Shown here: positions 1 through 64,000 of the stretch, one piece after another
Numbering within the stretch: position 1 is the first letter of the stretch
Layout: every line of letters starts with the position of its first letter
The notes under the pieces: generated by a model
Database searches by the model: none
What the model was told of the DNA's origin: nothing
The model's input: the letters and a program-made list of their open reading frames with translations, nothing else
Origin: Gracilariopsis chorda
Taxonomy: Eukaryota; Rhodophyta; Florideophyceae; Gracilariales; Gracilariaceae
Length of the DNA: 64,000 bases
Direction of reading: 5' to 3'
Assembly (NCBI GenBank): GCA_003194525.1
Contig: NBIV01000038.1
Location: forward strand, 340,429 to 404,428
Translations under genes and position numbers: made by a program

Positions 1-872
1 ACACGAAGACGTTCGGATCTTCCCCTCTGGAGGGTAACACAGCGAACGGAGCCTCTCCGGATGAGCACGACGAAGTCGGGTTGTAAAGCCGAGGCTCACC
101 CTCACGCCAAGCGGGGAGAGTTGAAACGGTAGGATTAGGACCACCAAGAATGGGAAAACAGCCCTCCCAAGGAGTACGAGTCCACGTAAATGGGGGAAGA
201 CGTCACGGGATACCGGCACGAGAGACACGCGTCAGCGGTGACGAGCAACCACATAAAGGGGTAGAAACCACGAGAGTGGGGTAAGGGAAATACGGGGGAT
301 GCCCGATTGGGGGCGACGGGGGTGTGGGCCAACGGGACCACGGAAAAAGGTACAGAAGAACCCTATACAGGGGCGAGAACACGGCGGTGGTGAGTTAAGT
401 GACAAGTGCCCAAGGCGGTGATACTCCTAATGACGCAGGGGGGATAGGTCTACCGCTAGTAACGCGGCTTTACCTCCGAGGAGCGTAGAAGACTCGCGAA
501 AGCGGAAAAGACTTAGAGCCAAGAACCCTGGTTGGGGAAGTTTACTCAATGTCAGGGCGAGGTCGCCGAGGCACTATATAGTGTAGTAATCTCCCTACTG
601 TAGCGTAGATAAATAATAAATAATAAATATAAGTTGACTAAATGTCCACACCGTGGTGCCAACCTCCTCTTGACTATCCGTGTCACACGTGGTCCACTCA
701 CGCCTTGGGCGGCATACGGCGCATGCACAGGTGTGCACCTGGTGCACAGTGCGGATCCGCTGAGGGCTGAGACACCCGTTAATAGCGGTAGTAATCATAA
801 ACACGCGAAAGCGGCAAAAACATCAAGTCCACAGGGCATCGCTGAGTCTTCCTCCTTGAGGATTGCACTTCA
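1..872 (-). repeat. Long LTR of the E2-like gypsy family, cut by the window start
   Basis: This stretch aligns by eye over its whole length, with divergence, to the two 832-bp LTRs at 28,955 and 39,513. Shared landmarks include ACGTTCGG near the left end, CCCTATACAGG, GTTGGGGAAG, an AATAATAAATAATA-like run near 610, and the terminal TTGCACTTCA ending at 872. Roughly 30-40 bases of the left end lie outside the window. Its right edge abuts, at 873, an open protease frame of a plus-strand gypsy, so it was probably inserted there. Whether it is a solo LTR or the right LTR of an element extending leftwards cannot be decided here. Short hairpins such as CACTATATAGTG are frequent. Confidence 0.7.
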
Positions 873-1517
873 GTCTTAGGCGATCAGGGTGCGGACACCA
901 ATATCATTCCCTCCACGATATTTGATCTCATCAAGCAGAATGAAGTGCCCTGCCAGCCGGTCACATTGGATCCGCCACACACATACACCATCACCACTCC
1001 ACATACAAATTCGAAGTCACCCTCACCCTGCGAGCTTGTGTGCAAGAAGAAGGTAACCCTCGATGTTAGTCTGCGTATTCGACATGGAACGACACTAATT
1101 TTACGCGGAGTGTCTTGGAAGATTGCGGATGCTAATCTGGAGTACGTGATCATCGGCCATCAGGTCCTCGCTGCTGTGGGTTGTGACAATAAGGCCATCT
1201 TGGCGGCGGCTTGTGACAAGAATAACGACGTTATTAACGTACCTGAGGCTTTGGCGCGGAATACTACAGTCGAGAGTCAACAATCTGGCCAAATTGCATC
1301 ACTTCTGAAAGGTGCCACATTTCACAGCAGTGCGTCGGAGGGTGATGATGGGCTAGCTGACGCCAACGTCTACATCGATTTAGGCGGTGACGAGCCTGAA
1401 GATGTTGATAAAGCCTTAAGAGATCTAATCTCCGACGCCCAGCGAAACGGTATCTCTGAACAAGGGGCAGCAGCATTGGATCGGATGTTGAAAGAGTTCA
1501 AATCGGTTTTCGATTGA
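873..1517 (+). pseudogene. Ty3/gypsy protease and protease-RT linker, 5'-truncated
   Basis: The frame runs directly out of the LTR edge and begins with a retroviral-type aspartic protease active site, LGDQGADTNIIP, where Asp-Gln-Gly stands in for the usual Asp-Ser/Thr-Gly. About 60 residues later WKIADANLEYVIIG and VLAAVGCDNKAILAAACD follow, the C-terminal part of the protease domain in oomycete-like gypsy elements as I remember them. The frame ends with TGA at 1515; RT continues in another frame from about 1514, so a frameshift separates them. No gag is present upstream because the LTR at 1-872 interrupts the element. The first ATG in this stretch is internal and not a real start. Confidence 0.7.
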
Positions 1518-2176
1518 GGCTGGGCAAAACCGACCCAGCCAGAATGCCGCCTATGGAGATCAAGCTTGATCCCACAAAGCGGCCGGTGAAAGTTAAGTCG
1601 CGACGTTACCCAGCGCCGCAACGAGCCTTTCTGAAAGCATACGTCGCCAAACTAGTAGAGTTGGGATTTTGGATACTCAATGCTCACGCAGAGTGGCAAG
1701 CGGCACCATTGCTAGTGCCGAAGGTCGGTTCAAAGGCTAAGTACCGCTGCGAAATAGACTTACGTGCAGTTAATGCCGCAACGATCAAGCAGGCGTGGCC
1801 AATGCCACATTTGGACTCAGAGATACAGGATTTTTCTGGAAGCACATGCTTTGCAGTGATCGATTTTGTGCACGGCTACTGGCAGTTGCCACTACACCCA
1901 AATTCATACTCCGCTTGTGGAATCGTCTGCCCAGAAGGTACATACTCCTCGAACCGTGTTATTCCTGGTCTCACCAACGCCACCGCCTACTTCCAGTCCT
2001 CCGTCGGGCCTCTCTTTAAAGAACTGAGACACAATCTAAAGGCTTGGTTAGATTACTTTAACTTACATGCCGACAACGAGAGAAAACTTCTGGACGTGAT
2101 GCGGAGATTCCTCGAAATATGCAAAGAGAAAGGACTGTACATATCAGCGAAGAAAAGCGTATTGTTCGCAAAATAA
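1514..2176 (+). pseudogene. Ty3/gypsy reverse transcriptase, N-terminal two thirds
   Basis: Reverse transcriptase of the forward gypsy. Visible blocks are IKLDPTKRPVKVKSRRYP (entry region), CEIDLRAVNAATIKQAWPMP (fingers and palm), FAVIDFVHGYWQLPLHP (first catalytic Asp) and GLTNATAYFQSSV. The expected second catalytic pair reads WLDYFNLHA, so the second Asp of the usual x-x-D-D is Tyr and the enzyme should be dead. The frame opens at a TTG codon and has no ATG of its own; it is a segment of a polyprotein. It ends at a TAA about 70 bp before the thumb and RNase H continue in a different frame, indicating a second frameshift around 2,175-2,190. Confidence 0.85.
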
Positions 2177-2185
2177 ATCCCATGG

Positions 2186-4428
2186 TGTGGTAGAAGGTCA
2201 ACAAAGGAGGGTACAAGCTGGACCCGGCAAACGTAGGAGGACTAAAAGATATGCACCTTTCCGAGACGGCGGATGAACTCTGTGAATTTATCTACTGCTG
2301 CCGCTGGATGTCCAGCGCGATACCAGACTTTGAACGTCGTGTTGCACCGCTGGTAAAGAACCTAGAAGAGGCATATGCCAAATTCAGAAGGCGCACTAAA
2401 CGGTCAATCAAAGGAATTACATTGCACAGTTTGTATTGGGGCCGAGAGCAGGAAACATCTTTCCAGGATATACAAGAAAATCTTCGCAATGCAATTGAGT
2501 TAGCATACCCTCGCAAAGGAAATGTTATCTGCGTGTATACTGATGCCTCCAACAATCATTGGTCAGGGGCTGTCACGCAAACGGACCCTTTATTCCTAGA
2601 CATGCCGTTCAACCGACAGCGCCACGAGCCATTGGCATTCTTGGGTGGCAACTTCAAGGGGGCACAACAAAACTGGAGTACCTACGAGCAGGAAGCGTTT
2701 GCGATTGTGCAGACATTTGAGAAGCTGGACTACATTTTTCTCGACGATCACCGTGTGCACGTATTCACGGACCACCGCAACCTTCTTTTTGTGTTCGCCC
2801 CTATTGCTCTGGAACCCACATTAGGGCGCCATGTGGTCGCCAAAGTGCAGAGATGGGCAGTATTTCTTTCTCGATTCCAGTACAACATTGAGCACATCCC
2901 TGGGTCGGATAACGTATGTGCGGACATGCTCACCCGCTGGGCACGAGGATACCGAAAGCAGGCTCTTGCGACTCGAAGTATTTGTAGCCTGGTACAGACA
3001 GCTGCTCAAGTGCCCCCACCAACTAATGAGATTGAATGGCTGGACTTAGATGATTATCGTAGAGCCCAAGCGTCACAATCAGTACCTAATGATCTCAAAA
3101 GGGATTCAAATGGGCTATGGAAACGAGGCAAGGCAATTTGGATACCACCAGGAGCCACAGAGCTGAAGCTAAAGGTGCTTATCCTTTCTCACGCAGGAGC
3201 GATTGGACATCGCGGCGCCGAAGCCACAAAGAGCATTCTAAAGGAAAACTTCATATGGACCACTCTCAGCAACGACGTCTCTGAGTTCGTGAGCGGCTGC
3301 CTACACTGTATTGTAACCCGCACTGGGGAAGTACTGCCCCGGCCGCTTGGCTCTGCGCTGCATGCTCAAAGGCCAAATGAGGTGGTGCATTTTGACTTCT
3401 TGTATATGGGACCAAGTTCAGGCAGCGAACGGTATATCCTCATCATCAGAGACGATCTGAGCTCTTTTGTTTGGCTTTGGCCTACAGAAGAAGCTACCAG
3501 CCGCGCAGCGGCTGATGACATAACGACCTGGATAGCTACATTTGGAATAATGAACTGGTTTGTTTCAGATAAAGGACCGCACTTCAAGAATGAGCTGCTT
3601 CGCCTATTGGCACATGAACTGAAGATCAGTCACCACTTCACTAGTGCCTATTCGCCGTGGGCAAATGGCACGGTAGAACGCGTGTGTCGCGAAGTCTTGC
3701 GAGCTTGCAAGGCTTTGATGCACGAATTTGGACTTGGCGTGGTCGACTGGCCTGCAGTCACAGAATGTACCCAGGCAATTCTGAACAGCGCACCGTTGAA
3801 GCGCCTAGGGACACGAAAGAACAGTTCCGGAGTGTATCGGTCACCACTTGAAGTGTTCACAGGCATGAAGACTTCTCGACCACTGATCCATGCGCTTCCT
3901 ATTGAAAAGTATATGTCGTTACCTCGTATCGATGACATACGAGCACGGCAGCTCGTGAACATTGACAGAACTCAAACCGCTCTGGAGTCCATGCATCGTG
4001 ATGTATCCGACGTGGTTTCGAAGCAAAGAAAGCAGGCAATCCAACGCCATAACATGCGCACAAATGTCGTCACGGCAGATTTCGACATTGGCGATTTTGT
4101 TTTAGTGCGTAAGGCTGCCAAACATGGTCATATGCTTCAATTTAGATGGCAGGGACCGAAAAGTATCATCGCATCACAATCAAAATGGGTCTATGAAGTT
4201 CAAGATCTATTGAGAAAGAAGAAGGAAGTTGTGCACGCTAAGCGATTAGTGAAATATCGTCCCGGGTTAGAAAACCAAGAGGTTGATCCACAGCTTTTCC
4301 GCTTTGCAGAACAATCTGAGACGGTCTATCAGACCGCTGAAAGTTTGCATGACATTCGAGAGAAGGACGGACTACTGCAGATAATAGTACAATGGCAAGG
4401 ACTACCGGACTCAGTGGATCAGACTTAG
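2186..4428 (+). pseudogene. Ty3/gypsy RT thumb, RNase H and integrase
   Basis: Long open segment of the same polyprotein. After the RT thumb (MHLSETADELCEFIYCCRWM), RNase H carries VYTDASN, YEQEAFAIV, FTDHRNLL and DNVCADML, the acidic set of that fold. Integrase follows: an HHCC zinc region (GHRGAE to CLHC), then the catalytic triad HFDFLYMG, VSDKGPHF and NGTVERVC, with 35 residues between the second Asp and the Glu as in retroviral integrases. Near the C-terminus DGLLQIIVQWQGLPDSVDQT begins a chromodomain. The frame stops with TAG at 4,426 where family members as I recall them have Trp. Integrase catalytic residues look intact, but the element as a whole is not, because RT is mutated and gag is missing. 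Confidence 0.9.
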
Positions 4429-4548
4429 GAGCTCCTGACAACGGTACATGAAGACTTGCCAGGCATGCTCGAAGACTTTCTACTTACTGCCACCAAACGA
4501 GACCTGAAAAAGAAGGCTATGACGTTCGTGGCCCCACCGAATGGCTGA
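4429..4548 (+). pseudogene. C-terminal half of the gypsy chromodomain, after a premature stop
   Basis: The same frame continues beyond the TAG as ELLTTVHEDLPGMLEDFLLT, the second half of an oomycete-type chromodomain. The stop is therefore a TGG-to-TAG nonsense change inside the chromodomain, not the natural end. The natural end is probably the TGA at about 4,546. Confidence 0.65.
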
Positions 4549-4562
4549 TTTTCATGGGGCCG

Positions 4563-4826
4563 TGTTATCAGGTACCGACGTCATTGCCAAGATGGCCCAG
4601 TAGCATGGCATCAGACTATTTTGTCAGATCCGAATTAGACATGACTTGTACGTTCAGTACTAACGGTCATGTAGCTTAGCAAAACCACTGACCAAGGGGC
4701 GCGTAGCTTAGCACAGCTGCGTACTTAGGCGCCCAAATAAAGGCAAGACTCTGATGGAAAAGAGATCATCAGAGATTATTGTGCCGTCCTCTTTTGTTGC
4801 GCTACGCTACGCTGTGAGTTGTTACA
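4563..4826 (+). repeat. Possible 3' LTR of the forward gypsy
   Basis: Directly after pol, a segment starting TGTTATCAGG and ending GTTGTTACA has TG...CA ends. An AATAAA-type signal lies near 4,736. There is no second copy in the window to prove it, since the 5' end of the element is missing. Confidence 0.3.
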
Positions 4827-7100
4827 GGCGGGTGTGGTGAGCAGAGTTGTGCGAGGGGTTTTTGTGGTTGCGGCCTTTGAATAAAAGGTGTGAGCACGCC
4901 AGGGTAGTTGAGTAGAAAGCGACACAAGCCGCTACCGCCGCTCTCTGAGATCTTGAGTGCATTCTCGGTTGAGTTTCGTTCGGAGGAGGTTTGGCGGACG
5001 GTTTGGCGATCAGAAAATAGACTCGTGAAGGGTCCATTCTGATCGCCAAATCTGAAATACAGCCGGCCAAATTTAAGTGACTTGGCCTATATTCATTGGC
5101 TCATATTTGACCAGAAGCCCAACTGGTAATTTCTGCATGCACCCAGTATCTATAGTACAGTTGTAAGAGAAATTAAGCGATAATGCACTGCCAATCCGCC
5201 GTGATTGCGTAACGCGAAGAATTGTCAGCATTTGAATTATGCGTGGCCAAAGCAAAAGGTCACAACTGCACACGATAAAAGCGGATAGACGGCTCAGTAA
5301 AGATGAAGGAAGCACGAGAGGGAAGCGAGGAGCGAGTGTCCAGCTTTGTTGCTGAATGTTTTGCCTGACCGCTGCTTCTGTAGACCGTTTCCTACGTTAT
5401 CTTAACAGCAATGAACTCGCACAATCTTATAACAGTACAAAGGTGAAACCTTCCCAAGACTACATACGCGCATCGTTTATCGTTGGCGGTCGCAGTTGGC
5501 AAGATGTTATCGATGGTGCAAACTGTGGAAGAAGGGTCGGTCTTCGACTTGGGTGTTTGTTTTGTGAGAAGACTGCGCTACCAAAGTGTCCGGCCAGACA
5601 CTGATGCGAGCTTGTCCAGCGATACTTGTAGTGAGCTCCCACATGTTTGACACCGTACCACGGGGAATGCCGTTGCATAAAGCCGTCTCTTCTCTCGCCT
5701 ACAGTGTATTACCGAAGGGTACATATGTAGTTCACAAGTGCGTGTGGCAGCCATGCACGGCGTTTCGCTCATGCGTGCGGCCACGCTATTGTTTTCTCTG
5801 CAGGAATTGTCCTGTTTAAGCGGGATACTAAAGGTATTGTAGCTTGAGATGGTCAGTAACCCTTTATCTCGTCGGACATACTGAAATGCAAGGGCTATTA
5901 TGGTAACTTTCCGTACCAAGATGGTGAGCCCACCCGAGCTAAAGTAACCCTTACGGTTTATAAGTCGTCGAGAATTGCGAGGACCAATCTGAGTATCTCT
6001 TCCTTGGGTACCGTTGGTACCAAAGGTACCTCGGTAGGTTCTCCACCTCCCTACCAAAGGAAGGGTTACTGTGCCGTTGGTAGCCTTTCACCGTTCGGCG
6101 CCTTGCAGATATATTGCGGCAATCCGCTGTAAAGAATGTGCTTCCATTGCTGAGAATGGACGGCGAATAATCGGCGAATCAATCAGGGTTCCTTGAGCGG
6201 GAACGAAGCTACTTCAGTGAACCGGATTCATTCACAGTATTCAACCATCATGAAGGAAGCAGTGCGTATCTCACGAGCAACTCCAAATTTGTTCTGCTCT
6301 CGTAGCCTTTATCTCTAGTAGATACCCAAAGGGTAATTGGAGTTTAGAAAATCGGTGAAGATGCTCTGCTTTTCACGTGACATGATGTCGGGATAGTACT
6401 GCGGGGACCCGCTTCTCGTCCAATAAGCATTGAGAACGCGGGCATGAATTTGGGTTGCGGCAACGACGACACCAATTCTCATTTGCATAGCCCAATGAGA
6501 AGCATACTTGCGAGCTCGAGCCGGATGCGTTCAACAGTGAACCTATCAGCATCATGCTTGCGAATGCCAACCCGCCAGGCTGCCAGCACTTCAAAGCTGT
6601 ATGCGTCCATCAAGCATCTCCCCGCTCGCGCACTGACCTCCAATAAGCCTTATCCCGCGGTTAAAATGTCTTTCACCAACGAGAGGCACCTCCTTCGCTG
6701 GAATACACCATCCTCTCCACTCCAATGGTCGTCATTCCGCAACAACCACCCCAACGCGAGGATAATCCTGACATCCTGCGTACGAATTTCGTACTACGAA
6801 GTTACTCCGGTCGATTACCTCGCAAATGACGCCTGCAGATTCATCATCCTCCGCCAAAATGGCTGTCGGTGGAACGCACTGTTTCATTGAATAGCTGTCG
6901 CGCGACTTCACCAAGACTTTTTACAGAATCGACGGTTTTGAAGCGCTAAGAGGGATACAGAGATACCAGGATACATCCCAGCCATGCACCATATCTCCCT
7001 GTTGAGACATCAACTCGCTCCTGTGAGACTCTTGTGATGTACATCACTCATCGTCGAAACGCTCCACCAGACGGAAACGGCGTAATCGAAACGGCGGATA
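4827..7100. other. Intergenic DNA without recognisable genes
   Basis: Only short overlapping ORFs occur, and none shows a family motif, codon regularity or a plausible promoter. The only structured item is the copy of an inverted dispersed repeat at 5,585-5,644. Confidence 0.5.
5585..5644 (-). repeat. Dispersed repeat, copy 1 (inverted relative to 10,173)
   Basis: The reverse complement of this 60-bp stretch matches 10,173-10,231 with only a few mismatches. In one frame both copies read VGAHYKYRWT followed by SHQCLA. Flanks are only weakly similar, so this may be the conserved core of an older repeat or coding fragment. The family is not recognised. Confidence 0.6.
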
Positions 7101-7117
7101 CAACAGATTTGCTCCGA

Positions 7118-7126
7118 TTATATATT
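7118..7126 (+). promoter_or_regulatory. TATA-like box upstream of the secreted Cys-rich gene
   Basis: TTATATATT lies about 96-104 bp before the ATG at 7,222. It is followed by a pyrimidine-rich stretch (CATTTCTCGCTCTTCTCGTC) that would suit an initiator and leader. Confidence 0.4.
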
Positions 7127-7221
7127 GCACCACATTTCTCGCTCTTCTCGTCCAATTGCTCTCGATTCCCGTCGGCCACTGTCCGCAACAACTCTTGTGT
7201 CTCCATTTGCCGATTCCCATC

Positions 7222-7968
7222 ATGACTCGAGGTGCCCTGTTTCTTGCGTGCGTATTCGTGCTGCTGAGCGTCGCCACTGCGGGCTCGATGAACCCCTGCC
7301 ATGGACAGAGAGGGAAGGAAGGAGATGGCGTTAAATGTGAGAGAGTGGTTATTCCGCCGAATATGTGCAACGCCTGCAGAATGAGACCTTTCAGGAGCAA
7401 TGGAGAGTTTGTCAAGTGTACCAATATCTACCATATCGACACGCCCGAGTGCCGGTCCGAGCTGATCGCATACGCAGAGTACAACAAACATTGTGATCCA
7501 GTACGCGCCCGTCTCGTCAAAGATTTCAGCCGAAGAAACATCCAGTCGTTGGACTACTTCATCTACTCCATATGCGAGCAGTGTTGCGATTGCATTCCGG
7601 CCGGCGCGAGGGAAGAGCAATACCAAGAGCGTCTGGTAAGTGGCGAAGATGTGGCGATTACAAGAGGGAACTGTCCTGCTCATCTTGGCTTTGATGTCTG
7701 CAAGGCGTTGCCGAGGGTCAAGTACTTTGTTTCACCGGGCAGTGATGAGAATCATGACGACTGGCCGAGTGGATGTCACTGGAAGTATGGCATTGCCAAG
7801 CAGTGGTTGAAGTCACCCTATTCAAAGGATTGGGCAAGCAAGTCCTCAGCTTTTGTAAGCCCCGAATTGCAGCGGCTGCTGCGCAACTTGTGGGACAAAG
7901 CTGGCTGCACTGCTGAAACCGTTTGGAAGAACTGCACTAGCCTTGAGAGAGCGCAACTACGTGTATAG
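7222..7968 (+). CDS. Secreted cysteine-rich protein of unknown function
   Basis: A 248-residue intronless ORF. Residues 1-20 (MTRGALFLACVFVLLSVATA) form a signal peptide with a positive n-region, a hydrophobic core and a small-residue cleavage site, so the product should enter the secretory pathway. The mature part has 16 cysteines, an even number consistent with disulphides, including CNAC near residue 50 and CEQCCDC near 120. No membrane segment follows and no catalytic motif is recognised. A longer reading frame begins at a TTG at 7,156, but the ATG at 7,222 is chosen because it places the signal peptide at the N-terminus and lies about 100 bp after a TATA-like box. Lack of stops and the coherent architecture suggest a real host gene. 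It could be an extracellular effector-like or wall protein, but nothing proves this. Confidence 0.75.
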   Translation: MTRGALFLACVFVLLSVATAGSMNPCHGQRGKEGDGVKCERVVIPPNMCNACRMRPFRSNGEFVKCTNIYHIDTPECRSELIAYAEYNKHCDPVRARLVKDFSRRNIQSLDYFIYSICEQCCDCIPAGAREEQYQERLVSGEDVAITRGNCPAHLGFDVCKALPRVKYFVSPGSDENHDDWPSGCHWKYGIAKQWLKSPYSKDWASKSSAFVSPELQRLLRNLWDKAGCTAETVWKNCTSLERAQLRV

Positions 7969-9528
7969 ACAGGCGGCTAGCATGCAAAATACCTTATCCT
8001 TACCGATGCGCTACGACATAGGCTTCAGCGAGAAGTTATGGGACCGCTTCTCGCAGTGAGGACCGGCCAAACGTCAAACCATGATGTAAAGTTATCTTCG
8101 TGCAGTGCTTTCGCTGCTTAACGTGTAGACGGCGCCTGTCTAAGATGTCACCCTCGCCCGTCTTGACTCACACACGATGTACATACCTTTGGTATATCCG
8201 CATCCGCGGGCTGGAATTATCGCAGACGCTGCGATCTGAAGTCAACCATGCTAGGCGCACGACGAAGAGGTATCCCTGTAACCCTTTATCCAGATCAGTC
8301 GTGATCAGCCCACTCGAGATGGGGCTTGTCTGTTTCAGCTCAGAAGTGTACTGTATGCCTGCAACGCCTAGAACAAGAGGAGAATCTGACGGAAACGCTG
8401 CGGCACTATTCATTGGCGCCGATAGTGCTCCTGAGGCAGGTGCGTCTTTTCTGAAGAATGCAAACCGAATGCTGCGCGAACCTACCCTTGTAGTCCACCT
8501 TCGAAGGCACGAAAAACCGGAACACGTACATTGTCAGTCAGCTATCGCGTGCAGAAACCGGAGACATGAAGCCCCGAGTAGCCCAAGGGTCGCGTAGGTA
8601 ACCTTATATACCCCACCAATCTACCGGAGCTACAGGGCGCGAAATATCTAAACGACACCCCATTGAAAGGAGGAACCAGCACACATGGAATCAGTACTGT
8701 GCTGGTACTCAATCGGGGATTCGTAGTACGGCCTCGTGAAGGCCGATCGGCATGTACGAATTTCGTACATGCCGATCGGCCTTCACGAGGTGTACCCAGC
8801 TTCCCTCTACTGACGGGGGAAGCGAAATGATCAGGCCATTTGGTGTCTAACGGAGACCAACATTCCCGATATCGGGGGTGAGACCACTACTAGCTAGTAG
8901 AGATGATCTTGTGATCTCAAGGCTACGCGGGGTTTCGAAGGAAACAAGGCTAATACCTTGAGGGACGGTTACCATTCACGTTGACCTTCTCACGTCGGTA
9001 TCCCTGCCAATTCTCAAGACAGCTGTTCGATGTGTAAAGGCTACCAGTGGTAACAAGTGCGGGACCCTTCCTACTGCTAAGCTGTAAACTTCACAGTACA
9101 GTAATAAGATACAACAGAAGGACATTCTAGCTGGCTGAGTGCATCCAAGCTTACTGGTGGTCACACGTGTAATGCGTGAGGAGGTTTGGAAAACGTCACG
9201 AGACAGTTTACAAAGCGATAAGCACATGATGATGCGGCGCGCGAATCATTGGACGCAGGATGCCGGTTCGTGACTTCTGAACGACCTGATCGAGTTTCCC
9301 GGCTCTCAAGGAGACAAGAGTCACCTAGCCATACTTCGCGACTACTCACTCTTGACGTAGCAAAGGTTTATCGCTCAAGCATAATCGTACAGTAGCTAAA
9401 AAAGAAGCGGTCGAGATGAGGGGACTGGTGGGTGGTGACCTTCATCAGCAGCATCAACGCCTCAGTTCCCCACACAAGTACCCTCGGCGAGAAAAGACGT
9501 CCAGAAACATGACTGAAACCACGACGTC
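7969..9528. other. Intergenic DNA with a hairpin-dense segment
   Basis: No supported gene. From about 8,670 to 8,950 perfect palindromes cluster: ACCAGCAC/GTGCTGGT arms near 8,671, the 59-bp palindrome at 8,732-8,790, CCCGATATCGGG near 8,867, CTACTAGCTAGTAG near 8,887, and TCAAGG/CCTTGA arms near 8,918-8,962. This texture resembles the E2 gypsy family, so the segment may be an unrecognised old LTR of that kind. Confidence 0.4.
8732..8790. repeat. 59-bp near-perfect palindrome
   Basis: The 29-bp arms 8,732-8,760 and 8,762-8,790 are exact reverse complements with a single unpaired base at 8,761. An outer GTAC occurs at 8,726-8,729 and again at 8,792-8,795, offset by one base. The palindrome can form a long hairpin or cruciform. 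Confidence 0.9.
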
Positions 9529-9825
9529 CTAGCAGCAGCAACGTTTCCTGCAGCACCTCCTACGATAACAGCACCTTCTCACGGGAGGGCACGGTTCGGG
9601 CTCCGGGCACGGCTCCGGTTCGGGGCATGGCTCCGGCTCTGGACACGGCTCAGGCTCCGGGCAAGGTTCCGGTTCGGGACATGGCTCGGGTTCCGGACAC
9701 GGCTCTGGCTCCGGGCATGGTTCGGGCTCAGGACAAGGCTCCGGCTTCGGACACGGTGGGCAGCACTTTTTCACGACGACGCATGTGGTGTCGCATCCGC
9801 AACGGCGACGGCAGCAACGTCCCAT
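9529..9825 (-). CDS. Cys/Arg-rich protein with CPEPEP repeats
   Basis: A 98-residue ORF read from the ATG at 9,825. The frame extends 13 codons further to a TTG, but ATG is the likely start. The layout is tripartite: an N-terminal Cys/Arg block (MGRCCRRRCGC then KKCCPPCPK), about nine tandem CPEPEP-like hexapeptides, and a C-terminal block CCYRRRCCRKRCCC. The repeats are encoded by GGCTCCGGGCAC-like units on the plus strand that vary at third positions, which suggests selection on the protein rather than fresh slippage. No signal peptide is visible. Possible roles such as metal binding or a structural matrix protein are guesses. A TATAAAG lies about 130 bp upstream. Confidence 0.6.
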   Translation of the reverse strand: MGRCCRRRCGCDTTCVVVKKCCPPCPKPEPCPEPEPCPEPEPCPEPEPCPEPEPCPEPEPCPEPEPCPEPEPCPEPEPCPPVRRCCYRRRCCRKRCCC

Positions 9826-9956
9826 GTCTTTTTCGAGCAGCTCTTTCGCACTTCTCTTTGACAAGAGGGGGAGGGTCAGGAAGATTTGGCGCGGTGCGGA
9901 CCTGGAGCAGAGGGTACGAGAAGCGCAAGGAGATTCGGGTTGTGAAAGTAAGGCCT

Positions 9957-9963
9957 CTTTATA
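9957..9963 (-). promoter_or_regulatory. TATA box of the CPEPEP-repeat gene
   Basis: On the minus strand the sequence is GCTATAAAGAGGCC, about 130 bp before the ATG at 9,825. Confidence 0.4.
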
Positions 9964-9966
9964 GCG

Positions 9967-11518
9967 CTTGCGCTGACGACAAGTGACGTTTTCTGTGTGG
10001 AGTGCGTGGTGATGTTGACGAGATGCTTGAAGCTGTAAACGTTTTTGTTGTGATGCTGTGACTTACCATATCGACTGTTGTTTGACGCGTTTTTGTAGAC
10101 AGGTGGAGGCACTGGCGTGGTCGTGAGACTGTGGAGCCGCACGGCGCTGATGCCCGTGTTCCATCTGTTCCTTGTGGGCGCTCACTACAAGTATCGCTGG
10201 ACACGCTCGCATCAGTGCCTGGCCCGACACTCCTGTAGCCCATTCGTATCACATTCCTTTCCCCCATTATTGGCCGATCCACACTGCCAATCGCGATCTC
10301 CTTACAGATATTTGTATCTAACATCCAAAGCGCAGGCCGTGGTCCATGATTGCGTATGCTCAAGTCCTCCAGCATTCTCGCATCCTGTTGTAACGAGAAA
10401 GGTTGGGTTACTGTTAAGAGCAAGTCAACCAGTGGGGCAAAGCAATAAGAATACCTTTTACTTGTGGCTTCAAGACAGCTTATGCTCGATCTTTATTCTT
10501 GGTCAGGTGTGAAAGGCAGACATAATCAGCCCTTCCTGTAGTCAGTCGAACTGAGCTACAAACAGCAACCCCTAGAAGGACAACGTGCTCCTAGAAGGGC
10601 CGAGTGCCAGGGTGTCAGAGACTTGGGGGGGTTGGAAAACAAAGCCCAAGAGACAGAGCAGATGAGCTGTGGGGGCGAGCGGGTGTCGATCGCTGGGAGA
10701 AGCAAAACGACTGCTCCTACGGGAGCAGAACTCGCAGTGGCTCGTTTACGGCTTCAGCGATCAGCGCCCGCTTGCCTTTCCACTGCCAAATAAATACTCT
10801 TCTGCGCGCCTGGTAATTCCAATCGCACATCGCAATATGATCCGATGCATTAATCGGGTCGGCGTCGCATCGTCCACTGTACTGTTGTATGACAGCGGAA
10901 GCTGGCACTTATGGTAACTAGAGGCGAGTATGTTGCCAAGCGTCTGGATAGATAAGGATGAGTCAGGACAAACTTCCTGCGCTGGGGGGCTCTTTTCTCG
11001 CTCCTCTGCCATCGCTTTACTCTGGGGCCTGTTGTTTGCCCGCTTCTTATCCTTCTGGCTCAAGCCCGTTCGCATGCTTGCATCTCTGTCTTTTGCACTC
11101 AACTGCTCTTTCGTAACCTTTTGCATTCACGGTGTTGCTGACAATGTGTGACTAGGCTCTATGCATTAATCTCAGTAGTGAAGACATAGCTTAAGTCTCC
11201 ACCACGTCTTACAACTGTACTTTTTATAACTGTACGGTGTTCTCCAGTAGCACGAACCGTCGCTTTGTAGATATGCCACCTACACAGCGTAGACACTCGT
11301 TCCAAGTAGAAGTAGTCGCGTTCTTTTTAGTCTACGTTGGGAAAAAACCATTGATTGCATGAAAACTACTGATGTAGCTATTTGCCCGAGTCTTAGAGCA
11401 AGTCTATTCGCATGATTAATTTGCCTGGTTAAATAGCCAAAGTACCCACGGAAAAATAAACACCACTGCGCGCATGTCTATCAGCGGCGGTGGCTACATT
11501 TTATTTATATCATATGTC
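9967..11518. other. Intergenic DNA
   Basis: No supported gene. It holds the second copy of the dispersed repeat (10,173-10,231). Small ORFs here have no recognisable motif. Confidence 0.45.
10173..10231 (+). repeat. Dispersed repeat, copy 2
   Basis: Inverted copy of 5,585-5,644, about 4.6 kb away, matching over about 59 bp with few mismatches. The reading VGAHYKYRWT-SHQCLA is conserved in both. Confidence 0.6.
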
Positions 11519-11767
11519 TCAACGTGTAAAATTTTCATTGGGACCAGCGAGGTACTTCTGCGTGACGCGCTGCAGGAGCGTCCAGCGGCACCTTAGACTA
11601 GCCTGCGAGCGGGGGCCGACAACTTTCAGCTGGTTGGAGAAGGCGAGGGCGACGTCGGCCCAAAAGGTTTCGGCGTTCTGGTCGAGCGTGCGGCGAGAGC
11701 AGCTCAGCCACGCTTTGGCTAAGGCCAGGTCTTCTTCGGGCGTAAAGTTGTTGCCCTTTCCCGCCAT
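11519..11767 (-). CDS. Short Myb/SANT-like protein
   Basis: An 82-residue ORF from an ATG at 11,767. It opens GNNFTPEEDLALAKAWLSCS, continues with NAETFWADVALAFS, and ends with SLRCRWTLLQRVTQKYLAG. This is the trihelix/Myb-SANT pattern (Trp-Phe/Trp spacing, R-x-R-W near the third helix) seen in proteins annotated as No-apical-meristem-like and in the accessory Myb-like protein of PIF/Harbinger transposons. It covers only the DNA-binding domain and lacks the usual C-terminal coiled region, so it may be truncated. An A/T-rich AAATATAGTA lies about 105 bp upstream on its strand. No Harbinger transposase is seen next to it. Confidence 0.55.
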   Translation of the reverse strand: MAGKGNNFTPEEDLALAKAWLSCSRRTLDQNAETFWADVALAFSNQLKVVGPRSQASLRCRWTLLQRVTQKYLAGPNENFTR

Positions 11768-13870
11768 TTAGATGCAAAGGAAGGTTGCAGATAGATTCAC
11801 GGGGATAGTCCGGAAAGGGCCAAGAGAGAGGAGAGCGTATTCAAAGGTTGGGGGCGATGAAGGTTGAGATAGTACTATATTTTCCGTGGGAAGGGTTCAC
11901 GAACTGCGTGGGGTCATTGCTGTGATTGCCAATTGGTGGCTTCTTGTTGGTACAAAAAGTAGCATGCCAGTGGCCAAATGAGTAAATCCATGTGTATTTC
12001 AGCCCACTTTTACATATAAATTTACTCATTTAGCCACCAAATTTGGAGATAACCTCTCGAATAGATACTACCTGTGAAGCTATATTTTCAAAAATACAAG
12101 TTTACCACGACGAATAGACATGCTCTTAGCTCCTTTCATTTTTCCGCTATTTTGTTTTTTTGAACTAGCAATTTACCTACGCTTGTTCTTTTGAGCACCA
12201 ACAAAGTGTTGTTTGTCGACAGTTAAGCAAACTTAAAGCATGTAAACTGATGTCAACACTATAGTTACGGCAAGAATATGCCTTCAGATCCATCTAGGGC
12301 TTGGCGCAACAACAAAAGCTCTGCATGCTGCACCAAAGCCAAAATTTTGTGAATGGATCCAAAATGAGAGTGATGATACAACTCCAAATTCCAGTTAATT
12401 TTGCAGCGACAGTTTGTGAATGCCTAATTTGCCACAGTGGGGAATGTGATGAACTAACTCTGCAAAAGCAGTCATCATCCTATTTTGTGATTATTATTAA
12501 AGGTGTTTGACTACCAATTTTGGAGTATTGAATAATGTCTACTTCATGTGGCAGTTAGTCATAAATACGCCTCTGTATTTTTATAGAATACGTAAGCCAT
12601 CCAAATGAATGTAATTACAATTACCCTGAACTGCAAAAGAGACCGCTTTGCCAGTCAATTAGCAACAATAACAGTCACCATGCAGCACCACCCAACAAGC
12701 TGATCCTTTTGCTTACTATGAAGCTGTTGCAGACGTTTTTGAGCATAAGAGAGCCATTTTGCCAGCTTCTGCTTTAAACTATCTGAATCTGAATTGCAAG
12801 ACGTTAGTTGGCAAAGCAACTCCTTTCAATGGACTTAATCCTTTGCATCTTTCAGAAGGTAATATAGAACAGAAAAGCACAAAAACCTTCAGTTGCCATA
12901 ATTGCTGCGATTAACAGTGTTAAAGTACCAAAAACGCATAGAAACAAACCTTGAAAAGTAAGAAAAAGTAAAACATCAATACGTACCACAAACGTAAAGA
13001 TTAATGCATAAATTACGATAAATTTGACAAAAAATCATAATTGAATGGCTAAAAGGAAAACTGGATTCCAAATACACACATGTATAAGATGACTGTTTTC
13101 TGCATTAATCAATCTAATTTATGAGATATGCAGAAAAACAATCATTAGGTTAGAATTTCTAACATGGTACAAACAACTCCAAAAAAGAAAAAAAGGTCAT
13201 CTCAGATCTCCAACAAAGGCATTCAATAGCTTTCTGTTCTTTAGGTAAGGGTGATGCAACGGAGAGACGAATGGTGAACTGGGTTTCTACCATACAAATC
13301 TCTGCAGCAAAAAAGTTGACGTGGATACAATCTAAGAGCGAACGCACCATTATTTGTCTTCCTTGGTTACATATGCAAATTAAAGGCCCTTGAAGAGTTA
13401 TGTTTCGCACTTGGTTGACTTCTAGAAGGTTTCGGTAATGTGGTTATTTCATGAGCTAGGACTGCTCATAGACGATTTCACACGTAAACCACGGAAGATT
13501 CAATTGTCTTTTGGCCACAGGAGCGGGCATGCACCACCAATTGGGATTGATTCTAGTTCATTTAATATATCTCTTTTTATTTTTTATTTTACACCCTGTT
13601 CCAGAGAGTTAGTACTTATTGCGCGGGCGAGTTGCCGTTGCATCAGTAACCAATTTCCAATAATGGACCCCAACCTGAGAAATTAGCTTTAGACCTCGCA
13701 GCCTTCTCTTGATCTCTACTCTTTATTTGAGTGAGGTACCCTACCCTGTAGGACATCTATTCTTCTTGCTAATCTAAAGGATCCCAAGTTTTGAACTTTT
13801 GTTCCAACTGCTTTGGTGTTAGTCTTTTTAAAAGGGTTACTCAACGGCACTGCCGTTCATCTCCAGCAAT
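11768..13870. other. AT-rich intergenic DNA
   Basis: Clearly more A/T-rich than its surroundings, especially 11.95-13.6 kb, with many homopolymer runs and no motif-bearing ORF. It may be old decayed repeat DNA. Confidence 0.45.
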
Positions 13871-13879
13871 ACTCTCTTG

Positions 13880-14556
13880 TATTGCAATTTCCGGTGACGG
13901 AAAACACCATGAAGATGTTCTTGAACTTCCTTTTAAAAGGTAAACTCAGTGGGAGAGCCCCTCCAAAGATAACACGACAAATTTGGTTGTAGGCCGAGGT
14001 CACGTTTCGTGACAGGCGCAGGGGAGATAACAAAACAGCTGGCTACTGCAGTGTATTACTCCAACAAATGTGGTTCAGCTAGTGGTAAGCAAAACGTTTG
14101 TAGAATAGGACTTTTTGATTTGGCCTAACAGATAACTTCAATATGTGGTGGTCTCCTTAACATAGCAGCAGCAACCAGGGGGATCCTGAAAGGAGATCCG
14201 CAGGCACCAAGTGGAGAGCGGGTAAACTGGGCAGACGATACTCCTACAAGCGCTGCTATGTGACGCACTGTGTATCGGCGGCTCAGAAACCACACCTAGA
14301 GGATGACGTAATAGTGTACCTGAAGGTGAGTATCACGAGGTTGAACCAGACGAACTAGAACAAGCCTCGAGGGTGCTTGGTTTACTTCCCCGGAGGTGGA
14401 GCTCCAACGGCGCACTACATACAGTGACAGGAGCTGACCTCGACGGAAACTATCTACTGTACCCTATAAACATCTAAGTAAGTTAGGTTATTCTACCTAA
14501 TCTAATTACATTCTGCTGGAATGATTCCTCTGGAGGGGTGTGCTACGTGGCACTAG
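13880..14556 (-). repeat. Putative diverged LTR (probably of the G4 gypsy)
   Basis: Fragments align with the E2 LTR in the same order: GACGGAAAACACCATGAAGA near 13,898, GAGAGCCCCTCC near 13,953, GGTCACGTTTCGTGACAGGC near 13,999, and an end-like ATTCCTCTGGAGGGG near 14,523. Its position beyond the antisense ORFs of G4 is where a 3' LTR belongs. Boundaries are approximate. Confidence 0.4.
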
Positions 14557-15056
14557 TTAGAAAATACAGATACTCCGTTAGGAATCTTCCGGAACAGCCC
14601 ATCCTTAGGAGCGTATATAGTAGCCATTGCACTCCATACACGCTTTCTTGGACTGCACCAAGTCCTAGAGGTACATCACGTCTAAGTGCTCGTCTCCTTC
14701 GGTGATTCTGCGAATCCTCCAGGGGTGCTCCTCGTACTGGCGAGTCTTGTTGCCTCCATCGCAGGTGCTGCCGTCGCATACGCTTTCCTTCCGCGCGGTC
14801 TCTGTTCGGAACCCCTAAGGCAAAGAATCGGACCTGATCTTACGCCTATCCACTCGCGTCCCCTTACACATCAGGTGTAACTCCTTCTGGTGACCGGGTG
14901 CATTTCAGCCCCGTTATTACACTTCTTCGTGCGGGCGATTTTCATATCCTGGAGAAACGCCAGAACGTGGAACTATGAATCGGTTCCGCATAATGGAGCG
15001 GCCTACGTCTCCTGCATCTTCCAAGGCGTCATCCACACAAATTCCTCAACGGCTTT
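14557..15056. other. Spacer between putative LTR and G4 antisense ORF region
   Basis: No supported gene. It probably belongs to the 3' untranslated part of G4. Confidence 0.35.
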
Positions 15057-17077
15057 GTGGTAGCCCCAATTTTTGAAGGACATATAAGTGGCGGCATTCC
15101 TCTGCAGGTATCTCCCTCCTTTTCTGGTCTCAACACACAAATTCCTCCTGCTTTTCCTGCTTTCTTCTTCTTCTTTGGAATGTTTCAAGCTTACGACGAT
15201 CAATCTTTGACTCCCGTGGATCCTCAGGTGTACCACACCTCTACTGGTGCGCCACTCCAGCCTGGGGAGCATCTCGATCATCGCGCCACTCGGGGGTTCT
15301 TGCCTTTCCAGGATCGGCGGGTCAGCCTACTGTGCTCCGTCGGTGAATACCTTCATCATTTCGCGACTTACTCTCATGCGGGGCGCTTCGCGCAGTTCCC
15401 GAAACTCCCTGGAGTGAGGGCAAACAGACTAGTGATGTTTCGTATTGCGCCCATCGGCTCCATGTTCGGGTGCATGGCGATAACGCTCGGACAACCATGG
15501 GATACTGCGATACCCCCTACCTTAGGTGTATCGAGTAACGCAAAATCTAGCCGCGTCTGCAACTTCTCCTTAGAATGAATCCATTCACCATGTGTAGCAC
15601 CATTCCGGCAGCATCTCTGATGGCCGCTCTCCTTTGGCGTTGCTTCCTTAGGACCCTCTCTAAAACGGCCTCTATTGGTTAGACCGCAGTCTCTGGGGTA
15701 CCAGCACTGCGGACGAGGCCCGTATCAGGAACACATTTGTATTCTTCTTCGGATGGCACAACACGGAGTTCCATGATATGCCTTCAGATCAGCGTTCCAA
15801 ATACTAGGTTTCCATCTTCAACTCCTGGAGGTACCATTGGGTGGCGCCTCACCTGCGTGCGGCGACGCCCCTCGTCTTTGCATATCACATCTCTGAGGTA
15901 CTGGATACCCACGGCACCCTGAGGGGTTTCGTTATGTTGATTGCCTCTACGGAGTTCGCTGTGGGGGCCATTATGGCGTACTTTCAGGAGGCGGACGAGA
16001 GTGTCCTTTCCTATACGCGGAGCTGCAATGGTCGCCTTTATTGGGATTCGTCATACCAGCCTACAACGGGTCGTTTACTTCCCCTTTCGGTGGCAATGAT
16101 CCAGTACATTCGCTCCTTGGGTGTCTAAAACCTTGTCCGGGGCACCACGTGGAGTGCGGACGAAGCGGAGGCTCGTCTTGAATACAATCTTCAGGTGGAC
16201 TGCTCTGAAACCCCTGGTTTTCTTTGGTATGACTATGGGGAAGAAAAGTTCTAACCCAACAGGCGAGGTCCGAACGGTGACGATGACGAACGCGCATACG
16301 TTGCTTTTCCTCGCCATATTGAAGGAAGGGCGCCTAGGGTGCCACGATTTCAGGTCTCCGATTATGATCCTAAGTTGGAGAGTCTGTTGTTCCGCACGCC
16401 AGTTCCTTCTCCGGTTGGGGTATTAGCCGTAGCTTCTATAGTTTGTGGTGATACTTCTCCTAATCCTGCAGTTGGTGCTGCAGCTCTCGTCACCGTCACT
16501 ATGGCGTCGGTGCCTGCGGTTCCTGCAGTGGGGATGGATGTTTTGCCCAAGGAGAAGGATGCGACCGCTCCTGCCCCAGTGGTTCCACCGCCTTCGGTCC
16601 TTTCGGCTCCTGCGGTTCAACCGGCATTCAGGACTGTGCTACCGCCGGCTTCTTCCTCACCTCCAGTGTCGGCCCCTGCGGCCGTTTTCCGGCTTCTCCG
16701 TAGCCATCGCCTTCGGTGGCTGGACCTGCTCATCCTATTTAGGCTAGTGCGTCTGCCCCAATGCTGGTATCAGCAGCTCCTTCGGTGGTTGCCACCGCCG
16801 TCAAGCAGCAGAGAGTGCGATGGCAGTCGCCTTTTAGGAGTTTGTGCAAGCCTGCCTGGTGGTGGACATCGCTGCACCAGCTTCTCCCGCTGAGGCTATG
16901 CGCGAAGCTCGCCGCTGGGTTCTGGAGCTCCGGAAGGCACGTACGAATAACGAATACCTGAGGGCAATGCGTGACAGCCTGAAGATGTTCATGGATAACC
17001 AGGCCACGGTGGCGAAGGCGCGCTTGGATGCGAAGTATGCAGAGGCTCTGGTACTTCTGTCACCCGTTCTTGTATGA
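15057..17077 (+). pseudogene. Antisense ORF region at the 3' end of gypsy G4 (broken)
   Basis: Three sizeable plus-strand segments follow each other in different frames: 15,057-15,578 (TSTGAPLQPGEHLDHRATRG, MFRIAPIGSMFGCMAI), 15,841-16,128 (LRGFVMLIASTEFAVGAIMA, NGRLYWDSSYQPTTGRLLPL) and 16,339-17,077. The last has a Pro/Ala-rich part and then a charged, probably helical tail (EAMREARRWVLELRKARTNN). They lie opposite and just beyond the 3' end of the G4 pol, ending tail-to-tail with it at 17.08 kb, exactly as the antisense ORF of E2 does. I find no family match and no obvious residue similarity to the E2 ORF. The frames are shifted, so no full product is expected. Confidence 0.45.
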
Positions 17078-17079
17078 CG

Positions 17080-18050
17080 ATGTCGCGGAGCCCGCCTACC
17101 TGGATGGCGATCGTATCCTTATAGGTGGCGAGGACCTTGTATGGCCCCAAGATGTTTGGTGCCAATCCGCGGGTGACGCCTGGCGGTTCATCTGACGTCT
17201 CCTAGGGTTTGTCGACAAAGATTTCATCCCCTTCCTTCAGGTGAGGGCCTTGATTCACCTTCACGTCGAAGTTCAGTTTTCATTTTCTTTGAGAGGTGTT
17301 TGACCTAGCCTTTGCAAGCGCGAGTGCGTTCTCATACCACCTGACGGTTGCTTTTTTTGATTGGGCTGCCGTGGGCGACTGAGAACCGTCCACAGTGTGC
17401 GCCGTGGCGCGCGTGGCAATCACCGCGCTTGGCAGAAACCGTGACAGCACTAGACTGAACGGTGAAGCCCATGTAGAGCGGTGAACCTGAAGGTTGTCGG
17501 CATACGTGAGCGCGCCCACGTACGAGTCCCAGTCCTTCTGGCGGTCCGCAATATAGTTTCTTAACCTCAAGGCAATGGTCTTATTGAACCTCTCCGCTTG
17601 GCCATTCGTTTGAAGACGATAGGCGGTGGTACACAGCTGTTTCATCCCCAGCATTTCTGAGATGGGGCCGAAGAGTTCCGTTGCGACTTTTGGACCATTA
17701 TCCGTGAGAAGTTACACTGGTTTCTAGTAGGGGTAGACCCAATTCTCCAGAAAGGCGTCTTCAATAACTCCAGCCGTTGTGCTTCTCAGAGGAATGGCGC
17801 GGGTGAGCTTCGAAAACCGGTCGGTGATAACCAGAATATAACAGTATCCTCGCTTCAACTTCGGTAGAGGGCCCAATGTATCCATGGCTACAAACTCCAA
17901 AGGAACTGAACGAGGAAAAAAGGTATAGGGGGTGCTATGCTTCCTTATATTACCCCTAGTGGTGGCGCATGAACGGCAGTCTGCCACTGTTTGGTAAGCA
18001 TCGTTGTCCATGTATGGCCAATAGAACTCTCTCCTCATGATCAAATACAT
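17080..18050 (-). pseudogene. G4 gypsy integrase and C-terminal tail
   Basis: Integrase in two frames. The zinc region spans HYPPLAGHPG, at the end of the neighbouring RNase H segment, to TVADCRSCA. The core has VAMDTLGPL (first Asp), LLTDNGPKVATE (second Asp) and TNGQAERFNKTI (Glu). Beyond it are NVKVNQGPHLKEGDEIFV and NILGPYKVLATY, the post-integrase barrel that precedes the chromodomain position. A stop near 17,724 and at least one frameshift break it. Confidence 0.8.
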
Positions 18051-19012
18051 ACGGGACCGCCGGGGTGTCCGGCGAGGGGTGGATAATGCGAAAGATACAG
18101 AACCCTAGCCTGCAGGCTGGCTGGGACCACCTTCTGGATTGGGTCTTCAAGGAGTGCGCGGTGCACCAACACACCGTCCCGGTCCATATCGAAGAGAGAT
18201 GTGGTGTGTCTAATGGTGGCGAGGCTCTCCTTACAGAAAGGATCCGAGCTCTGCTCCTTCAGGAATTCCTCCATGTTTATGTGGATTACTTCCTTCTCCT
18301 CCTCAACTAGGGCCATCAACTCAGGAATACCGGCATATTTTCCGCTGGGGTTATTACATTCTACAGAATCTCCTGCAGGCTCGCTTCCTTTCTCCGTGCC
18401 ACATAGCGTAAGGCACGGAACGGTTTCCTTCAAGGGGGTTATATCTTCTCTATCGGTATGTATACCGGACAGAGCGTCCACTGCCTGGTGTTTCACGCCT
18501 GGGCGGTGGACGATATTAAAGTCGTACCTCAGCAGGCGCAACCTCCAGCGTCGTAGGCGTCTGGATACGTCCGGCGAGGACAATATGCACTTCAGTGGAG
18601 CATGATCAGTCCTCAAGGTTAAGCGCGTACCCTCCAAGTAAGGTTGCAGTAGTAGTACTGCCCACAAGATAGCGAGACATTCCCGCTCGGAGGTGGAGTA
18701 GTTCCGCTCTGCCGGGGAGAGGCTACGACTCCAGAAACCTATTGGCTGCCGTTCACCTTCTCTTTGTTTCTGTAGGAGAGTGCATTGCACCTGGTACTTA
18801 CAGACGTCCGTTTCCAAAACCATGCGTCCGTGCCGTTTCGGTAGAACCAATATCGGAGGCTCAATCAGTTTCCTTTTCAGGATGTCGAAAGCTTCATACT
18901 CCTCCTTCTTTGAGGTCCTAGTTTTCGTCGGATTATCTTTCTCCAAAAGGTGGTTCAACGGGGCCGCTATTCGGGAGAAATTAGAAACAAATGTGAGGAA
19001 GACGTTGCACAA
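18041..19012 (-). pseudogene. G4 gypsy RT thumb, RNase H and spacer
   Basis: A 323-codon open segment. It starts in the RT thumb (SFLGLCNVFLTFVSNFSRIA), then RNase H reads VLETDVCKYQVQCTLLQ, PIGFWSRSLSPAERNYS, SERECLAILWAV, LRTDHAPLK and KHQAVDAL. The first Asp of the usual T-D-A-S appears as ETDVCK. It ends at the start of the integrase zinc region. Confidence 0.85.
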
Positions 19013-19921
19013 ACCTAGGAACGAAGGTAGTTCCGTCTGGTCCGTGGGCGGTTTGGCTTCCTTGATGGGGTCTTGGGTCTTGCTTGATACCTATAGGCGA
19101 ACGGGAAGCACTACGTGTCGCAGGTAATCCACATAGGACTTTAAAAAGAAACTCTTCTCTAGCTTCAGAGTTAGGCCAGCATCCTTTAGTAGTTGGAGGA
19201 CGTGTCTCACATGCGCGAAGTGCTCCTCTACGGTGCGCGAGTAGTTAATGACGTCTTCAATGTATAACAGGGCGTATTGTCAGTTCACCTTTGACAGTAT
19301 TATATCCACTGCACGCTGCAATGTGGCGAGGACGTTTTTCAATCCAAAAGACATCCTCAGGAATCTCAATATGCCATAGTGAGTGGTGAATGATGTCTTT
19401 TCCTTATCAGCTTCGTCCATCTCGATTCTCCAGTATCCAATATTGGTTTCCAGAGTAGAAAATACCAACGCATCGCCTAAGGAGTCGATACATTCATCCA
19501 TGTGGGGTATCGGGTAGGAATATCGCACGGTTATCTCAATCAGGCGCCTGTAATCGATACAAAGCCTCAGAGATCCATCTTTCTTCTTAGCAAACACCAC
19601 CCGGGAGGCTCATTTGGAGGTGGACGGCTCAATCACGCCTTTGTCCAACATTCATTGGATATCCTCACGCTCGAAATCGCGTGCATGGGGTCCGGCTCTC
19701 CTTGGGAGTTGATGTACTGGTTTTGACTCAGGTGTAAACTGGATCCGGTGCTTGGTCAACTTCACTTGGCCCAAACTGCCGGACCACATATCCTCAAATG
19801 TGGATAACATTTCTATTATCTTTTGCCGATACTTTAAAACTTCTTCGCCAATTTGGAGCTTCTCCTGCCATGGTGCAGGGGTTTTCTCCTTAGGAGGCGA
19901 CGGAGAAGAATCAGTCTCCAT
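19013..19921 (-). pseudogene. G4 gypsy reverse transcriptase (broken)
   Basis: Two open pieces, 19,652-19,921 and 19,280-19,600, separated by stops. Visible are DMWSGSLGQVKLTKHRIQ, FAKKKDGSLRLCIDYRRL and YSYPIPHMDECIDSLGDA. The catalytic box reads LLYIEDVINYS, so the first Asp of Y-x-D-D is Glu. A TGA directly precedes this box. Confidence 0.8.
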
Positions 19922-20103
19922 TGCAGTGACAGTGTTCTGTATGGCGAGGTATTCCTGTGGCGGGATCTAGTTCAGTCATGTAAGAGCGGGCAAAGCTATC
20001 CCCACTACGGTGCCCTTGTGGAACCTTAAAAAAGAATTCTTAAGGTTGGCAACGATAACCCTGAAGGGGATTATTGGCACTATTTCCTTGACACCATTCG
20101 CCA

Positions 20104-20754
20104 TCATGGAGTGTTGCCCCGTATTAAGGTTAGGGCACCCCTGCAAGAAGGACAAACCTGATGTGGATGATTGCACCCGGACTTGGCCTGGCTCCTCGCG
20201 GGTATCTGAACACTTTTCACTACGCAGAGTTTGTTTGACTGCTTCTCTTTTGGAAGTGTACCCACTTGACGTGCATTTGCTTCGGGTCCCGGAGATGCAG
20301 ACATAATACCTACAGGAGCGGCATTATGAAATGTCACCTTCCGCAGGCGTGGGTACATGGCACGCACATACCGGTCCACAAAAGAAGTCTCCAGTATGCC
20401 GCGTTTGGCCACGTTTGTCACCACCAGGAACCGAATTCTCACCTTAAAGGATCCGGCACGGAGATAAAAAGGCAGAGCCCCGAGGATGTTTAACATTCTC
20501 CGCGAGGCATCGCGCATCGCTGGTCATTCTTCCGTCCTTAAGGAGTTTAAGGCCGAGCTGAGGATCATGTCAACATGTATCAGGTTTGGAATGGCGCCTG
20601 TGTCCAAGATGGTACGTGCAGTGGTTGATGCGAGAGGAGCGCATCTTAAGGAAACAAATACTTTATAGTTCTCGCATTGGAGCACATATACTGATGCCTC
20701 GAAGGTGATAGATGGGTCCGCTGAAAAGGGGGGTTCCACCAATTCCATTCCCAC
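20104..20754 (-). pseudogene. G4 gypsy aspartic protease region
   Basis: The segment 20,524-20,754 carries ARTILDTGAIPNLIHVDM, the D-T-G-A active site of a retropepsin, followed by downstream pieces (RIRFLVVTNVAKRGILETSF, AMYPRLRKVTFHNAAP) matching the order seen in E2 (HVELDDGSSVPIV region). Frames are interrupted. Confidence 0.65.
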
Positions 20755-20993
20755 TTAGCGTACGGGTTCCTCCCCTTTCCTAGAGGTGACTTCCGTTGGA
20801 CTGGGCCTCGACGAAAAGGAGCCACGCGGAGCCTCTACGCGCGGTCCTGGGGGTTTTCCTGGGTGGAGGATGTCGGAGTTATAGGCGCTGCGTTCTTTTG
20901 CAACGGTGCAACTGGGGCCACAGCATTCCCTTGCAAGGTGATAGGAGCTGTAGCGGGGACGGCCAATCCCTGCGTAGATGGTGTTGGGACTGG

Positions 20994-21482
20994 TTAAGCG
21001 GCTTTCCCGGATGGGGTGCGGTATTCATAACGACCTTGAGGGGAACGGAAATCCCCATAAGCGGTATGGTAACTACCAATCTCCGAATAGGTGTCTTTCA
21101 CTGCCTCGAAATTCTTCTCCCTCTCCTGAAGGATTACAGCCCTTATTGCTGGGGTGAGAGTGGTGCAGTGCACTGGTTCTCGGTACAAACAAATCCTACA
21201 AGGTGGTGGGTAACTTAGAGGGTTTGCGAAGCGGACGTCCCTAAAGGATCCCGCTGAGGTGTATGATGTGGGTGAAGACAGTGTCCGTGAACGGGACGGT
21301 GTCCTTTGATGTGACGCAAAGCTGAGAGCAAGTGCGTCCTGCTCCTGTTCGATCGTTAGATCTTCCACGTCTCCTGAGGTGCTGGTGTCCAACTTAAAGG
21401 CCGTAGCTGTGCGATTCCTTAAGGCGGAGGGTTTCTCCGAAAGTGGAGCGTGGCTTCGCCGTGCACCGTAATGGGTGTCCAT
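20994..21482 (-). pseudogene. G4 gypsy gag, C-terminal part
   Basis: Basic, Ser/Thr-rich segment with a zinc-knuckle-like CRICLYREPVHC and the following LTPAIRAVILQERE, which parallels NYEALTPEEK after the knuckle of E2. The knuckle spacing is degenerate. The rest of gag and the 5' LTR are missing. The segment abuts RNase H of G3 at about 21,490. Confidence 0.5.
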
Positions 21483-21489
21483 GTAAGAT

Positions 21490-21988
21490 TCCGTGAAGTG
21501 CGCTATACGATACCGAACTCGAACACCGATAAGCGCGAGCTCAAACGCATCAAGCGACCGGAAGGTTCAGTGATCTCCAAAAGCCAGCGGAGACACGCGT
21601 GATCCGTATATTTCTTAAAGTGAGTACCCAAAAGCAAGGGTCGGAGCATTGTCAATGCCCATACAACAGCAAAACACTCTTTCTCAGAAACCGACTATTC
21701 ACGTTCGTTTAAGGTTAAAGTTCTCGACTAGTATCCGATGGGATTTCTCACACCGTATTCTGTGACCTGAAATAGTGCACAACCAACCTGGTTATCATTG
21801 GCATCAGTGTCCATTTCATAAGGAAGCCCAAGTTTGGGAAGAGCCAAGATTGGTGGTAAGGTCACAGCATCCACAAGCTTCGAGAAAGCAGTAGGTTCTG
21901 CCTCAACAAAAGGTACCAAGTTCACTGATTGTCCCTTGGTTAGGAGCCTGCTAAGGGGAGTTGCGATGCCCAAAAAGCGGGTCCGCAA
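21490..21988 (-). pseudogene. G3 gypsy RNase H, 3'-truncated
   Basis: Contains LPKLGLPYEMDTDANDNQVG and CALFQVTEYGVRNPIGY, then in a shifted frame SVSEKECFAVVWALTMLRPL and KYTDHACLRWLLEITEPSGR. Similarity to the E2 RNase H is close (SVDTGSSDYQVGCALFQTTP). It stops where the gag piece of G4 begins, with no LTR at the junction, so a deletion joined the two elements. Confidence 0.75.
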
Positions 21989-23285
21989 TGTTCGTATGCG
22001 TTACACAATCCATGAAAGGATCTCAGTTCTGTCTGCGTTACCGGATGCTCCGCATTCTTGAGCGATTTAACTCGAACTTCATCCTCAGAGAGTTGACCAG
22101 GACGAATGATATGCCCAATATATCTCACAGAATCTGTAAAGAACTCGCATTTCTTCAACTTGAGAGCTATTCCTGTATCGCGCCGTACACGCATGACGTC
22201 TTGTACATGGGTTAAGTGTTCATCCACGTTATCGGAAGACACGATGATATTGCCCAGGTATACCAAGAAGGTTTTCCTCTTGAATCGAGATAACAATATA
22301 TCGATAGCACGTTGAAACGCAGTGGGTGCATTACTAAGCCCGAACGGCATCTGTTTGAAGCAAAATATTCTTGGTGACACAAAAATGCGGTTTAGTCGTG
22401 TTCATCCTCTCGGATTGGAACCTGCCAATTTGGCTTCTAAGGCAATGAACAGCGTAGCACTCCCAGTTGAATCGAGATATTTCTCCATCCGAGGAATTGG
22501 ATAAACTGCTTCGACGGTAAGTGTATTAAGACGTCAGTAATCACTACAGAACCTCTAAGATTCATTGGGTTTCGGAACCAACACGACTGGTGAAGCCCAT
22601 GGCAATTGAGCGGGCTCATCACGCCAGCGCGTAGCATCTTCTCGACTTGAAATTTCTTTTCTTCCCAAGCCTTAGGCCCCGACCGATATGGGTTTTGTGC
22701 AATTGGCCTCGTATCTGGACGAAGATCAATACGGTGTTCCGTTATTCCTATTTTTCCGAGGGAGCCATACCACATGGATGTAAACTCCCGCAGCATTTCT
22801 TGCAATCTTTTGCGATGTGTCCCAGAGGGATGAAGTGAATACAAGCTTTTCAACTCCTCGATATGGTCTTTCTGTTGATATCCGGGCGGTGCAGTACCCT
22901 CTCCGGGTTCTATTGGTACTGAATACGAGTATTTGGTCTTTGATTGCGCAAGTTCTACTTCGTCAGCATTCTCCCCATCCTTAGGTTCTGCAATACCAAA
23001 AACCTCAGCATCAGGTAGCTTCGTCGGAACGATTGCTGCTAGGTGCGCAAGAACGGAACCAAGTACTCGGTTTTTTACTAACCATTGGGTGGTTTGGCCA
23101 AAGTTAGCAACCAAGACCTGAAAAGGTTTGTCGGGTTCAACCGAGACAATACCATTCGCAAGTGTGAGTTGACGATTGTCATAAAGTGAAGGTAACGGTT
23201 GAATGACGTGCAAACCATGCTGTTTGGTACAACTGAAACTCAGGTCTGTGCCTTCTGTGGTATTGCAACGGAGTTGAAAATACAA
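21940..23285 (-). pseudogene. G3 gypsy reverse transcriptase (inactive)
   Basis: Two overlapping frames cover the RT. 22,437-23,285 has the protease-RT linker (GIVSVEPDKPFQVLVANFGQ), EFTSMWYGSLGKIGITEHRI and a thinned fingers region. 21,940-22,380 has RIFCFKQMPFGLSNAPTAFQ followed by TFLVYLGNIIVSSDN, where the Y-x-D-D catalytic pair has become Leu-Gly-Asn. The enzyme is dead by this change alone. Confidence 0.8.
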
Positions 23286-23761
23286 ATCATCGTAGAAACT
23301 GGACTCATATCGTTAACCTCCTGTGCGGCAGGTATTGGAAAGCACTTACGCGTAGTGCGTTTCAATGGTTTTCGTACAATCGGCACGGTGGACCCGTTTT
23401 CCATGTCCACTGTTTTCTCACGAGTGTGAATAGCTTCAAAAAAGCAATCACAGAAATCACAACGGAGTATTAACGGTGCTGCGAGCTTATCGTATACAAC
23501 GAAGTTCAGTTGTACCAGACAGGTTCTTAATCTCACCAGAAGTGATATCTACCCACAAGTCTTCAGCGGGTTGTTATTCGCGTCTGCTATATCCATCGTG
23601 GGTCCAAAGCGAATGTTACCACAAAGTGTTAGTTGTACCACATCTGCGTAGATCAAGTTTGGTGCTGCTCCAGTGTCAAAAAAAGACAACTGTTGAACCA
23701 TGAACTGGTTGGAGAGGCCAAGGTGGGCATAAAATTTGTAGTTTCTCTTGGCCATCACCAA
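23240..23761 (-). pseudogene. G3 gypsy aspartic protease
   Basis: Reads AKRNYKFYAHLGLSNQFMVQ, SFFDTGAAPNLIYADVVQ (retropepsin D-T-G-A) and IADANNNPLKTCG, then APLILRCDFCDCFFEAIHTR. It matches the E2 protease block by block (LTVLDTGAGPNFV, ISDANNNPLQTVG, APVILGCDYCDRFFDAI). Frames are broken between blocks. Confidence 0.75.
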
Positions 23762-24530
23762 TCATCTATTCGGGATACAGGAATGAAGGGAACGTACCCA
23801 AGATCGACGTAAAACCATTAACTGCTCTGAGTCAACGTCGTTTCAGCCATCATCAGTGTCAGGATTTTAAAACCTGGGGAGTGAAGCTGTTCTACCTCGG
23901 GCGTCTTCAGCTTCGGCTCAGAAGACGCCCCTCCCGAAGGAGAAACTTCCGAGATTAGTTTCTTAAAGCGGGTTGCACCAAATTCGGTAGCTAGACCACA
24001 TTGGGGATCCCCATTGAGCCCAATTCCCAGGAACTTCATCTTCAACCTGGCTACCAAGGTTTGGTGCTCGACCAGCATCGTCTGCTGACACCTGATGCAG
24101 GTATGCTTGCTGTTCGTATGACGCACTCCGAACACGAGTCTTCTCCTCAGGCGTGAGGGTTTCGTACTGTGAGATGCTCTTCAACCCGTCCTACATGGGG
24201 AATGTGCATTTGGGTGCAACATGACCATGTAGGTAGCAGATAAAACATATCAGCTGGGCTGAAGCATCGGATTGTCGATTGTCCACCCAACGTTGTGTTG
24301 TATCCTTCCAACCCGAATGGTTGTGACGCGTACTGCTTTTCTCATAAACGAGCGGAGCGGCCGGAACTCGAAAGCCTCCATAACACGCAGGGTCTCCATC
24401 CGCGGTCGCAGTCAATGTTCACGGGTGATCTGTAGTTCCCAACGAGTCTGGGTCACTTCCAGCAAAACGTATGGTGTCGTTATCACCAGTTGTGGTTCCA
24501 TCTAACCTACCTAAGAATTGCTCTGACAAC
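23762..24530 (-). pseudogene. G3 gypsy gag, C-terminal part with zinc knuckle
   Basis: The nucleocapsid knuckle CFICYLHGHVAPKC fits C-x2-C-x4-H-x4-C exactly. Upstream, GTTTGDNDTIRFAGSDPDSL and DGDPACYGGFRVP align with the E2 gag (EDPVLYGGNGRVQ). Downstream, KSISQYETLTPEEKTRVRSA matches the E2 ANYEALTPEEKRSV. This is the continuation of the gag split at 28.6 kb and 40.35 kb. A TGA lies near 24,420. Confidence 0.75.
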
Positions 24531-25632
24531 GAGCAAGTTAACCCCTTAGAGTACATCAATAAACGCACATTTATTTCCCTCCAAACGACTAGCCAATGGT
24601 AATCAAAGGATTTGCCCTACTGGCGCGAATCAGTCGACTACGTGTATGATCTGTCACTCTCGACAGCCTCAACTTCTATCAGCCCCGTTAAACCAGTCTC
24701 ACACTTAGATATCTCTGACGGCCAGCCAACAGGAAAATCCTTGCTGCGTCCAATCAGGCGGTATTCTTCCAATTCCGTGTACACGGTGTCGATTTTTCGG
24801 CCAATGGCGCACAAAATCTCTTCCAAAAAAAACCCAATTGACACCGCCACGGTGCACATCAATGTGCTTCAATGCAGCCTGTATTATGCACAATTTTTGC
24901 CCAAGCGTGGTAGAATAGCATCCTTGCCGTCGCGCAAATGGCATAGTTGTAGGTAGCGAACCTCTGTTTGGGACATATCAGCCAGGTGTTGAACGATACT
25001 TGAAACGAAGAAGTAGAGTGATATTAGTTGTAAGTGGCTGCTTGAAGAGAAGTTTTCTGCAACTTTAGGGTACGTTCTAGCTTAAGTACGCAATCGTCAG
25101 TATATTAAACAATAGCTGGAATAGAAGCGTATCCTATGCAAACAACATATTAAATAAAGTATAGTACAACCTACGTATACCCTTCTAACAAAGATAAGTA
25201 TAGTTTACCTCTGCGTACACAGGCTGCGCAGTACTGCAAACATATACCCTTCTAACAAAAATAGTTTTAATCTATGTAATGCATACGTAGGCCATACAGT
25301 TCTACAGACATAGAACGTTGTTACAAGGATAGGAAGTAATTATACGTTTCATATGTAGGTGAGTCGTACTCGATATGTATTGACGTCTTAAACTAAGACC
25401 GAATAAGAATGCAATGCATAGGTACTTTGTAAAGTACTACGTATGTAAACTATCAAGGTACTGCTGGTGTCAGAAACATATTTAGACAATGAATACAATA
25501 CTTTTAGGTATATATCAGGCGGGAAACTATTGTGCAACACCAGTTCTCTACTGAAGGGACAGAAACGGTACATGTTCCATCGAAAGGTGATAACTAAACC
25601 TCTCAATCTCTCTCCGGTTCCCGTAGTTCGAC
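24531..25632. other. Unassigned AT-rich segment between G3 gag and the Helitron relic
   Basis: It must contain the unlocated 5' end of the decayed Helitron. Two near-copies of TATACCCTTCTAACAAA occur at about 25,178 and 25,244. No ORF here shows a recognisable motif. Confidence 0.4.
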
Positions 25633-28434
25633 ATGAGCTCTTCTCCGCATCGACGGCCATCACGACGTGACGAATGCCGGTCAGGAGCAGGCGGTCGTCC
25701 AAGGCAGATTGTACAGCCCGTGTATAATCGGGACATAACCAATGAGCTTGCGCAGGTGGACTTAGGAAGTAGAACCGAGCTTCCACAAGATGTTATGGAA
25801 CCTCATAACCCTGAAGAGATTTGCTTGAACTCTTATCATTCTTCCGGCACTCAACAGGAACGAGAGAGGACGGTTATGTGGTTCGCTGGGAGACGTCGCC
25901 AAGGCAATCACTACGGAGCAAAGTATGTCTAGGATGTAAGGGCAGAAAATATTCGTCAAGGCCGAGCAAGTCTGAGGTCTTCATATCTGGAGTATCAACG
26001 AATCACTGGTACACTTCCAGTGTGTTGTAGGACGTGCGGTGCAAACGGCCATTGAGAAACTCGGTGTCCTCTAAAAGATTCCGAGTGGCTGCTTCGTATT
26101 CGTACGTGCAAATATTTTGGCGCAGTTCTGCTTGGTGCAGTGACCGAAGGAACATGCTGTGGATATAAAGGCTCCAGATCGCTTAAAGGTTCTTTCAGAA
26201 AACTTCGTATCGATTCGCAACTTGAAGACATACACCGCTTGCGTTCTTTTCAGACGCTATCAACACACTTATATGTGTTATTTGCAACCGTTGTCACATT
26301 CATGGACATGAAGTACGTTCGGGGTGAAGGTCCGTCATTTCTTCGACTTCAAAGAAATGTGTGTCTTTCTGCTCCAGGTCAGGACGTGCGCTACACATAT
26401 TTGTGGTCGGAAGGTCCTCCCAGTCTTAATTCACGGGATTATTATTCTTCTTTCACGAGAAAAATTGTGTTTAACCCCAATGTTTGATACTTGGTTCCAA
26501 AGTTGTACTATCTCATGCAACCAAGACCAGATATTGTCCGACAGAGATATAGATATTTATTCAGACCAGACGAAAGTGTTCGCAGGAGATCAAACGCGGA
26601 CGAGTCTACTCTGAACATCTCTCCAGGACCGTTACCAGAAGACAGCCGAAGCAGACCTCTTGCAATGACAGCTTTCGTCGTAGAGCTAAGTGGACCTGTT
26701 CAGGTCGGAAGCTCCAGTTGCCCAGCTGGCAGGGGGAAGAGAATCACATCACATGTCACCCGGAAATCTTCGACGTCGAGTTTTCAAGTACAAGCCTTTG
26801 AATCCTGATTCAATGGACGCTGAGAAAGGAGCTTTTCCCCTGCTCTACCCTTTTGACGAGATTCACGCCTCGTATGATACAGCAACATATATTTCATCAA
26901 TGGATGCAAACAACCGAGACGTAAGGAGCCTAACATGAGCAGAAGACTCTAAGCGAAGACTGTACACAAATAATGTGCCACTGAACTCTTTTAATCTTTT
27001 TCAGAAATGGTTGCTTCGTACTAGCACAAACGTTGAGGACTTGAGACTTTGCTTCTTGGAAACCGAACAGATGAGAATGGTTGAAGAACGAGAGCTGCGA
27101 GCTAGAACCCATACCGGAACCGATGAACTTGGCCCTACAGGTAAACTCTTCCTGCCAGGTAATCACAAACACTCTCCGGCGTACTGGAGACAAAAACGAC
27201 TGGATGTGCAAGCAATGATCGCTCGACTGGGCTCCCCGACGCTTTTCATCACAATGACAATGAACGTATGGCGGTAATAGATGAAAAGGCTTAGTATGGA
27301 CAACGAAAACACCGGAGAGTTTTCTCCACAGGTAGACAGAAGCCGTCCTTTTGATAGGCCAAATCGTATTGCAAGAGTGTACAACCAATATGCAAATTCA
27401 ATCATGAAGGATCTACAGAAAGTTTCCGAAGAGCCCTTTGGTTTGAAATACATTCGGATTGCCACCAAAACTGAGTTCTAGTAGAGAAATACCCCACATC
27501 ATCACATTCTTCTTTGGTTGGAGGGGGGGCGTAATTAAAGATCCTGAGATCATTGAAACTTTGATCAAAGCCGAACTGCCTCGGGGTGACTTGACAGAGG
27601 ACCAAGAACACAGAAAATTGGTGAAGAAATTCAATATGCGCAGACACTCTCCATATTGCCGTGGTCGTACCTCTGACGTAAGGTGCGGATCTGGGTATGA
27701 TTGACAAGATATTGTGGCTGAAACAACGATAAATGAGTACAAAAACCGAGTGAACTACCGGAGAAGAAGGACAAAAGATTTGAAAGTGGTTCCCTACAAT
27801 CCAGATCTTACAATGAAGTACAAGGCTCACATGAATGTTAAGAGAAACCAAGGTGGCAGCGCTGTAGCATATCTGATGAAGTATGCTTTCAAGAGTGCCA
27901 AAGAAAATGATTTGGTTGTATCAAGTCGAACGAAAAGCCAATCAAGTTCACAGAGCAACATGCTTCAAAATAAGATCAGGGCGTACATGAGGGCGAGAGT
28001 GGTGCGCACGGTTGAAGCTGCATAGAACCTCTTTGAGTTCAGGCATGTTCGAATCAATCAAACTGTACAGGCACTTGACATACATCTCCATGGGGAGCGA
28101 CAGGTTTTGGTTCGAAACTTAAGACTGCCCAGACGTCTGAAGTCTTCCATGCTGGAAACATATTTCAAACGACCCTTACGGTACATGGACTTGGACCACA
28201 TGACATACTACGAGAAAAACGCTGAAGTAAATGATAATTGACGTTCGAACAAACTCTTTTTCGTCGGGCCTGTTCTATGTTCGACTCTCGCATGTGAGAA
28301 AATCTGATGATGTATTACTGCTTCATAATGAAGAAGAAACGCTGCAAAATGCGCATGACTTCCATGCAATGCCGGTAAGCATCAAAACCCCTGTTCTACA
28401 AGAAGCTGTAGACTTTGTAGATGGGTGTCATTAA
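25633..28434 (+). pseudogene. Decayed Helitron Rep-helicase with the helicase core deleted
   Basis: Broken by many stops and shifts but collinear with the intact protein at 50,921. SGAGGRPRQ corresponds to the GAGRPRRE of the N-terminus; CKYFGAVLLGAVTEGTCCG to its zinc region; VTFMDMKYVRGEGPSFLRL, PTLFITMTMNVWR and IARVYNQYANSIMKDLQ to the Rep-side domain. The HUH box survives as PHHHILLWLEGG (about 27,490) and the tyrosine motif as AVAYLMKYAFK (about 27,870). After YMDLDHMTYYEKN near 28,210 the sequence jumps to VDVRTNSFSSGLFYVRLSHV, which lies about 650 residues further on in the intact protein. The deletion removed Walker A, Walker B and motif III. The end (MPVSIKTPVLQEAVDF) is collinear again. 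Confidence 0.85.
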
Positions 28435-28542
28435 TTTGATATAGTTTATTTTATGCGTAAATCAAAATTTGTGCGGATATCTTATGCAAACCTTCCACCG
28501 CGGCGCGAAGTGCCACCTGCGGCCGAAGGCCGCTTTCCCTTG
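25633..28542 (+). mobile_element. Decayed Helitron inserted in G3 gag; 5' end not located
   Basis: The 3' end is recognisable: CGGCGCGAAGTGCC and GCGGCCGAAGGCCGC hairpins, then TTTCCCTTG, the same terminus as the Helitron array, with T following at 28,543. From 28,543 the minus-strand gag frame of G3 resumes immediately, which fixes this edge to the base. The 5' TC end lies somewhere between 24.53 and 25.63 kb. Confidence 0.7.
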
Positions 28543-28954
28543 TCTCCTAATAACCATAAAGAGGATGATCCTTCTACTTAAAGAGCTCTCGACGCCCGCG
28601 TTTTCAACGGATGTTGAGCATTACACGTATCTCCCTCGGCTTTGGCAAAATTAAACCAATTCGAGGTAGGTAGCTCTCCGTTTCTCTTCACGATAGCGGG
28701 AAACCAAAGCTCTGGTAGCAGCACCAAGACCATCAACAAACATGGTGCAGCGTTCCTAGGTGGAATAATAGTTACCTCAACGGTGAAACGCCTTATTGAA
28801 ACCCTGCGAATAAACCGTTTCATCCTCTCCAGGCTTCTTCCTTGTATCGCGCAAAGCGAGTATCGCATTCCGTATAGCATAACCAGTTGCGTAGGACCTG
28901 AGAGGGTATTGAAACGCCTCCGGGCAACAAGTTACCCTACTTTCCGATGCACGG
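28543..28954 (-). pseudogene. G3 gypsy gag, middle part between two insertions
   Basis: Minus-strand gag reading SRVTCCPEAFQYPLRSYATG, AILALRDTRKKPGEDETV and NKAFHR, then in another frame NFAKAEGDTCNAQHPLKTRA. E2 gag has the same order (VTCWPEAVQYLLRSYA, ALRDTRQRAGETET, NKAFHR, HARAEGDALRATT). The left edge meets the Helitron 3' end at 28,542, and the right edge is the CACGG target duplication of E2. Confidence 0.8.
28950..28954. repeat. Target-site duplication of E2, left copy
   Basis: CACGG immediately before the TG of the left LTR, repeated at 40,345-40,349 after the CA of the right LTR. Confidence 0.9.
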
Positions 28955-29786
28955 TGTGGTGCAATGCCCCAAAGGGGAAAAACACCGAAAGACGTTCGGG
29001 ATCTTCCTCTCAAGAGGTGAACCCAGTTGGGTAGAGCCCTCCCAGAGGTGTCACGGCGAAGCCGGTTTGTAAGACCAGGGACACCTGTCGCGACTTGCGC
29101 AGGGAGGTGAAGGCAAAGAATCGGTATCCGCGTGAGCGGGGTGTGATCCTCAGTAGAGGTATGTTTCCACGTAAGTGGGTAAGTGTGAGCGGGTGCACAC
29201 AGGAGGGCCGCGGGTAGCGGGATGTACTACCCTGAAAGGGGAAAAGGAGGAGAGTGAAGGGAAAGGAGGAAGAGTGGGCAAGGCTGAGTCGCGAGAGCGA
29301 CGAACAAATATGGCAATGCCGGTGGACAGGACTCCCTATACAGGGCGAAACACCAATGTTATTGGAACAATTATACTACCAAGGATGGGCCTCTTTAGAT
29401 GTGCAAGGGGGTTAGATGTCCCGTGGTTTACGGCGTTTCCCTCCAAGGAGGAGTAGAGCGCGCGCGCAAGCGGTAACAACTAGAGCCAATTCCCCACGTT
29501 GGGGTCCCTTGTTGGGGAAGATTTACTGGTGCGACGGCAGCGCATCGTCGCATTAAGTACTAGCTTCCCAGAAATGGGTGTGAAAATAATAAATAATATT
29601 AACTAAAATACTCCACATTTCGTGGCAACATCCACTACTGTGGCCAACCGCCAATTGGCCCAAAACCGTGTCCCACGTGTCCATACCCACCATTGTGGGG
29701 CGTAGTTCATATACACACTACACAACCGATAATATCGGGAAAACGATCAAGTACCAGGAATCCCTCCCTGAGGGCGTTGAACTTCA
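28955..29786 (-). repeat. E2 3' LTR (832 bp)
   Basis: Begins TGTGGTGCAATGCCCC and ends GTTGAACTTCA on the plus strand; same length as the copy at 39,513. It contains about one short hairpin per 20-25 bp, for example CCCCAAAGGGG, CCTCTCAAGAGG, ACCCAGTTGGGT, CGGCGAAGCCG and CCCTGAAAGGG. An AATAATAAATAATATTAA run lies near 29,586. Confidence 0.95.
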
Positions 29787-29797
29787 TATCCCCCCCT
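29787..29797 (-). promoter_or_regulatory. Polypurine tract of E2
   Basis: On the minus strand AGGGGGGGATA lies directly before the TGAAG of the 3' LTR, the standard place and composition for plus-strand priming. Confidence 0.8.
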
Positions 29798-29835
29798 AAG
29801 ACGGGAAAACGACCGCGGACGCGGAGGATTCCCAG

Positions 29836-31629
29836 ATGAAAATCGGTGAAAAAAGGGCATGCTCTGTCTCCGGTTCTCCGGTAAATCCCTCTGCACCAGA
29901 GTCATCGAGCGCACAAACAACAACAACAGCCACCCTCGAAAAGGGAGAATTGAACAACGACAACAACCTCAACAACAACAGCCAACCTCCGAGGCCTCTT
30001 GGGCGATTCAACACCGGTTTCTGTTCAGTTCCCCTGCCTCAGGGCGATCGACATCCGGTACAACCAGGGAGTATGGCTGCTACAGCCGACCATCCCTTCG
30101 CACTACCACCTTCGGTGGGGTCCTCCGGAACCGCTCCGGCGTTCAACTGGCCAACCTACAACACCCTGGTGGGGCTCAACCGGATGAATCGGAATCACGC
30201 GTCGCGCCTGCGCCTTGCCCCGTGGTTTCACCGGGTCGCTGCCCTCAATGAGGGATTGGTCACCGCTTATGCGGATGGCTCAGACACCCTTCCGGGGGAT
30301 TTGCCCAGAGCAGTCCCCACATCGTGGGATTGGCGTCACCGGATTGCGATTCCGCGTCACCACCTCTAAAGAAATTCGGGCGAGACCGTCGCTGCGGCGC
30401 AGACCGCGTTGACGCGCATGGCATACCAACGGCAGAGCCGGGCTCCATTCGATGTACCGGTCCCACCGGAGTTCGGCTTCGACACTAGCCACTTCCGCAC
30501 TCGCGGGGAGATTGGGTACGGCAACAACCTGTTCCGCCTCGAAACCCTCGCTTGGAGGAATTTCCCCGCAGCGCGGCAAGAAGCCCTTTGTTGGGAGCCA
30601 CCAGTTATTCGGGCGGAGTTCAGGTATCTTCCCCGGCAATACCGGTCCAACTTTCTCCAAAACTTCATCCGCTACGAGCGGCGTTGGCGATCCCGATGCC
30701 GGTATTTTATCCCGTATCAGAACGTGGAGATAGAGCAGATTGCGCCGCCTCACCGACTAGGTCGGTATGTAGCACTCCCCGAGTGGTGGCGCTTCCATGA
30801 AGCCTGCCGGGGGTGCTACATAGAACTCCCGCTGGTACTTACGTACCTCAGTTCGCTGCTCATGCAGGATCCCCGGTCGGGGTTGTGGCCCGTAGTGGTT
30901 ACGGAGTGGGCGGCCCGCACTGCGGCTTATATCCTCAACGAGGCGTACGACCAGTATCGTCTCTGGTTCCTTCAACCGCGTGTGCGGGCAGCGATCCGAA
31001 ACCTGGATCTTCGCATCCCCCTTGCGGGCCAGGCCAACAATGGAGAGGTACTCCAATTACTTGGGTACATCGACAGCGTTAGCTGGAGTGAGGTCCTGCT
31101 GGAGCAAAGCGGTCGTCTGGATGGCGGCAGCGGTAACACCGGTGGTCCGGGACTCGGTAGAAACACTGCCCTACCGGGGGATTTTATCTACTTCGACCCC
31201 TGAGAGTTCCGGGAAATTTCCTCCGAGGAGGCGCACGAGCTTCGCGATGCGCCCCGGCATGTGCCGGAAGACCACCCTGTGGGGTACGTCGATTCTGACG
31301 ACTACTACCGCGCATACGGCGGGGATGACCCAATGGTCGATAACGAACCGGAAGAACCCGGGGAGATGGACGTAGAGGAAACCGGCGCTAGCGCGGAAGC
31401 TTTCCCAGAGGGGGTATCTCCGGCCGAGCCGGATGCTGACCCTTCGGCGGCAAGTGCCGGACCTTCTATCCCCAGTGGGGTGACGGCGAATGAAAACGAG
31501 ATCATCGCACGTTTTCTTCGGGGTGCCGGTGTGAGCGCTGCCGAGGTATCGGGGGATGTCACCACTATGGCGGACGCGTTGGCCTACCGCCTCGCTGGTG
31601 GTTACGCCCCAGACGATGGGGGTGAGTGA
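29836..31629 (+). pseudogene. Large antisense ORF of E2 (about 600 codons, two in-frame stops)
   Basis: A single plus-strand frame runs from the ATG at 29,836 to the TGA at 31,627, interrupted only by TAA at 30,367 and TGA at 31,201. It lies between pol and the 3' LTR, on the strand opposite pol. Its layout is a low-complexity Ser/Thr/Asn-rich N-terminus (LNNDNNLNNNSQPPRP), a central aromatic and Arg-rich part (NWPTYNTLVGLNRMNRNHAS, FRYLPRQYRSNFLQNFIRYE, LPEWWRFHEACRGCYIELPL, YILNEAYDQYRLWFLQPRV), and an acidic C-terminus (DNEPEEPGEMDVEETGASAE). The central part looks like a folded, largely helical domain. No family is recognised. Tat-lineage plant gypsy elements carry antisense ORFs at this place; homology is not claimed. 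Persistence of the frame across roughly 1.8 kb argues that a protein existed. Confidence 0.7.
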
Positions 31630-31816
31630 AACCTCTAGTCCAGTTTCCTGGTTCTTCTTTCCCTGGCTATGCCAGTTAGTGTAGTGTAGTATGGAGCTTG
31701 CTGCTCCACTAGGTAAACTTTCCCGTCTCGGACGGTGATTTCCCATTAGAATTCCCCGTCTGGGACGGACTTTCCCTTGCTATCCCTTCTTACTGCCTTC
31801 CGCTCCCGAGGCAACG

Positions 31817-32665
31817 TTACCCCACCTGGGCATTAACCAGCGTGGCTGGGGCTGCAGTTCCCGTTTGACGGTGGTATCGCACGACCTGAGATCGTGGGAG
31901 GTGTTCAATTGGCTCCCACGTATCCCCACTGGGGTCATACCCGTACCAGCGGAAGCTGTATTGTAGAATACCATCCTGGTCCCAGGTGTGTCCGAAAAGT
32001 CGGTCTACTACGAACTCTCGTTCGTAGACCTGCCGGCCGTGCCGGGTGGTGGTTGTACTTAATTGCGAGGGTTGCCTGCTATGCGGTATGTTGCCCCCCA
32101 TGTGGGTTGTCGGCGATGTCTCCGGCGTTGCCGTGCGCTGTCCTAGTGGCCGCTGCTCATGCGGGAAAATATCTCCCAAGAGGGTGTGTGGCGTCACGGT
32201 TTTTACCGGCAAGTCATTCCCCAGAGGGGTGTCATTGTTCCCGTCTTCACGGTAGGCCGGGCGAACCGCCAGTCGGCGGGGGACTTGAACTCCGCGAGTG
32301 CGGTCTTCTTCGCGACCCGCGAGCTTGCGCGGTCCTTGCCGCGTATGCGGGAACGGCGTTTGCGACATCCCCTGCGGGGTCCCGTGCGACACGGTGATTG
32401 GTAAACGTTCCGCCTCCCTGCCAGGTGCACGAGCGCTCTGCACCATACGTTCCGGCGACGCCGTGGTGTCACCGGTTACTGACGGGTTGCCTGGGGTTAA
32501 CTCCGGTACACCGGTATTTTTGTCAAAATTCCCCTTTGGGGGGTGCCGGGCAGGTGCCGATGACACCCTTTTCAGGGGAATTGCCGCTAAGCGCGGTGCA
32601 CCGTCTCCTTGAGGAGGGGCAGCGTCCGGTACGACCGGTTTCGAGCGTGCGATGGCGCGCGTTTT
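31817..32665 (-). pseudogene. E2 C-terminal linker and chromodomain
   Basis: After a Pro/Arg/Thr-rich linker, the end reads YEREFVVDRLFGHTWDQDGI, LQYSFRWYGYDPSGDTWEPI and EHLPRSQVVRYHR, a canonical chromodomain with aromatic residues at the usual positions and the W-x-G-Y...T-W-E-P core. Chromodomains of chromoviruses steer integration to particular chromatin marks. The frame is the same as that of 32,666-33,061 after one TGA at 32,666, but differs from integrase, so a frameshift lies near 32.84-33.06 kb. About 200 or more low-complexity residues separate integrase and chromodomain, an unusually long spacer. Confidence 0.85.
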
Positions 32666-34358
32666 TCACGAGTTCCTCGGTTCTTCGCCGCAGCGTTGCG
32701 GAAGTTGGCGCAAATTATTCCCCGGAGCAGGGGCTTCCATTCCTTCGACGATGGGAGGCGTTTCCGCGCCATGGCCTGAAGCTTCGACTGCGGCTTGGCT
32801 GCCTTTTTCCCTGATAGGGTTGTGCGGTAGTTGCGCTTCAACCTCCCGTGTAGCACGGTATAATTGCCGCTTTTTGCGGGGCCTGCGCGTCTGGCTCTTG
32901 TTGCGCAGCACTGCTCGAGAACGGGGGATTAGTGTCGTGTGACATACTCCGTGCTCCTCGGTCAGTGTTCCGTGTTTCCCGTTGCGACGGCGATAGCGTT
33001 CCTCGAAAACGAGTGTTCTCCTCCCCCTCCTTAGACGGAGCGGCGGGATAAGGGAGAACATTCCCCGCCTGGCGGGTGTAAATTCGCGCCAGGGGGGCGG
33101 GCGTGGTAGGGGCGGGCGCTGAGAGGCCCGAATTACCCGGCTGAGCCGGTGAGTCCGACAGGGTCGGAAGGTCTGAGAGTCCCCGGCTGGGGTGTGGTAG
33201 TACCGTAGGCCTAGTACTCCCGGATGATTCCGGTGTTGCAGAGTCCGTAGAAACGGGGTTGCCTGGATACAGGACTACCTCTGACGAGGGAGGAGGGGCA
33301 AGGACAACACAATCACGGGAAATCTGTTCGTGGGTGTCGCCCATCTCTACCACGACAGTGTCGGTGTTTACAGAGATGACCATGAATGGTCCATCCGCCA
33401 CAGGCGAGAGTTTATGGCGCTTCTCCCGTTCCGGGTTGTAGTACTCCTTCCTGATGAAGACGTAGTTATTCGCCTGAATTGGGGATGGTTTCCCTCGCAA
33501 GCGAGCATCAAAATCCCGCTTGTAAGCGGCTTGGGCCCTTGCCATAGACTTCCGCGCAGCGGGGACCTGCTTGGAAAGCCATTGCTTCCATTGCTGCTGG
33601 TAGATACCCACTGATGGGAAATTGTCCAAGGTAGCTTGGGGTTCCAGCGCCACAGGCGGGGGTGTTCTAGATAGAACCAACTCGAATGGCGAAACTCCGG
33701 TAGTCCGGTGTACCTGCGTGTTGTACGCGTAGGTAACCGCATCAGCGTACATGTCCCAGTTCTTTGGGTGGTCTGCGACGTAGGAACGTAACGCCGCGAG
33801 TAACGTCCGGTTAAACCGTTCAACTTGCCCATTATACTGGGGTTGGTAGGTAGTCGTGAACAAGTTCTTGACATCCAGGATGCGACAAACATCCTGGAAG
33901 AACTTGCTCACGAACTGTTTCCCGTTATCGGAGAGCACCTCCACAGGGGGACCGTAGACGAAAACCCAGTGCGTCACCAGAGCCTGGGCCACCGTGAGAG
34001 CGGTTATACTACGAGGAGGGACAGTCCGTACCAGCTTAGAAAAGCGGTGGGTAATGACATGTAGAAACTTGTTTCCACGTTTCGTGGTGAGTAGTGGTCC
34101 GAGGATATCGACCGCGATAAACTCGAGCGGCGCCCTTGCGGGGAATAGTTTCATCTTCTTCGCATTTTTGCGCAGTTTCACGCGATTCTTCGCGCATTCG
34201 CTACAAAACCGCACGGTTGCGTAGCAATCCACCGCCATGGCGGGCCAGTAGAAATCCCTTTGCAGGGTTAGGTAGAGTTTCCTCTCACCTGGGTGAACTC
34301 CAATGGGGGCGTAGTGTGATAGATGTAACAACCGTGACTGAAGGGGATGAGGTACCAC
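32666..34358 (-). pseudogene. E2 integrase with long C-terminal extension
   Basis: Open for 506 codons (34,358 to 32,838). The zinc region HYAPIGVHPGERK to CSECAK is followed by the core IAVDILGPLL (first Asp), EVLSDNGKQFVSKF (second Asp) and YNGQVERFNRTLL (Glu), with 35 residues between the last two. AYNTQVHRTTGVSPFELVLS and the post-core barrel (YVFIRKEYYNPEREKRHKLS, DGPFMVISVNTDTVVVEMG) follow. The remaining residues are Pro/Ser/Thr-rich (PTVLPHPSRGLSDLPTLSDS). The catalytic domain looks intact; the preceding RNase H is in the same frame. Confidence 0.9.
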
Positions 34359-34481
34359 AATCTGTGGGCGGGCTTCGACCTTCCTTACGAGGTAGCCTTT
34401 GTCGTCTACCCCGAAAGGGAGATCTTCACCACCGTTGATACGGGCACGAATCCTCGTACAGAATGGGTCGCTGAATTGTTC

Positions 34482-35111
34482 TCAGATCATTTCTTCCGGT
34501 GATACCGGTATAAAGTTTCCCGGTAATGGGTTCTCAGAGTCATCTCGCGATGCGAGTAGTTCGTCAAAGTCAGCATCCTCGTCCCAGTTTTCTGGCCCAG
34601 CCTCGACGGCACATTCCGGATCATCCGGGTCTATGGCCATGAAACATGGGACTTCATCATCCTCCGTTGGGAGTGCTTCCCCACTTGTGGGTAACCGTGA
34701 CAAAGCGTCGGCCTGGGTGTTCTGCGCGCCCTTTTTATATATGACTTGAAAGTCATATTCCGCGAGGCGGAGTCTCCAGCGCATGAGGCGTCCCGACGGG
34801 TCGGAGATATTCATTAACCACCTCAATGAGGAATGATCCGTGTACACGGTGAAGTGAACTCCCATAAGGTAGGGGCGCAGAGTGGTCATCGCCCATACGA
34901 CGGCGAGGCACTCTTTCTCCGATACGGAGTAGTTCCGCTCATGAACATTGAGCGAGCGCGACCAATAACCAATTGGGTGTCGTTCCCCCTCGGGGGTAGT
35001 TTGAAAAAGAGCACACCCGACTTGGTAGTCGCTGGAGCCCGTATCTACGGAGTATGGCAACCCAAGTTTTGGGAGATGTAGGATTGGTGCTGATGCGACA
35101 GCCTTCTTCAA
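34482..35111 (-). pseudogene. E2 RNase H
   Basis: Contains LPYSVDTGSSDYQVGCALFQ, PIGYWSRSLNVHERNYSVSE, KECLAVVWAM, VYTDHSSLRWLM and NTQADALSRL, the complete RNase H acidic frame with Thr-Gly after the first Asp. An acidic spacer (ENWDEDADFDELLASRDD) leads to integrase after a TGA at 34,482. Confidence 0.9.
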
Positions 35112-36166
35112 AGAGTTAAAGGCTTCCGATTGCTCGGGCGTAAATTTTCCCAGTTTTGGGGGTTCCCCTTTCGCAACAACGTGGTCAGGGGCGCCGCGGT
35201 ATCCGAAAAGTTCGGGATAAACCGTCGATAGAGGTTGACCAGCCCCAAAAAGTAGCGCAGTTCCGTTTGAGTACGGGGCTCTTTCGACTCAACGAGGGAT
35301 TTGACTCGAGCTTTCTCGATCGCTAACCGTCCAGGACGGATAATGTGACCCAGATACTTCACAGTATCTGTGAAAAACTCTCATTTCCTCAACTTGAGGG
35401 TAATTCCCGCATCGCGGAGTACGGTCAGCACGTCTCGGACGTGAGTGAGATGGTCGTCCAACGAGTTGGAGAAGATGATAATATCATCAACGTAGACCAG
35501 ACAACTCCGCCACTTAAAGCGGTTTAGTAGAATATCTACTGCACGCTGAAAGGTTGCGGGGGCGTTGGTTAACCCAAATTGCATCCGCTTGAAGTGGTAC
35601 GTTCCTGCGTGGCAGGTGAATGCGGTTTTGTCGCGACCCTCCTGTCTGACAGGTACTTGCCAATATCCCCAATTGGCATCGAGGGCCGTGAAAACGGTGG
35701 CATCTCCAAGGGAGTCAATGCACTCGTCCATACGAGGGATAGGGTACGTGTCTCTAACATTCATGGCATTGAGCCGGCGGTAGTCGACACAGAACCTCCA
35801 GGTTCCGTCGGTCTTTAAAGCCAATACAACTGGGGATGCCCAGGGTGATTGAGCGGGCTCAATCACACCTTCGCGGAGCATATTGTCCACTTGGGACTGC
35901 TCCTCTTCCCGAGCTTTTGGACCTGCCCTGTAAAGAGGTTGTGCAACCGGTCGCGCACCGGGGATTAAATCGATCCGGTGTTCCGTTGCATTAATCTCGC
36001 CAAGCGAGCCATCCCACATTGTGGTGAATTCCCGTAACATTGTACGGATTTTGTCGCGGTGCGACTCTGGCACGTGGCTGAAGTCCAGCGCTTCAGGTGC
36101 CTTTTCCGGATCGATCCGGTCGTTGCTCGATGGAGCATTGTCCTGTAGAACAGGTGTGGTTTGCAA
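35108..36166 (-). pseudogene. E2 reverse transcriptase
   Basis: Read from 36,166: MWDGSLGEINATEHRIDLIP, QSPWASPVVLALKTDGTWRF, VDYRRLNAMNVRDTYPIPRM, FTALDANWGYWQVPV, HFKRMQFGLTNAPATFQRAV and CLVYVDDIIIFSN. The YVDD box and the first catalytic Asp are present; E2 is the only gypsy in this window with an intact catalytic box. A stop near 35,380 separates the thumb (MKYLGHIIRPGRL, ELRYFLGLVNLYRRFIPNFS), which is in the same frame. RNase H is in another frame. Confidence 0.92.
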
Positions 36167-36187
36167 TTCCGAGTTACTCGGTATGTT

Positions 36188-37209
36188 CTACGCTGAAGTA
36201 GCGGTTTCCTCCCCCTCCTTAGACTTGACGTCTTCGGACGGCGGGGCGAACTCCTCAGAAGAATTGGTAACTCCGAGTACATCGGCGGCTCTCATCTTCG
36301 TTGGCAGCATTCCCATAGGATGGGGGGTTACACTCCGAATTACTTGGTGTTTTACCAGATACTGGGGGTGTTTGCCAAGGTTGGCAACCAATATCCGGAA
36401 AGGAACATCCGGGGAAATGGAGACAATTCCACTAGCCAGCGCCAGCTGGGATTTCTCGTACAACGAGGCAAGGGGTTGTATAAACCGAAGACCGTGTTGA
36501 CGGGAATTTACCTGCACCAAGACTTGGGATTGAGGCGGTATAGAAACCGAGGCAGCGACGCGGAGCTTGGTGGACTCGCGGGACGCGGGCGGTGGTTCCT
36601 GCGCAGCAGGGAGCGGAACTTGTTTCCGAGAGGACCGCTTTAGCGGGCGGCGAACAATCGGAACCGACGATCCGTCGTCAAGTTCTACATGCCTGAGGCG
36701 GGGCTTGATTGCGTCGAAAAATCTGTCACAGTAATCACATCCCAGTATGACTGGTGCTGCCAATGAACGGCAACGATGAAGTCCAACTTCACCACAGAGG
36801 TACCAAGTCTCACGACGAGGTCCACTGTGCCCACCGTTTGTAACGGATTGTTGTTCGCATCCGAAATGTCGGGGACCGCGTCAGAGCGGATACGAGACCA
36901 CACAAGTGGGGTTAACAATGATTCCACAACAAAGTTGGGGCCTGCACCTGTATCCAGGACGGTGAGAAACCTCACCATAAACTGGGGATCAAGGCCAAGG
37001 TCGGCATAGACCTTGTAATTGCGCTTGGCCAAGACCAAGACTCTACCGGGAATCCGGGGATTTTTACTCCGTATCCACGGGCGACGCAGGACACGAAGGT
37101 GCGCAGAGTCCGCGTCAGCGGTGTCTTTCCTCGAGAGGACTTTCACCGGGGAGCGAGGCGGGGACGCCTCGTGCGTCAACAGCCTCTTGTCTGAGGACGC
37201 CTCTCCCAA
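36188..37209 (-). pseudogene. E2 aspartic protease and linker to RT
   Basis: VLAKRNYKVYADLGLDPQFM and RFLTVLDTGAGPNFVVESLL give the retropepsin D-T-G-A. ISDANNNPLQTVGTVDLVVR, APVILGCDYCDRFFDAIKPR, VELDDGSSVPIVRRPL and QVLVQVNSRQHGLRFIQPLA follow. The two parts (37,209-36,685 and 36,763-36,188) overlap in different frames, so one frameshift lies near 36.7 kb. The C-terminal acidic stretch is the spacer before RT. Confidence 0.85.
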
Positions 37210-39406
37210 AGGGGAGACTCCCTCAGTTAGTTTTCCGCCTTCGGCGGTGGGTTGGGTTCCTCGACAACGAGTGCTTCATCCCGTTGACGGGGGTTTCTAT
37301 CCGCATAAGCGGGGGTTGCAACGGATGGTTGCGTGATCTCCCGAATCGGGGTGTATGAAGCTTGCCGCGCACGCGAGGTCTGTGGTAGGGCATGGGAAAA
37401 GTCCGTTTTAGCACGGAGGTAGGACGCCGTCGGGACGGAACGTTTCTCCTCTGGAGTGAGGGCCTCATAATTTGCCACTACCTTGGCCATATCCTTCAGT
37501 GAACAAATACACTGAGGCGAGGTATGGCCATGGGCATAACAAAGGTGGCAAATGAGAGCCAACACCGCGACACGCGGATTATTATTCCAAGTATCGGAGA
37601 AGCGAACCGCATGGCGGGTGTCAGTCCATCCAGGCCGTTGATAACGGGAATGACCATTTGAAAACGGGAGTCGTTGGGGTTGGACCCGACCGTTACCACC
37701 GTATAGAACGGGATCTTCTGTTCCCGTATCACGGGTCATCTCCGTCGTTGACGCCAAATCACTGGTGGGTATCGACACACCATCCCCCTGCACTAGATGC
37801 ACGGTATCAAATCCCTGTCCAGGGTTCCCATCCGCAGTGAGCGGGAGTGAGAAAGCTTCGCTTTCTAGCAACAACGCCTTGGCGGATTTAGACCGAATGT
37901 TCGGAGTTGTTGCACGAAGTGCATCCCCTTCCGCTCGAGCGTGTTGGACTAGCTCGAGATAGGTGATCCTCCGCTTGTCCTCCCGATAACGGGTAACTAA
38001 ACGCCGGATTGCCGGGCCAAGACCATCGATGAACATGGTACTGCGCTCCCAGCGGGGTATACGTTACCACATCTGTGGAAAGCCTTGTTAAGGCGCACCG
38101 AGTAGTCGGTCTCGGTCTCGGTCTCTCCAGCACGCTGGCGTGTATCTCGCAAAGCGAGGATAGCCTGCTAAATAGCGATGTTTATGGCGTAGGAGCGCAG
38201 AAGATACTGCACAGCCTCCGGCCAGCAAGTAACCCCTCCCTCGAAGGCGCGAGAAGATCCTCTGACAGAGGTGTATTGGTCCCCCGCCGCTCCCCGTAAG
38301 AAATACGGTAAAGCCAAATAGGCTGGTCCTTCATTCATACCGAGGATATCGGCCTCCGCTACAAAGCGGGATAGGAATTCCAGTACTAGGACCGGGTCGT
38401 CTCCAGTAAAATACTGGTTGCGGAGCGAGAGCTGCATTCGCTTAATGCATTCTCGCACCTTTCCCGTACCACGGGGCGTACGTCCAAGTGACGAATCTTC
38501 GAGCCAGTAGTACCGGTATGATAAAAGCTTCCGGTAATCCGGATTTGTCGGTTTCAATTCCCGGAGACCGGGGTGTCTTCTCCCCTTCTGGCGGGTTCGG
38601 ATCACACCTTCAGTGGCCGATGACCGCTCCGAGCGGGAGGAGTAGCCTCGCTTCTCGTCCTCCGAGTCGGAGTCCGAGGAGCTCGAGCTAACCGAATGGT
38701 TTCGGGATGAGTCCGTCGATGTCGAAGAATCGGAGTCCGAATATTTTTGGTAATGTTTCCGTCGATGACGGCGTTTCTTCTTCCCAGCAAGCTGGTCGTT
38801 GTGCGATGCCTCGTTTACTGGATCATCCGGGGATGGTTTGTCCATGAGGACGAACTGCTCCAGCGTCTCTAGGCGGGCACCAATCCGATGAAATCGGGCT
38901 TCAACTCCTTCGATGAAGGTGGCGGGTTGTCCCAAACTCTCCAACACGGAGTTGACGTCAGACCGTAAAATATGGAGTTCCTCGGCAACCTCCTTTACGG
39001 GGATTGCCAAGACCACCTCTTGGAGGGATTTTGGTTCCCCTAAAAGGGTGTCATGGGCGGTCTACAGAGCGCGGACCTGGGATTTCAGGGAAGTCCCCTG
39101 AGGGGTGTTATCCCCCGTTCCACGGGGGCTTGAAGCCGCGACAGCGGGAGTAGGCCGGGGTGCCTGGGGCACTGCGGCAACAGCCGGAGTCGATGCTGCA
39201 TTCCCCTGCGGGGGTGATAACGAGGGCAAAAGGAGTTTCCGGGGTTCCCGGTCAGGTGTATCATTCCGCGATGAAGCGGCGCCAGCACGGCTGGAACTTG
39301 TCCGTATAGGGATACGGGGTACGAACCGAACTTCGGAAGTGTCCGCGTTGTCGCGTGAGCGACTACGCGTCACCACTGGCTCCGCATCGGAGGGATTTCT
39401 CGACAT
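37210..39406 (-). pseudogene. E2 gag
   Basis: Starts at ATG 39,406 (MSRNPSDAEPVVTRSRSRDN). One stop near 39,062 is followed in the same frame by 39,016-38,168, with a Ser/Asp/Glu-rich acidic region (YSDSDSSTSTDSSRNHS) and the capsid-like helical part VRECIKRMQLSLRNQYFTGD, VLEFLSRFVAEADILGMNEG and YLALPYFLRGAAGDQYTSVR. A shifted frame 38,036-37,227 carries HLCYAHGHTSPQC, an exact C-x2-C-x4-H-x4-C knuckle when the preceding Cys is counted. Capsid then nucleocapsid is the standard gag order. Confidence 0.85.
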
Positions 39407-39491
39407 GAGAAAATACCGTTACGACGGGAAACGATCACGGAACTTCCGGTGAATAAAAAACAAACCTCGTAAGAGGGAAAACAAAAACCGA

Positions 39492-39509
39492 TTCTAGGTC
39501 GGGAGACCA
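39492..39509 (-). promoter_or_regulatory. Primer binding site of E2
   Basis: On the minus strand TGGTCTCCCGACCTAGAA starts three bases after the 5' LTR. Its complement, TTCTAGGTCGGGAGACCA, has the form of a tRNA 3' end: part of the T-arm, a seven-base acceptor strand TCGGGAG, discriminator A and CCA. Which tRNA it is cannot be told here. G3 has the decayed equivalent AGGTCGAGAGACTA near 41,664. Confidence 0.75.
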
Positions 39510-39512
39510 CTT

Positions 39513-40344
39513 TGTGGTGCAATGCCCCAAAGGGGAAAAACACCGAAAGACGTTCGGGATCTTCCTCTCAAGAGGTGAAACCAGTTGGGTAGAGCCCTCC
39601 CAGAGGTGTCACATCGAAACCAGTTTGTAAGAACAGGGACACCTGTCGCGACTTGCGCAGGGAGATGAAGGCAAAGAATCGGTATCCCCGTGAGCGGGGT
39701 GTGATCCTCAGTAGAGGTATGTTTCCACGTTAGTGGGGAAGTGTGAGCGGGTGCACACAGGAGGGCCGCGGGTAGCGGGATGTACTACCCTGAAAGGGGA
39801 AAAGGAGGAGAGTGAAGGGAAAGGAGGAAAAGTGGGCGAGGCTGAGTCGCGAGAGCGACGAACAAATACGGCAATGCCGGTGGACAGGACTCCCTATACA
39901 GGGCGAAACACTAATGTTATTGGAACAATTATACTCCCAAGGATGGGCCTCTTTAGATGTGCAAGGGGGTTAGATGTCCCGTGGTTTACGGCGTTTCCCT
40001 CCAAGGCGGAGTAGAGCACGCGCGCAAGCGGTAACAAGTAGAGCCAATTCCCCAGGTTGGGGTCCCTTGTTGGGGAAGGTTTACTGGTGCGACGGCAGTG
40101 CGCCGTCGCACTAAGTACTAGCTCCCCAGAAATGGGTGTGAAAATAATAAATAATATTAACTAAAATACTCCACATTTCGTGGCAACATCCACTACTGTG
40201 GCCAACCACCAATTGACCCAAAACCGTGTCCCACGTGTCCATATCCACCATTGTTGGGCGTAGTTCATATACACACTACACAACCGATAATATCGGGAAA
40301 ACGATCAAGTACCAGGAATCCCTCCCTGAGGGCGTTGCACTTCA
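39513..40344 (-). repeat. E2 5' LTR (832 bp)
   Basis: Same length and ends as the copy at 28,955, with TG...CA termini. About 30 base differences and no gaps by eye. It should contain the promoter driving gag-pol leftwards. Confidence 0.95.
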
Positions 40345-40349
40345 CACGG
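40345..40349. repeat. Target-site duplication of E2, right copy
   Basis: CACGG following the CA of the right LTR; identical to 28,950-28,954. Confidence 0.9.
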
Positions 40350-41482
40350 GAAGATCCACGACCGGAAATAAACTGATCTTCAGCCATACCGGTTAGAAAG
40401 TACGGTAGAGCGACATACGCTTGTGTTTCACTAATCCCGAGTATATCAACCTCCTGAGCGAACTTTGCGAGAAAATCAAGAACCAAGATTGGGTCTCTAC
40501 CAGTGTGCCGCTTCCGTAAGGTGAGACTCATTCTTTTGATATATTCCCGAACTTTTCCAGTTCCTCGTGACGATCAATCATTAGATGAGTAGTTAAAGCG
40601 ATAATACCGATACAATAACAGTTTCCTGAGAAGATTATTCGTCGGATTCAGTTCTTTAAGACCAAGGTAGCGCTACTACTCCTCACGAGTACGAATAACT
40701 CCCTGAGTGTGGTACGTGGCCCTAGAACGTGTCGCACGAGATCTCCCATGATCGATATCGGAAATCGATGAATGCGAAAAGGATTCACTCGAGTGACTGT
40801 CAGAGTCTGAACCTGATGAATCCGAATGGATGCTAACCCCCTTTTCGGATTTACGCTGATTCCATTTGCACGAGTAGTGAATCGAACCAACCGATGCATC
40901 TTCTTCTAGAGCACATGCGTCCACGGCTTCATCCATACGGATTGTTTCTTCAAGAGTATCTATATGGGAGTGGATTCGTACTCTAGCTTCACGAACTTCA
41001 TCGTTAAATACCTGATAAAGCTTCATAAAAGACTCGGGTGTACCAAAATCTTCCAAAATAGAATTCACGTCCTGTCGCAAACGACGTAGAAAGTTAGAGA
41101 CGTCCCGAATCTGGGCGTCTTCAACCTTACGCCTAATCTCGGTTACATTCTGCAACAGTTCCACATTTTTCGCAGCAGTGATGTCCAGGCGAGACTCGAG
41201 CCGAGATAGCTCTGAAGCAGCATTGCGATCCGGATTAACCACTGACGGTGTCTCATCCACAGATTGATTAACTATTGCGACTACTCGCTGACTTGAAGCC
41301 AAAAAGGGTGCTCTCTGAACATACAGAACGACCTCATCAGTAGGTGAATTCTCGACGGTAGGAACACACGAACGCGGTGCAGAAGGCTGAGGAACGCCTG
41401 AGGATCCTGCACAAGAATCCTTAGAAGGTGGTGATATTTTGCAATTGGCCAGCCAATCCACTGAGAGTACTGGAGAGCTCAA
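40350..41482 (-). pseudogene. G3 gypsy gag, N-terminal part
   Basis: The ORF 41,482-40,676 reads LSVDWLANCKISPPSK, SNFLRRLRQDVNSILEDFGT and DSSGSDSDSHSSESFSHSSI. A further frame has SLTLRKRHTGRDPILVLDFL, AKFAQEVDILGISETQAYVA and LPYFLTGMAEDQFISGRGSS. The latter aligns with the E2 capsid part (VLEFLSRFVAEADILGM, YLALPYFLRGAAGDQ). At the CACGG repeat it is cut by E2 and resumes at 28,954. Confidence 0.85.
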
Positions 41483-41681
41483 TTATGAGATATCCAAAGA
41501 ACGGAGCATAAAACACAAAACTAATCTTCACCGAGATCACTAGAACACCACACGATGTTCCAACTCATCACCAGTTCTTCGACTACCCCGTGAGTCTTTT
41601 TCCTTCGAAGTGAACCAATTATGGTTATTTCGTTGAAGTACCACCGCACTTTTCAACTTTTCCAGGTCGAGAGACTACTTT

Positions 41682-42482
41682 TAGTGCAAAACGCGACGTT
41701 TGGGTATCACACTAACGGTGTCCGGGGCCCTGCTCCCTGTGGAGGCTGACCCAGTGACAGAGCCCTCTGTATACCTGTAATACGGGCGTAACTCCGTAGG
41801 TATTTCGGATTGACCACAGAGGTGGATAAGGAAAGGTGAACTGGAGCCACAAAGATGGTAAAATCAGAGACTGGTGTGCCACGCAATGCAGTGGTTTAGA
41901 ATATACCCAGTGAACGGTGCCTTCCGAGGACAGAGAAAAATCACCCGGCTGGTTATGCAGAAAGGGGGAACAGACCCGACAAAGGGCGCCCATGCACGAG
42001 ATGTAGCAGAGGAGTTTCCCAATACAGGGGCAATACCAGTACCACACTGTAGATAATGTCATACGACAATTATAACACAGAGTACCTGTATGCTTTCCGA
42101 GCGATTGAATTGAGCGGACCGAATGCAGTGACCCTATGCAAGGAGTAGTACACCGCGCAACGACGTCAAAATCCAGAGCCAGATACATTAGGTCCAACTG
42201 AACAGTTATGAATGACCGAAGTCTCCGGGTAACTTTACTTAGTGCTCGCGACGATGAAGTCACGCTCAACTAAGTACTTACACTACCAAATAAACCATTA
42301 TGATTAACCACAATAGTGCACACTTCCTCACTTCCACACACGTGGTCAGGCCAGTGTCAGACACCCTGAGGGGTCAAAAAAGTAAAACATAACACTACAG
42401 CATTATTCTGTCGCACACGCACACACGCGTCCACTCATCCTGCAATCCATTCCAGATTTCCACCATCCTAGGTACAACTTCA
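41682..42482 (-). repeat. 5' LTR of the G3 gypsy
   Basis: Diverged but collinear with the E2 LTR: GTGCAAAACGCGACGTTTGG at the left, AGAGCCCTCTGTATACC, a CCAAATAAACCATTATGATT stretch, CACACGTGG, and the end ACAACTTCA at 42,482. It sits directly upstream, in minus orientation, of G3 gag, with a decayed PBS between. Boundaries are accurate to a few bases only. Confidence 0.6.
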
Positions 42483-42691
42483 CACAACGCACCACCCCAG
42501 GGGCATCGAATTGTACGGATACAACTCATATACGGTAGAGCCCTCACGGCAACCACGTTACACTCCTATGAATAGTCTCATCGCGATTTCCACCCATTTC
42601 GCGTTGCACCACACCCCCCACCCTTGAACATCGCTCTCAACTGGCCCCTTGTGCACCCCAATACGTCATTCTCTACGCAGTGCCTCTGTCA

Positions 42692-43911
42692 ATGCCAATC
42701 CAAACTGCTATACTGAAAAGTCTAAGCCAGCGTAGAATCGACGACCAAGCGATCAGAATCTGGGCTATAGAACTATTTCACCAAGGCTGTCAACCAATGC
42801 TGCGTCGGCATGAAAGCTTTCTAGAGCAACGACATATCGTTTGCTCAAAGCCATGAAGTCCACATGTGGCAATGAACTTCACAAAAATCTCCACGCAGTA
42901 GATTCCAAGCACTGTAGACCAGCCATTCTCACCAGCCAAGAAGAAGCTGCAGTAGTCCGACGTCTGATTCATGCGGGTAAGCGCGGATTTGCCTTCATTA
43001 CCAACAACATAAGGAATCTCATAGCTGAAGTAGCCGGCGACGATCGTTATGGATACCATCGAGATGTGCCTTCTGCTGCTGCTCTTCGGTCCTTTCGAAC
43101 AAGAAACCGCTCAATAACATTTCGTTGCGTCGAGGACATGTCCCATAAGTACTTCGAAGTCGAAATCATCAATCATCTTCGAGCACTTAGTACGGTTCTC
43201 ACAGAGCTTCAGAAGAAAGAACCTGAGTTATTTCAAGACCCAGACCTTATCTGGAATCTTGATGAAACTACTGTGAATGCACAGCATAGCCGCAAAGCTA
43301 GGGTGTTTTCGGCATTCAAGTCACCATAATCTAGTCGAGACTATGACCTGAAAGATAACGGAAAGCATTTGATGGCGGTGGTGATTGGCTTGGTGTCCGG
43401 AAAGCTCCGTCCACGGTTTCTTGTTGTGGAAGGAAAGGAAGCCATGCCCATGTGGATGGATGCAATTTATCAGAAAACTATGAATCTCGTACCATTAAGG
43501 TACAGGGGGCTTGAATATTCAAGCTTGACTACAAACAAAACAGTAGTTCGATGTAGCCCAAAAGGTTCTATGGATCGCAACCTGTTGGGGAATGTCACTG
43601 ATAATTTCACAAACTACGCATGTCAGTTCTGGTCAGAAACAAAGTCTCTATTGCGTTTTCTCGATACTCACAGCTCACGCAAAGAAACGAGGTGGCAAGA
43701 TATATTCAAAAAGTTGAATATCCATGTTCTCCAGCTTTCCGTAAACAAGTTTCATTTCCTACAGCCATGCGATTCTAATATGCATAAACACTTCATAAAA
43801 GAAACAAGATTGCTCGGAGTTCTCACATGCATATATGTGCTTCAAGATTACATTGGAGATGGTGATATATCGCGCAATCACTGTGTAGGTTGTAGAGAAG
43901 AGTTTTGTTGA
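42692..43911 (+). pseudogene. Pogo-type (DDE superfamily) transposase relic 1
   Basis: 42,692-42,856 gives a short helical start (MPIQTAILKSLSQRRIDDQA), a shift near 42.84 kb leads to 42,841-43,329, and 43,330-43,911 continues in the same frame after a TAA at 43,327. The catalytic domain reads LIWNLDETTVNAQHSRKARV (first Asp), LMAVVIGLVSGKLRPRFLVV, LLRFLDTHSSRKETRW (second Asp) and FHFLQPCDSNMHKHF (third Asp), the pogo/Tigger-type D-D-D pattern with its typical HFLQPxD box. Terminal inverted repeats were not identified. Confidence 0.75.
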
Positions 43912-46776
43912 TGTTTGCTTATGGCCACTAGAAAATATGTTTTGGGACGTATTTAGCAAACGTTTCGGGTACCGCGACATTTGTGATGACAAGTAAAGTG
44001 CAGCTATGTGAATGTAAGTGAAAAGATCACCTGAAATTCGACAAAGTGACAATGCTATTCAAAAAAAATTGAAAAGGCCCCGAAAGCTTGCAAACATCCT
44101 ACATCTGTGTAAAGAAGTGGAAAACGTTTACCGCAGTAGTGTTCTGGCTGCACGAGTCCCTTCCGCTAGTCGGCTAGTGTAGTATTTGTACTAGCACACG
44201 TGTATGCTAGTGGCAGCTAGTGCCCCGCGAACGGTAAGTCACACACGTGTAGCGCGGCCCACCTAGATATTCATTCTCCGCTAGTGTGGCCGACGTCCTC
44301 ACCAAGTAAACTCAAGGTGCTTCCTACTAGGTTTTTCGTCTTAGTTCCTTGGCACGGATCATAAGTCGTAGTAGGAGATGCAGCTCGTTAGAGTCCCGTA
44401 AAAGCTGTGCTGTATCGGATATCTACCGCTACATTGGCTCTCTGCTTAGGCGCGTGGTACCTATTTGGACTACGCGTGTCTCCGTCATCGGCCTCACTAC
44501 AGAAGGCCTTTTGGTACTACACATCTTTACTCTTCCACTTTTTCTGACTCCGTAGCCGCACGGCCCTACACCCTGTTTTGCAATAACCACCGTCACCATT
44601 CCTGGAAATCTTACCTGCGTAGGACGCTAGCGCGTACTACCTCAAAATCTGCATTAGCAGCAATCTAGAACATTGTTCACAACAAACGTTCGACATCATG
44701 GGTGTTGTGGGAAGCTACACCATTGGAAACACGTGTTCGCCTAATTTGAGGTATTTATTCTAGAAAAGGTGGGACTCCGGCACTTTGAATTACTCAGAGC
44801 ACATTTCATGTAAGTAATTGTTGCAATAGTACAGCAAAGGTGAGTGGAAAGTGCGTACATTCGAAGAATGAGGCAAAGAAGACAAAAGTTTCTTTGCAAC
44901 TACTGTATAAAAAAGAGAATATTCTGCCATTGTTTTGCGCTGAAAATGGTGATGAAGTTGTGTTGAACTAGTCAGCCGTCGTGAGCCTAAACTCGGACGT
45001 ACAAGCATGTGCACTCGAAAAAGAAAAATATCACGAGTCACGAAAGCCTCTTATAGTTTGTGCTTGCCTCGATAAGAGGCAAATTCGTGTCATGGGGACG
45101 GCGAGAGCGTTGTATCAAGTAAAGCCCGGAACTGCCCAGGGTCTTCCTTTGGCTCTGCATGAGAGGATATTTTCTGGCAATGCAGCCTAAGAATGCGGGG
45201 TTTTCAAGCACAGTTTTTGTCTCAACTTAAGCCCTTCTGACCGCTAACCCTTAAATGCTTCTCCAGAGAAGGAGGTCTTTTGTCAGTCTTGTACCCATTT
45301 TCATTTATCTGTGCTAAGTTAGCAACGGGCATAGTGGTGGCAGAGCTCAATCTTCTTTTCGACCAGTAGAAATTATGTGCCCTTTTCAGGCTGCTGACAG
45401 GGGTATTTTCTTGATGTTACGAGTGAGATCTGAGTACCTGTAGCCGTTTCCTGCAGTGTGTGGGTGGCCGGAACGCAAAGAAAAAATAGAGCTCCTCTAA
45501 TCCAAATGGGGCGTAGGTTACCACGTAGGTAGCAGTACCCATACACTGCGTTATTCTGCTGTCCTATAGCGCACTTAAGACAAGACAAAGCAGCGTTTGA
45601 GTATAACCGAGGCATCGAACCTCAGCTTTCTTGACAAACAACTCTCGTACTTCGCCCCAGTACCGAGGGTACACGACTCACGTTCTGCAAAGAAAGTTGA
45701 CAATATTACCCTTACCTATTAGGATAGGCGGCGGGACACTGCGACAAAGAAAGGTTTGCCCCTAATTCCACAGGGGTGACTCCGATGAATACTGTCATAT
45801 ACTCACTGTCCTATACATCATTCTTAAGGCGCTGAACAAAGGCTTCCCTCAACATAAGATTCCAACACAACTAAGGAACTCTAACGTCTGTTCTTGGAGA
45901 GTTTACTATCGTGGCAGAGCTCTGATAGTCCGTTCTTCCACCACAAAGTTTGAGAAAGATCAACAGAAAAACTGGTTCTCAGTATAGTAAAGCATTGGAC
46001 TACTTTTACACTATCGTTTTCAAACATGGATATAATGCGTATCCTGTGCAGGACAGGTCCCAGTGAAGAATACCTTACAAAGAAATATGCAAGGCAACTC
46101 ATAGTCGTCCACTGCCATTCGCAAACACCACCATTTCAAATTTAATGTTCTTCTTGTCCCAGGCAGGACTCACGTTATAAAGTATTAGGAAGGCAGTTTG
46201 CTTCTAGAGGAGACGCCTTAATCAGAAATGGCAGTCAAGCTGCATGATGTCGAAGAGATAGGACAGCTTTATTAAGCCTTCTAAACAGCTTATCAAGTCT
46301 TCGAGCAAGATTGGTCAAGTTACGTAGCTCTTCAGCATTTTGGCTACTTTGTGATAGTCTACTTTGATTTCTGACCACTTCAAGCATTGCATCTGCAGTT
46401 AGAGTGGCCCAACATGATTTCTAACTTTGTTGCAAGATGTCACCATCCGGCCAATTCCAGACGTTCACGGTCGATATCAGCGCACTTGGTTGTACTGTTG
46501 ACAACCAATGGGTAGCAGGAGCTCGGCGGGCAACTGCAAGAGAAGCAGCACCCAGAACGAGAATACATGCACGTGTATGAATACCGATCGTTCGAAACAG
46601 GCTCCATATAGAGTGTCGGGTGCTTTGTGCAAACAAGGCAGTGATAATGTGGTGCAAGTGGGCGGTAGCAAGCACAACGGTGGTGAAGTAAAGTGGCAAA
46701 AGTGCTACAAAAGTGGTGATGTTGTATAACCAATTACGGGGGCAGCAGCAGTTAATAAGGGTGGTGAGCGAATATA
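43912..46776. other. Intergenic DNA without recognisable genes
   Basis: Near 44,160-44,290 the motif GCTAGTG or GCTAGTC recurs at least five times among CACACGTGTA copies. The rest shows only short ORFs without motifs. Confidence 0.4.
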
Positions 46777-47368
46777 TTGGGAAATCGAGGAAGGAAGAGA
46801 GCAGATAGATTGAGTGCATTCAGAAATAACCAGAATTTAAATCTGCCACATATTTGCAGCTATCAACGCCGACTTCAGAAATACGAATGCCACTTACAGC
46901 GCCAAATATTGGCGCCAAGCGACCAACCGAAACACCTACCCGTTATTTCAGTAGACCTTCTCAATGAGCCAAAAACTAGTCAGTAGAAGACAAGAATCCT
47001 GAAACAATATTCTCTCCCCTTCCGGTAGCAGCATGGTCTCCACCAATTTTCCATCATACATTGAGACCATTACTCCCGCATGCTCACAATCATGTACGCC
47101 AACAGCTAATCCGATATCTTCCGCTGTCAAGACGTAGACCAATCCTAGCAGCACAACTGCCGAGAGCCCACGTTCCCCGAACAAAACCAGCAAAGGTCGC
47201 AATGGTTCCCCAAACTCTAATCAAGCCAACGTTTCCGCTCTTCTTGACATTGTAGAACGTATAAAGCCTATAAGAGGAAACATATGGGCTGCTGTTGTGA
47301 TGGATTTTGAGGCATGAACCACACCGAACGAAGTTCCAGAGAGAGATCAAGATTCTCTTAAGAACAAA

Positions 47369-47896
47369 TTGGACAAGCTTTGCAATAGAAAAAAACCAAC
47401 TGGCGATCCATCCTGTTCTCCAGATGTCCGAGGAGCGAAACAAATTGCACAGGATATACAGGGAACTATCGCCACCAAGCTACTTGAGGACGATATCGAA
47501 GACGGAAACGCGAACAGTTCTGTTCAAGGAGAGGACACGGAAGTGGTAAAAAAAGAAGCGGGAATTGGAGCAAGGGAGAAGCTAAGACCAATTGGTATGG
47601 CTGGGTTGCATGCAAAGAACCGGAAAACTGAGGACCATTTACTGCGCAGCGTAGAGTCGATAAAGGATTACATGGGTGCTATAGCTAAGTCTATAACATC
47701 GGCCTCTTGCTGCACGACGAAAAACGCGGATCAAGAATTGATCATTGCCAACGCTTTGAGGAAAGAGTTTTTGGCTCTGAAGGTTGAGTTCAACCAGAGA
47801 ATTACTGATATGAATTATATGATGAGCAGCATGAGATATACGCTCAGCGAACTGGTCGGAAAGCTCTCCGGGATGCCGTCAGGAAAAAATGGTTAA
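47369..47896 (+). pseudogene. Coiled-coil accessory-like protein, possibly Harbinger Myb-protein tail
   Basis: A 175-codon open stretch entered at a TTG; its first in-frame ATG is at about codon 77, and the frame stays open upstream, so it looks like the 3' part of a longer gene. It is charged, with REKLRPIGMAGLHAKNRK followed by a helical tail (EDHLLRSVESIKDYMGAIAK, ANALRKEFLALKVEFNQRIT). This order resembles the C-terminus of Myb/No-apical-meristem-like accessory proteins of PIF/Harbinger elements, and it faces the Harbinger transposase that ends 137 bp away. The upstream SANT domain is not visible. Confidence 0.35.
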
Positions 47897-48032
47897 TAAC
47901 AGAACTGTCCGTTGCCGCATCAGAAGAACCTGGCTTTGCGCTCGCGCGGGCTTTGCCCTGCGAGGCAAAGTGCGAGGAAAGCTGGCTGGCGCTCGAAGTC
48001 ACGCACTTTGCTCCTCAGGCTGCAGCCCGCGC

Positions 48033-48878
48033 TCACCCCATCCTGGTTGGATTGTAAGTGGATTCTATGCGGTTGCATCCCATCTCTCGCGTGCAATAGT
48101 TAAACAGGCGAACGGCTAGTCCAATGATATTCGCTCTTTTGCACGCATCCGCTGTCAAAGTAGGCTTGAGTGGATTAAAAGGAGCCTTGATCGCCCTTAT
48201 ACCGCATTCCGCGCTTTGCCTTTCACTTGGAAGGATTGGCTGCATAATGACATCGATTGCAGCCAATTCCTTGGAGTGCGGTATGCCTTGAGTTTCGCTG
48301 GTTCTTTTAGCCCTTACAATCTTCCGGTTTGTGCACGTTGTGTTGTTCACAAAAGCCGAATCACCAAGTTTTCTCGTTCCAGGTGGGGTCATAGCATCTA
48401 AAAGTTTCGGAAAGTAAAGCTCCGATACGCTGGCGAGCTTTGTATCATGCCAACTTTCTGGATAATTGATGGCAGCATGAATGACTTCTCCATAAAAGTT
48501 GAACACGAACCAGTTCCTGACCTGTTCTTGCTGTGTATCACCTTCATATTACGCATACGGAAGGTTTATGTCGCCATAGTGTTAATATTTGAATCTACTA
48601 CAGTCTGTTATCCCGAATAAGTCTTTCAGAAGTGCCCCAAGCTTTATATTGACTTCTAATAAGGCTGCTGATGCCTTCTGCTTTCCTATAGTTGGCCATC
48701 GAACATGAATATTAACGGCTTGAGGTAATTTCGTTGCCTTCAAAACAACCAAGAGAGCGTTATGAAGCCAAAAAAGCAGTGTGGAAGAAAGAATTTCGAC
48801 AATAGAACATAGTTCATAAGCCCGCCTGCTGGATTTGAGATAGCGCTGTGCTAACCCTAGCATATCAATTGCTTTCAA
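48033..48878 (-). pseudogene. PIF/Harbinger-type transposase relic
   Basis: One minus-strand frame with two internal TAA codons (near 48,584 and 48,540). It reads STLLFWLHNALLVVLKATKL and WPTIGKQKASAALLEVN, the pre-catalytic region, then GDINLPY, QQEQVRNWFVFNFYGEVIHA and NYPESWHDTKLAS (second catalytic Asp), KLGDSAF, and LPSERQSAECGIRAIKAPFN (catalytic Glu). The end NIIGLAVRLFNYCTREMGCN is typical of the DDE_Tnp_4 type common in oomycetes and fungi. The first Asp (usually D-G-L-N) has been lost near GITDCSRFKY. Confidence 0.8.
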
Positions 48879-49004
48879 AAAAAGCTTCCTACCGCCGGAG
48901 AATGTTCTTCGTCGGTATGGACTACCATAATTTTGTGCTTCTTTGCAGATTCAGAGAGTGGTAAAAGTTGGGTCATAAAACTAAGGCAAGTAAAGTGGGT
49001 TGTT

Positions 49005-49385
49005 ACTATGAAATCGTTATAGGCTACGTTCCAGAGAAGCTCTTGTCAAGACGAGTGTTCAGTGGATTGCGTGTGGTACAAGAGGCCTTTTGGTGTTTGT
49101 TGTGCAGCATTGTGAGTTCGATAGTACGTCCTGTGACTGTGAAATTTTCGGATGATAAGTACAGTGCGCGTCAACCGAATAGGACCAGTCACTCAGAACC
49201 ATAGGAATAGAGAAAACACCTCAAACCTGCATCAACTTGAAGCTCTTTAGAAGCTTAGTTTAATAGAACAAAAAATGTATACAAATCAGAAGTACTTACT
49301 CTGAAATGTATACACAGTATTACAGAGTAAGCCATAAATATACGACCAAAACAGTTCTACTCACTTTCGCGCCAAATTGGAACAA
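49005..49385. other. Left flank of the Helitron array
   Basis: No gene recognised. CTTACTCTG near 49,297 and CAGAGTAAG near 49,323 form a 9-bp inverted repeat. The last base, A at 49,385, is the left target base of the array. Confidence 0.5.
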
Positions 49386-49826
49386 TCTCTCCATCTCTCC
49401 ATTATAATGATTTGTTCCTCTATGAGGGGGGTGTTCTTGATTGAATGGAGGCGTTGCGCCACAAAATCCTCTTGCACGCCCCCGTTTGCCCATCCAAATC
49501 GCCCATTTGGCGCAACGCCTCCCTGCCATTTAAAAAATTCAGCAGCAGCAGCAGCAGCAAAGCTTCCTGCTTACTGGCTGGCACTCCCATAATGACTGCA
49601 GTGCCACCCAGTTACACAAAGCAACGTGTCGCGCTTTCTCATCATTGGCTGGCACTGCAGTCAATTTAGACACCTAGGCGCCGCGGCGCCCCGTGGTTCT
49701 ACGAGCGCTATTGCGAGCGCAAGCGAGCAAAGTGCTCGGAGAGCCTCCGAACGCCACGAAATACACAAAGCTACAAAACCAACGCGGCGCGCAGCGCCGC
49801 CCACGGCCGAAGGCCGTTTCCACTTG
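49386..49826 (+). mobile_element. Array unit 1, non-autonomous Helitron (head A)
   Basis: 441 bp. The first eight bases of head A are repeated (TCTCTCCATCTCTCC). It contains the full set of palindromes and the CAG tract and ends CACTTG. Confidence 0.88.
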
Positions 49827-50114
49827 TCTCAACACCCCACTCTTAATGATTTACACATGTATGAGGGGGGTGTTGTTGACTGACGGGAGGCGTTGCGCCA
49901 CAAAATCCTCTTGCACGCCCCCGTTTGCGCATCCAAATCGCCCATTTGGCGCAACGCCTCCCCACCATTAAAAAAATTCAGCAGCAGCAGCAGCAGCAAA
50001 GCGTTCAGTTAATTTGCTGCTGCTGCTGCAAGTTGACTGTGCAATGGCTGCTGAATGGCTTGCAATACAATCAAATTGTTGTGCCAGCCACTCAGCAGCA
50101 AAACCCCGCCTGTT

Positions 50115-50256
50115 CATTCCGACACGTGGCAAATTGCACTGCGCCAGTGCAGCCCATTCCGACACGTGGCAAATTGCACTGCGCCAGTGCAGTGTATACT
50201 GAAGTTTCATTGCAGACTTGCCTGCAACAGACGTATATACTGCACTGGCGCAGTGC
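50115..50256 (+). promoter_or_regulatory. Direct and inverted repeats in the Helitron leader
   Basis: A 40-bp segment starting CATTCCGACACGTGGCAAAT occurs twice in tandem (50,115 and 50,155). Its GCACTGCGCCAGTGCAG portion returns inverted at 50,240-50,256. Between the CAG tract and the coding region, such iterons could be transcription-factor or Rep-binding sites; this is inference. Confidence 0.45.
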
Positions 50257-50920
50257 CAAATGCATCTCGCTTGCTGACCCTAACCACTATTTTCCATCCC
50301 ATTCAGGCTTGGCCAATAGCGCAGTGTCGTAACCTTTTGCTACTTTGGGCACTGTTTGCTGGCCTGGGACCTAGGCAAGGCCGAGCTCGTGTGCAGGTCG
50401 CCACAAGAGTAACCCACTAAGTACCACGGATCTGGTAAAAGTCAGGTGCTCTTCTGTGGTATACTGGTCGTTTGACGGCGATCAGGAAGTCTGAGGGTTT
50501 ACCGGACCTAATACCAGCTTGCTGTGCAGGGTCCGGGGCGGCCGTCGTGTCGTACCTCTTGGGGCCGGAAAGCACACTTCGGTGTGTGAGTAAAGGCAGA
50601 CCAATCCTTACAACCGGACGCGGGTTAAACATCAAACGGCTTGAAAACCGGCTGGGCACACTCCGCCCGTCATAATCCAACAGGAGTGTGTCGAGAGTCC
50701 CTGTGCTGCGCACGACTGCATCGGGTAAATATAAGCCTTGCAGCAATTTGTTTTTTTAATTGCTGCATGCGACTAGTCCCGGTGGGTGCAACGCAACAAA
50801 CTGCAATAAGTTTTTCACTTTCAACTTTGTGTTTTATTGGGAATTATTCTGGAACTCTGGCAAATTTTTTAACGGTTTAAAAACATAGAATTGTTTTTTT
50901 CTTTTCTTTGGTAAATTGAA

Positions 50921-53900
50921 ATGACGAGAGGAGGGCGACGTCTGAACTCTGGTGGCATCCGATCTAACTCGGGAGGTGCCAGAGACAATTCTGGAGGTGC
51001 CAGGTTGAACGCAGGCGGTTCAAGGCAAAACGCTGGTGGTCGTCGCGTCGGCAGTGGTGGAGCACGGGCAGGAGCTGGAAGACCCCGAAGAGAACCAGCT
51101 CCTCCATCTCCAGATGAGTTGGGAGTAAATGAGAGCGGAGCACACGTTCAAGGACCTATTGTTCCAGTGGTTGAAGAAGACGAAATTACTCCTGCACCTA
51201 CTTCGGTTGCAGCAGCAGTTAGCACAAGCGCCGCTGGAGCCAGTGGGTCCGCTGCCACAGATCTACCAACATCGTCCCCAATTCCTGGATTTCTGGAGTT
51301 TGTGAGAGGCCTTCCAAGTCACATTCCACCGCCTCCGATGCCTCCCCCTCTCCCACCGATGCCTGCAGAACAGATGCCTATTGCAATGGAATTGGAAGAG
51401 GATGAGATCATCCCTGCTCCCTCACAGCCACCGCCATCACAGCAGCCTGCTCTGCCACAAGCTGAACAAGAGGAAGAACAGATGCCAGTCCCGATGGAAG
51501 TGGAAGAGGATGAGATCACCCCGGCTCCCTCACACCCGCCGCCGCAGCCTGCGTTGCCACAAGCGGAACAGGAAGAACAACAGATGTCCATTCCGATGGA
51601 GGTGGAAGCGGATGAGATCACACCAGCTCCCTCACACCAGCCGCAGCATCAGCCACAGCAACAGCTTGATACGACGGTCATGCACTGTGCTGGGCGTCCT
51701 GATCGAGGACTCTATCGCGTGTACTATGCGTGGGATTCCGTGGCAGCTCAGGCGAGGAATGATCCGGCCATCCGTGCAAGCGTGCCGGAGTTTGAGACGC
51801 TTCCCACTGCAGGTCAAAGGCGATGCGGAAGATGCGGCGAGCACGCACACACGCTCTCCTCCTGCCCGTACCGGGACTGGACATTGAGAATTCATAGCTG
51901 CAAGTACTGCGGATGCGTTTTGCTTGGCAAAGAGACCAATGGAGAGTGCTGTGGAATGAAAAGAATGTCAGGGTGGGGCGTCACGTTCCGCAGAAGGCAT
52001 AACAACGAGTTGGTTCGCAGTCTTTATAGTCTGAGAGCCTTTCACAGCCATTTTCTCAACTTGAATACGCTCTTCGCTACGACGCAAGCGTTCATGGACA
52101 TGTCGTATGTGACGGGAGGCGGTCCCTCCTTTCTGAGACTTGAGGGAAACGCAGCTCTCGCTCTGCCCACGCAGAACCAGAACAACACGCGCTACAGCTT
52201 TCTGTGGGGTACTGGTCCCCCTAACTTGGATCCCTCTCACTATGCGCGTGCCAATGTGCGAGCGTTCATTCAAGATATCAACGTACGAGACATCGTGCCC
52301 AAGTTGTATGATGTGATCCAGCCCAAGCCAGACGTGGTGCGTGAGCGGTACCGATCCATGCTTAGCACGCAACAACAACAACAAAATGCAGATACCGCCG
52401 TCGATATCAGCATGCAGGCAGCAGAAGAGGGAGTAGTCGTACGTGGTTACGAAGGAACCCGAAGTGCCACAGTCAGTGCTCCTCACGTAGGTGCTGGGCC
52501 TCTCCCTGAAGATGCTCCTGGTGGAGGGCCAACCATGATGAGAACGCTCGTCGTGGATCCGACTGGCCTCTACCGAGTGGAGTCTCAAGTACCGCGCTTG
52601 GTAGAAGGAACCGTAACAGAAGAGCACGCCGTAGTGACGGCTGCTGGTGCTGCTAATGCTGGAGATGGGGCGACTGCGAATGCCGCAAACAATGCGCAAG
52701 TGCGGTACCGCCTTCTAAAACCGGCATCCAAAATGGCAGAGAAAGGCACTTTTCCTCTTCTCTACCCGTACGGAGATCAGCACGAACCGTTTGACATTGG
52801 CGTGTTTCTGGAGGCAAAGAACTCAACACAGCAAATCTCAAGTCTCAGCGTCAACGAGTGGAAGCTCCGAAAGCTCACCTGGGCTGAGAACGCGAAGAGA
52901 CGACTGTACTCAGACAACATCCTTCTGGACAGTGGACCGTTGATGCAGATGTGGATGCTTCGCACCCACACAAACATTGAGGACATGCGACTGCGTTTCT
53001 TCGAAAGAGAACAACGGGCACGCATTGTACAAGAGCAAGAAATGCAGCAAGCACAACAGCAAACCGGTCACGTGCCACAATCCAAGTTCGTGCTAATGGG
53101 ACGCATCTTTCTGCCCGATGACTCCGTCAACTCAGCAGCATACTGGAAGAACAAGCGCATGGATGTACAGGCGATCGTGGCGCGGAGAGGACCGCCTTCT
53201 CTGTTCATTACAATCACCATGAACATCTGGCGAGAGGACATCCAGCGTCTTGGGATGGACACCACCAATCGTGGCGCATTTACGGCACAAAGTAACCGCC
53301 CTCGACCGTTTGACCGACCGGATCTGATTGCAAGGGTGTACAACCAGTACGCAAACGACTTCATGAAGGATTTGGAGAAGAACTCGGAGCAGATCTTTGG
53401 ATTGAAGTGCCTGGGGCTTGCATCAAAGCTCGAGTTTCAAGAGCGCAATGTGCCTCATCACCACATGCTCGTGTGGCTCGAAGGAGGCGTGATTGAAGAC
53501 GTTGATGTGATCGACGAGCTCATTCGTGCAGAACTTCCCCTTCCAGGCGAAGACGACGCGTTGCGTGCTCTCATTCGTTCCATGCACAGGCACCGCCACT
53601 CCACCTATTGCCGGAATCGCGCTGGGCGGTGCAAGTTTGGATACGACAGCAATATGATTGTGCCGGAGACATACATTGAAGAAGGCACGAATCGCGTTAT
53701 TTACCGCAGAAGAAGGCAAGAAGACCTCAAGATTGTGCCGTACAACCCAACTCTGACCAAGAAGTACCGCTCTCATATCAACGTAGAACGCACGCAAGGA
53801 GGGGGCGCAGTGGCTTATCTGATGAAGTACGCGTTTAAGCAGCCCAAAGCTCAGGAGGTGGTGCCCAATGTGAGTGATGCTAATGAGACAGGCACACACA

Positions 53901-56344
53901 ACGAGCAGCAACAAGAGCCACAGGTGCAGAACGACATTCGCGCATACATGCAAGCGCGTGTGGTGGGCGCCGTCAATGCAGCTTGGAGACTTTTCGAGTT
54001 TCGACATGTTCACATCGTACCAAAAGTAGAGCGACTGGCCATTCACTTGGAAGGAGAGCGCACATTTCTGCTGAGAGGTCCAAACCAGCTCTCTTCTGCA
54101 TCACAGCCGTCTACACTGGAGAGATACTTTGCAAGGCCCGAAGCATACGCGAACCTCGACTACCTTTCGTACTTTGAAAAATTGCGATTGTATCGCACGC
54201 TTCCAGCCCGCGTGCTTAACCAATACGACGGAGACAGCACTCAGGTGCCCACAGACGACTGCGATCCGCCCATGTACGTGGTAGAGCGCACGGACGACGA
54301 GCAGTGTGTCGCAAGGATCAGAGCTGTTTCACCGTCGGACATTGAGCTCTTTGCTCTGTGCTTGCTGCTCATGAATCACGGCTCGAGCTCTTATGAAGAC
54401 GCAAGGACTTTCAACGGACAGCAGTATGGAACGTATCGTGAAACTGCGATTGTAAGCGGACTGCTCGCGGACGGATCCGAGTTTGATATTGCATTGCAAG
54501 AAGCAGTGCAGATATACAGCACGCCCTCAGAGCTACGACGTCTGGTTGTCACACTATACCAACAAGGCGCAGACCCAGAAAAAATGGCCGTCGAAAACTG
54601 GGAGGCGTTATGTAGCGACATACATACAGGAGATGAGCAGCAACGAAAGCAAGAAATGTATCGACGGGTGGTGGAAATCTCAGACCGGCACGGAGGACGA
54701 CTGCTTCGCGATCGCAGCTTCTTCTCCCAGCACCTACAGCAGGATCATAGAGCATTGACTGAGGCAAATCGAGCTACAATAACTCGAGACGCACGAGTGG
54801 TGCGAAATTCGTCAACTTTGCAGTCAAGGTACGCCACCTTAAAACCTCGCCAAAGACAAGTCATTGACACCGTCATTGCTGCATTGCAACAACGACAGGC
54901 ACTGCAGGAGCGAACAAGCACTCCTGGAAACGTGTTCTTTGTGCAAGGATCCGCAGGAACCGGAAAGACATACGTGCTCAACCTCCTTCGTGATATCGTT
55001 GAGTCGGAAGGAATGCTCGCCGAAATGACTGCTACAACAGGCATTGCAGCTTCGTTGTACGAAGGTGGCCGCACTTTACATAGCCTTCTCGGACTGGGTG
55101 TAGCTGATAGGGACAGCACAAGCAACACTACAGCCACTTTGTCAAAGTACGGTCCCCGATCTCAACGTGCAGAACTGCTACGCGAAATACAACTGCTCGT
55201 CTTGGATGAGGCGTCCATGCTCTCACGAAAGCTCTTCGAACTCATGGATGCGTTGCTCAAAGATCTTCGCTGCAGTGGAATGGAAAACCCGCCTCCGTTT
55301 GGGGGCTTGACCATCATTCTATCCGGCGACTACTCCCAGCTGCTTCCAGTGGTGCCGCAGGTGTACATGGAGGCCGAGCCAAGTGGTAATGTGAGACGAG
55401 TGTACACAAACATTCTCAACGAATTGCCGTGGAAGAGTGATCTGTGGATATTGTGCTCGGTTCAAGTGCTGTACCTCACGGAACAAGTACGCCAAGCCGA
55501 TGATCCTGCATTTGCGTCGCTGTTACGTTCCATTGCACGAAACACAATATCCAACAACGCTCCGCTATCACTCAGATCTACCGGTGGCATGCAAACCGCC
55601 TACCAATTCCTGTGGAAGTGGCTCACAACACGACGCAAGGAGGATGTGGATCTCAGCAAAATGCTCATTGCCTCCACAAATCAGTTGGTCGATGAGCACA
55701 ATGCGGCAGCGCTAGATCTGTTTCCTGGTGAACGCTTCACTCTTCCGTCAGCTACGACGGTACAACCTGACCGTGTACCAAACTCAGAGCCCGACGTCAC
55801 CAATACCTTTGTTCCCGAGTTTGCGTATCAGTATGCACCTACTGGTGTACCTCCTCATAACTTGGATTTGAAGATTGGTGTGCCAGTTATGGTCATTCGG
55901 AACGTGTTGCATCCGGCTGTGCTCAACGGAAAGCTGTTCGTAGTCGTGCGTGTAGATCACTTTACGATGCAGGTGGCTCGATTCGACGAGAACGGACAGG
56001 TGCTCGAACGACAGCTCCTGCATCGTATCGACTTCGAGTTTTCTTTCGCAGACATTCGCATGATTCGAAGGCAGTTCCCTATTCGTCTTGCGTTTGCAGC
56101 TACAGTTCACAAAGGACAGGGAAAAACCTTGGATGGCTTGGTTGTGGATGTACGATCCAACTTCTTCTGCGCAGGTCAGTTGTATGTCGCATTGTCGCGC
56201 GTTCGAAGGAACGACCATGTGCTGCTCCTGCATGATCCGCAGCTTACACCCGAAAATGCGCACACAATTCATCCCATGCCTGTTCCCATCGCCAACCCAG
56301 TGCTGCCTGAAGCCATTCAGTTCTGCATCCCTCCACAACCGTAA
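50921..56344 (+). CDS. Helitron Rep-helicase (rolling-circle transposase), intact
   Basis: 1,807 residues, single exon, ATG at 50,921. Residues 4-52 are seven heptads of the type GGxRxNS, ending in an AT-hook-like GRPRR. Residues ~75-240 are Pro/Glu-rich with four copies of a VEEDEITPAPS-like unit. A Cys/His zinc region (CGRCGEHAHTLSSC, CKYCG) lies near 305-345. The Helitron N and Rep parts carry PSLFITITMNIWRED, the HUH box VPHHHMLVWLEGG (~845) and the Y2 motif AVAYLMKYAFK (~966), which nick and join DNA. The PIF1-like SF1B helicase has Walker A GSAGTGKTYVL (~1345), Walker B LVLDEASML (~1427), LSGDYSQLLPVVP, and C-terminal FAATVHKGQGKTLDGL (~1728) and LYVALSRVRRND. All catalytic motifs are present, so the protein may be functional. 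Confidence 0.95.
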   Translation: MTRGGRRLNSGGIRSNSGGARDNSGGARLNAGGSRQNAGGRRVGSGGARAGAGRPRREPAPPSPDELGVNESGAHVQGPIVPVVEEDEITPAPTSVAAAVSTSAAGASGSAATDLPTSSPIPGFLEFVRGLPSHIPPPPMPPPLPPMPAEQMPIAMELEEDEIIPAPSQPPPSQQPALPQAEQEEEQMPVPMEVEEDEITPAPSHPPPQPALPQAEQEEQQMSIPMEVEADEITPAPSHQPQHQPQQQLDTTVMHCAGRPDRGLYRVYYAWDSVAAQARNDPAIRASVPEFETLPTAGQRRCGRCGEHAHTLSSCPYRDWTLRIHSCKYCGCVLLGKETNGECCGMKRMSGWGVTFRRRHNNELVRSLYSLRAFHSHFLNLNTLFATTQAFMDMSYVTGGGPSFLRLEGNAALALPTQNQNNTRYSFLWGTGPPNLDPSHYARANVRAFIQDINVRDIVPKLYDVIQPKPDVVRERYRSMLSTQQQQQNADTAVDISMQAAEEGVVVRGYEGTRSATVSAPHVGAGPLPEDAPGGGPTMMRTLVVDPTGLYRVESQVPRLVEGTVTEEHAVVTAAGAANAGDGATANAANNAQVRYRLLKPASKMAEKGTFPLLYPYGDQHEPFDIGVFLEAKNSTQQISSLSVNEWKLRKLTWAENAKRRLYSDNILLDSGPLMQMWMLRTHTNIEDMRLRFFEREQRARIVQEQEMQQAQQQTGHVPQSKFVLMGRIFLPDDSVNSAAYWKNKRMDVQAIVARRGPPSLFITITMNIWREDIQRLGMDTTNRGAFTAQSNRPRPFDRPDLIARVYNQYANDFMKDLEKNSEQIFGLKCLGLASKLEFQERNVPHHHMLVWLEGGVIEDVDVIDELIRAELPLPGEDDALRALIRSMHRHRHSTYCRNRAGRCKFGYDSNMIVPETYIEEGTNRVIYRRRRQEDLKIVPYNPTLTKKYRSHINVERTQGGGAVAYLMKYAFKQPKAQEVVPNVSDANETGTHNEQQQEPQVQNDIRAYMQARVVGAVNAAWRLFEFRHVHIVPKVERLAIHLEGERTFLLRGPNQLSSASQPSTLERYFARPEAYANLDYLSYFEKLRLYRTLPARVLNQYDGDSTQVPTDDCDPPMYVVERTDDEQCVARIRAVSPSDIELFALCLLLMNHGSSSYEDARTFNGQQYGTYRETAIVSGLLADGSEFDIALQEAVQIYSTPSELRRLVVTLYQQGADPEKMAVENWEALCSDIHTGDEQQRKQEMYRRVVEISDRHGGRLLRDRSFFSQHLQQDHRALTEANRATITRDARVVRNSSTLQSRYATLKPRQRQVIDTVIAALQQRQALQERTSTPGNVFFVQGSAGTGKTYVLNLLRDIVESEGMLAEMTATTGIAASLYEGGRTLHSLLGLGVADRDSTSNTTATLSKYGPRSQRAELLREIQLLVLDEASMLSRKLFELMDALLKDLRCSGMENPPPFGGLTIILSGDYSQLLPVVPQVYMEAEPSGNVRRVYTNILNELPWKSDLWILCSVQVLYLTEQVRQADDPAFASLLRSIARNTISNNAPLSLRSTGGMQTAYQFLWKWLTTRRKEDVDLSKMLIASTNQLVDEHNAAALDLFPGERFTLPSATTVQPDRVPNSEPDVTNTFVPEFAYQYAPTGVPPHNLDLKIGVPVMVIRNVLHPAVLNGKLFVVVRVDHFTMQVARFDENGQVLERQLLHRIDFEFSFADIRMIRRQFPIRLAFAATVHKGQGKTLDGLVVDVRSNFFCAGQLYVALSRVRRNDHVLLLHDPQLTPENAHTIHPMPVPIANPVLPEAIQFCIPPQP

Positions 56345-56492
56345 TCATATCTCTTGCATTCTTTTTTCATTGAATTAAACTACTTGCTTTTCTGCTTTTG
56401 CTTTCTCCACCCTCTTTTTTCCTCACCGCTGTTTATCACTCCTCCACCGCGGCGCGCAGCGCCGCCCGCGGCCGAAGGCCGCTTCCTCTTGT

Positions 56493-56935
56493 TCTCTCCA
56501 TTATAATGATTTGTTCCTCTATGAGGGGGGTGTTCTTGATTGAATGGAGGCGTTGCGCCACAAAATCCTCTTGCACGCCCCCGTCTGCCCATCCAAATCG
56601 CCCATTTGGCGCAACGCCTCCCTACCATTTAAAAAATTCAGCAGCAGCAGCAGCAGCAAAGCTTCCTGCTTATTGGCTGGCACTCCCATAATGACTGCAG
56701 TGCCACCCAGTTACACAAAGCAACGTGTCACGCTTTCTCATCATTGGCTGGCACTGCAGTCAATTTAGTCACCTAGGCGCCGCGGCGCCCCGTGGTTCTA
56801 CGAGCGCTATTGCGAGCGCAAGCGAGCAAAGTGCTCGGAGAGCCTCCGAACGCCACGAAATACACAAAGCTACAAAACCAACGCGGCGCGCTGCGCCGCC
56901 CACGGCCGAAGGCCGTTTCCACTTGTCTCAACACC
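56493..56935 (+). mobile_element. Array unit 3, non-autonomous Helitron (head A)
   Basis: 443 bp, directly behind the autonomous unit with one extra T at the join. Near-copy of unit 1. Confidence 0.88.
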
Positions 56936-57403
56936 CCACTCTTAATGATTTACACATGTATGAGTCTCAACACCCCACTCTTAATGATTTACACATGTAT
57001 GAGGGGGGTGTTGTTGATTGACGGGAGGCGGTGCGCCAATAAACCGCCCTGTATGCCCCTCTACGCGCTTGCAAAACTGCCATTTGGCGCAACGCCTCCC
57101 TGCCATTTAAAAAATTCAGCAGCAGCAGCAGCAGCAAAGCTTGCTGCTTACTGGCTGGCACTCCCATAATGACTGCAGTGCCACCCAGTTACACAGAGCA
57201 ACGTGTCGCGCTTCCTCATCATTGGCTGGCACTGCAGTCAATTTAGGAACCTAGGCGCCGCGGCGCCCCGTGGTTCTACGAGCGCTATTGCGAGCGCAAG
57301 CGAGCAAAGTGCTCGGAGAGCCTCCGAACGCTACGAAATACACAAAGCTACAAAACCAACGCGGCGCGCAGCGCCGCCCACGGCCGAAGGCCGTTTCCGC
57401 TTG
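56936..57403 (+). mobile_element. Array unit 4, non-autonomous Helitron (head B, doubled)
   Basis: 468 bp. The first 39 bases (56,936-56,974) are repeated exactly at 56,975-57,013, so this unit has two 5' ends in a row. Confidence 0.88.
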
Positions 57404-57836
57404 TCTCTCCATTATAATGATTTGTTCCTCTATGAGGGGGGTGTTCTTGATTGAATGGAGGCGTTGCGCCATAAAATCCTCTTCCACGCCCCCGTTTGCC
57501 CATCCAAAACTGCCATTTGGCGCAACGCCTCCCTACCACTTAAAAAATTCAGCAGCAGCAGCAGCAGCAAAGCTTCCTGCTTACTGGCTCGCACTCCCAT
57601 AATGACTGCAGTGCCACCCAGTTACACAAAGCAACGTGTCGCCCTTTCTCATCATTGGCTGGCACTGCAGTCAATTTAGACACCTAGGCACCGCGGCGCC
57701 CCGTGGTTCTACGAGCGCTGTTGCGAGCGCAAGCGAGCAAAGTGCTCGGAGAGCCTCCGAACGCCACGAAATACACAAAGCTACAAAACAAACGCGGCGC
57801 GCAGCGCCGCTTACGGCCGAAGGCCGTTTCCACTTG
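57404..57836 (+). mobile_element. Array unit 5, non-autonomous Helitron (head A)
   Basis: 433 bp. The tail variant GCGCTGTTGCGAGCG with CTTACGGCCG is shared only with unit 8. Confidence 0.88.
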
Positions 57837-58269
57837 TCTCTCCATTATAATGATTTGTTTCTCTATGAGGGGGGTGATCTTGATTGAATGGAGGCGTTGC
57901 GCCATAAAATCCTCTTCCACGCCCCTGTTTGCCCATCTAAATCGCCCATTTGGCGCAACGCCTCCCTGCCATTTAAAAAATTCAGCAGCAGCAGCAGCAG
58001 CAAAGCTTCCTGCTTACTGGCTGGCACTCCCATAATGACTGCAGTGCCACCCAGTTACACAAAGCAACGTGTCGCCCTTTCTCATCATTGGCTGGCACTG
58101 CAGTCAATTTAGACACCTAGGCGCCGCGGCGCCCCGTGGTTCTACGAGCGCTATTGCGAGCGCAAGCGAGCAAAGTGCTCGGAGAGCCTCCGAACGCCAC
58201 GAAATACACAAAGCTACAAAACCAACGCGGCGCGCAGCGCCGCCCACGGCCGAAGGCCGTTTCCACTTG
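57837..58269 (+). mobile_element. Array unit 6, non-autonomous Helitron (head A)
   Basis: 433 bp; its middle and tail resemble those of unit 9. Confidence 0.88.
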
Positions 58270-58708
58270 TCTCAACACCCCACTCTTAATGATTTACACA
58301 TGTATGAGGGGGGTATTGTTGATTGATAGGAGGCGGTGCGCCAATTAACCGCTCTGTATGCCCCTCTACGCGCATGCAAAACTGCCATTTGGCGCAACGC
58401 CTCCCTACCATTTAAAAAATTCAGCAGCAGCAGCAGCAGCAAAGCTTCCTGCTTACTGGCTGGCACTCCCATAATGACTGCAGTGCCAGCCAGTTACAAA
58501 AAGCAACGTGTCGCGCTTTCTCATCAATGGCTGGCACTGCAGTCAATTTAGGCACCTAGGCGCCGCGGCGCCCCGTGGTTCTACGAGTGCTATTGCGAGT
58601 GCAAGCGAGCAAAGTGCTCGGAGAGCCTCCGAACGCCACTAAATACACAAAGCTACAAAAACAACGCGGCGCGCAGCGCCTCCCACGGCCGAAGGCCGTT
58701 TCCACTTG
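58270..58708 (+). mobile_element. Array unit 7, non-autonomous Helitron (head B)
   Basis: 439 bp. Variants such as TCATCAATGGCTGG and GAGTGCTATTGCGAGTGC are shared with unit 10. Confidence 0.88.
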
Positions 58709-59147
58709 TCTCAACACCCCACTCTTAATGATTTACACATGTATGAGGGGGGTATTGTTGATTGATAGGAGGCGGTGCGCCAATTAACCGCTCTGTATGC
58801 CCCTCTACGCGCATGCAAAACTGCCATTTGGCGCAACGCCTCCCTACCATTTAAAAAATTCAGCAGCAGCAGCAGCAGCAAAGCTTCCTGCTTACTGGCT
58901 GGCACTCTTATAATGACTGCAGTGCAAGCCAGTTACACAAAGCAACGTGTCACGCTTTCTCATCATTGGCTGGCACTGCAGTCAATTTAGGCACCTAGGC
59001 GCCGCGGCGCCCCGTGGTTCTACGAGCGCTGTTGCGAGCGCAAGCGAGCAAAGTGCTCGGAGAGCCTCCGAACGCCACGAAATACACAAAGCTACAAAAC
59101 AAACGCGGCGCGCAGCGCCGCTTACGGCCGAAGGCCGTTTCCACTTG
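58709..59147 (+). mobile_element. Array unit 8, non-autonomous Helitron (head B)
   Basis: 439 bp. The head is like unit 7 and the tail like unit 5, so it looks recombinant. Confidence 0.88.
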
Positions 59148-59580
59148 TCTCTCCATTATAATGATTTGTTTCTCTATGAGCGGGGTGTTGTTGACTGACG
59201 GGAGGCGTTGCGCCACAGAATCGTCTTGCACGCCCCCGTTTGCCCATCTAAATCGCCCATTTGGCGCAACGCCTCCCTGCCATTTAAAAAATTCAGCAGC
59301 AGCAGCAGCAGCAAAGCTTCCTGCTTACTGGCTGGCACTCCCATAATGACTGCAGTGCCACCCAGTTACACAAAGCAACGTGTCGCCGTTTCTCATCATT
59401 GGCTGGCACTGCAGTCAATTTAGACACCTAGGCGCCGCGGCGCCCCGTGGTTCTACGAGCGCTATTGCGAGCGCAAGCGAGCAAAGTGCTCGGAGAGCCT
59501 CCGAACGCCACGAAATACACAAAGCTACAAAACCAACGCGGCGCGCAGCGCCGCCCACGGCCGAAGGCCGTTTCCACTTG
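59148..59580 (+). mobile_element. Array unit 9, non-autonomous Helitron (chimeric head)
   Basis: 433 bp. It starts as head A, then switches to GGGGTGTTGTTGACTGACGG as in B-type units. Confidence 0.88.
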
Positions 59581-60019
59581 TCTCAACACCCCACTCTTAA
59601 TGATTTACACATGTATGAGGGGGGTATTGTTGATTGATAGGAGGCGGTGCGCCAATTAACCGCTCTGTATGCCCCTCTACGCGCATGCAAAACTGCCATT
59701 TGGCGCAACGCCTCCCTACCATTTAAAAAATTCAGCAGCAGCAGCAGCAGCAAAGCTTCCTGCTTACTGGCTGGCACTCCCATAATGACTGCAGTGCCAG
59801 CCAGTTACAAAAAGCAACGTGTCGCGCTTTCTCATCAATGGCTGGCACTGCAGTCAATTTAGGCACCTAGGCGCCGCGGCGCCCCGTGGTTCTACGAGTG
59901 CTATTGCGAGTGCAAGCAAGCAAAGTGCTCGGAGAGCCTCCGAACGCCACGAAATTCACAAAGCTACAAAACCAACGCGGCGCGCAGCGCCGCCCACGGC
60001 CGAAGGCCATTTCCACTTG
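59581..60019 (+). mobile_element. Array unit 10, non-autonomous Helitron (head B)
   Basis: 439 bp, almost identical to unit 7 by eye. Confidence 0.88.
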
Positions 60020-60489
60020 TCTCAACACCCCACTCTTAATGATATACAAATGTATGAGGGGGGTGTTGTTGATTGACGAGAGGCGGTGCGCCAATAAACC
60101 GCCCTGTATGCCCCTCTACGCGCTTGCAAAACTGCCAGTTGGCGCAACGCCTCCCTACCATTTAAAAAATTCAGCAGCAGCAGCAGCAGCAAAGCTTCCT
60201 GCTTACTGGCTGGCACTCCCATAATGACTGCAGGGCCATCCAGTTACACAAAGCAATGTGTCGCGCTTTCTCATTATTTGCTGGCACTGCAGTCAATTTT
60301 AGCACCTAAACACAAACCGCTACGGCTTCACATACTCTCGGCGCCGCGGCGCTCCGTGGTTCTACGAGCGCTATTGCGAGCGCAAGCGAGCAAAGTGCTC
60401 GGAGAGCCTCCAAACGCTACGAAATACACAAAGCTACAAACACAACGCGGCGCGCAGCGTCGCCCACGGCCGAAGGCCGTTTCCACTTG
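60020..60489 (+). mobile_element. Array unit 11, non-autonomous Helitron (head B, long)
   Basis: 470 bp. It carries an extra ~30 bp (AAACACAAACCGCTACGGCT and following) before the GGCGCCGCGGCGC palindrome, a variant also seen in units 13-15. Confidence 0.88.
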
Positions 60490-60921
60490 TCTCTCCATTA
60501 TTATGATTTGTTCCTCTATGAGGGGGGGTTCTTGATGGAATGGAGGCGTTGCGCCATAAAATCCTCTTCCACGGCCCCGTTTGCCCATCTAAATCGCCCA
60601 TTTGGAGCAACGCCTCCCTACCATTTAAAAAATTCAGCAGCAGCAGCAGCAGCAAAGCTTCCTGCTTACTGGCTGGCACTCCCATAATGACTGCAGTGCC
60701 ACCCAGTTACACAAAGCAACGTGTCACGCTTTCTCATCATTGGCTGGCTCTGCAGTCAATTTAGGCACCTACGCGCCGCGGCGCCCCGTGGGTCTACGAG
60801 CGCTATTGCGAGCGCAAGCGAGCAAAGTGCTCGGAGACCCTCCGAACGCTACGAAATACACAAAGCTACAAAACCAACGCGGCGCGCAGCGCCGCCCACG
60901 GCCGAAGGCCGTTTCCACTTG
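60490..60921 (+). mobile_element. Array unit 12, non-autonomous Helitron (head A)
   Basis: 432 bp, short variant between long units. Confidence 0.88.
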
Positions 60922-61392
60922 TCTCAACACCCCAATCTTAATGATTTACACATGTATGAGCGGGGTGTTGTTGACTGACGGGAGGCGTTGCGCCACAGAA
61001 TCGTCTTGCACGCCCCCGTTTGCCCATGCAAATCGCCCATTTGGCGCAACGCCTCCCTACTATTTAAAAAAATTCAACAGCAGCAGCAGCAGAAAAGCTT
61101 CCTGCTTACTGGCTCGCACTCCCATAATGACTGCAGTGCCACCCAGTTACACAAAGCAACGTGTCGCGCTTCCTTATCATTGGCTGGCACTGCAGTCAAT
61201 TTAGGCACCTAAACACAAACACCTACGGCTCCAAATACTCTCGGCGCCGCGGTGCTCCCTGGTTCTACCAGCGCTATTGCGAGGGCAAGCGAGCAAAGTG
61301 CTCGGAGAGCCTCCGAACGCCACGAAATACACAAAGCTACAAAATCAACGCGGCGCGCAGCGCCGCCCACGGCCGAAGGACCTTTCCACTTG
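60922..61392 (+). mobile_element. Array unit 13, non-autonomous Helitron (head B, long)
   Basis: 471 bp. The tail reads CGAAGGACCTTTCCACTTG, so the terminal hairpin stem is imperfect here. Confidence 0.87.
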
Positions 61393-61861
61393 TCTCAACA
61401 CTCCACTCTTAATGATTTACACATGTATGAGGGGGGTGTTGTTGATTGACGGGAGGCGGTGCGCCAATAAACCGCCCTGTATGCCCCTCTACGCGCTTGC
61501 AAAACTGCCATTTGGCGCAACGCCTCCTACCATTTAAAAAAGTCAGCAGCAGCAGCAGCAGCAAAGCTTCCTGCTTACTGGCTGGCACTCCCATAATGAA
61601 TGCAGGGCCATCCAGATACACAAAGCAACGTGTCGCGCTTTCTCATCATTGGCTGGCACTGCAGTCAACTTAGACACCTAAACACAAACCCTAATGGCTC
61701 CACATACTCTAGGCGCCGCGGTGCCCTGTGGTTCTACGAGCGCTATTGCGAGCGCAAGCGAGCAAAGTGCCCGGAGAGCCTCCGAACGCTACGAAATACA
61801 CTAAGCTACAAAACCAACGCGGCGCGCAGCGCCGCCCACGGCCGAAGGCCGTTTCCACTTG
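61393..61861 (+). mobile_element. Array unit 14, non-autonomous Helitron (head B, long)
   Basis: 469 bp, long variant with head details like unit 4. Confidence 0.87.
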
Positions 61862-62332
61862 TCTCAACACCCCACTCTTAATGATTTACACATGTATGAG
61901 CGGGGTGTTGTTGACTGACGGGAGGCGTTGCGCCACAGAATCGTCTTGCACGCCCCCGTTTGCCCATGCAAATCGCCCATTTGGCGCAACGCCTCCCTAC
62001 TATTTAAAAAATTCAGCAGCAGCAGCAGCAGCAAAGCTCCTTGCTTACTAGCTGGCACTCTTATAATGACTGCAATGCCACCCAGTTACACAAAGCAAAG
62101 TGTCGCGCTTCCTCATCATTGGCTGGCACTGCAGTCAATTTAGGCACCTAAACAAAAACTCTAACAGCTCCACATACTCTCGGCGCCGCGGTGCCCCGTG
62201 GTTCTACGAGCGCTATTGCGAGCGCAAGCGAGCAAAGTGCTCGGAGAGCCTCCGAACGCTACTAAATACACAAAGCTACAAAACCAACGCGGTGCGCAGC
62301 GCCGCCCACGGCCGAAGGCCGTTTCCACTTGT
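61862..62332 (+). mobile_element. Array unit 15, last non-autonomous Helitron (head B, long)
   Basis: 471 bp, closely like unit 13 in the head. It ends CACTTG, followed by T of the chromosomal target. Confidence 0.88.
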
Positions 62333-62402
62333 AGCAAACATTATAACGATTCAAACTGCTTTCTACCCACCTCCCCCGTTCTCCCAGTTCCACAGCAGAG
62401 TT

Positions 62403-62898
62403 GTGGAAAAAGTTTCGGACGAGAAGAAGTTTAATTTGGTTGGTCCGGATGGCTTCGCATAATACTGGCATGCCGTTGGTTCAAAAAAGCGTTTGGTTTC
62501 TAAACGACAAAAAGGAGGAGGTGGAATCATGGTTTGGGGCTGTTTTGCCTACTCTGATAGAGGTCGTTTGGTTTTTATGAATGGAAAATAAGACTTTAAG
62601 AAGTATACGAAGCCACTCGAAGATCATTTATTGGATTTGGCTGCTGTTAGCAATGGCGAATCGTGGCTGTTCCAGAAAAAACACTGTTTAATTCATGTGT
62701 CTAAGCACTCTAAGGACTAGTTTGCTGTAAAAAACATTAATTTATTGGACTGATCTAGTTATGCGCCGGATATGAATCCCATTGAAAACATTTGGTCTAT
62801 ACTAGCGCGCTGTGTGTACTACTAAGCACGTCAGTTTAGCTTTTTGGTGGAGCTAAAAGAAACGATTTTTACTGAGTGTAATAACCTTAGTGATGAGG
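62403..62898 (+). pseudogene. Tc1/mariner-type transposase relic, C-terminal half
   Basis: One frame with several in-frame stops: EKVSDEKKFNLVGPDGF (first catalytic Asp), GGGGIMVWGCFAYSDRGRLV, WLFQKKHCLIHVSKHSKD and YAPDMNPIENIWSILARCVY (catalytic Glu). The second Asp, normally in F-Q-Q-D-N-A, is replaced. The N-terminal DNA-binding half is absent on both sides of the Helitron array, so it was lost before or during array insertion about 70 bp upstream. Confidence 0.8.
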
Positions 62899-63225
62899 TA
62901 AAAGAGAAGGGGGGAAGGGGGGGGTAAACCAATACTTGGAAGGGACACTAATACTTGGACGCTGAAATTATATCCAGAAGTAAAGAGTTCGCCATATTTG
63001 GTGAAGAGATTTTAGTTTTGAGCTTCAATTAGCAACAAGTCCTGAAAACCTGTCGAGAAATTTAAACACAAATCTCAGTTTTGTTCTCAGCACTATTTGA
63101 AACAGTAATGGCGCGCTTTCTGGCATTTTAAAATGAGAAGCTGTGCAACTGGATGCAAGTCACTGCCATTGCAGTGCATGCTCTAACGAGTGAGAGGTAT
63201 TCCCGTTAAAATCTGTTACAAGACA
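62899..63225. other. Spacer between two transposase relics
   Basis: No gene. A G-rich run (GGGGGGAAGGGGGGGG) lies at about 62,910. The direct repeat CAATACTTGGA/TAATACTTGGA occurs at 62,931 and 62,950. Confidence 0.45.
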
Positions 63226-64000
63226 ATGACAACCACACCGAAAGAGTCCATTGAGCAAGTTATTGAAGAGGTACTTGCCGCTTTTTTCTCTGGTAAGACT
63301 TATCGGATGATATGAAAGCAGTATGGCATTCCAAGAGCAACACTACACTACAGGAAATATTATTACCGATACTAAAAGCCTGGTAGACGTCGAGGACTCA
63401 CATAAAGTGAGGAACAATGCATTGCATCTTTTCATTTAGGCTTTGCCACTAAAGGCGTACCAATAACCACGCATCATTTGCGTAAGGCAATCCAGATATT
63501 TTGCGGAAAGCTACCACCCGAACGATGGCGGTCAATACCGTTCAACTGGAAACAAATCAGTGACAACCTTCTCCGGATTTTTCGTCCGCGCCACGCCGAC
63601 ATAATACGTTTTTCGAGTCCACTAAAGCAAGAAAACAAGCGGTTTAGAGTGATTAACGCCGAAAAGTTGACCCACCATTTCGCAACAGTGACAAAATTGG
63701 TGGAGGAGACCGAAATCGATGAATCTTGAATTTTTAATCTGGATGATATTGGGAGGACTCCCGAAAAAGAAGTTACTAGGGTGACGTCTTTTCGACTAAT
63801 TTTTCCCAATCGAGGGCCTCGAGATATAATCAGAAATAAGTTTGGATACAAACAACGAGTCACAATGATGCCCGTGGTAAGCGCATGGGGAGACACTGGC
63901 CCTGTTCTTGTTGTGCTGAAAGGTAATCGGTTACCCTACCGAACTGTTCTCCGCAACGGTATGAAAGTACGAGAAAGACCCTCGCTTAATTTACTTCGGG
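63226..64000 (+). pseudogene. Pogo/psq-type transposase relic 2, runs off the window
   Basis: One frame from ATG 63,226 to the last base with stops at 63,313, 63,364, near 63,406, and 63,727. The N-terminal psq-type helix-turn-helix reads SIEQVIEEVLAAFFSGKTYR and KQYGIPRATLHYR. Then follow ITTHHLRKAIQIFCGKLPPE, KLTHHFATVTKLVEETEID and IFNLDDIGRTPEKE (first catalytic Asp box, usually N-x-D-E-T-G), with VTMMPVVSAWGDTGPVLVVL in the catalytic core. The rest lies beyond the window. Confidence 0.75.

Follow-up and report, generated by a model that had tools for sequence, protein, structure and literature searches.

A tandem array of 15 full Helitron units, one of them carrying an intact Rep-helicase, is confirmed in the Gracilariopsis chorda genome, where tandem arrangement is the rule and arrays are common. 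The array lies within a 64,000-nucleotide stretch of one contig, referred to here as the window. Our preferred reading, to which we give a probability of roughly two in three, is that the array was built by serial, independent, same-orientation insertion at A|TCTC, i.e., at the 5’ end of an element already resident. Judging from other copies in the genome, the units seem to have come successively, mostly onto the front end of a resident copy, and not as one long strip. The reading draws on the array’s anatomy, on the uninterrupted form of its target, on the unlikeness of neighbouring units, on their one-way orientation, and on a trend in divergence along two long arrays.

The array, its target and its autonomous element

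All 15 full units start with TCTC, end with CTTG and lie in a single orientation, with A at 49385 and T at 62332 bordering the array (Table 1); units and flanks are thus as the earlier note had described them. Full units meet directly as CTTG|TCTC at 12 of the 14 transitions, and the other two hold an extra T (at 56492) and a 39-bp 5’-end fragment (between units 3 and 4). The claim of spacer-free joining, interrupted by a single T, therefore holds in the main but had missed the 39-bp fragment as well as an 8-bp 5’-end stub, TCTCTCCA, which stands ahead of the first full unit and is missing from the empty-site paralogues. Genome-wide, the stub stands before a 5’ end at four places, two of them ahead of a B-type unit, and an extra-T junction occurs at three, one being a second contig (C699) of the window array’s own locus. 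The 3’ end of unit 1 consists of two hairpins and then TTTCCACTTG, with a predicted DNA fold of -16.2 kcal/mol (z -3.10), and the remaining units have similar ends by alignment. Identity at a lag of 1311 bp marks a clear tandem duplication of three units, the seam falling in a hybrid unit, which we ascribe to local unequal exchange.

Table 1. Features of the Helitron array and its flanks, in window positions (all on the + strand).
Feature	Position	Strand	Length	Description
Left part of interrupted target	49152..49385	+		dispersed repeat; ends in target A
Whole Helitron array	49386..62331	+		15 full units, direct orientation; edges set by empty-site comparison
5’-end stub	49386..49393	+	8 bp	TCTCTCCA
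Unit 1	49394..49826	+	433 bp	5’ type A; 0.7% from nearest relative among other arrays compared
Unit 1 3’ end	49783..49826	+		two hairpins, then TTTCCACTTG
Unit 2	49827..56491	+	6665 bp	autonomous-size element, 5’ type B
Open reading frame of unit 2	50921..56344	+	1807 aa	Rep-helicase
Extra T	56492..56492	+	1 base	unit 2/unit 3 junction
Unit 3	56493..56925	+	433 bp	type A
5’-end fragment of type B unit	56926..56964	+	39 bp	joined to unit 3 as CTTG|TCTC; not in contig C699
Unit 4	56965..57403	+	439 bp	type B; 99.1% to unit in array C7
Unit 5	57404..57836	+	433 bp	type A
1311-bp tandem duplication	57521..60019	+		remainder of unit 5 through unit 7, copied as remainder of unit 8 through unit 10
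Unit 6	57837..58269	+	433 bp	type A
Unit 7	58270..58708	+	439 bp	type B
Unit 8	58709..59147	+	439 bp	hybrid: 5’ part resembles units 7 and 10, 3’ part unit 5
Unit 9	59148..59580	+	433 bp	type A start; patch resembling units 13 and 15
Unit 10	59581..60019	+	439 bp	type B; 98.6% to unit 7
Unit 11	60020..60489	+	470 bp	long form
Unit 12	60490..60921	+	432 bp	type A
Unit 13	60922..61392	+	471 bp	long form; 6.6% from nearest relative among other arrays compared
Unit 14	61393..61861	+	469 bp	long form
Unit 15	61862..62331	+	470 bp	long form; 5.9% from nearest relative among other arrays compared
Right part of interrupted target	62332..62631	+		begins with target T

Unit 2, with its open 1,807-aa frame, bears out the claim of a 6.7-kb element with an intact Rep-helicase. 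The frame holds Helitron_like_N and PIF1 domains. We take HHH at residues 846-848 and YLMKY at 966-970 to be the HUH nuclease motifs with the catalytic residues. The helicase is of the PIF1 type, with its Walker A at 1343, and the protein matches Helraiser (7lcc_A, E=1.6e-78). Among the 13 other large copies compared, the nearest to unit 2 is C1_11793 (98.51%).

Four paralogues of the interrupted repeat (L071-L074) align across 49385|62332 without a gap and represent the uninterrupted site; by these four related copies, insertion between A and T brought neither duplication nor loss. They stand in for the empty AT site for which the earlier note had suggested searching the genome, and its account of Helitrons at an A|T site, driver and passengers together, agrees with them. 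A search with the 690 bases of the joined flanks retrieved related empty sites, none of them identical. The target repeat looks Tc1/mariner-like by eye, and a Pfam scan of three 42-aa pieces of its right part gave no support for that likeness.

Contig C699 repeats the 3’ end of the autonomous element, the extra T, 13 units and the right flank, at 99.5% identity, and lacks the 39-bp fragment. Both contigs belong to one assembly, and C699 therefore does not count as separate read evidence. Considered as a possible allele of different length, it proved to have the same 13 units.

Junctions, likeness and order across the genome

The 22-position 3’-end pattern matches the genome 578 times, versus 0 for the same pattern read backwards, which excludes a chance origin of the matches. 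Another unit’s 5’ end adjoins 415 of these exact 3’ ends, and the remaining 163 have no exact 5’ end directly after them. Other arrays, for which the earlier note proposed a genome search, are common, and the description of the window’s array as unusual stands for its length relative to the literature found but not for tandem arrangement as such, which is commonplace here. PCR across CTTG-TCTC junctions, put forward as a check for circles, would be uninformative about them, because the assembly itself holds at least 415 such junctions; where arrays of this kind exist, joined-end PCR cannot demonstrate circles.

Zero-spacer head-to-head junctions occur at three places genome-wide, and a genome-wide search at up to 2 mismatches found no tail-to-tail junction. 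Because A|T reads the same on either strand, elements placed there regardless of strand would give rise to both kinds of junction. Exact 5’ ends without a preceding G number 99, and the base before them is A in 80 cases, T in 19 and C in none (12 A and 13 T in one subset, 68 A and 6 T in the other). CTTG followed by a B unit minus its first 17 nt had no exact match in our search; two cases with a base change are present in array C5.

Array sequences were sampled from 26 loci, order tests were run on 22 arrays, and short-unit tests used 104 of the 126 parsed units, namely those of 380-560 bp; the unit statistics omit L048, contig C699, locus C3a (one 3’ end, no parsed start) and any other 3’ end for which no start was parsed. 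Adjacent short units have a median divergence of 9.1%, versus 9.7% between arrays, and are not closer than in shuffled order (p=0.11). For pairs of the same type, the median is 6.4% when adjacent (31 pairs), 6.0% between arrays, and 5.1% when non-adjacent within an array. Some copies nevertheless arose locally, since near-identical neighbours are in excess: three of 65 adjacent short pairs are at least 99% identical, above the between-array rate, and a difference of 1% or less is found in 3 of the 31 same-type adjacent pairs versus 0.6% of between-array pairs.

Unit 4 reaches at most 95.9% identity within its own array (compare Table 1), and for 10 of the window’s 14 short units the nearest relative in another array lies no further off than the best match in the home array (nearer for 8, tied for 2; 54 candidates compared outside, 13 inside). 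Five large copies directly adjoin another large copy (two in C1, three in C45), and three of the five have their nearest relative at another locus; the three tandem copies in C45 are only 97.5-98.6% identical to one another. Among the eight large copies in arrays with more than one, four are nearest to a member of their own array, two of these in C45. Array C1 also holds twin 1798-bp units (99.94% identical), C7 contains a 5.6-kb internal near-duplicate, and C1 and C27 have a common 9.7-kb stretch (98.4%), running off the C27 contig end, that may reflect multi-unit transposition or segmental duplication.

Divergence from the nearest unit in other arrays rises from left to right in the window (p=0.00025), in C7 with its 33 units (p=0.0001), and over all 22 arrays (p=0.00005), the overall value resting on the two long arrays because the 20 smaller ones taken alone show no significant order in divergence (12 for, 8 against, p=0.31, permutation). 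Terminal branches in those 20 gave 13 for and 6 against (p=0.15). When first and last units are compared in the 22 arrays, the figure to use is a Wilcoxon p of 0.012; the sign test gives 14 to 8 (p=0.14). The Wilcoxon value becomes 0.031 without C38 and C7, 0.002 without C4 (where 3 bp set off a leftmost unit of 19% divergence from the next) and C5 (which comprises two distinct sites), and 0.006 without all four. In 8 of the 22 arrays the long, more diverged forms stand on the right, and in none on the left. Contrary to the trend, C24 has a young unit to the right of an old one; among large units, C1 and C7 follow the trend and C45 runs opposite.

How the array may have grown

The first element entered the dispersed repeat at A|T, as the uninterrupted copies show. 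Under serial insertion, because every Helitron starts with T beside a host A, the A|T target would be re-made at the resident’s 5’ end, presumably also the site that Rep nicks to start transposition, and targeting would then be done by Rep’s own nick. A further element, whether autonomous or not, arriving from another place in the genome and probably in the form of a joined-end circle, would join there in the same orientation, the 3’-OH of the resident A to the incoming TCTC and the 3’-OH of the incoming CTTG to the resident TCTC. The product would be a perfect CTTG|TCTC junction with a new A|TCTC at the left edge, so that arrays would grow mainly leftward. Divergence would here be read as age. 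Unequal exchange and conversion within the array would later duplicate and mix units. Repeated insertion had been one of the two origins offered in the earlier note, which placed it at CTTG|T; insertion is supported, yet the order of ages in both long arrays favours the 5’ A|TCTC over that site. Three details do not follow from the simple insertion model: the extra T, the 39-bp fragment, and the A-type stub where it precedes other units.

More tentatively, and stopping a little short of endorsing it, we suggest that the 5’ nick site of resident Helitrons might be a favoured landing site in this genome, with strand-specific nick-to-nick joining, and that arrays, the longest with 33 or more units, might be polar, roughly time-ordered records of successive bursts, with the oldest units at the right. 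If the 5’ nick site is the target, the spacer-free junctions and single orientation are accounted for, stacking would limit damage to host genes, and arrays would be a rough record of past transposon bursts.

The alternative that fares best, although we think it unlikely, is homologous crossover of a joined-end circle into a resident copy, giving a perfect tandem and two reciprocal hybrid units. Exact junctions, one orientation, mixed types and mosaics such as units 8 and 9 would all follow. However, the leftmost unit should then have an old 5’ part and the rightmost should be old in its 3’ part but newer in its 5’ part, whereas mismatches to the nearest other-array relative (5’ 150 bp, then 3’ part) are 2 and 0 in the window’s leftmost unit and 7 and 2 in its rightmost, the latter the reverse of the prediction, a contrast that is weak because few bases were compared. 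Crossovers anywhere in the array would also not leave a left-young trend.

Enlargement of a few insertions by unequal crossing-over, as in satellite DNA, is very unlikely as the main route. The 1311-bp duplication with its hybrid and the near-duplicate in C7 are in its favour, as is the slightly closer likeness of same-type non-adjacent units within arrays; yet the duplication explains only 3 of the 15 window units, and the 10 short units with equally close or closer relatives in other arrays speak against it. Satellite-type exchange would make units clearly closer within an array and both edges old, which is not what we found, the window’s left edge being young. We accept unequal exchange as a secondary process, alongside serial insertion.

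The other origin in the earlier note, rolling-circle read-through, has Rep miss the 3’ hairpin, copy the circle repeatedly and insert a ready concatemer. Perfect head-to-tail junctions in a single orientation would follow from it, the available text of PMC2267711 cites it as the account offered for tandem copies in bats, and the three near-identical short pairs and the C1 twins could be minor instances. Read-through is unsupported as the main route and in our view highly improbable, since neighbouring units resemble one another no more than they do in shuffled order. Units of a rolling-circle concatemer would be near-identical when made, but neighbours differ in type, length and divergence, the tandem large copies in C45 differ by 1.4-2.5%, and the left-to-right trend is not predicted. 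We rejected a read-through concatemer as the main cause, a few near-identical neighbours remaining. Insertion at CTTG|T, with growth on the 3’ side, is barely credible, for even though that site is presumably cut when transposition ends, the maize line data left insertion order open (PMC2267711, available text), and C24 and C45 have less diverged units toward the right, both long arrays trend oppositely and the long forms lie to the right.

Relation to known systems

The elements agree with the Helitron superfamily in four respects: a two-tyrosine HUH nuclease joined to a PIF1-type helicase, an A|T target entered without duplication (four paralogous empty sites), a 5’-TC end (TCTC), and a hairpin shortly ahead of the 3’ end. 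The canonical Helitron 3’ end is CTRR; here it is CTTG, and because its third base is T we file the elements under the superfamily and not the strict CTRR group. The available texts of PMC2267711 and PMC4778049 give CTAG as the Helitron 3’ end.

Failed termination and consecutive insertion have so far been argued from two-unit head-to-tail cases; the hundreds of junctions and long arrays of G. chorda test both origins and favour consecutive insertion. Two-unit cases and the A|T idea are already published for maize, and in the literature searched we did not find scale, strict orientation and polarity as seen here. In the maize r1 region, two adjacent Helitrons lie head-to-tail without a spacer, with a G/T junction and different contents, from which consecutive insertion was concluded; of the two orders that the authors offer, one has insertion at an A|T formed from the host A and the first T (Du et al. 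2008, PMC2267711). Our array shares the spacer-free joining, the unlike contents and the A|T-at-first-T idea, whereas the maize pair, in the available text, has two units in unresolved order, an A|T option that needs clean excision, and no genome-wide pattern. The tandem Helitrons of Myotis lucifugus (Pritham and Feschotte 2007, as cited in PMC2267711) also have perfect head-to-tail junctions and were read as rolling-circle repeats because no A lies between units; the G. chorda units, in contrast, are heterogeneous.

FoHeli of Fusarium oxysporum, together with three tandem copies in Metarhizium, resembles our elements in self-insertion, short duplicated 5’ ends, joined-end products and the one three-in-tandem case, but is Helitron2-like with asymmetric terminal inverted repeats, and single tandem cases are reported in the available text (PMC5148889). 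Truncated Helitrons form long tandem arrays in plants as well, according to the review PMC12628747 (on Xiong et al. 2016); many of these have several 5’ ends and a single 3’ end, whereas here each of the 15 units has both ends and one is a large coding copy. Helraiser of bats shares the RepHel protein, A|T target, 5’-TC and 3’ hairpin, and its joined-end circles have been demonstrated; it differs in ending in CTAG, and array growth is not described in the available text (PMC4778049; PDB 7lcc). Finally, the TrwC relaxase of bacterial conjugation, an analogy for mechanism alone, is an HUH enzyme that depends on two tyrosines and integrates incoming DNA into a resident oriT, a copy of the site that it nicks itself (PMC3264647, available text).

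Anatomy and target site of the array

By pattern delimitation, the array of Helitron units in the window contains 16 five-prime starts, which correspond to 15 full units and a 39-bp 5' fragment, with one more end-like match lying outside the block at 28521. Unit 2, the element of autonomous size, is 6665 bp long and carries an open frame of 1807 aa in which the HHH, YLMKY and Walker A motifs are all present; the residues within them that we take to be catalytic were assigned from known Helitrons. The unit 2 protein retrieved matches to the Helitron_like_N and PIF1 domains and aligned over residues 607-1764 to the Helraiser structure 7lcc (E=1.6e-78). The remaining 14 units measure 432-471 bp and have similar 3' ends, that of unit 1 yielding two hairpins on folding.

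The flanks of the array are parts of one dispersed repeat, which by eye resembles Tc1/mariner; a Pfam scan of three pieces of this repeat found no domain. When the flanks were joined at 49385|62332 and searched, other copies of the repeat matched right across the joint, and the four copies aligned there read ...GA|T... without a gap. These gap-free copies show that the array was inserted at a single A|T with neither duplication nor loss, and thus that the 8-bp stub TCTCTCCA at the left edge is part of the array. The same stub followed by a 5' end is found at four places in the genome (contigs C7, C38, C88 and C164, C38 being that of the window), at two of the four before the other of the two 5'-end types, A and B.

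The locus is present a second time on contig C699, with the 3' end of the autonomous element and the extra T, together with 13 units and the array's right flank. In a comparison covering 6,250 of the 12,421 bases of this contig, the principal alignment to the window runs over 5411 bases with 4 mismatches and 22 gaps (99.5% identity); the 39-bp fragment is absent from this copy and a 426-bp unit stands in its place. It supports the unit number and order of the window's array, though it derives from the same assembly.

There are also signs of later recombination. Matched against itself at a lag of 1311 and scored in 60-base steps, the array shows 87-100% identity between about 57521 and 58720, and within this stretch 480 bases (58121-58600) agree exactly. 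Unit 8, which lies at the seam of this repeat, is a hybrid, and unit 9 carries a patch found elsewhere in units 13 and 15. The array on C7 has an internal near-duplicate of 5.6 kb at 99.3%.

Features of the window
Feature	Position	Strand	Remarks
Ty3/gypsy-type integrase/RNase H frame	2251-4425	+	Domains as in its relatives' records; 60% identity to sequence on another contig
248-aa reading frame	7222-7965	+	Signal peptide likely, by eye; 10 matches in total, the only named relative from the red alga Gracilariopsis chorda (41%); 94% match on another contig; host therefore probably a red alga
Second, diverged Helitron	27344-28542		Matches parts of the unit 2 Rep-helicase gene at about 69-70% nucleotide identity; its 3' end is also related and reads CTTG at 28542, then T
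Second gypsy-type retroelement, in pieces	32838-38036	-	Translations judged by eye; integrase, RNase H, reverse transcriptase and gag-like frames
8-bp stub	49386-49393

Junctions and neighbouring units across the genome

Across the 91.3-Mb assembly of 1081 contigs, the exact Helitron 3' end occurs 578 times (the backwards pattern, used as a control, 0 times), and an exact 5' start directly follows an exact 3' end at 415 occurrences. An extra T lies between the two ends at three places, one being the C699 copy. Head-to-head junctions without spacer occur at three places, and a genome search allowing up to 2 mismatches returned no tail-to-tail junctions. Among exact 5' ends with no preceding G, 12 of the 25 of type A follow an A and 13 a T; for type B (n=74) the counts are 68 and 6. 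At least some of the T-preceded 5' ends reflect 3' ends with CTTT for CTTG or the extra-T junction.

Splitting the 100 exact 3' ends listed wherever the gap exceeded 7.2 kb gave 42 groups, the largest with 20 exact ends, and 74 of these ends fall in groups of at least two. The C7 array was parsed into 33 units, three of them near 6.6 kb and another three near 1.9 kb in length, over a stretch that ends before the right edge; one large unit there is nested within a truncated one. At C271:73843-81960, type A 5' ends occur in three pairs, spaced 28 bp apart within each pair, which suggests repeated duplication of 5' ends. At locus L047 on C5 (positions 1064 and 8639 of the reverse complement), two units adjoin sequence resembling a B-type unit without its first 17 nt.

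We compared 126 units parsed from 26 loci. The 94 adjacent junctions are mixed in type (30 BA, 23 BB, 21 AB and 20 AA), and identity reaches at least 99% in 3 of the 65 alignable adjacent short pairs. Adjacent short units have a median divergence of 9.1%, vs 9.7% when the two units come from different arrays. When unit order was shuffled within arrays, the mean adjacent divergence was 9.75 +- 0.34, close to the 9.33 observed (p=0.11). For pairs of the same type, the medians are 6.4% when adjacent (n=31), 5.1% when non-adjacent in the same array (n=225) and 6.0% between arrays (n=2397), while pairs at most 1% apart make up 3/31, 1.8% and 0.6% of these classes, respectively. Set against the shuffled and between-array values, the adjacent figures show that neighbouring units are largely unrelated, recent copies of local origin being slightly in excess.

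Among 14 large copies, the nearest relative lies elsewhere for 3 of the 5 that abut another large copy and for 4 of the 8 in arrays holding more than one. Three consecutive large copies on C45 are 97.5-98.6% identical to one another, and two autonomous-size copies on C7 are 99.63% identical, while C1_11793 and C27_1638 share 99.16% identity despite lying on different contigs. C1 (L035-L037) and C27 (L049, L066) are 98.4% identical over roughly 9.7 kb, with differing left flanks; several units may have been moved or duplicated there as a block.

Order of units within arrays

We took as a measure of age how far each unit has diverged from its closest counterpart in the other arrays. In the window this divergence increases rightward (p=0.00025; S=63 of 91 pairs), and it does so in C7 as well (p=0.0001; S=184 of 351 pairs). 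Terminal branch lengths also increase rightward in the window (p=0.00185) and in C7 (p=0.00145). The loci tested are a non-random sample, drawn from the top of match lists and from left-edge searches. Over the full set of 22 arrays that contain at least two short units, the rightward trend has p=0.00005; in the 20 other than the window and C7 it is not significant, either by divergence (p=0.31; 12 arrays follow the trend and 8 oppose it) or by terminal branches (p=0.15; 13 follow it and 6 oppose it). From first to last unit, divergence rises in 14 arrays and falls in 8 (p=0.14 by sign test; p=0.012 by Wilcoxon test, or p=0.031 when the two long arrays are left out). The long form of the unit (at least 455 bp) is more diverged, with a median of 4.3% (n=40) vs 2.4% in the 425-445-bp class (n=62), and is placed rightward in 8 of the 22 arrays and leftward in none (p=0.00005). 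Array C24 runs counter to the trend, as do the large copies in C45. These orders point to arrays that grow mainly leftward, with exceptions.

A proposed route of growth and its precedents

Since the first base of the Helitron is T, a host A together with that T makes a fresh A|T target where the resident begins, as has been stated for one of two options in earlier work (PMC2267711). Serial insertion at the left edge would still need a reason for this A|T to be preferred to the great many others in the genome, and for the choice of strand to be almost always the same. Rep would be expected to nick at the 5' end of the resident, and an incoming strand passed to that already open nick would produce exactly the junctions observed. 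We infer that insertion may be targeted to the resident 5' nick in this way.

In a search of the literature in which subscription papers lay mostly outside reach, we found no family present mainly in heterogeneous, full-length, polar arrays; two- and three-unit Helitron tandems and arrays of truncated copies are already described in the sources consulted. In the related alga Gracilariopsis lemaneiformis, Helitrons are put at 1.71% (PMC5970526). Circles with joined ends have been demonstrated for Helraiser (PMC4778049), and joined ends of FoHeli1 were reported as amplicons (PMC5148889). The proposed targeting resembles a bacterial HUH relaxase system in which DNA was integrated at a resident copy of the relaxase's own nick site (PMC3264647).
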